64,000 nucleotides of DNA, taken from NCBI GenBank assembly GCA_019454045.1, contig SKCR01007813.1, forward strand, positions 62,001 through 126,000, written 5' to 3'. Positions 1 to 64,000 of the stretch are shown here, one piece after another (positions within the stretch are counted from its first letter, which is position 1; each line of letters begins with the position of its first letter). Source of the stretch: Zanthoxylum bungeanum. Taxonomy: Eukaryota > Streptophyta > Magnoliopsida > Sapindales > Rutaceae. A program made the position numbers and the translations under genes. The notes under the pieces are model-generated. The model did not search any database. It had not been told where the DNA came from and was given only the letters and a program-made list of their open reading frames with translations.

Positions 1-1919
1 TCAGTTAGACGGTGTGTCCGAACGAAAATCGAATTTTGTTGGACATGATAAGGTTTATCACGAGTCGCTCTGAGCTATCATTTCCTTCAACAGGATATGT
101 ATTAACAGTGCAAAACTTATTTAGAATAAGGTTCCATATAAATCTGTTTGACAGATTTCATATAGGATATGAACAGGAAAGAAACAGGGTTTCTCATTCC
201 TAATAATTTGGGTATGCCGGGCATAACGTTTGGATGATACCAAACTAGAACCCAAATTGGATAAGTGCCAATAATAGGTTATCCTACGGGAAACCATAAG
301 TATAGTACTTATAAATCTCACATGAGAACAATATAATTGTTGCTCACCATGCGGTTTGCCTAAGAGGAACACCGATATGCAGTGGTCAGTGGGAGAATAG
401 TGATACTCGATGAAAATCGGAGTAATACTATTCAAGGCACGAAGTCCTTAATGGAACACAAACAGTTCATCAGTGATGAATCTGTACCATTAATCTTCGA
501 ATACACAAGAACCGCGTAGATCGGAGAGAATCAGGAAACAACCTGGGGTATGGGTTTCTGATGTAACCCCTTAAAGATGTAAATCTTATGGAGGTATACC
601 AACCGACTACGTACGAGGAAGTGATACAAGGTATCGACTCCCTATTATGGCAAAGTACCATGAGTCCGAAATGGATTCCATGTATAACAACTATGTTTGG
701 ATACTAGTTGTTGTACCGCAAGGCATTATGCCTATTGGTACAGTAAACGTCTTCAAGGAAGACATACATGGATGGCAACATACCAACGTACAAAGCTAGG
801 CTTGTGACGGAAAGGTATCGTTATCAGCATTATGTTAATAACGGTTCAACCTTTTACCTGTTGCCATGGTAAATCCATTTTGATAATGCTTGTTGATACT
901 GCATATTTCATTTATGAAATGTGTTAGTTAATGATCAAAATCGCTTTCCTGAAAAGGAAACCTCTTGGAGGATGCTTACAACATCCTGACGATTTTGTAT
1001 AACCGACAAACAAGGTTTGCGGGTTATTCGATCCATGTTTGGATTGAAGCAAGCATAAGGTTCTTGGAACTGTCGTTTTGAAATAATCATAATGGTTAAT
1101 GATTTGGTTCAAAATGAAATGATTCTTGTGTATATAAGGAGGTTAGTGGGAGCGCACTGACAAGGAAATTCCCATAAAGCAATTGGTGAAAGCTTGGATT
1201 TCATAAAAATTCTCCGTAGAATTCTGGAGAGTAACAACCTTTATTCAAGGAATAAAGATCTACTGGGATAGATTTGGAGTTGTTAATACTCTCTGGGAAA
1301 TTGTACATTTAAAATGTACTTGATATGGTGTCTCATACGCTTTGAGCATATGGAGTCACAATCGGGTCAATCCAAGTGATAGTCACTGGATTGAAGTTAA
1401 GGACATCTGTTAGTATCTTAGAGAACTAAAGATGCTGTCTTAAACTATGGAGAATGAGAACTTGAAGTGACTGGGATCACTACCGCAAGTTTCCAAACAG
1501 TTAAATACTGCGGTACTATAAAGTTTGAATAACGGGACAGTGAGCTGAAAATCTTCCGAGCAAGATACTGTTGCCGAATAAACAACAAATGCGGATTATT
1601 GCTGCAGCTGCGGCAGCAATAGAAGCCATTTGGGTCGATAATAAATCTAATTAGATTAGATATAGTTCTGTTAGCAGCTGAGCTAGGCGTCAGCACAAGG
1701 CTAAAGAATTAAAGGTCTCATCGACGATCCAGATATATACTTCTATATCATCTGATTCGTTCGGATCATACATCGTGGCGATGTGATGATCGTATAAATC
1801 GCGTCAGACGATAATCATGCAAATCCGCTGACGAAAATATTTTCTCAGCAATTTGAGCGAACCGTACATAGTTCGGGTGTGGGACACTTGAGTGACTGGC
1901 TATGTGCCAAGTGGGAGAT
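1..1919 (+). pseudogene. T1: decayed Ty1/copia pol (integrase C-end, RT, RNase H)
   Basis: This is the 3' half of a copia polyprotein, entered part-way by the window start. It lines up by eye with T2 downstream: the first bases match the T2 integrase region around 6380 (NGVS then RRN...LLDM), the stretch near 606-680 matches the start of RT at 6998-7070, and the end near 1880-1905 matches the RNase H C-terminus of T2. No frame stays open for more than about 100 codons, and substitutions and small indels are spread throughout, so it is an old non-functional copy. It ends in a PPT followed directly by an LTR, which fixes its orientation as plus. Gag, protease and the integrase core lie outside the window or are lost. 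Confidence 0.85.
1909..1919 (+). promoter_or_regulatory. Polypurine tract of T1
   Basis: Sequence AAGTGGGAGAT lies immediately before the LTR that starts TGTTGGATAATATGACCC. The same tract precedes the LTR at 8578. In copia elements this purine run primes plus-strand DNA synthesis. Confidence 0.8.
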
Positions 1920-3967
1920 TGTTGGATAATATGACCCATAGCGTCACTATTTGTACAGATCATAGTGTTGTTGTACAAATTAACTATGTGACAAGGAAAT
2001 TGCACTCTCATCATTTGTGATTAGATCACCTTAGATATATAAATGAAGAGAGGTCCATATGATTAGTTCCTGGATTGAGATGATATGAGACAGTATCAGT
2101 CCACGAAGGATTAATCATTAAATATCCCTAGCCGGAGTATTATCGAGACTGGACATCGATAATGCGGAATAGGCTAGTATTGCACTTGTGCGCGTTGTGA
2201 GGGCACAACAACATAGTTCTCATATATTTGGGTATTGGATACTCATGCAAGTGCGATAGGAGGTTGTGTTTCACCGATGGTACGGGAAACAGCTTCGCTC
2301 TGGATAGACCCCTCGGAATCCCATTGATATTATGACTATGTGTCTATGGGAGTCCGACATCAGGGTAGTGTGTATGGTCTTAACCTGAGACTTGCACCGC
2401 TAATGCTTACGACAATCAATATGCTTTAGTTGAGGTCGTCCAGGACTCTAACCGGTTCTGTGTATGCCAATGCTGGGTATATTGAGAATCGTAGAGTATT
2501 GGGTGTGATGTCAAGACGGAAGTATATCACTCCAGTCATAGTAGAGATGATGTCACGCAGGATAAGGTATTAGTGCTCTTAAGTGCTGGCCGGCCATCGG
2601 GATATTATGACAAGGTCATGTATATCCGATTATAGAGACTAGTTACCAGACATCCGATATGTGCTTCGGACGGGGCAGACACTTATCCAGCCCCAGCCCT
2701 AGCACGTGACTATCCGATACTGGGCCGATATACACGATACTTGGTATACTACGCTTGATATAGATCTTAAATATTCTTAGATGAATATGACCGGAGAATT
2801 GGATAGACTTCGTGCTTTGCTAGAAGCCGATCTTGTCTCGTAAATCGGTAGAACGTAGTACTTGGTACGTACGTGATTCGGATACTCCGACGACCGTATT
2901 TACTGCCGACTTATCCGGGGATCTCATGGGTCGCTTCCCAAAGATTCACCAATGACGTATAACTCGCACTCTAAATTAATCTGGAATTAATTAGAAGAGA
3001 GAGAAAATTAATCTGGGATTAATTGCAGAGATATTTTATCTGGGATAAAATATAAATTAAAGAGAGATAACGATTAATTTGGAATTAATCGAGAAATTAA
3101 TATATTTGATATATTAAACGAAATTAGATTTCGACGCAGAATTAAAATTAGATTTTAATTCGGGCGAACGAATTAATTTAGAATTAATTCGTTAGCGACG
3201 TGAATAGTGAATTCGCTAGGCGTAATCATTTAATTACGACGCGACGAAAATTCGTTAATTTAGAATTAGCGAACCCGAGCCCGAGATTGTTTGCGAGCGC
3301 ATTCGTATTTCGAATTCGAGTGCGGCAAATCAAATCAAGCGTCAAATCGCTAGTCACATCTAGCGTCACATCAAGCGTCAAATCATGTCACTTTGAGTGA
3401 TGTGATAATTGATTGGATTGATTGATTGCCAAAACTTGATGTGAGTTGTGGAATGGTTGTTGGCTTTTATTTGTTTGACTTTATAAAGCCAAATTCACAT
3501 GAAATGCTTGTGAAATTCAAATGAGTGTATATAATACACAAATTTGGAAACCAAACACAACTCTCTCTCTCCCATTTCTTTCTTCTTGTTCACGCCCAAA
3601 AGGGGCTGAAAAACTTACTGGTTTTTCAAGGAAAAATCGTGAGCAGTAAGGGAAGCTTGGAGTGTGATTTTGTGGCAAAATCACAAGTGCTAGCACACTT
3701 ACGAGACATGCGAAGGTGATAGGGAAGCTCACCCATGAGCCGGGAACCATTCGACGAAGCTTGGAACTTGACGAAGGACAAAAAACGAAGTCAAAACAGT
3801 GAGCAAAAATCTGCACTGCAGTTCGCCAAAACCAGTGAGCGTTTTTGGAGTTTTGTTGCTTCCGAATCGCACAACCGATCGATGTGAGTATTCCGCAACT
3901 TCGTCGATATGTATTCGCAATGTTTTTCATGCTTATAATCGATCCGGGACCTTAATAGAAACCAACA
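1920..3967 (+). repeat. LTR 1 of the T copia family (shared by T1 and T2)
   Basis: A 2048-bp LTR with TG...CA ends (TGTTGGAT ... AACCAACA). It is homologous along its length to the LTR at 8578-10479 and, in reverse, to that of element B at 17272-19224. A TATA-like TATAAAG sits at 3482-3488. The PPT of T1 abuts its left edge and the leader of T2 follows its right edge, so it serves as 3' LTR for one and 5' LTR for the other. Short ORFs inside it are not genes. Confidence 0.85.
2974..3191. repeat. Row of short hairpins in LTR 1
   Basis: Eight short inverted repeats in succession, each an AT-rich stem round a 3-5 base spacer: for example 3006-3024 (AATTAAT CTGGG ATTAATT), 3034-3050, 3071-3091, 3099-3115, 3119-3133 (CGAAAT TAG ATTTCG), 3139-3161 and 3169-3191. 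The same series is present in the other two long LTRs of the family, at 9599-9784 and 17989-18173. Confidence 0.85.
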
Positions 3968-4635
3968 TTCTCAAGATCCAAGATTGGCACTGGTTTGTTG
4001 GCCAAAGTCAAGACCTTTGTCCATCGCGGATGTGTTTGAATCATAAAGGCTTTGTTCCATATCGTATGTCTTGTCCAAGTTGTGATTTGTTGGCCAAAGT
4101 CAAGATCACTTCTTGTCCATCGACATCGATTACGAAGCTTTCCAAAGACAATGGGTTCCGCTTAACTGGAATCATTAAGCTTGTTGTGCCAAAGCCAAGG
4201 CTTAGTTGATTCAGAGGAAAAGGTTAGGAAAATATATTGGATATATTGGCATATATATTGTATATATGTTTCGGACTTGGAGGTCCACCTACCGGATCTA
4301 GGAATTGGATGAGATCCAATTGATCTTAGAGATCTACCTAGTTAAATATCATACAACTTGTTGGCCAAAGTCAAGGTTGTGTGTTATTTAACAGGATCCT
4401 AGCCCACTAGGAAACTAGGTTTCCCGAGTACTCAACAGAGGGTTAAAGGCTCACCGAAAAATAGTGGGAGGCTAGTATTGAATTTGCGATTTCGTTCAAA
4501 TACTTAGCTTTACGCGCTTTCAAATTATTTCATTAATTATTTTTATTAGTTGGACTAATATATTATTATTTTTCTTGTAACAGTTAGACTGTACACATAC
4601 ATCATTAATCGAATAGTTTGACTATTGCGGTTAAG
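3968..4635 (+). other. T2 leader between LTR 1 and gag, PBS missing
   Basis: Untranslated leader of T2. The LTR end is joined directly to TTCTCAAGATCC, which in element B lies about 1.5 kb inside the leader (near 15725). The expected tRNA-Met PBS (TGGTATCAGAGC, present in B) is therefore gone. The leader carries three copies of the motif TTGTTGGCCAAAGTCAAG, within 3994-4012, 4086-4104 and 4357-4375. No coding region is seen. Confidence 0.75.
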
Positions 4636-5916
4636 ATGACAGGAAAGTTAAGCATTAAGGATATTGTCATGGGCGATAATGTATTTAATGACACAAACTT
4701 TCAAGACTGGGATATGAATCTCAGAATTGTTCTGGGATCCGAGAAGTTGCTCTACACTATAGAGAGACCTCTTGGGCCTAAGCCCCGACCTGATCAGTTG
4801 CTTGAGCTAGAGCTTTGGAAGACTCATAGCGATGACAACGCGACTGCTCAATCGGTACTGCTTGCTGCTATGACTCCGCAATTCCGTCTTCAAAACAAGG
4901 GATTGGATCCATATGAGATGATGGCGAAGTTGCATGATCTTCACCGATCTAATCTTAGATCGTAAAGATATGAGTTGCACAAGAAGCTCTTCCGCGCTCG
5001 CATGTCAGAGGGTATGTCTGTTGAGCACCATGTGTCACAGATGATTGCTGACATTAAGCAGCTCGGACAGATGGGCATCGTCTTCGAGGCTAAGACTTCA
5101 GTAGATTTGATCCTACAGTCTCTCCTCGACACTTGGAGTGGGTTAATCATGAACTACAACATGTTGAACCAAGACCAAACTCTTAGAGAGTTGATGTCCA
5201 CACTGCGCGAAGCACAAAAAGAGCTCCTTAAGGGCAAGAAGCGCGAGGCGCACTTCGCTTCAACATCTCAGACTTCGAGGGCTTGGCCCAAGGCGACTGG
5301 AGGTGTAAAGAAGAAGAAGAAGAAGAAAGGCATGGCCAAATCGTTAAAACCTTCTGGGAAGGGTAAGGACATATCCCAAGATGTATGTCTGCAGTGCGGG
5401 AAGCGGGGTCACTGGAAGCGTGACCGCCGCGAGTACAAGGCACCGGCTTCGGGTATGTTTGTTATAGAAATAAACATGTCTACTACTAGTTTTAAAAATT
5501 GGATTTTTGATTCTGGTTGTGGTACTCATATATGTACTGATGTGTAGGATCTGCAGATTAGCAGGAGACTGGCCTCAGGAGAGATTGACCTCCGCGTTGG
5601 AAATGAGACACGAGTCGCCGTTTTGGCCATTGGCACTTTTGTTTTGGAACTGCCCTCGGGGCATGTACTTAAACTTACAGACTGTTATTATGTACCTAGT
5701 TTGACTAGGAATATTATTTATGTATCTATGTTAGCCCAATGTGGGTACACTTTTGTATTTAGAAACACTGGGTGTTTTATGTATAAAAATGATATGGAAA
5801 TTTGCACTGCTGATGTAAATAATGGTCTTTATATTTTGAATATGAATCAATCTCAAACATATAATGTAACAAACAAAAGGCTTAAAGTAAGTAACAAAGA
5901 TGAAACTTACATGTAG
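4636..5916 (+). pseudogene. gag-PR: T2: copia gag and protease region
   Basis: The ATG at 4636 (MTGKLSIKDIVMG) matches the start of the B gag protein, so I prefer it to the longer open frame. The gag core (MNLRIVLGSEKLLYTIERPLG region) runs to a Lys-rich tract near 5305 and a CCHC zinc knuckle, CLQCGKRGHWKRDRR, at about 5388-5430, whose last Cys has become Arg. The protease active site reads WIFDSGCGTHIC near 5500-5530. Stops at 4963-4965, 5545-5547 and 5914-5916 lie in one continuous frame; the last replaces a Trp codon by comparison with related proteins. The gene packages RNA (gag) and matures the polyprotein (protease), but this copy cannot be translated through. Confidence 0.9.
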
Positions 5917-6947
5917 CATCGTCGTCTGGGACACATAAACAAGACACGTATATCCACACTTTCGAAGAGTGGGTACTTGGACGGATTTGATCCAAATTCA
6001 TATGACGTCTGCGAATCTTGTTTATTAGGCAAAATGCCTAAATCACCTTTTAGCGGTAAAGGTGCACGTGCCACCGAACTGTTAGCCCTCATTCATAATG
6101 ACGTATGTGGGCCCATGTCTAGCCAGGCTAGAGGTGGATATGAATACTTCGTAACCTTTACGGATGATGCATCGCGTTATGGTTATGTGTATCTTATGAG
6201 ACACAAGTCGGAAACCTTTGAGAAATTCAAAGAGTTTCGACACGAAGTAGAAAAACAGACCGGCAAAAGTATTAAGACATTACGGTCAGACCGTAGTGGA
6301 AAATACTTAAGCAATGAGTTTCTTGATTACTTGAAAGAATATGGTATTCTTTCACAGTGGACTCCTCCCGGAACACCGCAATTAAACGGTGTGTCCTAAC
6401 GGAGAAACCGAACTTTGTTAGACATGGTAAGGTCTATGATGAGTCGCACAGAGCTACCTATTTCCTTCTGGGGATATGCATTGAACAGTACAATACTTAT
6501 TTTAAATAAGGTTCCATCAAAGTCTGTTAAACAGACTCCGTATGAAATATGGACAGGAAATAAACCGGGTTTCTCATTCCTGAAGATTTGAGGTTGCTGG
6601 GCATACGTCAAACGTTTGGAAGGTACCAAACTATAACCCAAATCGGATAAATGCCTATTTGTAGGATATCCTAGGGAAACCAAAGGATATTACTTCTATC
6701 ACCACAAGAGAACAAAGTATTTGTTGCTCTACATGCGGTTTTCCTTGAGAATGAATTCCTAAATGTAGTGATAAGTCGGAGGAAAGTAGAACTCGATGAA
6801 AATCGGAGTGATACTGTTCTTGGCACAGAATCCTTAACGGAACATGAACAGTCCATCATGGATGAGACTGTACCACAATCTTCGAATACACAAGAATCGT
6901 GTAGGTCGGAGAGAGTCAGAAAATAACCTGAGAGGTATGGGTTTCTG
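5917..6947 (+). pseudogene. IN: T2: copia integrase
   Basis: The GAG-pre-integrase/HHCC segment starts HRRLGHIN and ends CESCLLGKM (5917-6035). The catalytic core follows: first Asp in DVCGPM, second in LRSDRSGKYLS (commonly DRGGEY in this family), while the third acidic residue position reads NGVS-stop-RRN at 6397-6399, so Glu has been replaced by a stop. After about 6600 the frame shifts and the C-terminal region, with KPGFS-like and YYFYH-like stretches, is recognisable only by comparison with B. The enzyme would join element cDNA to host DNA; this copy is dead. Confidence 0.88.
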
Positions 6948-6959
6948 ATCTCACCTCAT

Positions 6960-8152
6960 GTGGATATTAATCTTATTGAGGATAACGAGCCGGCTACGTA
7001 TGAGGAAGCGATACAAGATATCGATTCCGCTTTATGGCAAGAAGCCATGAAGTCCGAAATGGATTCCATGTACACCAACCAAGTTTGGACACTGGTTGAT
7101 GCACCAGAAAGCGTAAAGCCTATTGGTTGCAAATGGGTCTTCAAGAAGAAGACTGACATGGATGGCAACGTAAAAACGTACAAAGCTAGGCTTGTAGCGA
7201 AAGGGTATCGTCAACGACATGGTGTCGATTACGACGAAACTCTTTCACTCGTTGCCATGATTAAATCCATTCGGATAATGCTTGCTATTGCTGCATATTT
7301 CGATTACGAGATATGGCAGATGGACGTCAAAACCGCTTTCCTCAACGAAAACCTTTTGGAGGATGTTTATATGCAACAGCCTGGCGGGTTTGTCGTACCA
7401 AGACTTGCAAACAAGGTTTGTAAGTTAAATCGATCCATTTATGGATTGAAGCAAGCATCGCATTCTTGGAACAAAGGTTTTGATGAGATCATAAAAGAAT
7501 ATGATTTCGTTCAAAACGAGGATGATCCTTGTGTATATAAGAAGGTTAATGGGAGCGCACTGACATTCATTGTCCTTTACATTGATGATGTATTGCTTAT
7601 TGGCAATGACATTCCCATGTTAACATCAGTGAAAGCTTGGCTTTCATTAAAATTCTCCATGAAGGATCTGGGAGAAGCAACCTTTATTCTAGGAATAAAG
7701 ATCTACCGGGATAGATCTAGAAAGTTGTTTGGACTCTCCCAGAGCACGTACATTGACAAAGTGTTGAAGGGATTCAACATGGATAAGTCCAAGAGGGGAC
7801 TGTTGCCAGTGTCACATGGCATCACTCTATCTAAGGACATGTGTCCTAAAACTCAAGATGAGAGAGACAACATGAGTCGGATACCGTTCGCCTCGGCAGT
7901 CGGATCGATCATATATGCCATGATATGTACGCGACCTGATGTCTCGTATGCTTTAAGCATGTGTAGTCGCTATCATACCGATCTAGGTGATGGTCACTGG
8001 ATGGCGGTTAAGAATATCCTAAAGTATCTTAGACGAACTAAGGATGCTTTCTTAATCTATGGAGATGGAGAACTTGAGGTAACTGGGTTTACCGATGTAA
8101 GTTTCAAACCGATAAAGACAACTGCAAGTCACAATCCGGGTACATATTTTGT
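6960..8152 (+). pseudogene. RT: T2: copia reverse transcriptase, frame open but element broken
   Basis: An open stretch of about 398 codons. It contains the copia RT blocks LWQEAMKSEMDSMYTNQVW, KARLVAKGYRQRHGVDY, IWQMDVKTAFLN (first catalytic Asp), IYGLKQASHSW and VLYIDDVLLIG, where YIDD holds the paired active-site Asp residues. The connection region (GSIIYAMICTRPDVSYALS) follows. The frame is lost near 8150, where the protein should pass into RNase H. This is the best preserved part of T2, and RT activity of the fragment alone cannot be judged. Confidence 0.9.
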
Positions 8153-8563
8153 TTGAATAACGGAGCAGTAAGCTGGAAATCTTCCAAGCAAGAGACTGTT
8201 GCCGATTCAATAATAGAAGAGGAGTACATTGCTGCAGCTGAAGCAGCAAAAGAGGCAGTTTGGATCCGTAAATTCCTAATTGGATTAGGAGTAGTTCCGT
8301 TAGCAGCTGAGCCCGTTCCATTGTATTGTGAAAATAACGGGGCTATAGCACAGGCTAAGGAACCGCGGTCTCATCAACGATCCAAGCATGTTCTTCGACG
8401 TTTCCATCTGATTCGTGAGATCATACATTGTGGCGATGTGAAGATAAAGAAGGTCGCATCAGAGGACAATATTGCAGATCCGCTGACGAAAGCTATTCCT
8501 CAGCAAAATTTTGAGCAACATGTACATAGTTCAGGTATTAGATGCTTGAGTGGCTGGCTATAG
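8153..8563 (+). pseudogene. RH: T2: copia RNase H
   Basis: The frame is shifted relative to the RT frame. It reads NNGAVSWKSSKQETVADS, EEEYIAAAEAAKEAVWIRKF, LYCENNGAIAQAKEP, RSKHVLRRFHLIREI and EDNIADPLTK, the ordered RNase H motifs of copia polyproteins, with normal length to the natural stop at 8561-8563. In this family RNase H removes the RNA strand during reverse transcription. The PPT follows four bases after the stop. Confidence 0.9.
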
Positions 8564-8566
8564 GCC

Positions 8567-8577
8567 AAGTGGGAGAT
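8567..8577 (+). promoter_or_regulatory. Polypurine tract of T2
   Basis: AAGTGGGAGAT directly precedes the LTR starting TGTTCGAAAATTATGACCC. Confidence 0.85.
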
Positions 8578-10479
8578 TGTTCGAAAATTATGACCCATAA
8601 CGTCACTATTTGTAAAAGACATTGTGGTTTTTGTACAAATTAACTATGTGACAATGAAAATTGCATTTTATCACTTTGTAATTTGATTACTTTAATATAT
8701 AAATGATAAAAGTCCTTATGATTAGTTCCGGATTACAAGATATGAGACAGTATCAATCCATAACGGTTTAATCATTAAATATCCCTAGTCGTAGTATTAT
8801 CGAGACTGGACATCGATAATACGGAATAGACTAATATTGCACTTGTACGTGTTATGGAAGCGTAACAACATAGTTCTCATATATTTAAGTATTGGATATT
8901 TATGCAAGTGTGATAGGAGGTTGTGTTCACCGATGGTACGGAATCAGCTTCGCTCTGGATAGACCCCGCAGAATCCCATTGGTAGTATGACTATGTGTCT
9001 ATGGGAATCCGCATCAGGGTAGGTGTATTTGGTCTTAACCTGAGACTTGCATCGCTAGTATTTGCGACAATCAATACGCTTTGGTTTTGGTCGTCCAGGA
9101 CTTTAACAGGTTCTGTGTACGCCTCTTCAGGGTTTATTGAGAATCGTAGTGTATTGGATGTGATGTCAAGATGAAGATGATGATCACACATGGATACAGA
9201 ACTGGTGCTCTAATGTATTGCAACCATCAGGATAATATGACTAGGTCATGATTACTCGATTAGAGAGACTAGTTGCTTGTGATCCGATATATGCTTCGTA
9301 CGAGGCAGACACTATTCCAGCCCCAGGCCTTGCATGTGACATCCGATACTAGATCGTAATACGCAATACTACGTATACTACAACTGACATAGATTATATA
9401 TTCCTTTAAGAATATTTCTTGAGAATTGGGTAGGCACGATGCTTTGCTAGAAGCCAACCATGTCTCGTAAATCGGTAAAAATATAGTACAAGATACGTAC
9501 GTGTTCGGATAGTTCGACGACCGGATTTACTGCCAACATATCCAGGGATCTCATGGGTCGCTTCCCGAAGATTCACCGATGACGTATGATTCGAACATAA
9601 TTAATCTGGGATTAATTACAGAGAGATTTTATCTGGGATAAAATACTATTTGAAGAGAGAGAACGATTAATTTGGAATTAATCGATAAAAAAATATATTC
9701 GATATATTAGACGAAATTAGATTTCGACGCGGAATTAAAATTGGATTTTAATTCGGGCAAACGAATTAATTTAGAATTAATTCGCGAGCGATGTGAATAG
9801 TAATTTTGCTAGGCATAATTATTTAATTAAATTTGATTTAATTAAATCACAACGGAAAGTTCGTTAATTTGGAATTAGCGAACCCGAGCCCGAGAGTGTT
9901 TGCGGGCCCACTCGGATTTTGAATTCAAGTGGGGCCCACATGTCACATCACAAGTCACATCACTTGTCACTTTAATCAACTTTATGGTGATGGGTTTTGG
10001 TGGGTTAGTGAAGACTTGTTTTACACTCCAAGTTGGTGAGATATTGACATATACCATATATTGATTTTGGTATATCTAATTTTGATTTTTGAAATACAAA
10101 ATAAGTCAACGCACTTCATCTAATTCTCTCTCTCACTCACGGTTTTGGAAGCTTTTTCTGTCCCTCTCCATTTCTCTCATTGCCGAGAGTTACGAGGAAG
10201 ATTTGGAATTTTTGTAGCAAAAATTTCACAAGCTAGCACTTACTATGAATCATTCAAGGTGATAGGGAAACCAACCTTTGAGCTTGGAATCACCATTAAG
10301 CTTGGAGCTTGGATTTCTACTTCAAAGAGGAAGCTTGGAGACTTCTCAAAGGAGCAAAAGTTTTTGTGTTCAACACCTCCAAAATCCGATCAAAGTAAGT
10401 TTAATTCCGCTATTCTTCTTTGAGTATTCACTTGATTTCATTGCTTAAAATGATCTTGGGACATCTTAGAAACCCAACA
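8578..10479 (+). repeat. LTR 2 of the T copia family (3' LTR of T2)
   Basis: A 1902-bp LTR from TGTTCGAA to ACCCAACA, homologous to LTR 1 but clearly diverged by substitutions and indels. It carries its own copy of the hairpin row (9599-9784). The five bases after it are ATATC; the matching TSD would lie left of T1, outside the window. Confidence 0.85.
9599..9784. repeat. Row of short hairpins in LTR 2
   Basis: Same ordered inverted repeats as at 2974-3191, from AATTAAT CTGGG ATTAATT at 9599-9617 to CGAATTAATT TAG AATTAATTCG at 9762-9784. Confidence 0.85.
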
Positions 10480-10978
10480 ATATCCCTAAACCCATGGACA
10501 TTTTTTTGCCAAACTTTTCAAATTTTGTAACAACAAAATTCATGGTTAAATGCCTTCATAATGAAGATATTAAACCTCTACCTTAATACACATTTTGTAT
10601 GTCATTTTTAAATAATGTGTATTGATATCAAATATTAATACACATTTTAATTCAAAATAATAATTAAATTATCATATAATTTAATATTTACAAAATATAA
10701 ATATAAATATAAATATATATGATTATATCATAATGATTAAATAATGATTTTGAATAAATCATTCATTAGAGAATCAATGGTATTAAGGTTAAAATTAATT
10801 AGAGGGGTATGACATAAATTATGACCCGACTCTAATTATGAGTAACTCGTGAAAGGCCAATCTGTATATAATGACTATGTCGATGTAAATCGACATAGTT
10901 CGACTTATATAATATATCTACAGTAGAAAGACTTGAGTGCTCTAATCGTTCAAGTACCGAATCAATCCTTAAGGAAGA
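10480..10978. other. AT-rich stretch between two elements, no gene seen
   Basis: About 500 bases lying between the T2 3' LTR and the left end of element A. It is strongly AT-rich, has no long ORF and no domain I recognise. A perfect 11-bp inverted repeat with a 4-base loop (ACTATGTCGAT GTAA ATCGACATAGT) lies at 10874-10899. It may be the original insertion target of A or a piece of another repeat. Confidence 0.6.
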
Positions 10979-11209
10979 TGTTGGGGGAGATGTGGAATCC
11001 CTAGGGTCGGATCGGTGCCCCACGTTGCGGAAGTGGGTCTAACTCATGGATATCAAGCATTGGTATATTTTAAATATTTTATGTAAAACTACAGTCCGTT
11101 TTGAGTCTATAGGACAAAACGGGGATCAAAATGAAGTTTGGAAACTTCGGAAAGGAGAAAATGAAGTTTTAGTAAGTATCAGCTCTCGCGTCGCGACGCT
11201 ATAACTTGG
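10979..11209 (-). repeat. Element A 3' LTR, terminal fragment
   Basis: Minus-strand LTR end, ...CCCCAACA at 10979. It matches 62149-62376 closely: both contain GATGTGGAA, GGTGCCCCAC and GAGAAAATGAAGTTT in the same order. It is cut at 11209 by element B, whose TSD CTTGG occupies 11205-11209 and 19225-19229. The five bases outside the element, GAAGA at 10974-10978, would be A's TSD, but the partner is out of view. Confidence 0.85.
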
Positions 11210-11410
11210 TGTTGGAAATTCTAATCCATGTCCCAAGATCAAAAGAGCAAACAAATATATATAAATGAATGAACAATATTGAAGTATGGCGGAATCATAC
11301 TCACAAAGATCGGAATGCGGATGCGTTGATGAAAAGAAAACTTTCTTCTTTGTGCAGTGAAGGTTTCGGCCAAGGTGAGTGGGGAAGCTCCAAGCCTTCT
11401 TTGATCCTTC
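11210..11410 (-). repeat. Element B 3' LTR remnant
   Basis: About 200 bases nearly identical to 17272-17471 of the 5' LTR (TGTTGGAAATTCTAATCC start, GATCGGAATGCGGATGCG inside). The remaining about 1750 bp of this LTR, the PPT and the RNase H end are missing, so the element lost them in one deletion. Confidence 0.9.
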
Positions 11411-11493
11411 CAACAGTATCTTGCTTGGAAGATTTCCAGCTCAGTATCTTGTTGAATCGGCAACAGTATCTTGCTTGGAAGATTTCCAGCTCA
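11411..11493 (-). repeat. 50-bp partial duplication at the B deletion junction
   Basis: A 33-base block starting CAACAGTATCTTGCTTGG occurs at 11411-11443 and again at 11461-11493, a 50-base spacing. It is RNase H coding sequence (SWKSSKQDTVA on the minus strand) next to the truncated LTR. Confidence 0.85.
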
Positions 11494-12098
11494 CTGCTCC
11501 GTTATTCAAACAAAATATGTACCCAGATTGCGACTTAAAGTCGTCTCTGTCGGTTTGGAAACTTGCATCGGTATACCCAGATACCTCAAGTTCTCCATCT
11601 CCATAGATTAAGAAAGCATCCTTAGTTCTGTTAAGATACTTAAGGATACTCTTAACCGCCATCCAGTGATCTTTACCTGGATCGGCCTGATATCGACTGC
11701 ACATGCTCAAAGCATGGGACACATCAGGTCGTGTACATATCATGACATACATGATCGATCCGACTGCCGAGGCGAACGGAGTCCGACTCATGTTGTCTCT
11801 CTCATCTTATGTTTTAGGACACATGTCCCTAGATAGATAGACGCCATGTGATATTGGTAACAGTCCCCTCTTGGACTGATCCATGTTGAATCTCTTCAAC
11901 ACTTTATCAATATATGTACTCTGGGAGAGTCCAAGTAGCTTTCTAGATCTATCCCGGTAGATCTTTATTCCTAGAATAAAAGCTGCTTCTCCCAGATCTT
12001 TCATGGAGAATTTCAATGAAAGCCAAGCTTTCACCGACGTTAACATGGGAATGTCATTGCCGATAAGCAATACATCGTCGACATAAATGACAATAAAA
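11441..12098 (-). pseudogene. RT-RH: B: RT C-terminal half, connection and truncated RNase H
   Basis: Continues the B polyprotein in shifted frames. Just after the frameshift near 12100 the YVDD box is visible (IVIYVDDVLLIG, about 12095-12055). Then come LKFSMKDLGEAAFILGIKIY, KVLKRFNMDQSKRG, SRTPFASAVGSIMYVMICTR and ILKYLNRTKDAFLIYGDGE, with a stop at about 11807 between two open pieces. RNase H is entered (GYTDASFQTDRDD, then NNGAVSWKSSKQDTVADS) and breaks off there, losing its later catalytic motifs and the KHVLRRFHLIRE region found in T2. Confidence 0.9.
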
Positions 12099-12099
12099 G

Positions 12100-15057
12100 T
12101 CAGTGCACTCCCACTAACCTTCTTATATACACAAGGATCATCTTCGTTTTGAATGAATCATATTCTTTTATGATCTCATGAAAACGCTGGTTCCACGACC
12201 GCGATGCTTGCTTCAGTCCATAAATGGACCGATTTAACTTACAAACCTTGTTTGCAAGTCTAGGTGCGATAAAACCATCAGGCTGTTGCATATAAACATC
12301 CTCCGAAAGGTTTCCGTTAAGGAAAGCGGTTTTAACGTCCATCTGCCATATTTCGTAATCGTAATATGCAGCTATTGCAAGTATTATCCGAATGGATTTA
12401 ATCATGGCAACGGGTGAGAAGGTTTCATCATAATCAACTCCAAGTCGTTGACGATATCCCTTCGCTACAAGCCTAGCTTTGTACGTTTGTACGTTGCCAT
12501 CCATGTCAGTCTTCTTCTTGAAGACCCATTTGCATCCAATAGGCTTTACGCCTTCTGGTGCATCAACCAGTGTCCAAACTTGGTTGGTATACATGGAATC
12601 CATTTCGGCCTTCATGGCTTCTTGCCATAAAGCGGATTCGATACCTTGTATCACTTCCTCATACGTAGCCGGTTCATTATCCTCAATAAGATTAATATCT
12701 ACATGAGGTGAGATCAGGAATCCATACCTCTCAGGTATTACCCTGACTCTCTCCGACCTACGCGGTCCTTGTGTATTTGAAGATTGTGGTTCAGTCTCAT
12801 CCCAGATGGACTGTTCATGTTCCGTTGATAATTCATTGCCAAGAACAGTATCACTACGACTTTCATCGAGTTCTACTTTCTTCCCACTAAACACTGCATT
12901 TAGGAATTCCTTCTCAAGGAAAACCGCATGTAGAGCAACAAATACTTTGTTCTCTTGTGGGTGATAGAAGTAATATCCTTTGGTTTCCCTAGGATATCCA
13001 ACGAATAGGCATTTATCTGATTTGGGTTCAAGTTTGGTACCTTCCAAACGTTTAACGTATGCCCAGCAACCCCAAATCTTCAGGAATGAGAAACCCGGTT
13101 TCTTTCCTGTCCATATCTCATATGGAGTCTGTTCAACAGACTTTGACGGAACCTTATTCAAAATAAGAACTGCACTGTTTAATGCATATCCCCAGAAGGA
13201 AATTGGCAGCTCAGTGCGACTCATCATCGACCTTACCATGTCCAACAAGGTACGGTTTCTCCGTTCGGACACACCATTTAATTGTGGTGTTCCAGGAGGA
13301 GTCCACTGTGAAAGAATACCATATTCTTTCAGGTAATCTTGAAACTCATTACTTAAGTATTCGCCACCACGGTCCGACCGTAATGTCTTAATACTCTTGC
13401 CTGTTTGTTTTTCAACTTCGTGTCGAAACTCTTTGAATTTCTCAAAAGTTTCCGACTTGTGCGTCATTAGATACACATAACCGTAACGTGATGCATCATC
13501 GGTAAAGGTTACGAAGTATCGATATCCACCTCTAGCCTGGCTAGACATGGGCCCACAAACGTCACTATGAACGAGGGCTAACAGTTCAGTGGCGCGTTCA
13601 CCTTTACCGCTAAAAGGTGATTTAGGCATTTTGCCTAATAAGCAAGATTCGCAGACGTCATATGAATTTGGATCAAATCCGTCCAAGTACCCACTCTTCG
13701 AAAGTGTGGATATGCGAGTCTTGTTAATGTGTCCCAGACGACAATGTCACATATAAGTTTCATCCTTTGGATCACTCTTTTTAAGCCTTTTGTTTGTTAA
13801 TTTATATGTAGGAGATTCATTTATATTCAAAATATAAAGACCATTATTTGCAACTGCAGTGCATATTTCTGCATCATTTTTATATAAATAACACCCAGTG
13901 TTTCTAAATACAAAAGTGTACCCATTTCGGGTTAACAAAGATACAGATATAATATTCCTAGTCAAACTAGGTACATAATAACAGTCATTTAGTTTAAGTA
14001 CATGCCCCGAGGGCAGTTCTAATACAAAAGTGCCCACGGCCAAAACAGCAACAGGAGTTCCGTTTCCAACTCGTAGATCAATCTCCCCTGAAGCCAGTAT
14101 CCTGCTGTTCTGCAGATCCTGCACATCAGTACATATATGAGAACCACAACCAGAATCAAAAATCCAATTTTTAAAACTAGAAGTAGCCATGTTTATTTCA
14201 ATAACAAACATACCAGAGGTCGGTGCCTTGCCCGCCTTGATCTCCCTTCTGAGCGCCTTGTTCATGCGGCAGTCACGCTTCCAGTGACCTCTTTTGCCGC
14301 AGTTAAGGCATATGTCTTGTGACTTGTTCCTCGGCTTCCCAGAAGCCATCGACATCTTGGCCTTGCCCTTGTTCTTACGCTTCCTCTTTTTCACCCCTCC
14401 AGTTGCCTTGGGCCCAGCCCTAGACGTTTGAGAGGTCGATGCAAAGTGCGCCTCGCGCTTGTTGCCTTTAAGAAGCTCTTTCTCTGACTCCTTAAGAATG
14501 GATAATAGCTCTCCAAGAGTATCGTCCGTATCCATCAACTTGTAGTTGATGATAATCTGCTTCCAAGTATCGGGAAGTGACTGTAAAAGCATGTCTACAG
14601 TCAGCTCAGCCTCCAAGACTATTCCCATCTTGGCCAGCTCATCAATGTCAGCTATCATTTGAGTCCCGTGGGCCTCAACTGAAGCGCCATCAGTCATACG
14701 GGAGCGAAAGAGTTTCTTCACCAACTCATACCTCTCCATCCGCTTATTAGTGCGGTGAAGATCCTTTAGTCTAGCCATCATATTATAAGGATCCAAGTCC
14801 CTATTCTGGCGACGAAAATGTTGAGTCATGGAAGCAAGCATGATCGACTGAGTTGTATCACAATCATCGCTATGAGTTCTCCATAACTCCAGCTCAAGTG
14901 GCTCAGTGGGCCTCGGCCCGAGAGGTCTCTGTATGGTGTACAGCAGCCTCTCTGCCCCAAGGACTATCCTCAGGTTCATTTCCCAGTCAGCGAAGTTCGT
15001 GCCCTTAAATACATTATCACCCATGATTATGTCTCGGACATTTCCTTTGTTTGCCAT
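12100..15057 (-). pseudogene. gag-pol: B: copia gag-protease-integrase-RT polyprotein, one nonsense codon
   Basis: The start MANKGNVRDIIMGDN at 15057 is chosen because T2 gag begins equivalently. One frame of about 985 codons is broken only by a TGA at 13747-13749, where the motif preceding HCRLGHIN normally has Trp. Order: gag core (LRIVLGAERLLYTI), intact zinc knuckle CLNCGKRGHWKRDC near 14310-14270, protease WIFDSGCGSHIC near 14160, integrase HHCC and catalytic core with DVCGPM, LRSDRGGEYLS and NGVSERRNRT (all three acidic residues present, 13580-13250), integrase C-region GYYFYHPQENKVF, then RT through KARLVAKGYRQR, IWQMDVKTAFLNG and IYGLKQASRSW. A frameshift near 12100 takes over before YVDD. 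Motifs point to a Tork/Angela-like copia lineage, an inference from memory of the family. Confidence 0.92.
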
Positions 15058-17258
15058 CTTAACTACGATAGTCCAACTATCTAGTTAACGATATATGGGT
15101 ACAGTCAAACTGTTACAAGAAAAATAACATTTTATTAGTCCAACTAATGTTAAAATATTGACGAAATAAATTTTGTAAGCGCGTAAAGCTAAGTATCTGA
15201 ATGAAATTGCAAATTCAATACTAGCCTCCCACTATTTTCTACAAGTCTCTAACCCTCTGTCGAGTACTCGGGAAATCCAATTTCCTAGTGGGCTAGGATC
15301 CCGTTAAATAACACACAACCTTGACTTTGGCCAACAAGTTGTATTATTTAACTAGGTAGATCTCGAAGATCAATTGGATCCCATCCAATTCCTAGATCCG
15401 GTAGGTGGACATCCAAGTCCGAAACATATGTATCTAATACATATGTCAATGTATCCAATACATTTTCCTAACCATTTCCTCTGAATCAACTAAGTCTTGG
15501 CTTTGGCACAACAAACTTAATGATTCCACCAGTTAAGCGGGACCCATTGACATGGAAAGTTTCGTAATCAATGTCGATGGACAAGAAGTGATCCTTGACT
15601 TTGGCCAACAAATCACAACTTGGACAAGACACCGATATGGAACAAAACTCTCATGATTCAAACACATCCTCAATTGACAAAGGTCTTGACTTTGGCCAAC
15701 AAACCAATGCCAATTTCGGATCTTGAGAAAGAATCACTCAACGGAAGGAAAATTGCTTAATATTGTTTGAGGGATTTTCGCGTAATTGGCAACCAATTAA
15801 TTTATCTTTGTTAGGTCTCATCATCATACACCCTTAAGCATGCTTCTAAAACATCATAAAGCGCGTAAAATAAAATAATAGTGATATGCGGATGGATATA
15901 TAACAATTTGTTCCTAGAACAAATCACTCACTCCTTTCCCTCTCCTCCCCGGCTAACACTATTCTGCTTCTAACTACCAATTACATAATACAATAGAGAA
16001 ACCTCATTTACATTGAGGGGAATTAGGTGAGAAGAGAATACAAAGAGATAATAAGAGAAGGCTGGACACGCAGGTCCAATTAATAAATTCTGAATTTACA
16101 ATAATTTCTAAAATTACCCTTCCCTTCTAATATCCATCCGATATACACTATTCATTCATCACATCCACATTCATTCATTCAATGCATGTTATACAACCAA
16201 TCTAATCCAATTAATTAGTCTTTAATTAGGTGACAATCCAATGTTCAATCAATGGTTTGCTTTTGCGCGAGTCCAACTCGTTTTTGAGAATAAGTACTTG
16301 TAGTACGAATTCATGAATTATATCGAACTACTCGTCAAATCCAATTTAAGTCGTATTCAATACTAATCCTTATATTTAATTCCAAATTAAATATTTACAC
16401 TTTTATTGTGCTTTTATGACTTAGATTCCAAATCTAATTCTATCGGGTCTCAAAGCCCAATTAACATCCAATGTCCGTTTAATTAAAGTCCGATGGGCTT
16501 TCAATTGATTTCATTAGGCTTGGGCCTTGGTCAATGTGGGTCAAACCCAATTCCAAGCCCAATAAGGAATCACCCTCATTTGCCATAAAAATCAATATCA
16601 AGCCCATAAGGCCCAATTAAACATAAAAGCCCATTTATTACATTTGGACTTAATGGAGTGATTTAGGCCCATCTTTGGATCCAATCCAATTTGCCCAAAC
16701 CTACTTGGTCCAACCAAGCCCATTATGCCCAAATATAATAGTTTTAGGCCCAATTCAAAATAAGCCCAAATAATCAAATTTTAAAATTCCAAATTTTATA
16801 ACTTAATTAATTAAAGTGTAATGTCATGATTAATTCTTTAAATCAATATTTCCAAAATATCAAATTAATCCATTAATCATATTTTTATCTTAAATACATG
16901 TCCAACATTATTTAATCAAAAAATCAAGTCCCTAATGTGCTTCCATGCATTCGGCCAAGGTGATGAAAAATTACCGATTTCGTTTTCAATCCAATCGAAT
17001 CACAAATCGTCATTTTATGTTCGTTTAAAGTCATCCAATGATCTTATAAACAACAAATCATCATCTCCATGGCCTAGGTAGTATTCGGCCAAGCCTCTCC
17101 AAGAGGGGAAAAATTAATCCAATTTATTTTTCATGAAATTGATAATGTATAACACAATGTAACATACATTTAAGCATACTTAATCAATCAAAATCATCAA
17201 ATCATGCTTCAATCAATTTTGCCCAAATATTACCCTAATATATTTTCATGCTCTTTAA
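15058..17258 (-). other. Element B leader (5' UTR)
   Basis: 2.2 kb between PBS and gag with no credible ORF. The gag-proximal third matches the T2 leader and holds three copies of the motif TTGTTGGCCAAAGTCAAG (minus strand; 15320-15338, 15594-15612, 15685-15703). The distal part, about 15740-17258, is absent from T2; it is AT-rich with frequent GGGCCTAA/GGGCTT-like runs on the minus strand. Confidence 0.8.
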
Positions 17259-17270
17259 GCTCTGATACCA
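17259..17270 (-). promoter_or_regulatory. PBS of element B (initiator tRNA-Met type)
   Basis: Minus strand TGGTATCAGAGC, one base inside the LTR end. This is the classic copia PBS complementary to the 3' end of initiator methionine tRNA. Confidence 0.93.
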
Positions 17271-17271
17271 T

Positions 17272-19224
17272 TGTTGGAAATTCTAATCCATGTCCCAAGA
17301 TCAAAAGAGCAAACAAATATATATAAATGAATGAAAAATATTGAAGTATGGCGGAATCATACTCACAAAGATCGGAATGCGGATGCGTTGATGAAAAGAA
17401 AATTTCTTCTTTGTGCAGTGAAGTTTCGGCCAAGGTGAGTGGGGAAGCTCCAAGCTTTCTTTGATCCTTCCAAGCTCAAGAATTAGTTTCCCATAACACC
17501 TTTGTATGATCCCTTGAAGGTGCTAGCCTTGTGTGTGATTTAATGTTCCAAACAAACACAATTTCTTCAAGCTTTTTGCAACAAAAACTGAAAAATGGAG
17601 AGGGCTGTGAACTTCACAGTTTCGGTCAAGAGGAAAGAGAGAAATAATGATTTTTGATTTCAAAATCAATTTATATTTGTGTCATAATAATTGTCAAACA
17701 TATACCATACCTTTGGTAGGTGTATGACACAAATCTATCACCATTCTTTGCCTTTGAGTGTTGTACACACTATCACCTAAACCCATCACACAAAAGTGAA
17801 TTAATGACAAGTGATGTGATGGTTGATGTGACATGTGGCCCCACTTGATTCCGAATGCAAGTGGGCCCGCAAACACTCCCGGGCTCGGGTTCGATAATTC
17901 CGAATTAACGAACTTCCGTCGCGACGTTATTTAAATCGAATTTAATTAAATAATTATGCCTAGCATAATTACTATTCATGTCGCTAATGAATTAATTCTA
18001 AATTAATTCGTTTGCCCGAATTAAAATCTAATTTTAATTCTGCGTCGAAATCGAATTTCGTTTAATATATCGAATATATTATTTTAACGATTAATTCCAA
18101 ATTAATCTTTCTCTCTCTTCAAATAGTACTTTATCCAAGATAAAGTCTCTCCGCAATTAATCCCAGATTAATTAAGTTCGAATCATACGTCATCGGTGAA
18201 TCTTCGGGAAGCGACCCAAGAGATCTCTGGATATGTTGGCAGTAAATACGGTCGTCGGACTATCCGAACACGTACGTACCAAGTACTACGTTTTTACCGA
18301 TTTACAAGACAAGGTTAGCCTCTAGCAAAACGCCATGCCTACCCAATTCTCTCCAGAAATATTCTTACTGGAATATAAGATCTATAACAGGCGTAGTATA
18401 CCGTAGTATAATGTATAGCAGTCCAGTATCAGATGATCACATGTAAGGCCTGGGGCTGGAGATGTGTCTGCCCCGTACGAAACATATATCGGACATCAAG
18501 CAACTAGTCTCTTTGAATCGGATAATCCTGACCTTGTCATATTATCCCGATGGTTGCAACCATTATAGAGTACTAGTTCTGTATCCTGCGCGATCATCAT
18601 CTCCATATGTCTGAAGTGATACTTCCGTCTTGACATCACACCCAATACACTACGATTCCCGATAAACCTAGAAGAGGTGTACACAGAACCTGTTAAAGCC
18701 CTGGACGACCAAAACTAAAGTCTACCGATTGTCGCAAGTACTAGCGATGCAAGTCTCAGGTTAAGACCATATGCACCTACCCTGAAGCGGACTCCCATAG
18801 ACATGCAGACATACTACCAATGGGATTCCGCGGGGTCTATCCAGAGCGAAGCTGTTTTCCGTACCATCGGTAAAACACAACCTCCTACCGCACTTGCATA
18901 AGTATCCTATACTCAAATATATGAGAACTATGCCGTTGTGCCCTCACAACACGCACAAGTGCAGTACTAGTCTATTACGCATTATCGATGTCCAATCTCG
19001 ATAATACTACGACTAGGGATATTTAATGATTAAACCTTTATGGATTGATACTGTCTCATATCATCTCAATCCGGAATTAATCATAGGGACTTTTACCATT
19101 TATATATCAAAGTAAATAAATTACAAAACGGTAAAAGGCAATTTCATTACTACATAGTTAATTTTGTACAATAATACAATATCATTTACAAAATAGTGAC
19201 GCTATGGGTCATAACTGTCTAACA
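17272..19224 (-). repeat. Element B 5' LTR
   Basis: 1953 bp. Minus strand reads TGTTAGACAGTTATGACCCA ... GGAATTTCCAACA. It is homologous to LTR 1 and LTR 2 on the plus strand, including the hairpin row at 17989-18173. Confidence 0.92.
17989..18173. repeat. Row of short hairpins in the B LTR
   Basis: Same ordered AT-rich inverted repeats as in LTR 1 and LTR 2, running in reverse order because B is inverted. Confidence 0.82.
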
Positions 19225-20651
19225 CTTGGGTGTCGAGACACTTCAAAGTGTGAGAGCAATACGAGAGCTGGATGTCTCGACATCGTGACATGGAAGGGTG
19301 TGTGTCGCGACGTTTCTAGGTCTGATGCTCGGTGTCACAACGCTGAGGGGTCAAAGGTGCGACGCTGCCCTAGACTAAACACTTCCAATTTTCTCCTAAT
19401 ACTTCAAATACACCTAAAATCCAATTTTAGCATCATAACCACCATCAACACATGTTATACAACTAGCATACATGTATTCTAAATACTTATATGTATTTGT
19501 TTGAATCAAAACACAAACCATTTTAGAATTCTACTATGAAATATCTCATGAACAATTCTAGTTCTCCCAAAAATTGTCAAGTGATTCTAAAATGGTAGCC
19601 ATAGCTCTAAGCTTTAATCTAGAGTTCCAAAATCTTATTAATTATTCCATGTCCAAAATGAACATATTGACCCAATTAACAAACATATTGTGTTTATACT
19701 TCCAAAGTATCCTAACACAACTTATTAGCCTTATTTCAACTTTAAGCTATGTAATCATGCATCCAATACATAATTCATTAGTATATGTATTACTAATGAA
19801 AACTCACTAATGATGAACATAGCTTAGGAGAAGATCAAACATTACCTAGTAAGGTTGATACAAAGATCCAATCTCATTCTCCTTGTTGAAATGGTTGGAG
19901 AACTTCCAAGGTTTGCAAGCTTGACTCCCAGATCTAATCTTGATTCCAATGCTAGCAAACTTCACTCCAAGATCCAAACTTGATTTCTCCTAGATGAAAT
20001 ATTGTAGAGACCTCGCACAGTTTCTCTAAACACCTCTCTAACTTAGGCTAATTTCTCTAAGAATTGCTTGTATTTAGCTTTCTCAAGTTTAATTAAAACC
20101 TTCCTAAAACTTGTTATTTATAGCAAAACTTAGGTAATTTTTAATTAATAAAAGTTGTAATCAACTTTTACGTAAGTTTAATCAAATTTGTCCAAATAAG
20201 AATAATTATGTGTGACTAATCATCTTTATCTACCACTTTGATTTAATTCAATTAAATTAAGACAAAGATTAGGAAATAGATTAGTTCAATGTTTGCCACT
20301 TTGATTTAATCCAATTAAATCAAGCCAAAAACACCTATAATTGAATATTTACAATTACCAAAATATCCTCAAATGATAGAGATATTTATGAATTTACAAT
20401 TAAACCCTTGTGTAATTATTGAATTAATCCAATTAGGTCAAAATAAATAATCAATGTTATCCAGTATCACTTGATTATCTTAGTTGATAATTATAATATC
20501 GAATATTATATTTTATCAAAATTAATAGGCTACCAAAGTGCTCAACGAGTACACTTCATATTGGGACTCTCTAAGTTCTGACACGTTCGTCATATAAGCC
20601 TAGTTAATATGTACACAACTCAGCCACCTCCGAATTCGCAAAGAACACGAA
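19225..20651 (-). repeat. Element A 3' LTR, middle fragment
   Basis: Resumes the A LTR after B (TSD CTTGG at 19225-19229). It matches 62384-63403 of the A 5' LTR (GTCTCGAC, CTGAGGGGTC, CACTTCCAATTTTCTCC, and so on). Near 20540-20580 it contains, on the minus strand, ACTTAGAGAGTCCCA...GAAGTGTACTC, also present in the solo LTR D (27327-27360). It stops at the TSD ACGAA (20647-20651) of gypsy C. A small plus-strand ORF here (19204-19482) is not a gene. Confidence 0.85.
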
Positions 20652-20997
20652 TGATGAATACTAAAAAGTGCATATTTATTATATGATAAGTCAATCATTA
20701 TATACTTATAGTTTCACTAATCCCTTTAAATTGTCACATTTGTGAAATAATATTTTAAGTTATGTTTTGAGTATTTTTATTGTGTTATTTGATAGGTAAA
20801 ATATTGCTCGGAAGCTCGACAGGACAAACCAGACTTGGAAAAGGGCAAAAACGAAAATTCGGCTTCCGCGTCACAACACGAAAATGGCGGCGAGTCGCGA
20901 CGTACCTAATAAGACAAAGACACCGCGGATCGCGCTATTCTCTCAATACGTGTCCCCATCGTGGCACTCGTGTCGCGACGCGCGACCAAATTTTGCC

Positions 20998-21004
20998 TAT
21001 AAAT
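20998..21004 (+). promoter_or_regulatory. TATA box of the C 5' LTR
   Basis: TATAAAT inside TTTTGCCTATAAATTGAAGC. The U3/R arrangement and its distance from the LTR end (about 870 bp) fit a retrotransposon promoter. In the 3' LTR the same site reads TACAAAT (near 46282). Confidence 0.65.
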
Positions 21005-21302
21005 TGAAGCGTCCAGCAGAAGAAATTTTCATACTTTCTTTCCGGATTCCTTTATAGATTTTGGAGAGAGAGTGTCTTGTGTGTTTATTTATTTAAAGCT
21101 TTTTGTAATGTTTTTTTCTTTCAGTAATAAAATTACGAGTATGTTTAATTACAAAATGAGTAGCTAATTTCTTTTCGTTGGGGTAATGGGTGAAGCTTTT
21201 ATAATGAAAACTTTGATCAATCTCCCGTACATTATAATAAATAAATTGTAATCTAATGATTAAAACTTGATTTAGATCTAGATTAATTATTGACAATATT
21301 TG

Positions 21303-21570
21303 TTACCGCCTATATGGCTGATTTTATCTTACTACCGCCTATATGGTTGGTTTTATCCTGCTACCGCCTATATGGTTGGTTTTATCTTGCTGCCACCTAT
21401 ATGGATGGTTTTATACGATTTTGGCATAATTAAGTACCTTGGTAGGACTTGTAATAGACAAACAGTATCACCGCCTATATGGCTGGTTTTATGTTTTGGC
21501 ATACTTAGTACCTTGGCAGGACTAGTTATTGACAGAAATGACTACCGCCTTTATGACTGGTTCTATATAT
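21303..21570 (+). repeat. 29-bp tandem repeats in the C 5' LTR
   Basis: Unit ACCGCCTATATGGYTGGTTT... repeated at 21305, 21334, 21363 and 21392, then two dispersed copies near 21471 and 21543. The 3' LTR has the same set from about 46587. A hydrophobic ORF across it is a by-product of the repeat. Confidence 0.9.
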
Positions 21571-21883
21571 TGGCATAATTAATTCATGAGATAAATTAAT
21601 TGGGTAACAAAGACAATTTATATATTATAATTAAGCGAGATTTCTAGATTTGAAATTTTAAAAGTGGATCCCCAACTCCAGGATTTCATTTTGTTACTAC
21701 ATTTTCACTTAAAAATTTCCAACAAATCCAACATATCAAATCATTTTCTGTTCAGTCTACTTATCATTCTATTTTACTAAATCTATTCCATGTGGATCGA
21801 CCTTGGACTTACCGGGTTATTTTATTACTTCGATACTCTTATACTTGGGAGTAAAAGATCACTTTTTGAGCGTGTCAAGTTTT

Positions 21884-21901
21884 TGACGCCGTTGTCGGGG
21901 A
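21884..21901 (+). promoter_or_regulatory. PBS of element C (tRNA-Asp type)
   Basis: TGACGCCGTTGTCGGGGA, seven bases after the LTR end. It differs at two places from the TGGCGCCGTTGCCGGGGA commonly used by Athila/Tat elements. Confidence 0.8.
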
Positions 21902-22021
21902 ATAATTATCTAGTAGATAGAATAATTTTTCTTTATTTTATTTTTGTAGTTTATTTTATTTTTTATCTTTTCATTACTTCCTTTTTGTAAATATTATTTT
22001 TGTTTTATTTTTTTAGGTTGC

Positions 22022-23520
22022 ATGAGACACTGGTCTCGATCATCCAGCGGAAGACTAAACAGAAAATCTCCATCACCTTCATCGTTTGTCAAAATGGCTG
22101 AAAACCAAATTGAAAATCCACCTGCCCGAGTTGAAAACCCAGTTAATTAGGAAGAAAATGAGTCTCAGCATGAAGATCCTAATCATCCTAGGACACTTAG
22201 ACAATTGAATCCCACTACGATAGGATCACCATCTTGCATTGTTTTTCCTCCAGAAGCAGCACATTTCAATTTTAAATCGAGTGTCATCAATCTTTTACCC
22301 ACATTCCACGGTCTAGAATCAGAAAACCCTGCTCAAAACCTAGGAGAGTTCGAAGAGTTATGTAACACTTGCACATACCAAAATTGTAGTATGAATATAA
22401 TTCAGTTAAAGTTTTTTCCATTTTCTTTAAAGGATAAAGCTAAAATTTGGCTACAAAATATTAGGTTAGGATATATTAGAACATGTGATGATTTACAAGA
22501 GCAGTTTCTTAAAAAGTTATTCCCCCCTCACAGGGCAAATTCCTTTAAGAGAAGAATCACAACATTCACACAAGAGTCGGGGGAAATTTTTTACCAATGT
22601 TGGGAGCGGTATAAATAGATGTTAAATATTTGTCCACATCACGGGTTTGAAACATGGAGGCTAGTTGCCCACTTCTACAAGGGTTTAACACCCCAAGGTA
22701 GACAAGTAGTGGAGATGATGTGTAACAGTGAGTTCAGGGACAAAGATCCCGAAGATGCACTGGATTACCTAGAGCACATAGCAGAGAATACACAATAATG
22801 AGATACAATTGGTACCTATGAGTCATCTGTGAAACCACAACCATCTGGTAGATGTATGTTTAACCTTAGGGAAGACCATGACCTTACTGTCAAGTATGCA
22901 TCTCTGTCTAAAAAAATTGAGGCTTTAGAAATAGGGAAGAGTGATCATGTCAAGTCAGTTTAGGAAGTCATATGTCAAATCTGTAGTTCAAATGAACATG
23001 TCACATAAGTTTTTCCATCCTTACCAGCCTTGAAAGAATGTCTTCATGACCAAGTCAGTTCCATAAACACATTCAACAGACCAAATCCAAACCTATACTC
23101 ACAAACCTACAATTCTGATTGGAGAAACCATCCAAACTTCAATTGGAGGAATGATAACCAAGCACAACCCTCACAACAACCTCCTCAGGTTCACCAGAAT
23201 TTCTGAAATTCCCAGAATTATGCACCATATGTCCCACCACCTAGGAAAACCATAGAGGATACCTTGAATGCATTCATGGAAAAATAGGAAGCCGTCAACA
23301 ACCAGAATGCACAAACGATGAATTGTTTAAGAGAAACTTTTACTAAAATTACATCTGCATTAACCATTAATGAGGATGGAAAGTTTCTTGCACAACTACA
23401 GTCAAATCCCAAGAGTCATTTAAATTCTCACGAGGGTAGTTCTGGAAATCAATACTTAGACCAAGTCAAATATGTTATTACTCTTTGTAGTGGTAAAGAC
23501 ATCCACATACGTATTCTTTA
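22022..23520 (+). pseudogene. gag: C: Athila-type gag
   Basis: The likely start is the ATG at 22022 (MRHWSRSS...). The gag core begins at IVFPPEAAHFNFKSSVINLL (about 22238), followed by FHGLESENPAQNLGEFEELC, LKFFPFSLKDKAKIWLQNI and ESGEIFYQCWERYK, a pattern typical of the retrotransposon gag family. In-frame stops occur at about 22148 and 22616, and more follow. A degraded zinc-knuckle-like CQICSSNEH lies near 22977. The tail up to about 23520 contains a Gln/Asn-rich linker and the segment FLAQLQSNPKSHLN seen before the protease in this group. It would form the particle; this copy is broken in at least six places. Confidence 0.88.
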
Positions 23521-24184
23521 ACCTCGCAAAGCTGAGAATAAAACAGATTCAGAGGGTAAGGAAGAGGTTGATGAACCATTACCCATCGTTGATAACAATA
23601 ACTTGTCACATACACCTCCATTCCCTCAAGCATTAAAAACAAAGAAATTGAACCATTCCCCAGAAATTTATGAAATATTCAAACAAGTAAAGGTCAATAT
23701 TCCTTTATTAGATGCCATCCAACAAATATCATCTTATGCCAAATTTCTGAAAGATCTGTGCACCATTAAAAGAAAACATCAGGTAAGAAAGAAAGCTTTT
23801 CTAGCTGAACAGGTAAGTTTCATTCTTTCAACCAATAATACATTAAAATACAAAGACACTGGTTGTCCAACTATTTCTTGCATTATTGGAAATCAAAACA
23901 TTGAACATGCTTTGCTTGATCTTAGAGCTAGTGTAAATTTACTTCCATTTTCGGTTTACCAACAACTTAATATATGTGAGATGAAACCAACCTCAACTAC
24001 TCTTTTACTTGCCGATAGATCAGTTAAAATACCAAAAGGAATTGTGGAAGATGTGTTATTGCAAATCGATAAATTCATATATCCTGTGGATTTTATTATT
24101 TTAGTAACACAACTTGTGGCATACAGTTATAATCCAATCTCTGTAATACTTGGTCGTCCATTTTTAGCAACAGTTAACGCTTAA
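23521..24184 (+). pseudogene. PR: C: retroviral-type aspartic protease
   Basis: An open frame from about 23603 for 193 codons. The linker FPQALKTKKLNHSPEIYEIFK leads into the protease, with EHALLDLRASVNLLPFSVY as the active-site region: the catalytic Asp is kept, but the usual DLG has become DLR. LLLADRSVKIPKGIVEDVL and ISVILGRPFLATVNA close the fold and fit the Athila protease. The frame ends at 24182-24184 in TAA, where related proteins continue. Confidence 0.85.
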
Positions 24185-25500
24185 TTAATTGCAGAAATGG
24201 AATCATGAATCTTTCTTTTCGCAACATGATATTAGAGTTAAATATTTTTAACATGTGCAAACAACTATATGATGAGGATAATGAAAACGAAAACGTAGAA
24301 TCAATTGAACCTATTGTGGATGAGCATCTGGAGATTATCTGATCCCATGAAATTTTTTACTGCTAATTTTGTTGAGTCAAGTGCGCAAATAGATCCAGAT
24401 ATTACTAATGATTTTCTACTTGACTCTACACTAGTATTAGAAGACGATGGAAAGATTAAAAATTTACTGGGAACATTGGAAGAAGGAAAACACGAAGAAG
24501 TACCAAATTTGGAGTTAAAAGCTTTGCCCAAAGGACTGAAATATATATTTTTAGAAGATAATCAAACTTACCATGTGGTAATTTCTTCTTCTCTCACAAG
24601 CGATCAAGAAGGTAAACTTTTAAATGTGTTGAAAGAACATAAACTGGCAATTGGATAGACTTTAAAAGACATAAAATATATTAGTCCATTAATCGACACA
24701 CACCGAATACATTTAGAAGATAATGCTAGGACATATCGTCAACCCCAAAGAAGATTAAACCCTCACATGAAAGAAGTAGTAAAAACAGAGGTCCTTAAAC
24801 TTCTTGATGCGGACATTATCTATCATATTTCTGATAGTAAGTGGGTAAGTCCTACACAGGTTGTACCCAAAAAGTCTGGAATTACTGTTGTAAAAAATGA
24901 TAAAGGAGAATTAATCCCAACTCGCATTTCATCTAGTTGGTGTATGTGCATTGATTATAGAAAACTAAATGACGCAACTAGAAAAGATCATTTTCCTTTA
25001 CCATTTCTTGATCAAATTTTGGAAAGAGTAGTTAGACATCCATACTATTGTTTTCTTGATGGTTACTCGGGTTATTATCAGATTCTCATTGCTTTAGAAG
25101 ACCAGGAAAAGACCACATTCACATGCCCTTTTGGAACATTTGCATTTAGGAAAATACCTTTTGGACTTTGTAATGCACCTGCAATATTCCAACGATGCAT
25201 GTTAAACATATTTAGTGACATGGTTGAACACTGTTTAGAGGTCTTTATGGATGATATAACTGTTTTTGGGAATTCATTTGATAATTGCTTGAATAATCTG
25301 GAAAATATTTTGAAAAGATGTGAAGAAAAATGACTTGTGTTAAATTGGGAAAAATGCCATTTCATGACTAATTCAGGAATTATTTTGGGACACGTTGTGT
25401 CGTCTAAAGGTATTGAGGTTGGCAAGGCGAAAATAGAGGTAATTTTTAAATTACCATCACAAAAAATAGTCAGGGACATTCGTTTTTTTAGGACATGCAA
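24185..25500 (+). pseudogene. RT: C: gypsy reverse transcriptase
   Basis: A linker (24300-24658) reads ELKALPKGLKYIFLEDNQTY and LLNVLKEHKLAIG, then stop; both are lead-in motifs to gypsy RT. RT proper is open at 24767-25333: KWVSPTQVVPKKSG, MCIDYRKLNDATRKDHFPLP, YCFLDGYSGYYQI (first catalytic Asp), CPFGTFAFRKIPFGLCNAPA and VFMDDITVFG, where the usual VDD reads MDD with both Asp kept. Beyond the stop at 25331 the thumb continues, with WEKCHF and GIILGHVVSSKGIEV, and shifts frame near 25480. Confidence 0.92.
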
Positions 25501-26335
25501 TATTTTATAGGAGGTTCATTAAAAACTTTAGTACCATATCCAGACCCTTATGTAACCTCCAATTAAAAGATGCAACATTTGAATGGACAGATGAATGTCA
25601 AAAATCATTCGAAACAATTATCAGTATTTTGACTTCTGCTCCTATTATGCAATCTCATGATTGGTCATTGCCTTTTGAGTTAATGTGTGATGCTAGTGAT
25701 TATGCAATTGGTGCAGTACTAAGACAGAGAAATGAAGGTAAGTCGCATGTAATATATTACGCAAATAGAACTTTAAATAGTGCACAAATGAATTACACTA
25801 CCACAGAAAAAGAACTACTTGCTGTAATATTTGCAGTGGATAAATTTCGATCATATTTAATCGATTCTTCAACCGTTGTTTACTCTGATCATGCTGCTGT
25901 TAGATATTTGATGTGTAAACAAAATGCCAAGCCAAAATTAATACGGTGGATTTTGTTGCTTCAAGAATTCAATCTCACAATCAAAGATAAGAAATGGGCA
26001 GTGAACGTGGTTGCAGATCACTTATCGAGACTCATAAACGAGTCACTAATTGATACCACTCCCATCAATGATTCTTTTCCCGATGAATTTTTATTCTTTG
26101 TAAACATAATGCCTTGGTATGCTAATATTGTCAATTTTCTTGCAACATGAAATATACCTCCATACTGGAGCCAACAAGATAGGACGACATTTTTGACCGA
26201 AGTCAAAAGATTCTACTAGGATGATCCATATCTGTTTAAATGCTACCCGGATTAGATTTTCAGAAGATGCATACTGGACAGTGAGATAAGTGGTGTTATT
26301 CAGTTTTGTCATTCAGAAGCATGTGTATGTCATTT
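25501..26335 (+). pseudogene. RH: C: gypsy RNase H, cut by solo LTR D
   Basis: Open at 25629-26150: ELMCDASDYAIGAVLRQRNEG (first catalytic Asp), VIYYANRTLNSAQMNYTTTE, KELLAVIFAVDKFRSYL (Glu), TVVYSDHAAVRYLM (Asp) and NVVADHLSRL. The tail past 26150 is in broken frames and runs to the first integrase residues (CHFG...) at 26335, where D inserted (TSD CATTT, 26331-26335). Confidence 0.92.
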
Positions 26336-28857
26336 TGTTAGGGTTGGTGCTCAGAGTGCCAATCCGGATCATATTTATGTCCGATTCATGAATACGAGCA
26401 ATTCCATTTTCCATAATATTACTTATTTAATGGTAGCGCCTCTTGTCTTTTATACACATATTCGATCTAGTTACGATTATATATCTAATTACGATTAGAT
26501 ATCTAATTACGATTAGATTGAAACTAAAACCGATTTAGTGATACATGTACATTAGACAAAGACCCTATGATTTACAACGTAGTGCGCAGTTACAACGTAG
26601 TTTGTAATTGGCATTGGGAAGCGTCAATATATGTTATATATCCCAAAATAAAGTTCCTGGTCAAAATTTTCAAACACGGGTCGGTTTGTAAAATCCGCTG
26701 AGACCAGTACATGTCGTATATCGTGACTTGGTCCGATGGTTTATCCCAATGAACAATGAGTCTCTGGAGACTCGTATAGACATGTAGGTGTTTATTTGAT
26801 AAACACTAAACGACTCACTGAAGATTTCCTAATAGATGGTACATCAACGGCAATGAGAATATTCTCGAGTTGAGCGAGCATAGTGGTCCTTCGACTTGAG
26901 ATACCATAGTGGGATATATGAGTTATCCTCCACACTTTGATGGCAGTCACGTCACCGATCTATTCATGATTAGACCTCCGCCTGTTCGTTGGGTGTGGAC
27001 TGATGCTCATGATATCCTGTGCGTATCAAGAGAGGATTCGTCATTCCTGTGTACAAGGCATAGGCATCCTACACGTGTTTACGATCTAGTAAATCCATGG
27101 CCGTGGTATAACATCGGAAATCAATTCCGAGTGTATTTAGAGATCATAAATTGAAGGTCGACTATATTATACCGAACGGATTTGACGTTCTTATCTATAT
27201 CCCAGGTATAATATGGATAGCCCATGACAGATGGATTATACGTATGCAATGACCTTTCTGTGGTCGTCATAATTCATGAGTGGGTGAATTATGGACACAA
27301 AATTGGATTTCGTGACCGATAAATCTAAACTTAGAGAGTCCCACAATATGAAGTGTACTCATTGAGCACTTGGGCAACGTGTTATGAATAATACAGATTA
27401 TTCATAATACTTCATCAGATTAAATGAGTTAATTCGAATCGTTTAATCAGTTAAACGAAAACACATGCTTAAGGGCATTTTTGGTTAACCGTAATTAATA
27501 TGTATTTATATTTTATACAAAATTTATTTTGATACATATTAATTATTCATCAAATGAGATTTTGACACATGCCATTAATATATGTATTTGTTATTTATTG
27601 TAAATAAAAATTACATATATAATAATAATTATATTAATTGATTATTAAAATATTTAAATGTTAAATGTTTGAATAATTAATTGATAAACTTTTTCATAAT
27701 TATTATGATAAATGTTTAATTATGATTGGTGACACATGGCATGATTTATTAAGCTTAAGTGTTCGAATTTGATTTGTCAAACTTAGAGCTTATCTTATAT
27801 TGATTTTGATTTAATGAAATTAAAATGCAAAAATGCCCATTTTGACCCCACTTGAATTTTTTTTAAGGTAAAAAATTTTCATCTTCCTTATTCTAATCAC
27901 CATAGCCGAAACTTGAGAGGAAAAATCCATATGATTTGTTTGATCAAATCATGAAGAAAATAAAGGAAAATTCAAGAGAAAGCATAGGAAATCAAGGGAT
28001 TAAAGGTAATCTTCTACAACCCTAAGCTTGGAAATTTGTTTCATGTTTTCTTGAATTGTTAGATAGTTCTAGGGTTCCTTTGTTTGATAAAATTATGGTT
28101 TTTGGTTTTGGTGGATGGATATGGAAGTGGTGTTGCATGTGTGAAGTATTTTGGATGAACTTAGTGTAATTATTGTTCAATTTGATCATTAGATGATATG
28201 TTGCCATTCTAGAGTGTTATGACCACTCTTGTAATGCCTATAATTGTTCTTGGGTTGTTCATGTGTGGTGACTTTGATTGGTGTTTTGATTAATTGGATT
28301 AGTCTTGAAAAAGTTGGATTAAAGCATGAAAATTTGACAATTTTGTGTTCTGGATCAGATCTGGAAAAACAATGAATATTTTGATGAAATTGCTGTCATT
28401 TGAATGTATTGGATGTGTTTTGGGTGTTGGAACAATTTTCGGAAATTGTTTCGGAGTTGAAATAAGCGAAAACGGTGAAAAACGGCGTTACCGGGTGACT
28501 TTTGAGCCAACCAGGTGACGGCTGTCCAAACAGTGAATTTTTCACTGTTCGGGCAGCCCATGAACTGCCCTAACACTATTGGGGCTGCCCTGGACAGTCT
28601 CCATAAGTGTTGGGTGGTCGGTTCGGTCAAAAATGTGTTTTGCGTCATTTTACGGAAAAACATTTTTCGTAAAAGTTTCACGAAGTTTCTCCCTTATTTA
28701 TGTCGTTATTTTATATCGAATAAATGTGTTTAGGTAAAATATGAATAAATTATTCATATTAGATATTGAATAATTTTTTTGATAATTTAAAAAGTTTTAA
28801 GATTACAATTTCGCCCGAACAGCGCTTCTGCCGCGCCCTTCGCCCAAAACCCCAACA
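26336..28857 (+). mobile_element. Element D: copia-type solo LTR inside C
   Basis: 2522 bp bounded by TGTTAGGGTTGG ... ACCCCAACA and by TSD CATTT (26331-26335, 28858-28862). No internal region, PBS or PPT is present, as expected after recombination between two LTRs. It is related to the LTR of A, read in A's own sense: both begin GTTAG(A/G)GTT...GCCAATCCG and share CTCGTATAGACATGT and TAGAGAGTCCCA...GAAGTGTACTC, so D and A belong to related families. ORFs inside (for example 26909-27154) show no protein similarity I recognise. Confidence 0.92.
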
Positions 28858-29567
28858 CATTTTTCATCTAAGAAAACCGCTGCAAAAATCTTGTAGTGTG
28901 GATTTTATTGGCCCACCATTTTTAAAGATACACACTTTCTGCAAAACTTGCGAAAACTGTCAAAAGTTGGGATCCATTTCAAAAAGAAACATGATGTCTT
29001 TAAATCCCATCATTGTCGTTAAAATCTTTGATTGTTGGGGGATAGATTTCATGGGCCCATTTCCACCATCATTTCGATTTTTATATATTTTAGTTGCAGT
29101 CGATTATGTCTCAAAATGGGTCGAGGTAATTCTTTGTCGGAACAATGATCACACAACTGTGATCAAATTTTTAAAGAAAACATGTTAAGTCGATTTGGAA
29201 TTCCTCGGGCCATCATAAGTGATGAAGGTAAACACTTTTGTAATAGACCATTTGTGTCCTTAATGAAAAAGTATGGAGTCACACACAAAGTTTCCACCTC
29301 CTGTCGCCCCCAGACAAACAGACAAGTTGAATTAGCGAATATGGAAATTAAGCAAATTTTAGAAAAAATGGATAATCCAAATCACAAAGATTGGTCCCTT
29401 CGACTAACTGATGCACTCTGATCATATCGAACAGCTTTCAAAACATCTTGGGAATGTCCCCCTATCGTCTAGTTTATGGAAAACCTTGTCATTTGCCTGT
29501 AGAACTTGAGCATAAAGCATTTTGGGCTATTAAAGCATTCAATTCAAACCTTGAAAATGTTGGTCAT
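28858..29567 (+). pseudogene. IN: C: integrase, first part
   Basis: Resumes after D. The HHCC zinc finger is represented by [17 protein letters not shown], with its His part left of D. The core has [10 protein letters not shown] (first Asp), [23 protein letters not shown] (second Asp) and QTNRQVELANMEIKQIL (Glu). Stops or shifts occur near 29190 and 29420. After [27 protein letters not shown] the gene is cut at 29567 by E (TSD GTCAT 29563-29567) and resumes at 42934. Confidence 0.92.
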
Positions 29568-30139
29568 TGTGGGAACACAGAAAACTGGGCGACACATGTT
29601 GTTCTAGGCTCGCGGCCTAGTTGGGAGTACGGAGTAGCCACGGGGGACTAAACCGGAGAAAATAATGGAGTCGCCACCCGATGTGAACCGGGGGAAAATG
29701 AGATTTAAGGCCGCACTCACCCCTCGCATGGAAGACCTCAAACTGTTGGGTTCAGAATGGTCCCTTACTTATGTCACTTCTAATGAAAGGATTTGTGCAA
29801 TAATTTAATCAAGCTTAAGTAACACTTATTTCCAAGAGTATCATGCTTCTAAGTTCTCATGCATACATCAACAAGTTCATCTAAATTTACATGAAACACA
29901 TATCCGAATTTGCATACAGCCTATTTGCATGTAATTTATGTCTCAATTTGCATACATAAGATTAACATACGTCAAGCATACAAGTTAATAAACACATTAT
30001 ACTCATACATGTGGGGAATACAGATGAACGACACCTACACAATCTTGCATATGCATAGAAAAACAATCAGGTTCATCATACGAAGGAATAACTACTAGAG
30101 ACAATTATGTACGAAATCTGATGAAAATAACTCAGCTCA

Positions 30140-30500
30140 GGGGGTCGGGCGTTCGTGCGTAGCGTTCGAGAATGCGTTTGAACGGTAAACAGAAGGTTCG
30201 CGTTCGTATAGCGTTCGAGAACGCGTTCGAACGGAGCCAGACCTGATGCATGAAACACTAAGAAGATGCGTGCGCGTTCACATAGCGTTTGATAACGCAT
30301 TCGAACAGTAAACAGAAGGTTCACGTTCATGTGGCGTTCGGGAACGCGTTCGAACGGAACCAGACCTGATGCATAAAACACTAAGAAAATGCATGTGCGT
30401 TCGCGTAGCGTTCGAGGACGCGTTCGAACGGTAAACAGAAGGTTCACGTTCGTGTGGCGTTCGAGAACACGTTCGAACGGAACCAGACCTGATGCATTCA
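30140..30500. repeat. 123-bp tandem units of TTCGAACG palindromes
   Basis: Three units, each ending GAACGGARCCAGACCTGATG (about 30230, 30354, 30477) and each made of two half-units built round GCGTTCGAGAACGCGTTCGAACG. Matching arrays: 40715-41065 in the other E LTR, and two-unit versions at 48690-48910 and 55575-55795 in F. The repeated ORFs here (FERVLERHTNVNLLFTVRT) are produced by the repeat. Confidence 0.88.
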
Positions 30501-30539
30501 ACACATTCCTAGACAAACAAATCCACAATGTGGGACCTC

Positions 30540-31215
30540 ACGTATTTGATTGAACTCATCTCACATCCAATCGAATATACACCAACCGGCGCGGCAAAAC
30601 ATCATGGTAAAGGATTTTAACCCCTCCAAATAGGGGACCTTTAATCCGACTAACTAAGCCATGCGGTCGATCGTGTCATGCATACAAAAATAAAGACAAT
30701 GACATCAAACTTAGTATGCCCGATTGAACATATCTTACATCCAATGGAACACACATCAACCGGCGCGGCCAAAACATCGTGGTAAATGATTTTAACCCCT
30801 CTAAAATATGGGACCTTTAATCCGACTTACTAAGCCCATGCACTCGATTACGTCATGCATACAAAAATAAAGACAATGACATCAAACTTAGTATGCCCGA
30901 TTGAACATATCTTACATCCAATCGAACACACATCAACTGGCGCGGCAAAGCATCGTGGTAAAGGATTTTAACCCCTCCAAATAGGGGACCTTTAATCCGA
31001 CTTACTAAGCCCATGCACTCGATTGCGTCATGCATACAAAAATAAGACAACGACATCAAACTTAGTATGCCCGATTGAACATATCTTACATCCAATCGAA
31101 CACACATCAACCGGCGCGGCAAATCATCGTGGTAAAAGATTTTAACCCCTCCAAATAGTGGACCTTTAATCCGACTTACTAAGCCCATGCACTCAATTAC
31201 GTCATGCATAAACAA
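30540..31215. repeat. About 175-bp tandem repeat, four units
   Basis: Units contain CATCAACCGGCGCGGC at about 30582, 30757, 30931 and 31106, then CATCGTGGTAAAGGATTTTA and TAATCCGACTTACTAAGCCC. Spacing is 174-176 bases. Confidence 0.9.
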
Positions 31216-31640
31216 GTAACATGCGGAATTCAAATGACGAAAAATAAATAAATCAAAGCAACATAAAACAAAGAAGGTGCCGTTTACTCAAGCGGTACGT
31301 GGAGTTGTATCCCAAGTACAGATCATACTACCGTCCATTCGGAATCGGGTATGAAATTTATGTTCGGGTTTCCATCCGATATACCGCGAGAGTTGACACA
31401 TCTTTTATTTTATTCCAACTCCACAACATACAATATTTCATGATACATGCATATTTATCTACTCAAGGGCCACAACATGCATTTTGACATAACAATCATG
31501 CGAACAATGCTCAATGAATAAAAAAAATAAAACAGAAAACGAATGTGGAAAATACCCTCAGGTCTAACTTTTTTGCCAACTTTCGGACTTGCGTGAGAAT
31601 TATGTGTATGAGCTAGGGGAGTCATGTCTTGGTGAGGGTT

Positions 31641-31649
31641 GTTTATATA
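31641..31649 (-). promoter_or_regulatory. TATA box of the E 3' LTR
   Basis: Minus strand TATATAAAC in TCTCTATATAAACAACCC. The equivalent sites are 42363-42371 in the E 5' LTR, 50280-50288 and 57153-57161 in F, all unchanged. Confidence 0.7.
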
Positions 31650-32237
31650 GAGAATGACTAGGGCTACTCTTGTCTCACAAGAAGGGATTTGATTTTGTGT
31701 TGAGCAAGGAAAGTCAAAGATTGAGGGGGACAAATTTGGTTTAGATTAGGAAGTCAATATCTTTAAATTGGTTATGAGTGATTTAATTAGGCATGACATC
31801 TTTTTAATTTAGTATCTGATTTTGCTTAGTTAGGAAGTTAATATATTTGATTTATCTAAATTAGGTATGATTATATTTTATGTTTTATTTAATTGGTAAA
31901 TGGTTTAATTATTTTATCTAATTCAATGTTTAATTTAATTAATATTTGATTTAATTTGGGTGTAATTTAAGGGCCTAGCAGCAAAACCAGAAATACCGAC
32001 ACCGTTCGAACGCCTCTTAGAACGCTGCACGAACGTCCGCAATCTATTTGACGTTCGAACGTGGTAACGAACGCAGCACGAACGAAAATAGTGAACTTGA
32101 GAAATGAACTTGATGACATACTTATTTCGAATTTCCCCTTCCGACGTCCGTTTAACGCAATATCCTTAACTAAAAAAGTAGTACCTCCAACTGAGACTCA
32201 TCATCGGGTTTCACATGCAAAAATGCAATGCCTACAG

Positions 32238-32251
32238 TCGCCCCCACTTTG
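32238..32251 (-). promoter_or_regulatory. Polypurine tract of element E
   Basis: Minus strand AAAGTGGGGGCGAC directly before the 3' LTR start TGTAGGCA. F has the same tract at 50869-50882. Confidence 0.9.
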
Positions 32252-33008
32252 ATGGGACTGGTGCAGTGTGTGACTTTGAACAATCCTATCAAAGTTATGC
32301 AACACATTTTTACTTACCTGGCTCGTCTGCTGCCTCGAGCTGAGTTGGTGCTGCAGTGGACCTCGATCATGGGACGCATCCCAATAACTGCAACCGACAA
32401 TGGGGGCACCTCGACCCTGGGACGCATCCCGGAACTGCAATTGTCAACAGGGGTACCTCGACCTTGGGACTCATCCCAAAATGCTGACGACAACAAGGGC
32501 ACCTCGACCCCCAACACCGCTGACAATAGGGACCTCGCCGTCGAACTGATGATGTAGTGGGCACCTCGATCTAGGCACTTCGACCCGTAACTACAACTGA
32601 TGATGCAGTGTGCCCTCGACCCTGGGACGCATCCAGGAACTGCAACTGTCAACAGAGGTACCTCGACCTTAGGACGCATCCCAAAACTGCTGACGATGTG
32701 GGCCTCGCCCTCAAGCTGATATGGGCCTCGCCCCCAAGCTGACATGGGCCTCGCCCCCAAGCCGATATGGGCCTCGCCCCCAAGCTGACATGGGCCTCGC
32801 CCCCTGGGACTCATCCCTAAGACTGAAACTGCGCTGACGTTGTTTGGCTTATTTCTGCCGCTTTCTCTTTTCTTTGAACCTGCGAACACAAAACCAAGAA
32901 CAAACACGAAGAGAATGCAATGTTACGTGTATGCATGAATGATTTTTCTTATCACGTTGGGTTAGGACTTCTGCCCATTTCCTTGGTGACTGCTCAGTCT
33001 TTTCTTCC
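32252..33008 (-). repeat. E 3' untranslated region with short tandem arrays
   Basis: Between integrase and PPT. From about 32380 to 32700 imperfect blocks of roughly 60-65 bases repeat ACCTCGACCYTGGGAC and GCATCCC...AACTGCAA. From about 32695 to 32810 a 23-base unit (GCTGAYATGGGCCTCGCCCC + CAA) is repeated about four times. Read on the sense (minus) strand the unit carries GGGGGCGAGG, resembling the PPT core GGGGGCGA. Apparent ORFs across the array are repeat by-products. 32830-33008 shows nothing further. Confidence 0.8.
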
Positions 33009-34363
33009 TCAGGCAAAGTATTGTTTCAATTTGTCCACATTGATCGGCTCGGTGAACTCGTTTCCTTCCAAGTCTGATAGCCTCACTGCTCCATTTCCCA
33101 TTACCTTCTGCACTATGTAAGGTCCTTCCCAGTTAGGTCTGAATTTTCCTCTCGGATCTGTCATCGACGGCCTTGACTGCTTAAGTACCAAATCACCCTT
33201 TCTGATCTTGGTGGGACGTACTTTCCTGTTGAATGCCCGGGCTAGTCTCTTCTGATACAACTGCATGCGATACAAAGACTTTGTTCTCCTCTCATCCAGC
33301 AGTGCTAACTGATCAAACCTCCGTGCGGCCCACTCCTGTTTCGGTAATTCTGCCTCTACTAATACCCTCATGGACTGTATTTCCACTTCTACTGGCAATA
33401 CTGCTTCCATTTCGTAGACCAAAGAGTAAGGTGTGGCCCATGTTGCTGTTCTTACTGATGTTTGTACCCCCACAAAGCATACGGTAATTTCTCGGCCCAA
33501 TCTCTGTAATTTTCTATCATCTTGGCTAAAATCGTCTTTATAGTCTTGTTGGCTGCCTCAACTGCCCCATTTGCCTGCGGCCTGTACGGTGATGACTTGT
33601 GGTGGCCTATCCCGTACCTCTGTAACATTGCCTTCGTCTCTCCTTGAAACTGAACTCTGTTGTCTGTCACTACATGATGCGGCATACCATACCGACAAAT
33701 GAGGTTCCGAGCTATAAACTTTGCCATCTGTTTTGCTGTAACATTGTGGAATGATTCGGTTTCCACCCACTTCGAGAAGTAATATACGGCCACTACTATG
33801 AAGCGATGCCCATTCGATGCATTCGGTCGAACTTCTCCAATCATATCAATTCCCCATGCTGAGAAAGGCCACGGCTCTGACAACCCGTGTAACTCTGTGT
33901 GCGGTAAATGATTCAAATTATCGTGTGCTTGACAGTCATGACAGTGCTTTACCATCTTCACACAGTCTGTTTCCATGGTTGACCAATAAAAACCTTGTCT
34001 CACTATCTTGCGGGACAGATTCAACCCGTTCATGTGCGGACCACAAACCCCGGCGTGTATTTCTTCCATTACATGCTGAGCTTCTTCTTTTCTCAAACAC
34101 TTCAACTGAATACCGTTTGCTTGCCTTTTGTACAGTTCCCCTTTCAAAGTCACATATTGGGAAGCTAATTTCTGAATGGCTATTCTGTCTTTTCTGCCTG
34201 CCCCTTCCGGGAGTTCACCATGTTCCAGATACCTCTGAATGTCATAATACCAAGGTTTACCGTCGTCGACCTCAACTTCCAGAATTCTTTCTATCTCATA
34301 AACAGGTCTGCTTGCTGTTGTCAGTATCAACGGTCTCATCACTACTTTTCTGGATTTTCCCAA
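33009..34363 (-). pseudogene. IN: E: Tat-type integrase
   Basis: The first piece, 34363-33452, has WYYDIQRYLEHGELPEG, then the HHCC finger (HAGVCGPHMNGLNLSRK, with CVKMVKHCHDCQAH), WGIDMIGEVRPN (Asp), VVAVYYFSKWVETES, HHVVTDNRVQFQGE (Asp; usual TDNG has changed) and QANGAVEAANKTIKTIL (Glu). A frameshift near 33480 leads to the second piece (33500-33009), with SLVYEMEAVLPVEVEI, a basic C-terminal domain (KVRPTKIRKGDLVL) and FRPNWEGPYIV, ending NVDKLKQYFA. Length is normal apart from the one shift. Confidence 0.93.
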
Positions 34364-34800
34364 GTTGCTGCAAGTGTAGCCAATGCATCTGCCATTGATT
34401 CTCTTCTCTCGGTAAGTGCTGAAACTTACACTCGGGGATAACCTGTGCCAACTTTCTGAGGTGAAAAAGGTAAGGTTTCAATCGTTCTTCTTTCAATTCC
34501 CATTCTCCTCGCATCTGCTGGACTACCAACATAGAATCTCCGTAGACTTCCACATCCCGGCCTTCAAGGCTATCAATGCTGTCAAACCGAAAGCACATGC
34601 TTCATACTCGGCCATGTTATAGTCACTCTGAATGTCAACCTCTTGGCTAAAGGCAAAGTCTCTCCCTCAGGGGTCACTATCACGATCCCAATTCCGGCTC
34701 CCTTGTAATTCACTGCTCCGTCAAAATACATCTTCCATCTCTGAACTGTTATTGCTTGGATCTCTTCGTCTGGAAATTCAAACTTATATTGATCCCCCTC
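34296..34800 (-). pseudogene. aRNH: E: second (archaeal-type) RNase H
   Basis: After EEIQAITVQRW the motif KMYFDGAVNYKGAGIGIVIV appears (about 34740-34680), holding the first catalytic Asp; VTPEGETLPLAKRLTF follows. The next segment is in a shifted frame: VEVYGDSMLVVQQMRGEWEL (Asp) and YLFHLRKLAQVIPECKFQHL. A second, archaeal-like RNase H behind the gypsy one is a known hallmark of Tat-lineage elements. At least one frameshift near 34600 breaks it. Confidence 0.88.
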
Positions 34801-35358
34801 AACAGGTTGCAATGCCAGAAACTCTGCTACTGCTCGCCCTTTGATCACTTTGGAGGTGAGATACTCAATGTCAAACTCTGTCAGCAATACCAACCATCTG
34901 CCCAATTTTCCCACTAGTGAAGGCACCGAATGAAGATATTTCAGAGGATTTTCCTTTGCCACTACCTGGATCTTGTAAGACTGGAAATAATATCGCAACT
35001 TTCTGGAAGCCCATACCACGGCAAGACAGATCTTCTCTACTTCTTGATACCGATCCTCATACGGGAGCATTTTCTTACTCATATATTAGACTGCATGTTC
35101 TAACCCTGTCTCATCTGCCTGTACCATCATTGCCCCCAGTGCTTCTGATTCTATAGCCAAATACAATATCAAAGGTCTGCCCGGTCTCGGAGGTTTCAAT
35201 ATAGGAGGCTTTACCAAGTACTCTCTGATTTTGTCGAAGGCTGTCTGACACTGTTCATTCCATCTCACTGGCTGATCTTTTCTCAACAGTTTGAAGATAG
35301 GCTCACATACTGATGTCAACTTGGCGATGAACCGACTGATGTACTGAATCTTCCCCAA
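34801..35358 (-). pseudogene. RH: E: gypsy RNase H
   Basis: KIQYISRFIAKLTSVCEPIF (connection), PLILYLAIESEALGAMMVQA, a stop at 35086-35088, then MSKKMLPYEDRYQEVEKICL, AVVWASRKLRYYFQSYKIQV and IKGRAVAEFLA. The first acidic position reads YLAIE, so the usual Asp is not evident; this reduced gypsy RNase H next to a second RNase H is in line with what is known of Tat elements. Same frame across the single stop. Confidence 0.85.
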
Positions 35359-35370
35359 GAACGCTCTGAC

Positions 35371-36497
35371 CTATTTTTCTGTCTTCGGTGCAGGCATTTT
35401 TGTGATTGCCTTGATCTTCTCAGAATCTACCTCTATTCCGCCCATTCCCACTCTATGACCAAGCAATTTCCCTGATGTCACCCCAAACACACATTTCTTG
35501 GGATTAAGCCGCATGTTGTATCTGTCAACTCTCTGAAGGAACCTTTCCAGTGCTTCAATCTGCCCAACTCTTGTCTCTGATTTCACCATCATGTCATCCA
35601 CATACACCTCAATCTCTCTGTGCATCAAGTCGTGGAAAAGTGTAGTGGCCATCCGCTGATAAGTAGCTCCCGCATTCTTAAGCCCAAACGACATTACCTT
35701 GTAACAGTAAGTACCCCACTCGGTAACAAATGCAGGCTTGCGTTTGTCTTCCTCAGCCATGAGAACCTGATTGTAACCTGAAAACCCATCTGCAAATGAA
35801 TACATAGCAGATAAAGCCGCACTATCAACCAGAACATCTATATGCGGCAGAGGAAAATCATCTTTCGGACAAGCCTTGTTGAGATCTTTGTAGTCTACAC
35901 ACATTCTGACCTTCCCGTCTTTCTTTGGCACCGGCACTATATTAGCCAACCACTCAGGATACTTCACTACTTCCAGGAACCCCACATCTATCTATTTCTT
36001 AACTTCCTCTCTGACTTTCTCAGCCTATTCTGGTCTCATCCGTCAGAGTTTCTATTTTACTGGCCTTGGTTCAGATAAGTTGGTATTGTGTGCTGGGCAA
36101 TGTTTCTGTCTACCCCAGGCATGTCCTCATAGGACCAAGCAAACAATTTGGCATATCTGACCAACACTTCTTCTAGTTTCTCCCTCTCTTCGGAGGTAAC
36201 TTCACTTGTAATCAGAATTTCCTTGGGACTCTCAGGTGTACCAAGGTTAAATGCAGTAGTTCTGGCCGAACTGATATCAAATATGCTTAATTCGTGCAGA
36301 GTAAATGGAAATGACTCAGACAAGTAAGCAAAAGAGATGTCTTTATTATTGGATAATGCATGAGTACATTCAAACAAATCGGGAAGGTAAATGTCTTCAT
36401 CATCTATAGGCATTTCTTCCTCTGTAACCAGGTTTTCCTTAGGCTTTTTGTTCTCTCCCAGAGTCAGGCTCTCCAACTTCATCAGTTCTTCCTCCAA
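35371..36497 (-). pseudogene. RT: E: RT lead-in and reverse transcriptase
   Basis: The lead-in (36497-36057) contains IYLPDLFECTHALSNNKDI and VLVRYAKLFAWSYEDMPGVD. Between 36056 and 35990 several stops replace codons in the segment leading to KVREEVKK. RT (35985-35371): IVPVPKKDGKVRMCVDYKDL, NKACPKDDFPLPHIDVLVD, SFADGFSGYNQV (Asp), WGTYCYKVMSFGLKNAGATY, EVYVDDMMVKS (YVDD intact) and LNPKKCVFGVTSGKLLGHRV. It ends at a stop after MPAPKTEK, where related proteins continue into the connection region. Confidence 0.93.
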
Positions 36498-36674
36498 TTC
36501 TCTTCTTCTTTCTTCACAATTTCTTCAACTATCGGCTTCTTACCCACATATCCTGGAAGATCTCAAACCCAGGTACCACAATCCCATTAACTTCTACAGG
36601 TTCAGGCTCCCCTTGATATCCTGAAGCTTGCACAAAACATTCCATCAGTTTCAGGCTTTTTTCTTGACCTTCGG

Positions 36675-37577
36675 CTATTCTTCATCAGACTTGTACCCCA
36701 AACCCTTCCGAGTAGTATGTCCTCTGAAATCTGCCAATTTTGAACCTTCACCCGGCTCAAACTTCATTTTTTTCATGATCCTAGCCAACCTAGGATCCAC
36801 CCACTCCTCAAAAGTAGCTGACACCTGAAACCTCGTGAAAGGTTGTATCTCTAAGGCGGCCACGACATTATCTATCTCAGCCCAGACAGTAACAACTTCA
36901 TACGGGAACTTGATCATCCGATGTAAAGTGGAAGGCACACCCCCAAGTTTGTGAAACCAAGGCCTTCCCAACAATAAGGCGAAAGTAGCCTGGATGTCCA
37001 GTACTGTGAACTCAACCTCATCTTCAATCGGGCCTGCCTTGACCATAGCCACAAAAGTACCCTCAACTCCCCTTTTGCTGTCATCATAAGCCTTAATAGT
37101 CATGCTGGAGGGGTCCAAGTCTGTTGCTTTCATACCTAATCTTGCCAGAATTTTCAGCGGGCACACATTGATGGACGAACCATCATCCACCATCACACAT
37201 GAAGTTATCTTGCCCCTCACCTCGGCCCTGATAAATAGAGGCCTATTATGATTTCTTCCTTCCGCCGGGAGTTCATCCTCAGAAAAAGATATCTGCAAAG
37301 CTTCTTTCTGAACTGACCCAACAAACATTGCAGAGTTAGCGTCTCCCGGTACCACAATCTTGCTCAAGGCCTCAACCATGGCCTGCCTATGCTCCCGAGA
37401 CGCACATAACAGTTCCCAGATACTCACTTGTGCTATAGTCTTCCTCAATTTCCTCAGTACTATATCCTCATCAGTATTTTCTGCAGTCTCAACCACTTCT
37501 CTGCCATCTGTCAAAACTTCCTTACCCTTTTCTGCCATATCATTGTAAAAATGACTGCTGCGCGTCATTCCCCTCAC
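36675..37577 (-). pseudogene. PR: E: Tat-type aspartic protease
   Basis: About 300 open codons. KTIAQVSIWELLCASREHRQ and EALSKIVVP precede the protease. The active-site region is SCVMVDDGSSINVCPLKIL, where DDGS occupies the place of the canonical D-T/S-G. VEFTVLDIQATFALLLGRPW, then HKLGGVPSTLHRMIKFPYE, closes the domain. It is in a different frame from gag, so a shift lies between 37904 and 37577. Downstream, 36675-36500 has stops. Confidence 0.9.
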
Positions 37578-38959
37578 TTCTTCCTCATTACTGCTAGAGA
37601 AATCAAGCGAAAAGTTTTTCCCCTACTCAGTCTCATCTTCACTAGTACTATCCCAGATTCCCAGGCAAAAGGCTTGAGGGTGAAAGGATTTTAGGACAAG
37701 GTCTTTTGGGAGGCCATAATTGATCATATAGGTTGGTGGTGGTACGGAACGGTAGTTGGGTAATGAGTTTCTGTGTGTGTCAGGCTGTTCTGTTTCTGGG
37801 TCAGGTATTTTCTTGGAGTCTATCAGGTCTTGGATTTCATGGCGGAGTTGGGCGCAGTTGTCGGTGTCATGGCCCTTCTGTTGGTGAAAGTGACAGTAAA
37901 AGCTTAGGTTATAATGTGATGGTGGGGGATTGGGTAATGGTTGGCTTCCAAGGGTTTTAAGAGCCCTTGCCTCTTCAATTTCTCTAGCATATTTGACAGG
38001 GGTCTTCCCAAGTTGGAAAATCTCCGGTTCCGGATAGCGGCAATCTCAGCAGAAACGGGCTTTGTTCCCGATGTTCCCCCAATGGGCCTCCTATTCAGAC
38101 AATAGAATTTTCTATTCTCGGCCTCTTCTTCCTCAATATCCATGACAGTTTCCCTCAACTGCCGAAAGTCTGTAATCATGGAGGTCATTCTCCTCAACTT
38201 GCTGTAAATGGAGGGCTTAGTGCCCTTGATAATCATTTTAATCTGGTCATTCTCTGAGGGCCTAGTCTGTATTTTCAACAACTGACCTCTCCATCGGTCT
38301 ACATACTCCTTAAAACTCTCCTCCGATTTTTGCTTAACATTCTCCAGATCGCGGAGTGACAGATCGATCTCTAGGTCAGTGACATACTGCTTCAGGAAGG
38401 CGTCAGCCAACTCCCTCCAATCTTCCTTCACGTTTTTCTCCAAACTGTGGTACCACACCATGGGAGCTCCCTCGAGCGACATTCCAAACATCTTCTGCAC
38501 TTGGCGCTGAGACAGGCCAACTGAACTCATGACTGATACAAACTATCGGAGATGCACCATTGGATCCCCATTCCCGTTAAACTTAGCCATATCAGACATC
38601 TTGAACTGTGCCGGCAACTGTTCCTCGAAAGTCAGTGTGTCATAATCCAGCAAATCTTCATTCTTACCCCTCATCTTGCGGGTAACTGACTCAACCTGAT
38701 CCCGAAGTTTCTGTAACTCTGCCTGAGACCCATATACTCTGCCTGCTGCATACTCTGCCATATCATCATCAAAAGTGGGGATATCATCCCCCAACCCATT
38801 CGGAGGCTCCTCACGCCTCACATTCTCAGAATTTCCCCCAGCACGGGGCACAGCCATACCAGCCACATCAGTAGTCAATGCTTGCAACTGTTCAGTAATC
38901 TTGGCGAGACCTTTCTCTAACTGATCCATATGGGATACCTCATTACCGGATTCACTCAT
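37578..38959 (-). pseudogene. gag: E: gag, one nonsense codon
   Basis: The start MSESGNEVSHMDQLEKGL at 38959 is chosen by comparison with the F gag, which begins MSTSDNEVSRIDQLENGF. DIPTFDDDMAEYAAGRVYGS, EEQLPAQFKMSDMAKFNGNG, then VHLR-stop at 38543-38545, where F reads Gln. The frame reopens without a shift: FGMSLEGAPMVWYHSLEKNV, LADAFLKQYVTDLEIDLSLR, SFKEYVDRWRGQLLKIQTRP, FSNLGRPLSNMLEKLKRQGL. Region 37904-37578 contains a Cys/His-type remnant (HFHQQKGHDTDNC) and the linker to protease, with a stop and a shift. Gag would form the virus-like particle. Confidence 0.92.
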
Positions 38960-40118
38960 GACTATTACTGTTCTTTTAATGAGCCTTGTTCCTTCTCTAA
39001 CCCAAACGGTATCTATGATGTCTTTTTGAGACATAGATGATGTTAACATGATATATGTATGTATGAGGTGCATGAGATGCATGTAACATATATAACATAC
39101 TAAATTAATTAAAATTTTCAAACAAATCGGCCCGTTATCATTTTAGAAGCTTTTGGGCTAACTGTCATAGGAGTGAACTCGTCCCAGTTTAAATGGCCCA
39201 ACAAGTTCACATCTCATGGCAATGAGCCCAACTAAATCCAAATGGTAATGTTCCGAACACAAGCACGAAGTGGCCCATCAATCACTTAGAAGCCTTTGTC
39301 CCAATCGTCATAAAATACGTTCTTGTCCCAGTTTAAATGGCCCAACAAGCCCATATCCCATGACAAATGGTCCAAATGGATCCAAACGACGATGTTCCCA
39401 AACACAAGCATAAAATAAAGATAATGCAAACATAAAACAATGATTTCTACAGAATGGCCCATCAACATTTCAGAAGCTTTCGGCCTAATGGTCATAAGGT
39501 ATGAACTCGCCCCAGTTTAAATGGCCCAGCAAGTTTGCATTTCTGACAATAGTCTAACTGCATCCAAATGAGGATGGTCCATAAGCACATATTCAAGGAA
39601 ATAATGGTTACTTTAACCATACAAACCCAGTCTATGGGTGGGTTCGCAAGAGTGTAGACAAAGACTCTCACCGGCGACGGATGGCCCACAACTAGGTCTC
39701 CCCAATCAAGGGTTTGAGCGACCAAGTGAGTGCACCCTTTTTTTATACACTAAGGTACGTGCCAATGAGCTATGGTGTGTGACTGACTGTCAAATGGATT
39801 TCCTGTTGTAGATTCCCCAGAGGGAGGGTGGAGCGAGGCTCTCTTAAGTACCCTACCCTCTTAGGCTCTTATCTCTTGGTGACAGGAATAAACAACGAGC
39901 CCTCCAAATTAGTCCATCACAATAGGCTACCAGTAGATGGCCATATAGATGCCTTCACAGCTTTTCCTTCTAGGAAGGTAGTGAATGAAAAAAGACACCA
40001 AACCATTACCTAGCCTTAAAATGCCCTTGATTAAACCCCCATTTTATCCATTATAGACACGGTCAATTAGAACATAAATCCAAACATTACAAGACAATAT
40101 TTCGGGGCCGATTCTCTA
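38960..40118 (-). other. Element E leader with three related repeat blocks
   Basis: 5' UTR between PBS and gag. A block centred on GTCCCAGTTTAAATGGCCCA occurs at 39181, 39325 and 39509 (plus-strand coordinates, spacings 144 and 184), each about 17-20 bases after a GTCATA. The F leader has the same three at 54041, 54184 and 54368. 39600-40118 shows no gene. Confidence 0.8.
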
Positions 40119-40138
40119 TCCCCAGTGGAGTCGGCAAA
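40119..40138 (-). promoter_or_regulatory. PBS of element E
   Basis: Minus strand TTTGCCGACTCCACTGGGGA, one base from the LTR. F has the undamaged form TCTGGCGACTCCACTGGGGA. This motif class is familiar from Tat-type elements; I do not assign the tRNA. Confidence 0.8.
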
Positions 40139-40139
40139 C

Positions 40140-42928
40140 TGTGGGAACACAGAAACTGGGCGACGCATGCTGTTATAGGCTCGCGGCCTAGTTGGGAGTA
40201 TGAAGTAGCCACGAGGGACTAAACCGGAGAAATAATGGAGTCGCCACCCGGTGTGAACCGAGAAAATGAGATTTAAGGCCGCACTCACCCCTCGCAAGGG
40301 AAGACCTCAAACCGTTGGGTTCGGAATGGTCCCTTACTTATGTCACTTGTAATGAAAGGATTTGTGCAATAATTTAATCAAGCTTAAGTAACACTTATTT
40401 CCAAGAGTATCATGCTTCTAAGTTCTCATGCATACATCAACAAGTTCATCTAAATTTACATGTAACACATATCCGAATTTGCATACAGCCTATTTGCATG
40501 TAATCTATGTCTCAATTTGCATACATAAAGATTAACATACGTCAAGCATACAAGTTAATAAACACATTATACTCATACATGTGGGGAATACAGACGAACG
40601 ACACCTACACAATCTTGCATAATGCATAGAAACAATCAGGTTCACCATACGAAGGAATAGCTACTAGGGACAATTATGTACGAAATCTGATGAAAATAAC
40701 TCAGCTCAGGGGGTGCGCGTTCGCGTAGCGTTCGAGAATGCGTTCAAACGGTAAACAGAAGGTTCGCGTTCGTATATCGTTCGAGAACGCGTTCGAACGG
40801 AGGCAGACCTGATGCATGAAACACTAAGAAGATGCGTACGCGTTCGCATAACGTTTGATAACGCGTTCGAACGGTAAACAGAAGGTTCACGTTCATGTGG
40901 AGTTCGGGAACGCGTTCAAACGGAACCAGACCTGATGCATAAAACACTAAGAAAATGCGTGTGCGTTCGCGTAGCGTTCGAGGACGCGTTCGAATGGTAA
41001 ACAAAAGGTTCATGTTCATGTGGCGTTCGAGAACACGTTTGAACGGAACCAGACCTGATGCATTCAACACATTCCTAGACAAACAAATCCACAATGTGGG
41101 ACCTCACGTATCTGATTGAACTCATCTCACATCCAATCGAATATACACCAACCGGCGCGGCAAAGCATCGTGGTAAATGATTTTAACCCCTCCAAATAGG
41201 GGACCTTTAATCCGACTTACTAAGCCCATACGCTCGATCGCGTCATGCATACAAAAATAAAGACAATGACATCAAACTTAGTATACCCGATTGAACATAT
41301 CTTACATCCAATCGAACACACATCAACCGGCGCGGCAAAGCATCGTGGTAAAGGATTTTAACCCCTCCAAAATAGGGGACCTTTAATCCGACTTACTAAG
41401 CCCATGCACTCGATTGCGTCATGCATACAAAAATAAAGACAATGACATCAAACTTAGTATGCCCGATTGAACATATCTTACATCCAATCGAACACACATC
41501 AACCGGCGTGGCAAAGCATCGTGATAAAGGATTTTAACCCCTCCAAATAGGGGACCTTTAATCCGACTTATTAAGCCCATGCACTCGATTGCGTCATGCA
41601 TCAAACTTAGTATGCCTGATTGAACATATGTTACATCCAATCGAACACACATCAACCGGCACGGAAAAGCATCGTGGTAAAGGATTTTAACCCCTCCAAA
41701 TAGGGGACCTTTAATCCGACTTACTAAGCCCATGCACTCGATTGCGTCATGCATACAAAAATAAAGACAACGACATCAAACTTAGTATGCCCGATTGAAC
41801 ATATCTTACATCCAATCGAACACACATCAACCGGCGCGGCAAAGCATCGTGGTAAAGGATTTTAACCCCTCAAAATAGGGGACCTTTAATCCGACTTACT
41901 AAGCCCATGCACTCGATTGCATCATGCATAAACAAGTAACATGCGGAATTCAAATGACGAAAAATAAATAAATCAAAGCAACATAAAACAAAGAAGGTGC
42001 CGTTTACTCAAGCGGTACGTGGAGTTGTATCCCAAGTACAGATCATACTACCGTCCATTCGGAATCGGCTATGAAATTTATGTCCGGGTTTCCATCCGAT
42101 ATACCGCGAGAGTTGACATATCTTTTATTTTATTCCAAGTCCACAACATACAATATTTCATGATACATGCATATTTATCTACTCAAGGGCCACAACATGC
42201 ATTTTGACATAACAATCATGCGAACAATGCTCAATGAATAATAAAAATAAAATTGAAAACGAATGTGGAAAATACCCTCAGGTCTAACCTTTTTTGCCGA
42301 CTTTCGTACTTGCGTGAGAATTATGTGTATGAGCTAGGGGAGTCATGTCTTGGTGAAGGGTTGTTTATATAGAGAATGGCTAAGGCTACTCCTTGTCTCA
42401 CAAGGAAGGGATTTGATTTTATGTTGAGCAAGGAAAGTCAAAGATTGAGGGGGACAAATTTGGTTTAGATTAGGAATTGAATATCTTTAAATTGGTTATG
42501 AGTGATTTAATTAGGCATGACATCTTTTTAATTTAGTATCTGATTTTGCTTAGTTAGAAAGTTAATATATTTGATTTATCTAAATTAGGTATGATTATAT
42601 TTTATGTTTTATTTAATTGGTAAATGGTTTAATTATTTTATCTATTCAATGTTTAATTTAATTAATATTTGATTTAATTTGGGTGTAATTTAAGGGCCTA
42701 GCAGCAAAACCAGAAATACCAACACCGTTCGAACGCCTCTTGACGTTCGAACGTGGTAACGAACGCAGCACGAACGAAAATAGTGAACTTGAGAAATGAA
42801 CTTAACGACATACTTATTCAGAATTTCCCCTTCCGACGTCCGTTTCCCGCAATATCCTTAACTAAAAAGGTAGTGCCTCCAACTGAGACTCATCATCGAG
42901 TTTCACATGCAAAAATGCAATGCCTACA
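40140..42928 (-). repeat. Element E 5' LTR
   Basis: 2789 bp, matching 29568-32237 with few changes. Its main length difference is one additional 175-bp unit (five units, 41110-41930, one of them shortened by about 20 bases). The TTCGAACG array is at 40715-41065. A 30-base deletion relative to the other LTR lies at about 42739. Confidence 0.92.
41110..41930. repeat. About 175-bp tandem repeat, five units
   Basis: CAACCGGCGCGGC-type cores near 41148, 41319, 41497, 41652 and 41826. Spacings are about 171-178, with one of about 155 where a stretch containing ATACAAAAATAAAG is missing (near 41600). Confidence 0.9.
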
Positions 42929-43240
42929 GTCATGAACGTAAATTGTAACTAAATGAACTTGAAGAGTTAATGAATGATTCATATGAGAACACGAAAATTC
43001 TTAAAGCTAAAACTAAGGCCTTTCATGATAGTCGGATTTCACAAAAAATATTTGATGTTGGTCAAAAGATTTTTCTTTATAATTCTCGTCTTCATTTATT
43101 TCCTGGAAAATTAAAATCCAAATGGAATGCCCATTCATTGTGAAACACTTTTACCCATACGGGGCTGTTGATATTGAGAATCCTAGGGATGGTGATGTAT
43201 TTAAAGTAAATGGACAGCGTCTGAAACATTTTTTGGAGTA
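42929..43240 (+). pseudogene. IN: C: integrase, C-terminal part
   Basis: Starts with the TSD GTCAT and continues the integrase cut at 29567: [59 protein letters not shown] frameshift near 43135 follows, then KHFYPYGAVDIENPRDGDVF and KVNGQRLKHFLE ending at TAA 43238-43240. This is the usual end of an Athila-type pol, so all that follows up to the LTR is extra. Confidence 0.92.
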
Positions 43241-43466
43241 ATCAAAATTTCAAGAAACCTTTTTCCTGTCAAATCCAGTATACCTTGATTTATGTCATTT
43301 TATTTTATTTTATGTTTAATATTGCTCTAATTTCCATTTTTCTTAGTTTTGCAGCATTTTTGTTTTTTTTATCTCACACCCTGGTAAAGCTGCGGATAAC
43401 GATACTCCGTGACTCAAAGTCGGTTATTTCAGTCTCCTAAAATTACTGATACCCTACAAACCAAAG
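43241..43466 (+). promoter_or_regulatory. Spacer after pol with a possible splice acceptor
   Basis: Non-coding, T-rich. It ends a pyrimidine-rich run with TTAGTTTTGCAG at about 43344-43355, a good plant 3' splice-site shape, about 110 bases ahead of the next ORF. In Athila elements the third gene is thought to be expressed from spliced RNA, so this could be its acceptor; inference only. Confidence 0.35.
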
Positions 43467-43925
43467 CATGGAAGAAACTCTCTCAAACCTCTATAAACAT
43501 TTCCATTCTCTTCCCCAAAATGCTCTGACAAAAATTTACAAAGAACACACATAAATGATGAGGCTTCTTATGATTCATGGTATTCCTAGTGATATCCGAT
43601 GGGTAATTGAAGCAAAAGTTCGCTTGGCAGGTGAGTCATCTGACACTTTCATTTCCTACATGTCTGGTTTAGGGAAAAACACCTATTCTAAAAAACGAAG
43701 AGCTAATCAATTAGGTGTTTGTTATAAGTGTGCATGATGTACGTGCAACACTCGTTGTCGTTCTTTAGGAATGGTGTCTGATAATCGCGAAGATAAAATT
43801 CTTAGGGATGACTTGAGTAAGGAGTCTTTATATGATATATCATTGACTCTTGAGATGCATCCTAGTGGATATGTTCATCGAGAGATTCGCAAGTTAAATA
43901 CACAATTTCAAAAAGAAAAAAAATA
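43467..43925 (+). pseudogene. C: accessory ORF with Cys cluster, function unknown
   Basis: Starting at the ATG at 43467 (MEETLSNLYKHFHSLPQNAL) one frame runs 153 codons to TAA at 43923, broken by TAA at about 43551 and TGA at about 43734. Notable is a cysteine-rich region GVCYKCA-stop-CTCNTRC (C-x2-C-x2-C-x-C-x3-C if the stop is a changed codon), preceded by a Lys/Arg stretch (KKRRANQLG) and followed by SLGMVSDNREDKIL and LTLEMHPSGYVHREIRKLN. After the stop another frame reads KRIRLPIYKKVGWEAYPRPI up to about 44077, probably the same protein after a frameshift. The position is that of the third (env-like) gene of Athila elements, but I see no transmembrane segment. It resembles a small nucleic-acid-binding protein; no family recognised. 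Confidence 0.55.
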
Positions 43926-44077
43926 ATACAGTCTCGGGAATCTGACTTTAAAAGAATCCGTTTGCCAATTTATAAGAAAGTTGGATGGGAAGCCTATCCC
44001 CGACCCATAGAGGGTGTTTAGGCCGTTATTGGACGTAAAACCAGAGGAAGATATGAGCCACAATCACAACTATCGGT

Positions 44078-44185
44078 ATATATTTTTAAATTATTGCTTT
44101 GATTTCCTATTTTGATTCACTTTTTGCCGACGGTATCTAACCTTTTTGTTCACGATCTATTTTCCTAATAATTGTCATTTTGCAG
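44078..44185 (+). other. Possible intron between the accessory ORF and the LOG copy
   Basis: Begins GTATATAT after CTATCG and ends in TCATTTTGCAG; the body is AT/T-rich with no ORF. It has the shape of a short plant intron. Unproven. Confidence 0.35.
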
Positions 44186-44281
44186 GTATTAGTGCATTTA
44201 TTACTCACCCTTTTCAGGATTTATAAATTCAGCTCGCCAATTCTCTCTCTTCAACACATCTAGCTAAGAGAGATAACACAA

Positions 44282-44932
44282 ATGAAGACAACTTCAAAAC
44301 GATGATTCACTAATATCTGTGTGTTTTGTGGAACTAGCTCCAGAACTAAACCAGAATTTGTTGAGGCTGCGAGAGAATTGGTAGAGTTATGGCAAACAGA
44401 AACATGCACTTAGTATATGGCGGTGGAAATCTTGGATTAATGAGGTGTATTTCAAAAGTTGTACAAGAAGGTGGCAGTCAAGTTTTGGGGATCATTCCAA
44501 AACCCTTAACAGAGGACAACATCATCGGAAAATCAAACGGAGAAGAATGTATTGTCCCAGGTATGTCTGAAAGACTCACTGAAATGATCAATCATGCTGA
44601 TGCTTTCATTGCTTTACCAGGTAGACTAGGAACGTTGGAAGAAATATTCATAGTTGTGTCATGGGCAAACTTGAATATTCACCAAAAACCCATTGGGCTA
44701 TTTAATGTTAACGGATTTTTCGATTTTATTTTTGTATTTCTTGAAGATGCCAAAAAACGGGTTTATTTCAAAACCGGTAAGAGATATCTTCCTAACTGCA
44801 AGAAAAGCTGATGATTTAATTGACCAACTCTTAGCTTATGAACCAAGAATAAACCCTATTCTTTCCAAATTGAACTGGTCTGGTAACAATCATGTCAAAA
44901 AGCGCAAAGTAAACCTGGACCTTAATCTCTAA
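44282..44932 (+). pseudogene. LOG-like: C: captured LOG-family gene (cytokinin riboside 5'-monophosphate phosphoribohydrolase), intronless and broken
   Basis: LOG enzymes release active cytokinin bases from their nucleotide 5'-monophosphates in the cytosol. ATG at 44282 (MKTTSKR), TGA at 44303-44305, then in the same frame FTNICVFCGTSSRTKPEFVE (the N-terminal VFCGSS block). A frameshift at about 44388 leads to NMHLVYGGGNLGLMRCISKV, GSQVLGIIPKPLTEDNIIGK, ADAFIALPGRLGTLEEIFIV and NIHQKPIGLFNVNGFFDFIF; a second shift near 44755 to KNGFISKPVRDIFLTARKAD, ILSKLNWSG and a basic tail VKKRKVNLDLNL, stop TAA 44930-44932. The diagnostic PGGxGTxxE box reads PGRLGTLEE, and the MxxRK box reads MSERL. The whole family length is covered without introns, although plant LOG genes normally have several, so this is a processed copy. 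It is on the same strand as C and inside its LTRs. Confidence 0.9.
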
Positions 44933-46042
44933 TCTTTAGTTGTAATTGTCAATTCCACAATAACCAGATGATATCTTATAAACTCTACTTATCTTTTTTT
45001 AAAAAAATGGGGACAATATCTCATTGTGGTTGGGGGGAGGGGATAATTTACTAGGTAATTTTCATATTCTATTGATGTTTTTATTCAAAAAAAAAATTGT
45101 GTTTTTACTTTGTTGTTATTTTGTGTGTAAGAATATATATCGATATATATACACACAAACTAACAACAAATTTGTTTTCTAAAACAAGTGGAATTGTTGT
45201 TCAGAGGTGGCTGTGTAAGGAGTTTTCACTCTTGAGACGCATCTCAATATAATTTGTAACAAGTTATTTATTGTTTCTTTCTTTTTGAATCATTTAAATT
45301 TGTCAATTCTCCATAACATTGATTAAATTTGATCTTTATATGCTCATCTGACAGATATTATCAATAACATGGTAACATATGATCATGGGTGGTAAGTGAA
45401 AATTCTGTAATATTCAGTTCTATAGTCTGTTGGAGGTAACACCTAAAGGTAGTGCAATTTATATATATCTTTATTTATTAAAAAAAAAAAGAGTTTGAAT
45501 AAGTTCGTTTATGTAGCCTTTTTAACTCGAGCAATTAAGTCTGTATGAGTGTCTTAACACTTAGTACCCTAAGGCCAACTGGTCTGGGAATTACTGGCCC
45601 AAAGCTCGTTACAAGGGTTAAAAAGAAAGCTTAAGGGAATCAGACACTTTTTATCTGAGATCCGAACAATTAAGTCTATAGGGGTGTCTTAACACCTAGT
45701 GCCCTAAAACTAACTAGTTTGAGAGTCACTGGCCCAAAGTTCGATACATGAATTGAAGATATGTTTATAAAAAAAACTTTCACTGCCAAAATATGTAAAC
45801 TCTAACATAATTTTAGGACAAAAACATTACTCTTTTTTCAACAAATACATGTGATATTGTGGGCACAATATATTGATTAATACCTTGTTTTGAGAGTATA
45901 TGGAAGAATGGTAAAAAGTACAGGAGAAGTCATTTATTTGATCACTTAGAAAGAAAGAAAATAATTGTTGACTTAGATAAGAATTTTTCTTTTAGATTCC
46001 GCTTGAATTTCTAGGGACTAGTAATAAGCTGGTTGTGGGGTG
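44933..46042 (+). other. C 3' untranslated region
   Basis: No gene. GGGGACAATAT at 45009 followed by GTGGTTGGGGGGAGGGGA (45025-45042) is a G-rich tract characteristic of the region behind pol in Athila-type elements. A direct repeat of about 85 bases (CAATTAAGTCTRTA...GTGTCTTAACAC...ACTGGCCCAAAG) occurs at about 45532 and 45667, period 135. The purine-rich GGTTGTGGGGTG (46031-46042) just before the LTR is the likely PPT. Confidence 0.7.
46031..46042 (+). promoter_or_regulatory. Probable polypurine tract of element C
   Basis: GGTTGTGGGGTG abutting the LTR start TGATGAATAC. It is interrupted by pyrimidines, so possibly mutated. Confidence 0.6.
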
Positions 46043-47161
46043 TGATGAATACTAAAAAGTACATATTTATTATACGATAAGTCAATTATTTTACACTTGT
46101 AATTTCACTAATCCCCTTAAATTGACACATTTGTGAAATAATATTTTAAGTTATGTTTTGAGTATTTTTATTGTGTTATTTTATGTTATTTGATAAGAAA
46201 AAGACACCACAGATCGCGCTATTCTCTTAACACATGTCGCCATCGTGGCACTCGTGTCGCGACGTGCGACCAAATTTTGCCTACAAATTGAAGCATCAAG
46301 CAGAATAAATTTTCATACTTTCTTTCCGGATTCCTCTATAGATTTTGAAGAGAGAGTGTCTTGTGTGTTTATTTATTTAAAGCTTTTGTAATGTCTTTTT
46401 CTTTCAGTAATAAAATTACGAGTATGTATAATTACAAAATGAGTAGCTAATTTCTTTTCGCTGGGGTAATGGGTGAAGCTTTTATAATAAAAACTTAGAT
46501 CAATCTTGCATACATTATAATAAATAAATTGTAATTTAATGATTAAAACTTGATTTAGATCAAGATTAATTATTAACAATATTTGCTACCGCCTATATGG
46601 CTGGTTTTATCTTGCTACCACCTATATGGCTGGTTTTATCCTGCTATCGCCTATATGGTTGGTTTCATCTTGTTACCACCTATATGGATGGTTTTATACG
46701 ATTTTGGCATAATTGAGTACCTTGGTAGGACTTGTTATAGACAAACGGTATCACCGCCTATATGGATAGTTTTATGTTTTTGGCATACTTACTACCTTGG
46801 CAGGACTAGTTATTGACAGAAATGACCACCGCCTTTATGACTGGTTCTATATATTGGCATAATTAATTCCTGAGATAAATTAATTAGATAACAAGGAAAT
46901 TTTATATATTATAATTAAGCGGGATTTCTAGATTTGAAATATTAAAAGTGGACCCCCAACTCCAGCATTTCATTTTATTACTACATTTTCACTTAAAAAT
47001 TTCCAACAAATCCAACATATCAAACCATTTTTTGTTCACTCTACTTATCATTCTATTTTACTAAATTTATTCCCTGTGGATCGACCTCGGACTTACATGG
47101 TTATTTTATTACTTCGACACTCTTATACTTGGGAGTAAAAGACCACTTTTTGAGCATGTCA
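46043..47161 (+). repeat. Element C 3' LTR
   Basis: 1119 bp, TGATGAATACTAAAAAGTAC ... GAGCATGTCA. It lacks about 125 bp found at 20795-20920 in the 5' LTR and has TACAAAT in place of the TATA box (about 46282). Four 29-bp repeats start near 46587. Confidence 0.92.
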
Positions 47162-48055
47162 ACGAACGAACTTTCTGAACTATACAAGTCGAGGTCATCA
47201 CATATGTTTAACAATCCGTTCGTCGTAGGCTATCCGAGATATGCTTAGGAAACATAGAATACACCGTCAAGTTTCCGAGACACACATCTCTTATCGATAT
47301 GTCCATGATTCCTTACAATTTATGCGATCCACCCTAGGTGATCGACTTTGGCCAAAGTTTTAAGAATCGTGACTTACTTACATGGATACCTAAACCCATA
47401 TGGTACACATACGGGCCGATTGATCATATCTTGATTCACTCTTGATTAATGAGTGCATCGGTCCAAACCCAACGAACATCTAGAGGCAAAACCATGAAAT
47501 ATTTCTAACATACATGACATCAAAGTGTGGAGGATCTCACACAAAATCAATGTTATCCTATAGTCAAAGAATTACATATGCAACTTGACTCAAGGAGATT
47601 CCTATTGACAGTGGTGTGTACTTCTAACTATTAGGAATCACTTGTGAGTCATTCAGTATTCGGTCCAACCAATACCCACATGTCTATACGAGCTTCCAAA
47701 GCTCATGGTATATTGGGTTAAACCATTGGAACTCCAATTCTAATATACGACATGTGCTGGTCTTATAGGTTATAGGAATTCGACCGTATTCCAAAACCAA
47801 CGACTAAGAATATTTACTTTAAGAATAGTTTACAATAGTAATACTTATCCCAATGTCGGACCACTTAGTGTCCAATATTACTACATGACTATTCTAAGGT
47901 CGATGTCATTCTTAGCATATTTATACATCAATCTAATATGCATAATGACAATACAATTAATAAGGTATGAAATAAAAATGCAGTTATTTTATTAATAAAT
48001 AATAAAATAAACAATACATTATTCGGATTGGCGCTTCAAGCGCTAACTCTAACGA
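47162..48055 (-). repeat. Element A 3' LTR, start fragment
   Basis: Begins with the TSD ACGAA of C and continues the A LTR to its outer edge. On the minus strand the edge reads GTTAGAGTTAGCGC...GCCAATCCG (48053 down), related to the start of D; the expected first bases TG are mutated (CG). It contains GCTCGTATAGACATGTGGGT (near 47690), shared with D. Confidence 0.85.
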
Positions 48056-48067
48056 ACTCCTACTTGC
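48054..48067 (-). promoter_or_regulatory. Polypurine tract of element A, degraded
   Basis: Minus strand GCAAGTAGGAGTTC between the pol stop codon and the LTR; equivalent to AAGTGGGAGATTG in the T/B elements. Confidence 0.65.
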
Positions 48068-48106
48068 TTAGTGCCATTCTTGATGGTACCTCAATCCCAT
48101 CTCCTC
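48068..48106 (-). pseudogene. RH: A: last codons of pol (RNase H C-terminal stub)
   Basis: Minus strand EEMGLRYHQEWH then TAA (48068-48070). MGLRYHxxW is a usual copia polyprotein ending, and T2 has GIRCLSGWL in that place. It is separated from the rest of pol by F. Comparing with T2, about 70-80 codons that should lie between this stub and 57740 are absent. Confidence 0.75.
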
Positions 48107-48111
48107 TCTAT

Positions 48112-50868
48112 TGTGGGACACAGGAACTGGGGCGACGCATGCTGTCCCGGGCTCGCGGCCCGGTTGGGAGTACGGAGTAGCCACGGGGGACTAAACCGGA
48201 GAATAATGGAGTCGCCACCCGGTGTGAACCGGGAAAATGAGATTTAAGGCCGCACTCACCCCTCGCAAGGGAAGACCTCAAACCGTTGGGTTCGGAATGG
48301 TCTCTTACTTATGTCACTTGTAATGAAAGGATTTGTGTAATATTTTAATCAGGACTAAGTAACACTTATTTCCAAGAGTATCATGCTTCTAAATCCACAT
48401 GCATGAAATTAATCATCACAACATGCAACATCACATGGCAATCTCACAAACATTTCTCAATCATATGATAGGGAAAACTAAGAACAACCTAATCATGCTT
48501 GAGTACTATCTCATGAATATATTAACCAAATAATATGCTAACAGCCTAATCATGCTTGAATATCATCCCAAGAACACATCGAATGGATAAATGCAGGAAT
48601 ACAAATAATATGATTGGCTACATAATGCAAGGGAGATCACCCAAAAGGGAGTTGTGCATGAAATATGATGAGACAGACTTAGTTCAGTGTATGCGCGTTC
48701 GTGTAGCGTTCGTAAACGCGTTCGAACGGTAAACAGAAGGTTCGCGTTCGTGTAGCGTTTGATAACGCGTTCGAACGGATCCAGACCTGATGAAACAAAA
48801 TGCATGCGCGTTCGAGTAGCGTTTGTAAAACACGTTCGAACGGGAAACAGAAGGTTCGCGTTCGTATAGCGTTCGATGACGCGTTCGAACGGGAATAGAC
48901 CTGATGCATAAAATGTGATGCAATACATACATAAAAAGCAAATAGCGAATACGAAGTGCGGTGAAGCATCGTGGCGAAGGATTTTAACCTCTTCAATAGA
49001 GGACCTTTCATCGCACTTACTAAGCCCATGCGCTTATCTCAATGCATATAAAAAATAAAGACAATAACCTTAGACTTCATGTACCCGATTGAACACATCT
49101 TACATTCAACCGAATATACGTTAATCGGCGCGGCAAAACATCATGGTAAGCATCATGGTAAAGGATTTTAACCTCTTCAATTAGAGGACCTTTCATCGGA
49201 CTTACTAAGCCCATGCACTCGATCGTATCATGCATACAAAGATAAAGGCAATCACATCAAACTTGGTATGCCCAATTGAACATATCTTACATTCAACCGA
49301 ATACACATCAACCGGCGCGGCAAAGCATCGTGGTAAAGGATTTTAAACCTTCCAAATAGGGGACCTTTAATCCGACTTACTAAGCCCATGCGCTCGATTG
49401 TATCATTCATACAAATAATGTGCGGAATTCAAATGACGAAAAATAAATAAATCGAAGCAACATAAAACAAAAGTGTGTGCCATTTACTCAAGTGGTACGT
49501 GGAGTTGTATCCCGAGTACGGATCATACTACCGTCCATTCAGAATCGGCTATGAAATTTATGTCCGGGTTTCCATCCTATATACCACAAAAGGTGACACA
49601 TTTTCCATTTCATTCAAGCCACAACATGCATCCACAAACGACTCATGCGAATAGAATTCAATAAACATCAAAAGACGAATATAAACTAATGAGAAAAGTG
49701 CCCTCAGGTCTAACCTTTTAAATCACCTCTCGGATGTACGGTACACGATCGTCAGAAGGGTGGATGCTCCGCAACTCTTCCGGTTCACAGGTTTACTGAT
49801 CTCGTTCGTTGTCTTACTATTTTGAGTCATCGTTCTCCATCTTTTGTTACTGTTTGGCCTCCGTTTTGCTGATGTTTCCTCTGTATTTTCCACTCACTGT
49901 TCAGGTCACTGTTTTGGCGTGCATGGCTGCTGTTTTTGGGGGTTTTTTGGTGCAGTTTTGTGTGGTTATTTCAAGGATTATAAGTGCAGTTTTTATGTTA
50001 CTGCAATTCAGTTTTTGGTTGTAATTTTCGGTGGTGGAGGGCTGCTGTTTTTGTGTTTTTAGGGCTGATGTATGCGTGTTTTAGGGCTGCTGTATGGGCT
50101 ATTTTTCGGTGACACGAGGTTGCTAAATGGAGGTATGATTTTCGGTGATTAGGGGAAGGAGATGAAGATAATTTTTGTGTTATTTCTTTGTAATATGCGT
50201 GAACTTCTAGGGTTTCTTGCTGTGATTTTCGTGTGAGTTGTGTGTATGAGCTTGGGGAGTCATGTCTTGGTTAGGGGTTGTTTATATAGAGAATGGCTAG
50301 GGCTTCACCTTGTCTCACAAGGAAGGGATTTGATTTAGTGTTGAGCAAGGAAAGTCAAAGATTGAGGGGGGATAAATTTGGTTTAGATTAGGAAGTCAAT
50401 ATCTTTAATTTTTTATAATTGATTTTAATTAGGCATGACATCTTTTTAATTTAGTATGTGATTTTGTTTAGTTAGGATGTTAATATATTTGATTTGTCTT
50501 TAATGTTTATTTTAATTTGGTATGTGATTTTTAGATTTGTTTTGATTTCACCATGTGTTAAATATGTGTTTTAAGTGGGCTTGGGCGTGTGGGCCAAGGC
50601 TTGGGCGAATTGGGCTTGATGTGAGGCTAGCAGCAAAACCAGAATTACCGACACCATTCGAACGCCTCTTCGAACGCGGCACGAACGCCTGCAATCTTTT
50701 TGGCGTTCGAACGTATACACGAACGCATCACGAACGAAAACAGTGAACCTTGTTTATTCTGAATTTCCTCTTCCGATGTCCGTTTTCCGTGACCTCTATG
50801 ACTTAAAAGGTAGTGTCTCCAAATGAGACTCATCATAGGGACTTATATGCAAAAATGAAGTGCCTACA
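48112..50868 (-). repeat. Element F 3' LTR
   Basis: 2757 bp, plus strand TGTGGGACAC ... TGCCTACA. Contains two TTCGAACG palindrome units (48690-48910), three tandem units of the roughly 175-bp type (about 48940-49420), a TATA box at 50280-50288 (minus) and a second TTCGAACG cluster at 50655-50735. Confidence 0.93.
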
Positions 50869-50882
50869 GTCGCCCCCACTTT
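50869..50882 (-). promoter_or_regulatory. Polypurine tract of element F
   Basis: Minus strand AAAGTGGGGGCGAC, identical to that of E. Confidence 0.9.
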
Positions 50883-50994
50883 GATGGGACTTGTGTAATG
50901 TGTAACAGTGACAATCCTATCAAAGTTATGCAATGCATTTTCACTTACCTGGCTCGCCAGCTGCCGCCTGACTTGCCTGCTGCTTCGAACTGAG

Positions 50995-51490
50995 TTGATC
51001 TGGTGGTCCATTTTAGAACTGTGCTCCATTTTTGGAGCGCCATTTTCGGCATCTGATGTATGTACCCCATTTTTGGAGCACCATTTTCGGTATCTGTTGT
51101 GTGTGCTCCATTTTGGAGCGCCATTTTCGGTGTCTGCTGCGTGTGCTCCATTTTGGAACGCCATTTTCGGCATCTGTAATGTGTACTCCATTTTGGAGAG
51201 CCATTTTCGGCGTCTGCTGCGTGTGCTCTATTTTGGAACGCCATTTTCGGCCTCTGTTATGTGTGCTCCATTTTTTGGAGCGCCATTTCCGGCATTTGCT
51301 GTGTGTGCTCCATTTTGGAACGCCATATTCGGCCTTTGCTGTGTGTGTTCCATTTTGGAACGCCATTTTCGGCATCTGTTGTGGGTGCTCCATTTTTGGA
51401 GTGCCATTTTCGGCGTCTGCTATGTGTGCTCCATTTTAGGGCGCTATTTTCAGCATCTGTTGTGGTAGCGGTCCATTTCCGAACCGTGCT
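50995..51490. repeat. About 41-bp tandem array (CCATTTTCGG repeat)
   Basis: Roughly eleven units, each containing TGCTCCATTTTGGAGCGCCA then TTTTCGG and a YTGYTGTGTG tail. Inside each unit GCTCCATTTTGGAGC is an inverted repeat. Every frame stays open on both strands for long stretches for that reason; the resulting 100-190 residue ORFs are not genes. Two or three stray units lie at 51645-51755. E lacks this array. Confidence 0.9.
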
Positions 51491-51759
51491 GTGCGAGAAT
51501 GTGGCTATTTTTTGAACCGTTATTTGATGAGATGGTCTTTGCTGCTACAAACCTGTGAACACAAAACAAACATTGCATGTATGTGATATGTATACATGTA
51601 TGCATGGATATGTATCCTATTCCGATGGGTTAGGCCTTCCTTGGTCCATTTCCGAACCGTGCTCCATTTTTGGAGTGCCATTTTCGGCGAGATGTGAAAG
51701 TAGTCCATTTTCGAACCATGCTCCACTTTCGGAGTGCCATACTCGGCCAAACTGATGCT

Positions 51760-52235
51760 GATGTGGGCTCCCCCCTGGGACTCGTCCCTGAACTGAAACT
51801 GATGTGGGCCTCGGCCCTGGGACTCATCCCAAAAACTGAAACTGATGTGGGCCTCAGCCCCTAAACTGATGCTGATACTGATGTGGGCCTCGCCCCCAAG
51901 CTGATATGGATGTGGGCCTCGGCCCTAAACTGATATTGATGTGGGCCTCAGCCCTAAACTAATATTGATGTGGCCCTCGGCCCTAAACTGATGCTGATGT
52001 GGGCCTCGCCCCAAGCTGATAATGATGTGGGCCTCAGCCCTGACTGATACTGATATGGGCCTCAGCCCCAGACTGATACTGATGTGGGCCTCAGCCCTGG
52101 GCTGATACTGATGTGGGCCTTGGCCCTGGGACTCATCCCCAAACTGATGCTGATGTGGGCCTAAGCCCCTAAACTGATGCTGATGTTGTGGGCCTCACCC
52201 CCAAGCTGATACTGATTCATTTCTGAAACTGACTG
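51760..52235. repeat. GATGTGGGCCTCRGCCC tandem array in F
   Basis: About fifteen imperfect units of some 25-40 bases, GATGTGGGCCTCRGCCC + YAAACTGATRCT. Same theme as 32695-32810 in E. The sense-strand unit includes GGGGCGAGGCCCA, like the PPT core. Confidence 0.88.
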
Positions 52236-52743
52236 TACTGTTGTTGCTTCCGAAGATTCCCCGTGTTCTAAACATCACTGAATTTCATAGTACCAGGGTT
52301 GAATGCTTTTCTCAAATATACTCATGTTGCAGGTTGGAGGGAGAGACTCAGGCATGTAAACGAAATGAACGTCTTTATTATCATTTAAGAAATGGTTCGA
52401 ACAGGTAGACCAAATCAATGTCTATAAAAAATGCAGGATCAAATAAACTAGGAGGAACAACTTCATCATTCGCAGCATTGCCTTCTTCCTTGACCTACGG
52501 TTCTTCACTATCATCCCCTATCTCCATGTAAGAAGCTTGGTGGTTAAGGGTTTGGAGGACAAAAGTTTCGAGCAATCCAGAGTTGATCATGTAGGTGGGT
52601 GGTGGAACGGAGTGGTAATTTGGTAGGGGGTTCCAATATGTGTTGGGTTGTTCTTTCTCTGGGTCGGGTATTTTGTGAGCATCGATGAGGTTTTGGATTT
52701 CATGCCTAAGGGGGGTGCAGTTGTCAGTTTCGTGGCCTCTCCT
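52236..52743 (-). pseudogene. F: fused scraps of deleted pol
   Basis: On the minus strand I can read, in broken frames: TDNCTPLRHEIQNLIDAHKI and SVPPPTYMINSGL (gag-protease linker, as in E 37690-37900), then YLFEPFLNDNKDVHFVYMPE (RT lead-in, as E 36300-36400), then PWYYEIQ-stop-CLEHGE (start of the integrase region, as E 34250). The protease and everything from RT to the second RNase H were removed by at least two deletions. Confidence 0.8.
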
Positions 52744-53823
52744 CTAATGGAAGTGACAATACAGGCTTAGGTCAAGGTTGGGTGGTATAGGATCTGGAAG
52801 TGGTTTAGGCTCTAAGGGTTTTAGGAGTCCTTGTCCCTTCAACTTCTCAAGCACCTTGGACAAAGGTCTTCCCAAGTTAGAGAAACGCCGGTTCTTGATG
52901 GCAGAAATCTCGGCAGTAGGGGGCTTGATCTCAGAATGCCCTCTAAAATTTCTTCTATTTTGGCCATAAAACTTTCTGTTTTCAGCCGCTTCTTCCTCAA
53001 TATCCATGACAGTTTCTCTCAACTGTCGGAAATCAGTAATCATAGAGGTCATCCTCCTCAGCTTACCATAAATAGAGGGCTTGGTGCCCTTGATGATCAT
53101 TTTAATCTGGTCTTTCTCAGAGGGCCGAGTCTGCATCTTCAGAAGCTGGCTTCTCCAGCGGTCTACATACTCTTTGAAACTTTCCTCTGGATTCTGCTTA
53201 GTGTTCTCCAAATCACGGAGTGACAAGTGAATTTCTAAGTCTGTAACATACTGCTTAAGAAAAGCATCAGCTAGCTCCCTCCAATCCTCCTTAACCTTTC
53301 TTTCAAGGCTATGGTACCACACTACGGGTGCCCCCTCAAGTGACATCCCAAACATCTTCTGAGCTTGGCGATGTGTTAGGCCCACTGAACTCATAACTGA
53401 CACATATTGTTGGAGGTGGACCCTCGGATCCCCATTCCCATTGAACTTGGCCATATCCGGCATCTTGAACTGAGCAGGCAATTGTTCCTCAAAAGCCATC
53501 GCCTCATAGTCTAGTAATTCTTCGTCCTTACCCTTCATTTTGCGGGTAACTGTTTCAACCTGATCCCGAAGCTTCTGAAATTCTGCCTGAGACCCAATCA
53601 TTCTGCCTGTTGCATATTCTGCCATGTCATCATCAAAAGTGGGGACATCATCCCCCAACCCATTCGAAGGCTCCTCACGCCTCACATTCTCAGAATTTCC
53701 CCCAGCACGGGGTACATCCATATTTGTCATGGCAGTTGTCAAGGCCTGCAACTGTTCGGTAATCTTGGCGAAACCATTTTCCAACTGATCTATCCGGGAT
53801 ACCTCATTATCAGATGTACTCAT
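52744..53823 (-). CDS. gag: F: intact gag
   Basis: 359 codons from ATG at 53823 (MSTSDNEVSRIDQLENGF) to the stop at 52744-52746. I prefer this start to the longer open frame from 53949, because the upstream 42 codons are low-complexity leader. FAKITEQLQALTTAMTNMDV suggests an N-terminal coiled coil; DVPTFDDDMAEYATGRMIGS, EEQLPAQFKMPDMAKFNGNG, FGMSLEGAPVVWYHSLERKV, SFKEYVDRWRSQLLKMQTRP and FSNLGRPLSKVLEKLKGQGL match the E gag along its length. It ends at YCHFH-stop, where E continues HFHQQKGHDTDNC, so the Cys/His end is lost. The only long, uninterrupted retrotransposon gene in the window; it would supply or join particles. Confidence 0.88.
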   Translation of the reverse strand: MSTSDNEVSRIDQLENGFAKITEQLQALTTAMTNMDVPRAGGNSENVRREEPSNGLGDDVPTFDDDMAEYATGRMIGSQAEFQKLRDQVETVTRKMKGKDEELLDYEAMAFEEQLPAQFKMPDMAKFNGNGDPRVHLQQYVSVMSSVGLTHRQAQKMFGMSLEGAPVVWYHSLERKVKEDWRELADAFLKQYVTDLEIHLSLRDLENTKQNPEESFKEYVDRWRSQLLKMQTRPSEKDQIKMIIKGTKPSIYGKLRRMTSMITDFRQLRETVMDIEEEAAENRKFYGQNRRNFRGHSEIKPPTAEISAIKNRRFSNLGRPLSKVLEKLKGQGLLKPLEPKPLPDPIPPNLDLSLYCHFH

Positions 53824-54975
53824 ATCTGTTACCGGTCTTTTGGTGAGTCTTCCCTCTTCCCTAACCCAACGGGAATCTATAATAGCTTTCAGAACACAAG
53901 GGTTAACATGATGTATGTATGCATGGGGTGCATGAGATGCATGTAACATATATAATATACTAAATCAACTAAAATTTTCAAGCAAATCGGCCCGTTATCA
54001 TTTTAGAAACTTATGGGCTAACTGTCATAGGAGTGAACTCGTCCTAGTTTAAATAGCCCAACAAGTTCACATCTCATGGCAATGAGCCCAACTAAATCCA
54101 AATGGTAATGTTCCGAACACAAGCACAAAGTGGCCCATTAACACTTAGAAGCCTTTGGCCCAATCTTCATAAAATACGTTCTTGTCCCAGTTTAAATGGC
54201 CCAACAAGCCCATATCACATGACAAATGGTCCAAATGGATCCAAACGGCGATGTTCCCAAACACAAGCATAAAAGAAAGATAATGCAAACATAAAACAAT
54301 AATTTCTACAGAATGGCCCATCAACATTTCAGAAGCTTTGGGAACAATGGTCATAAGGTACGAACTCGCCCCAGTTTAAATGGCCTAGCAAGTCCGCATT
54401 TCTGACAATGGTCCAACTGAATCCAGATGAGGATGGTCCACAAGCACATACTCAAGGAAATAATTGTTACTTTAACCATACAACCCCGGTCTATGGGTGG
54501 GTTCACAAGAGTGTAGACAAAGGCTCTCATCGGCAAAGGATGGCCCACAACTAGGTCTCCCCAATCAAGGGTTCGAGCGACCAAGTGAGATCACCCTTTT
54601 TATACACTAAGGTACGTGCCAATGAGCTATGGTGTGTGACTGACTGTCAAATGGATTTCCCGTTGTAGATTCCCCAGAGGGAGGGTGGAGCGAGGCTCTC
54701 TTAAGTACCCTAGCCTCTTAGGCTCTTATCGCTTGGTGACAAGAATAAACAACGAGTCCTCCAAATTAGTCTATCACAATAAGCTACGAGTAGATGGTTA
54801 TATAGGTGCCTTCACAGCTTTTCCTTCTAGGAAGGTAGTGAATGAAGAAAGACACCAAACCATTACCTAGCCTTAAGATGCCCTTGATTAAACCCTCATT
54901 TTATCCACTATAGACACGGTCCATTAAAACATAAATCCAAACATTACAAGACAATATTTCGGGGACGATTCTCTA
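53824..54975 (-). other. Element F leader
   Basis: 5' UTR, similar to the E leader throughout, with GTCCCAGTTTAAATGGCCCA-type blocks at 54041, 54184 and 54368. No gene. Confidence 0.8.
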
Positions 54976-54995
54976 TCCCCAGTGGAGTCGCCAGA
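54976..54995 (-). promoter_or_regulatory. PBS of element F
   Basis: Minus strand TCTGGCGACTCCACTGGGGA, one base from the LTR; undamaged form of the E site. Confidence 0.85.
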
Positions 54996-54996
54996 A

Positions 54997-57739
54997 TGTG
55001 GGACACAGGAACTGGGGCGACGCATGCTGTCCCGGGCTCGCGGCCCGGTTGGGAGTACGGAGTAGCCACGAGGGACTAAACCGGAGAATAATGTTATCGT
55101 CACCCAGTGTGAATCGGGAAAATGAGATTTAAGGCCGCACTCACCCCTCGCAAGGGAAGACCTCAAACCGTTGGGTTCAGAATGGTCCCTTACTTATATC
55201 ACTTGTAATGAAAGGATTTGTGTATTAATTTAATCAGGCCTAAGTAACACTTATTTCCAAGAGTATCATGCTTCTAAATCCACATGCATGAAATTAATCA
55301 TCACAACATGCAACATCACATGGCAATCTCACAAACATTTCTCAATCATATGATAGGGAAAACTAAGAACAATCTAATCATGCTTGAGTACTATCTCATG
55401 AATATATTAACCAAATAACATGCTAACAGCCTAATCATGCTTGAATATCATCCCAAGAACACATCGAATGGATAAATGCAGGAATACAAATAATATGATT
55501 GGCTACATAATGCAAGGGAGATCACCCAAAAGGGAGTTGTGCATGAAATATGATGAGACAGACTTAGTTCAGTGTGTGCGCGTTCGTGTAGCGTTCGTAA
55601 ACGCGTTCGAATGGTAAACAGAAGGTTCGCGTTCGTGTAGCGTTTGATAACGCGTTCGAACGGATCCAGACCTGATGAAACAAAATGCATGCGCGTTCGA
55701 GTAGCGTTTGTAAAACGCGTTCGAACGGGAAACAGAAGGTTCGCGTTCGTATAGCGTTCGATAACGCGTTCGAACGTGAACAGACCTGATGCACAAAATG
55801 TGACGCAATACATACATAAAAAGCAAATAGTGAAATACGAAGCGCGGTGAAGCATCGTGGCGAAGGATTTTAACCTCTTCAATTAGAGGACCTTTCATCG
55901 CACTTACTAAGCCCATGCGCTTATCTCAATGCATATAAAAAATAAAGACAATAACCTTAGACTTCATGTACCCGATTGAACACATCTTACATTCAACCGA
56001 ATATACGTTAATCGGCGCGACAAAGCATCATGGTAAAGGATTTTAACCTCTTCAATTAGAGGACCTTTCATCGGACTTACTAAGCCCATGCACTCGATCG
56101 TAATCATGCACAAAGATAAAGTCAATCACATCAAACTTGGTATGCCCGATTGAACATATCTTACATTCAACCGAACACACATCAACCGGCGCGGCAAAGC
56201 ATCGTGGTAAAGGATTTTAAACCCTTCAAATAGGGGACCTTTAATCCGACTTACTAAGCCCATGCGCTCGATTGTATCATTCATACAATAATGTGCAGAA
56301 TTCAAATGACGAAAAATAAATAAATCGAAGCAACATAAAACAAAAGAGTGTGCCGTTTACTCAAGTGGTACGTGGAGTTGTATCCCGAGTACAAATCATA
56401 CTACCGTCCATTCGGAATCGGCTATGAAATTTATGTCCGAGTTTCCATCCTATATACCACAAGAGGCGACACATTTTCCATTTCATTCAAGCCACAACAT
56501 GCATCCACAAACGACTCTCATGTGAATAGAATTAAATAAACAATCAAAAGACGAATATAAACTAATGAGAAAAGTGCCATCAGGTCTAACCTTTTAAATC
56601 ACCTCTCGGATGTACGGTACACGATCGTCGGAAGGGTGGATGCTCCGCAACTCTTCCGGTTCACTGGTTCACTGTTCTCGTTCGTTGTCTTACTGTTTTG
56701 AGTCGTCGTTCTCCATCTTTTGCTGCTGTTTGGCCTCCGTTTTGCTGCTGTTTCCTCTGTATTTTCCACTCACTGTTCAGGTCACTATTTTGGCGTGCAT
56801 GGCTGCTATTTTTGGGGTTTTTTGGTGCAGTTTTGTGTGGTTATTTCAAGGATTATAAGTGCAGTTTTTATGTTACTGCAGTTCGGTTTTTGGTTGTAAT
56901 TTTCGGTGGTGGAGGGCTGCTGTTTGTGTGTTTTTAGGGCTGCTGTATTTGTGTTTTAGAGCTGCTGTATGGGCTGTTTTTCGGTGATACGAGGTTGCTA
57001 AGTTGAGGTATGATTTTCGGTGATTAGAGGAAGGTGATGAAGAGAATTTTTGTGTTATTTCTTTGTAGTATGCGTGAACTTCTAGGGTTTCTTGCAGTGA
57101 TTTTCGTGTGAGTTGTGTATGAGCTAGGGGAGTCATGTCTTGGTTAGGGGTTGTTTATATAGAGAATGGCTAGGGCTTCACCTTGTCTCACAAGGAAGGG
57201 ATTTGATTTAGTGTTGAGGAATGAAAGTCAAAGATTGAGGGGGGACAATTTGGTTTAGATTAGGAAGTCAATATCTTTAATTTGTTATAATTGATTTTAA
57301 TTAGGCATGACATCTTTTTAATTTAGTATGTGATTTTGTTTAGTTAGGAAGTTAATATATTTGATTTGTCTTTATGTTTATTTTAATTTGGTATGTGATT
57401 TTTAGATTTGTTTTGATTTCACCATGTGTTAAATATGTGTTTTAAGTGGGCTTGGGCGTGTGGGCCAAGGCTTGGGCGAATTGGGCTTGATGTGAGGCTA
57501 GAAGCAAAACCAGAATTACCGACACCGTTCGAACGCCTCTTCGAACGCGGCACGAACGTCCGCAATCTGTTTGGCGTTCGAACTTATACACGAACGCAGC
57601 ACGAACGAAAAAAGTGAACCTTGTTTATTCTGAATTTCCCCTTCCGATGTCTGTTTTCCGTGACCTCCGTGACTTATAAGGTAGTGTCTCCAAATCAGAC
57701 TCATCATAGGGACTTATATGCAAAAATGCAGTGCCTACA
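54997..57739 (-). repeat. Element F 5' LTR
   Basis: 2743 bp, closely similar to 48112-50868. Palindrome units at 55575-55795, 175-bp type units at about 55840-56290, TATA at 57153-57161 (minus), second palindrome cluster at 57526-57606. Confidence 0.93.
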
Positions 57740-58314
57740 TCTATGTTTATCGAATCCGTAATATTAGGCATAACGCTAAGTTAGGTGATAAAATTTCTAA
57801 TCCAAACAAATTCTTTAGAAGCTTCTGAAGCCGTTATAAATTCAGTCTCAGTGGTGGAATCAGCTATTGATCCTTGCTTTGAACATCGCTAACTAACCGC
57901 ACCACCGTTAAGGTTAAATATATATCATGATGTAGATTTTCTATCATTTGGATCTACATGGAAGTCGGAGTCTGTATAACCCTTAATATGTAGCTCATAT
58001 TCTCCATATATCAGAAATTTATCTCTAGTACCCTTAAGATATTTCAGGATATGTTTCACGGCTGTCCGATGATCATTACCTGGTTCAGATTGATATCGGC
58101 CAGTCACACTGACGCCAGAACTGATGTCAGGTCTTGTACATAGCATATCATACATTATGCTTCCTATACAAGAATCATATGGCAAGTTAGAAATCCTAAC
58201 TTTTTCTTCCTCAGTCAGATGTGCCATTTTCTTCGAAAGATGTATGCCGTATCAGAAAGGTACATTTACTGCCTTACAGTTACTAAAACCATACCTTTCT
58301 AACATCTTATCTAT
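57740..58314 (-). pseudogene. RH: A: copia RNase H (N-terminal part) and connection
   Basis: Minus strand: SNLPYDSCIGSIMYDMLCTR and PDISSGVSVTGRYQSEPGND, then HILKYLKGTRDKFLIYGEYE and HIKGYTDSDFHVDPNDRKST (first RNase H acidic region). Further left the reading is broken, with an IEFITASEASKEFVWIRN-like stretch near 57800. It ends at F (TSD TCTAT 57740-57744). The catalytic C-terminal half of RNase H is missing on both sides of F. Confidence 0.85.
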
Positions 58315-59112
58315 TTACCTCGATTGTGACAACCCTATAAGCTTCCTAACTCTATCCCGGTAGAGCCTTATACCTAATATATAGGAAACTTCACCCATAT
58401 CTTTCATGGAGAAGCTCTTGCAAGTGTATGCTTTCACACTTTGCATCAATCCTATATCATTTACAATGATAAGGATGTCATCTACATACAAGACTAGAAA
58501 AACTATCATGCTCCCACTAACTTTTTTATAAACACACAGTTCCTTCTCGTTCTTGATGAAGCCAGATAATCTAATTATCTCATCAAAATGATGATTCCAG
58601 CTTCAGAATGTCTGTTTAAGTCCATAAATAGACTTTTGGAGCTTACAAACCAAGTTTGAAATCTCACTGGATACGAAACCCTCTGGTTGTTTCATATAGA
58701 TATCCTCCTCAATGAATCCATTTACGAAAGCGGTTTTCACGTCCATCTGCCATATCTCATAGTCATGATACGCAGTAATGCCTAAAAGAATCCTAATGGA
58801 TTTTAGCATGGCTACTGATGAAAAAGTTTCCTCATAGTCAATCTTAGAACTTTGAGTGTAACCTTTCGCTACCAGTCAGGCCTTAAAGGTTTCCACCTTT
58901 CCATCGGAACCTTACTTCTTTTTGTAAACCCATTTACAACCAATAGGTTTAACTCCTTCAGGAAGTTCAACTAAGTACCAGACTTGATTGTCATGCATAG
59001 AATCCATCTCGGATTTCATGGCTTCTTGCCATTTTCCCGAATCGATATCCAAGATCACTTCTTTATACATAGTCCGATCTATTTCCACCAAGAGGAGAAC
59101 ATCAAGGCTCAC
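58315..59112 (-). pseudogene. RT: A: copia reverse transcriptase
   Basis: Pieces in shifting frames: GKWQEAMKSEMDSMHDNQVW and GVKPIGCKWVYKKK (59112-58912); IRILLGITAYHDYEIWQMDV, KTAFVNGFIEEDIYMKQPEG and CKLQKSIYGLKQ (58809-58603); FLVLYVDDILIIVND with YVDD, then SMKDMGEVSYILGIRLYRD (58509-58315). Related to but clearly distinct from the B/T copia family (about the same length, many replacements). Confidence 0.9.
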
Positions 59113-60430
59113 ATCATATGTTAAAAAAATATCTCAAAAGGCCTTGATATTCTATTCGACTTACATAGAACCAGTGTTGTAGATCCTTCACCTAGTTAGA
59201 TATCTGGTTCTATCTCAGGTTTATTACTGTTGGGATCAAACTCATCAAGCTCAATCTTTCTACAATTCTCACTTTCTCTCAAAAATTCATTTTCAAGAAA
59301 AGTGGCAAAGCGAACAACAAATATATTTCGTTGCTCAGAATCATAGAATTGATATCCCATGGAATTATCAGGATATCCAACGAACCTACATTTATACCCC
59401 ATGGGTGCCCAACTCTAATATATGCAGGACAACCCTAAATCTTTAAATACCTTAGACTTGGATTTCTACCGAACCATATCTGATAGAGGGTCATAGAAAC
59501 AACTTTCGATGGAACCCTATTAAGTATGTGGGCAGCAGTAAGTAAAACATAACCCCAAAGGTAATAAGAAAGAACTATATAGCTCTTCATGAATCGCACT
59601 ATATCCAATAAAGTATGATTTCTACGCTCAGACACACCATTATATTGAGGTGTTCCTGGTGGGCTATATTGGGCAAGAATTCTATTATCCCTTAAATAAT
59701 TTCTGAATTCTTCACTCATATATTCACTGCCTCGATCTGATCGAAGGTATTTGATGAATTTACTGGTTTATTTTTCTACTTCATTTCAGAATATTTTGAT
59801 TTTGTCAAATATTTCCGATTTATGTATCATCAAATAGACATAACCATATCTAGACTTATCATCCGTGAAAGGTACGAAGTTTGTTCAACCATCATGAGCG
59901 GCATGATTTAATAGACCATACACATCGCTATGTATTAGCTCCAATAAATCTCCAGCACAGTGTCCAACACAAAGAAATTGGGCATTTGTCATCTTTCCTT
60001 GGATACATGACTTACAAATCGGATAAGGATTTAAGGTAAAATTTTCAATCAAACCATCATTTACCTATTTGGATATACTTCTAACACCTATGTGGCCCAA
60101 TCTCATATGCCATAATTCAATCTTATTTAATTCAGATTTCCTACTTGTATTTTCCTCTACATTAAAGACATATCTATATGTTTCCAAAATATAGTGACCG
60201 TTAGATAAAGAACATTCACATTTCAATAAATTATCTTTATCATATAAACATAAAGCTCCATATTTAATGTTTATTTTATATCCCTCTTTATCTAATATTG
60301 GCGGCGATATTATTTATCTGATAAGTGAAGGTACATAATAATAGTCATGTAAATATAATTTACATCTATTGGGGAGATCTATAACAACCGTTCATATGGC
60401 CTTGACATCCAATGTCTCGCCATTGCCAAC
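59113..60430 (-). pseudogene. IN: A: copia integrase
   Basis: The best part is 59719-59435: SEEFRNYLRDNRILAQYSPP, GTPQYNGVSERRNHTLLDIV (Glu of the DDE triad), LWGYVLLTAAHILNRVPSKV and YQIWFGRNPSLRYLKI. Then 59402-59196: CRFVGYPDNSMGYQFYDSEQ and FLENEFLRE. The HHCC and first core part (about 60430-59720) is recognisable only in fragments with many stops: MTNAQFLCVGH-, YGYVYLMIHKS- and SDRGSEY-like readings. Confidence 0.85.
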
Positions 60431-60732
60431 TCTAAGTTGGATCTCCTATTTATTCAGCCTTTTTTAACCCTTATGACCTGCATGGAGTTGCAAATATGAG
60501 TAGGAATGCCAATGACTAACACCCATTCACTATTTACATATAAGCCTAATGAGATGTCAATAATAGGAAAAATATAAAGCGTACCCGAGGGTTCTGTTTT
60601 TCCTTTCAGTTCTGGACAGTCCTTCTTCCAGTGTCGAGACTTCTTGTATTGTAGACATTGATCACGAGCTACTTGCGGTTTTGCACCTTTGCGATTTTTG
60701 GAGTTCTTCTTTGAAATCTTATTCTTCCTCAT
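60431..60732 (-). pseudogene. PR: A: zinc knuckle and protease remnant
   Basis: Lys-rich KKNSKNRKGAKPQ then CLQYKKSRHWKKDCPEL, a CCHC knuckle whose second Cys is Tyr. The protease site reads SEWVLVIGIPTHICNSMQV; the catalytic Asp-Ser/Thr-Gly is lost (VIG). Clearly decayed. Confidence 0.82.
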
Positions 60733-61364
60733 TTTGATTTTCTTTGACTTCCCAGAAATCTTTCCTTAAATCATGTTTTGTCGTGCGTAACATGCTATAA
60801 AGTTCTTGATAGCTAGCTTGCATCGAGTGCATATGAAAGTTTAATACAAAGCCAACATAAGTTCCATGGAAAGAAGACAAAATCAAAGTACGACCTAGCC
60901 ATTTATCAATCACAATGCCCTGTTGTTGCAAGTATTAGATCTGGTCAATCATGTTCAAAACATGGATGTCGACAACTCCTCCATCCTTGAGTTCATCACA
61001 GAACAATTCCTTAGACCTCCGATATATTTCAATTTCTTAATTTGCCTTGAGCAACTTCTTTTTATGTTCTCATAATGCTCCAAGCATCTGGTACCTATAT
61101 GTACTGTCTCAGTAAATCTAGAACCATCAATCCTAAAATATAGGATTTCACCTTCAGGTTATCATCCTTCCATTTTGTAAAAGTTTCTCGCTCTTCAGGA
61201 GTGGAGTCAGGATCGATTTCAATAGGCAATGGATTGGTAGTTACATAAGTCAACTTTTCAAACTCCAAGACAAGGCATATGTTAATTTCCCATTCGAAAT
61301 AGTTCTCGGCTCCTTTTAGTTTATTAGAATCCAAAAGTCTCATCAATGGATTTGTGGCAGCCAT
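60733..61364 (-). pseudogene. gag: A: copia gag
   Basis: Starts at ATG 61364, MAATNPLMRLLDSNKLKGAE, then YFEWEINICLVLEFEKLTYV and KWKDDNLKVKSYILGLM, the N-terminal gag pattern of plant copia elements. The middle is broken (61094-60932); 60931-60719 reads FHGTYVGFVLNFHMHSMQAS, YQELYSMLRTTKHDLRKD. Several stops. Confidence 0.85.
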
Positions 61365-62132
61365 CTACAAGAAAATATTTTAAACAGTAGCAGAATATTT
61401 TTCATTTCAAAATAATAACACTAATTGATTATGGAATTTTAAATCTATTAGTGCCCTCCCAATACTTTACGTAATTCCGTAATCTCCCTTAATGGAAAAA
61501 TAGAAATTTGACTATCAAAATTTCATAGCGGGAAGTGGATCCCATGACATTTACTCCAGCCTCACACTAATGACGATCTTGGCTTTTATAAACTCATTAG
61601 GTAGACCTCAAAGGTCAATCATTTCATGTGACTCCTAGTTTGGTCATGAACCATTTCTTATCCCCACACTAATGACGGTCTCGGATTAAGACATGTTCTA
61701 GATGTATACTTGTCAATGTGTACTAATGAGCTTTGTATTGTACACCCTCACACTAATGATGGTATTGGGTGGCTGCGTTAACTCATCACACTACATCTAA
61801 TATTTTACTGGAGTGACATAAGTTTTGAGCACTTATACCCCCACACTAATGATGATCTTGGATATAAGTAGTAAGAACTCATTCATCTTTGTATTGACAA
61901 GACAGAACATCCAATAATTCTCCAACATTACTAATACTATTACTTAAAATAAAGTAATCACCTAATCATGGGAGATTCATGATAATCAAGTCATTAATAT
62001 AATTAGATCAAAATTTTAATTTAAAACATGCAATACGTGTCCAATATGACTTATGCATAATTAAATTAAAATACAAAGGCATATATTCAAATACATGTCA
62101 AACATGCAACATGTGTTGTGTGGTTAAGCATT
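61365..62132 (-). other. Element A leader with a motif repeated four times
   Basis: No ORF. The 20-base motif CACACTAATGAYGRTCTTGG (plus strand) occurs at 61563-61582, 61665-61684, 61749-61768 and 61842-61861 (spacings 102, 84, 93) with few differences. Confidence 0.82.
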
Positions 62133-62145
62133 GCTACTGATACCA
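62133..62145 (-). promoter_or_regulatory. PBS of element A (tRNA-Met type)
   Basis: Minus strand TGGTATCAGTAGC, three bases after the LTR end; the first nine bases fit initiator tRNA-Met. Confidence 0.82.
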
Positions 62146-62148
62146 TTC

Positions 62149-63403
62149 TGTTGGAGCAGATGTGGAACTCATAGGGTCGGATTGGTGCCCCACAACGAAA
62201 GTGGATCTAACGAATAGATATCAAATATGGGTGTATTTTAAAATATTTTATGTAAAACTACTGACTACATTCCGTTTTGAGTCCGTAGGACAAAATGGGG
62301 ACCAAAACGGAGTCTGAAAACTTCGGAACGGAGAAAATGAAGTTTCAGTAAGTATCAGTTTTCCACGTCGCGACACTGGGGCTTGGGCATCGAGACGCTC
62401 CAAAGTACGATAGAAATGTGAGATCTAAATGTCTCGACGTCGCGATTCGGAAGAGTGTGTGTCGCGGCACTCCTAGGTTTGATGCTCGACGTCTCGACGC
62501 TGAGGGGTCAGAGTCGTGACGCAGCCCTAAGCAATGAGCATTTTCTACTTCAAACCAATACTAAACACTTCCAATTTTCTCCTAATACTTCAAATACACC
62601 TAAAAACTAATTTTAGCATTATAACCACCATCAACACATGTTATATAACTTACATACATGTATTCTAAATACTTATATGCATTTGTTTGAATCAAAACAC
62701 AAACCAATTTAGAATCTTACTATGAAATGTCTCATGAACAATTCTAGTTCACCCAAAGGTGATCAAGTAATTCTAGAAGGGAATCCATAGCTCTAACTTT
62801 AATCTAGAGTTCCAAACTTTTATTAACTGTTTTATGTCCAACATTAACATCTTTGACCTAATTAACAATCATATTATGTTTATACTTCCAAAACAACCTA
62901 ACAAAATTTATTAGCTTTATTTCAATTTTAAGTTATGTAATCATGCATCCAATACATAATTTATTACTATATGTCTCACTAATGAATAACATATCTTAGG
63001 AGAAGATCAAACATTACCTAGTAAGCTTGATGCTAGGATCAAATCTCATTCTCCTTGTTGAAATAGTTGGAGAACTTCCAAGGTTTGCTAGTTTGGCTCC
63101 AAGATCCAATCTTGATTCCAATGCTAGCAAGTTTCACTCCAAGATCCAATCTTGATTTCTCGCAGATGAAATGTTGTAGGGACCTCACAAAGCTTCTCTA
63201 AACTTTCTCTAACTTAGGCTAATTTCTCCAAAAATTGCTTGTATTTAGCTTTCTCAAGCTTAATTAAAACCTTCATAAAGCTTGCTATTTGTAGCAAAAC
63301 TTAGAAAATTTTTAATTAATAAAAGTTGTAATCAACTTTTATGTAGGCTTAATCTAATTTGTCCAAATATGAATAATTAGGTGTGACTAATCACCTTTGT
63401 CTA
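62149..63403 (-). repeat. Element A 5' LTR, 3' part
   Basis: Matches 10979-11209 and 19225-20243 in order, with TGTTGGAGCAGATG at the inner end. The match stops exactly at 63403, where G begins; the remaining about 1.2 kb should lie beyond G, outside the window. Confidence 0.88.
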
Positions 63404-64000
63404 TGATGAGTGATAAATGTATCACTATTTCCCACTCATTTAACTTAATATTTTGTATAGTTTCTTGAGTTTTGTGAATATTTTGATGTGTTTTGTGTTA
63501 TTTTGTATATAAATAAAGTTTCAGGACATTCTAGAGGTGATTTGGAGCAAAACTGTGAAATTTGGTGAAATTTGGCAAAAAGGGTATTTTGGTAATTTTG
63601 GACGTCCCGACACAAATTTTGGTAATTTTGGACTTCCCTACACCGAAATAAAGTTTCAAGACATTCTGGAGGTGATTTGGAGCAAAACTGTGAAATTTGG
63701 CGAAAAGGGTATTTTGGTAATTTTGGGCGTCCCGACACCGAGGGTATTTTGGTAATTGCACCACCATGCCACATGTCAAAGATTCAACGAGCCGTCATTT
63801 TTAGCACACCATGCCACGTGTCGAAAATTCAGCGATCCAAAAAAAATAATAATAAAAAAATAAAAATCAGAAAAATAATAAAAAAAATAAAAATCAGAAA
63901 AATAATAATAAAAAATTAGATTTTTTTGCCTATAAATAGATTTCGAATTTTTAGTTTCAAATGTACCTCTTCCTCTGAAATCCTTATAAATAAATTGAGA
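63404..64000 (+). mobile_element. Element G: start of another LTR element, cut by window end
   Basis: TGATGAGTGATAAATGTATC starts where homology to the A LTR ends, with GTCTA at 63399-63403 as candidate TSD. It contains a duplication of about 100 bases (AATAAAGTTTCARGACATTC at about 63514 and 63649), an A/T-rich run and a TATA box near 63931. The TG start, TATA position and AT-rich U3 suggest a gypsy-type LTR, but no coding part is in view and the far end is missing. Confidence 0.6.
63931..63939 (+). promoter_or_regulatory. TATA box in element G
   Basis: TATAAATAG preceded by TTTTTTTGCC; a canonical plant promoter box, with CAAATGTACCTCTTCC about 30 bases after as a likely transcription start area. 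Confidence 0.55.

What the first reader, a model, noticed from the sequence alone, without database searches (positions are those of the whole stretch)
44186..44932. Cytokinin-activating LOG gene captured inside an Athila-like retrotransposon
Between the integrase stop and 3' LTR of element C, in sense, lies an intronless, nearly full-length LOG-family reading frame (VFCGTSS, LVYGGGNLGLM, LGIIPK, ADAFIALPGRLGTLEE, NIHQKPIGLFNVNGFF, LSKLNWSG). Seen: coverage from N- to C-terminus without introns, one stop, two shifts, and changed PGGxGTxxE (PGR) and RK (RL) boxes. Known: plant LOG genes have multiple exons and control cytokinin activation. Inferred: an ancestor of C picked up a host LOG mRNA and placed it in the env/ORF3 position; if it was ever expressed from the LTR it could have altered local cytokinin in its host.
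Basis: partly seen in the sequence, partly recalled or inferred. Interest (0 to 1): 0.92.

Follow-up and report, generated by a model that had tools for sequence, protein, structure and literature searches.

The report
LOG gene carried by plant retrotransposon
A family of plant jumping genes carries its own copy of a plant hormone-activating enzyme gene, next to a gene that resembles a plant-virus protein, and both seem to have been kept working by natural selection while the elements multiplied.

Summary
An intronless LOG-family frame (window 44282-44932, +) lies between integrase and 3' LTR of a Ty3/gypsy element (20652-47161, TSD ACGAA). It is not a private pseudogene: 39 other places of the genome match it at 92-95% (40 rows scored), mostly with the element's own genes beside it, and 7 of 40 copies have a complete 217-aa frame. 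The window copy is dead.

New here: (1) On inner branches of the copy tree LOG shows purifying selection (N/S 0.44-0.47 of neutral, p<1e-5), about as strong as pol; end branches are near neutral. (2) A second accessory ORF upstream (43468-44010, dead here) resembles carlavirus nucleic-acid-binding proteins and is also selected. (3) The LOG belongs to a distinct clade that mostly keeps the catalytic Arg/Glu but has altered prenyl-pocket residues and often a basic-plus-LxLxL tail.

A LOG (YgdH) domain in Citrus and Populus LTR elements was already in print (PMC9289625), so this is a new variant of a known kind. Substrate and benefit to the element are untested.

The parts
20652..47161 (+). Host element C: Ty3/gypsy LTR retrotransposon (Athila-like), TSD ACGAA at 20647-20651 and 47162-47166, interrupted by later insertions
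   Evidence: LTR ends located by homology to copy L017; five-base duplication read directly
20652..21877 (+). 5' LTR, followed by PBS-like TTTTTGACGCCGTTGTCGGGGA at 21880-21901
   Evidence: the two LTRs are 93.3% identical over 971 columns
22151..26147 (+). gag, protease region, RT and RNase H frames (decayed)
   Evidence: Pfam Retrotrans_gag, RVT_1, RT_RNaseH; no Pfam match for the protease frame
28763..29562 (+). integrase core, N-terminal side of the nested insertion
   Evidence: Pfam rve, below the curated cut-off in both pieces
29568..42928 (-). later nested gypsy element, TSD GTCAT; not part of the finding
   Evidence: LTR repeats 92.8-93.8% identical, ends read; integrase domain
42949..43240 (+). 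integrase C-terminal part
   Evidence: matches the end of the pol frame of L017; no Pfam match on its own
43325..43354 (+). branch-point plus splice-acceptor-like sequence before the CRP ORF
   Evidence: loose pattern found in 33 of 40 copies
43468..44010 (+). accessory ORF 1 (CRP): carlavirus-type cysteine-rich nucleic-acid-binding protein, broken here, open in some other copies
   Evidence: PF01623 22.3 bits, cut-off 20.9; open 182-aa frame in L017; family
44160..44185 (+). CTAAT...TTTTGCAG splice-acceptor-like sequence about 100 nt before the LOG ATG
   Evidence: loose pattern found in 30 of 40 copies
44282..44932 (+). accessory ORF 2: LOG-family phosphoribohydrolase gene, dead copy (one stop, two frameshifts, PGG to PGR)
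45009..45039 (+). G-rich sequence GGGGACAAT...GGTTGGGGGGAG after LOG, role unknown
   Evidence: read directly
46043..47161 (+). 3' LTR, preceded by a G-rich polypurine-like stretch ending at 46042

Best explanation
The LOG frame is a resident accessory gene of a high-copy Athila-like Ty3/gypsy family; the window holds one dead copy. An ancestor took up a spliced LOG mRNA, probably long ago. Since then the family has carried the gene, together with a carlavirus-like zinc-finger (CRP) gene, between integrase and 3' LTR, where some other Athila elements have an env-like gene. Both accessory proteins are probably made from spliced subgenomic RNAs. The LOG protein most likely cuts the ribose-phosphate from a nucleotide 5'-monophosphate, so that it either releases active cytokinin or handles a related nucleotide, in or near the nucleus because of its basic tail. 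With the CRP it makes the host cell more permissive (dividing, less silenced) for transposition. Shown: gene identity, position, absence of introns, copy spread, inner-branch purifying selection, retained catalytic residues, confident predicted LOG fold. Inferred: mRNA capture and its age, splicing, enzyme activity, substrate, localisation and benefit.
For: LOG family and fold: PF03641 2.2e-36 for the open L017 frame; AF2 model of close relative P0001 pLDDT 86, 1.0 A rmsd to 2a33. Spread: window plus 39 others among 40 scored rows; INT C-terminus aligned in 38 of 40, CRP in 39 of 40. Open members: 7 of 40 copies with a 217-aa ATG-to-stop frame; copy L017 has both LTRs (97.8% identical) and TSD TCAGT (its middle was not read). 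Selection, tree built without LOG and CRP: LOG inner branches 0.47 of neutral N/S (p 8.6e-6), end branches 0.85 (p 0.14); CRP 0.57 (p 5.7e-4) against 1.06; pol pieces 0.43-0.60; shifted frames of LOG 1.00 and 0.78; noncoding 0.69-1.10, none significant on inner branches. Intronless against host. Catalytic Arg99 kept in 103 and Glu122 in 111 of 113 parsed clade members (roles from passages of PMC4979012).
Against: No expression data. Acceptor-like sites were not tested against chance, and no splice donor was identified. Prenyl-pocket residues His97, Lys100 and Glu125 (CgLOG numbering) are changed in this family, so cytokinin nucleotides may not be its substrate; in the nearest sub-clade the catalytic Arg is Gln in 7 of 21 parsed members. 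That relatives in other plants are element-borne was not seen here; it rests on copy counts and one sentence in PMC9289625. 33 of 40 copies lack the complete frame, and inner branches still carry 8 stop changes in LOG. CRP resemblance is modest (14-26 bits in the rows shown) and its AF2 model is poor (pLDDT 56). Athila assignment rests on layout and a recalled PBS type, not on an RT tree.
Confidence: 0.72

Rival explanations
1. A processed LOG pseudogene was carried along passively: captured once, never used by the element, and spread only because the element spread.
For: Window copy and 32 of the 39 others lack the complete 217-aa frame; end-branch N/S is near neutral.
Against: Inner-branch N/S 0.44-0.47 of neutral, with shifted-frame and noncoding controls not significantly below 1; 7 of 40 copies keep the whole frame and 43 of 136 element-type rows lie in open frames of at least 217 aa; many relatives keep the 217-aa length, catalytic residues and tail across plant families.
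Confidence: 0.1
2. The LOG is an active accessory enzyme but no longer activates cytokinin: the changed base pocket gives it another nucleotide substrate, possibly a nucleotide-derived defence signal, which it removes.
For: Lys100 kept in 14, His97 in 34 and Glu125 in 13 of 113 parsed clade members, while all eight checked positions are intact in 113 of 113 parsed LOG1/3/8-type proteins; Pfam LDcluster4 (SLOG) also matches. That SLOG-type domains bind nucleotide signals in bacteria is recalled.
Against: Met96, Trp129 and the catalytic pair are mostly kept; no assay; some clade members keep the R-K box (14 of 120).
Confidence: 0.3
3. The clade is a divergent family of ordinary host LOG genes, and the element picked up one of its members recently.
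For: NCBI names some Populus relatives as LOGL10 genes; no genomic context was available for them.
Against: In G000 the short LOG query gave 14 rows that look like host exons (12 of them broken at one exon border) and 136 unbroken element-type rows; no close intron-bearing parent was seen, although host genes could be hidden among 37,045 candidates of which 150 were scored.
Confidence: 0.15

Closest known systems
YgdH (LOG) domain in Citrus sinensis, C. clementina and Populus trichocarpa LTR retrotransposon consensuses (PMC9289625, section 12 read in full, other passages; credits Steinbauerova et al. 2011, not held)
   Same: LOG-type domain inside Gypsy-type LTR elements
   Different: That section counts domains; it gives no position, selection, residue, tail or partner-gene analysis for YgdH and names no carlavirus-type gene. 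Its figures and supplements were not seen
Canonical plant LOG1/3/8 cytokinin-activating enzymes
   Same: Fold (1.0 A rmsd to 2a33), PGGxGTxxE, catalytic Arg and Glu
   Different: Intronless; separate clade (SH-aLRT 100); changed prenyl-pocket residues; basic plus LxLxL tail in 80 of 120, against 0 of 120 canonical
Env-like or additional ORFs of Athila and other plant elements between pol and 3' LTR (PMC7264820, passages read)
   Same: Position and sense orientation; possible spliced expression
   Different: Encodes an enzyme and a virus-type zinc-finger protein instead of a membrane protein
Orchid Ty3/gypsy elements with an m6A demethylase-type domain (PMC9289625, section 12 and listing abstract)
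   Same: Acquired enzyme domain in a gypsy element
   Different: Different enzyme, plants and partner
Carlavirus and allexivirus cysteine-rich proteins (silencing suppressors; one acts as a transcription factor causing hyperplasia; PMC12172455, passages read)
   Same: Basic block and Cys cluster; Pfam Carla_C4 and Viral_NABP
   Different: Carried by a retrotransposon, with further conserved N- and C-terminal parts; direction of transfer unknown

Membership tests
LOG phosphoribohydrolase | PGGxGTxxE motif and catalytic Arg/Glu | tested here: met
   Met in the family: Arg99 103 of 113, Glu122 111 of 113, PGGxGTxEE 105 of 120; the window copy itself has PGR
LOG phosphoribohydrolase | LOG Rossmann-like fold | tested here: met
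   (predicted model of P0001, 98% identical to the L007 frame)
Cytokinin-activating LOG | Prenyl-group site Met96, His97, Lys100, Glu125, Trp129 | tested here: not met
   Met96 and Trp129 kept; His97, Lys100 and Glu125 replaced in this family and in most of the clade (site from passages of PMC4979012)
Cytokinin-activating LOG | Hydrolase activity on cytokinin riboside monophosphates | not testable with these tools
   needs purified protein
LTR retrotransposon (Ty3/gypsy) | LTRs, TSD, PBS, gag-PR-RT-RH-INT order | tested here: met
   protease without a Pfam match
Athila lineage | RT phylogeny; no archaeal-type RNase H | tested here: inconclusive
   No extra RNase H noticed in the frames between RH and INT of L017 (not searched); no RT tree made; PBS type recalled
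Carlavirus-type nucleic-acid-binding protein | Pfam PF01623 / PF05515 with basic block and Cys cluster | tested here: met
   42 and 41 of 46 relatives at E<0.01, best 1.5e-8 and 1.1e-8; L017 frame 24.2 bits, cut-off 20.9; one copy at 20.6 falls below
EAR-type repressor motif | LxLxL sequence | tested here: met
   LxLxL at the C-terminal end in 83 of 120 clade members, 0 of 120 canonical; corepressor binding not testable

The most novel reading that the evidence does not exclude
A lineage of plant retrotransposons has carried, since before several eudicot families split, a two-gene host-control module: a virus-type zinc-finger protein plus a re-shaped LOG enzyme with a nuclear, EAR-like tail. 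The module is expressed by splicing and kept by selection because it opens the host cell to transposition; this would be hormone or nucleotide-signal manipulation by a transposable element.
Probability: 0.4. Interest if true: 0.92.

Novelty: new variant of a known kind. Interest (0 to 1): 0.74.

Why it matters
Captured host genes in transposable elements are often taken to be passengers. Here a hormone-pathway enzyme behaves like a core gene of the element: constraint appears while it propagates and vanishes after insertion. If the enzyme works, plant retrotransposons could tune cytokinin or nucleotide signals in the cells where they jump, and LOG annotations in plant genomes would need sorting into host and element genes. 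The link to a carlavirus-type protein also opens the question of gene exchange between RNA viruses and retrotransposons.

Tried and rejected
Private pseudogene insertion: rejected, 39 other places with element flanks. Chance ORF: rejected. Decay of the R-K box: rejected, clade-wide. Raw codon-position counts showed no clear bias even in pol, so they were uninformative and the branch-split test was made instead. IMG/VR held no relative of P0001. The CRP structure model was too poor for a fold search, so none was made. No PDB sequence matched the CRP profile. A count of family members lacking LOG was not done; the LOG-based sampling favours copies with LOG. A full-length LOG search of the genome (P0001) never got an answer. 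L035's 5' LTR could not be placed, so its LTR pair was not dated.

Literature: nine searches were answered. In the rows listed, which for several were a small part of the papers found (20 of 95, 15 of 478), I saw no paper on carlavirus-type genes in retrotransposons or on selection on element-borne LOG. The library lacks most subscription papers.

Full report
What is there. Window 44282-44932 (+) is a LOG-family reading frame with an ATG and a terminal stop. The middle frame scores 98.8 bits to Pfam PF03641 and matches Arabidopsis At2g37210 (LOG3) at 1e-36. It carries one early stop, two frameshifts and PGR for PGG. It is therefore a dead copy.

The element. Self-comparison, frames and comparison with copy L017 place it in a Ty3/gypsy element at 20652-47161 with a five-base target duplication ACGAA. 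The two LTRs are 93.3% identical over 971 columns. The element is split by a nested gypsy element (29568-42928, TSD GTCAT) and, judging by frames, by another insertion of about 2.5 kb near 26.3-28.9 kb. Pfam finds gag, RT, RNase H and integrase, the last below its cut-off. Athila-like is a judgement from layout and a recalled PBS type; no RT tree was made.

Spread. A DNA search of the source genome (3.96 Gb, 51,709 contigs) with 44280-44940 gave 40 scored matches out of 8436 candidates: the window itself and 39 others at 92-95%. All 39 others were fetched. CRP aligned over at least 70% of its length in 39 of 40, the integrase end in 38 of 40, two pol pieces in 36 of 40, and the downstream noncoding stretch in only 27 of 40. 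An ATG-to-stop frame of 217 aa is open in 7 of 40: L009, L010, L017, L023, L026, L033, L035. Copy L017 has LTRs of 1362 bp, 97.8% identical, and TSD TCAGT; its middle was not read. The readable part of the L042 pair is 99.05% identical. So some members moved recently. The sampling went by LOG similarity and cannot say how many family members lack LOG.

No introns. A 36-residue LOG query gave 150 scored rows among 37,045 candidates. Twelve rows at 93-100% identity match only residues 10 or 11 to 36, as expected at an exon border. Two rows at 72% cover all 36 and may be another LOG type. The other 136 rows (53-64%) run through unbroken; I take them as element-type from identity and open frame, without checking each. 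43 of the 136 lie in frames of at least 217 aa. One host gene, L051, is split into several exons over the LOG domain; the LOG of P0001, the close relative of the element LOG, matches its exons at 38-57%, and a last piece at 27% without significance. The LOG thus most likely came from a spliced mRNA, and not recently.

Selection. Substitutions were mapped on trees of 40 copies and compared with the neutral N/S expected from the noncoding spectrum. With the tree built without LOG and CRP, LOG has N/S 0.47 of neutral on inner branches (N91, S66, p 8.6e-6) and 0.85 on end branches (p 0.14); with the tree of all pieces 0.44 and 0.97. CRP has 0.57 (p 5.7e-4) and 1.06. Pol pieces have 0.60, 0.49 and 0.43 inside and 1.10, 0.85 and 0.77 at the ends; the last is just significant (p 0.039). 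Controls on inner branches: LOG in shifted frames 1.00 and 0.78 (not significant); CRP in shifted frames 1.52 (p 0.02, the opposite direction) and 0.75 (p 0.08); upstream noncoding 1.01, 0.69 and 0.74 (none significant); downstream noncoding 1.03-1.10. One noncoding control on end branches is low (upstream, first frame, 0.78, p 0.05; 0.77, p 0.04 on the other tree), so single p-values near 0.05 mean little here. Inner against end odds: LOG 0.56 (p 0.0035), CRP 0.54 (p 0.0015), noncoding 1.29 and 1.00. Inner branches still carry 8 stop changes in LOG, so some inner branches join dead lineages or parsimony misplaces changes. LOG and CRP evolve like pol: constrained while the element propagates, free afterwards.

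The second gene. Upstream of LOG at 43468-44010 lies a broken ORF that is open in some other copies (182 aa in L017). The window fragment and two open frames match Pfam Carla_C4 above the cut-off (22.3, 24.2 and 24.3 bits, cut-off 20.9); a fourth gives 20.6, below it, and a 46-residue piece of L029 gave no match. Viral_NABP gives 14.4-24.5 bits, cut-off 23. A protein search gave 444 relatives; the 120 listed carry PF01623 in the precomputed column, among them Xanthoceras, Populus, Acer, Rhamnella and Orobanche. Of 46 aligned relatives 42 match Carla_C4 and 41 Viral_NABP at E below 0.01. The genome holds at least 150 copies, the scoring cap, at 85-98%. By eye, at least seven contigs appear both in that list and in the 40 LOG matches with the two genes about 0.3 kb apart (C32605, C17150, C27069, C43688, C16012, C10146, C29532). 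In PMC12172455 (passages read) viral proteins of this kind are described as silencing suppressors, one also as a transcription factor that induces hyperplasia. Whether the element's protein does any of this is unknown.

The LOG clade. The first protein search listed 120 of 7746 hits; a second with canonical LOG3/LOG8 stretches listed 120 of 7993. For the tree I kept 105 of the first 120 by length, every second row of the second 120 (58 after a length limit), and the LOG of L017: 164 rows. The two sets separate with SH-aLRT 100 and a long branch. I labelled the first set by similarity, not by proof of element origin. In the first set 83 of 120 end in LxLxL, in the second 0 of 120; basic plus LxLxL 80 against 0. 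A review defines LxLxL as an EAR repression motif (PMC9956375, passages read). The tail is predicted disordered (residues 203-217). Of eight active-site positions taken from passages of PMC4979012, Arg99 is kept in 103, Glu122 in 111, Glu121 in 112, Trp129 in 112 and Met96 in 99 of 113 parsed clade members; Lys100 in 14, His97 in 34 and Glu125 in 13. All eight are kept in 113 of 113 parsed canonical proteins (seven rows of each set could not be parsed). In the sub-clade around the window's family (23 rows, 21 parsed) Arg99 is R in 14 and Q in 7. The hydrolase core is mostly kept and the base pocket has changed.

Expression. Before CRP (43325-43354) and before LOG (44160-44185) lie branch-point plus TTTTGCAG sequences that look like plant 3' splice sites (recalled features). 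A loose pattern finds them in 33 and 30 of 40 copies; no chance expectation was computed and no donor was identified. Spliced expression, as reported for barley Bagy2 (PMC7264820, passages), is inferred.

What is known. PMC9289625 (section 12 read in full) reports the YgdH domain of LOG proteins in LTR retrotransposon consensuses of two Citrus species and, with a looser filter, Populus trichocarpa, in line with Steinbauerova et al. 2011, which is not held. LOG in plant gypsy elements is therefore not new as such. In the listed rows of the nine searches named under Tried and rejected I saw no report of selection on it, of the pocket and tail changes, or of the carlavirus-type partner.

Verdict. 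The explanation shifts from a captured host mRNA in one element to an old, selected accessory gene in a high-copy family, with a second virus-like accessory gene. Cytokinin activation is plausible but weakened by the changed pocket.

Noticed in passing
43468-44010: Carlavirus-type cysteine-rich protein ORF, broken here, open in some related copies; became part of the finding
   Followed up: yes
29568-42928: Nested minus-strand gypsy element with about 2.7-kb LTRs holding 123-bp and about 175-bp tandem repeats; TSD GTCAT
   Followed up: partly
48112-57739: A further relative of the nested element, LTR pair 95.8% identical (48112-50868 and 54997-57739) around a minus-strand gag frame
   Followed up: no
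26340-28870: Insertion of about 2.5 kb inside the integrase N-terminal part of element C; limits approximate, identity unknown
   Followed up: no
3968-8213 and 11449-15729: Two copia-type elements in opposite orientation, 85.7% identical
   Followed up: no
45009-45039: G-rich GGGGACAAT...GGGGGGAG sequence after LOG and 1 kb before the LTR; function unknown
   Followed up: no
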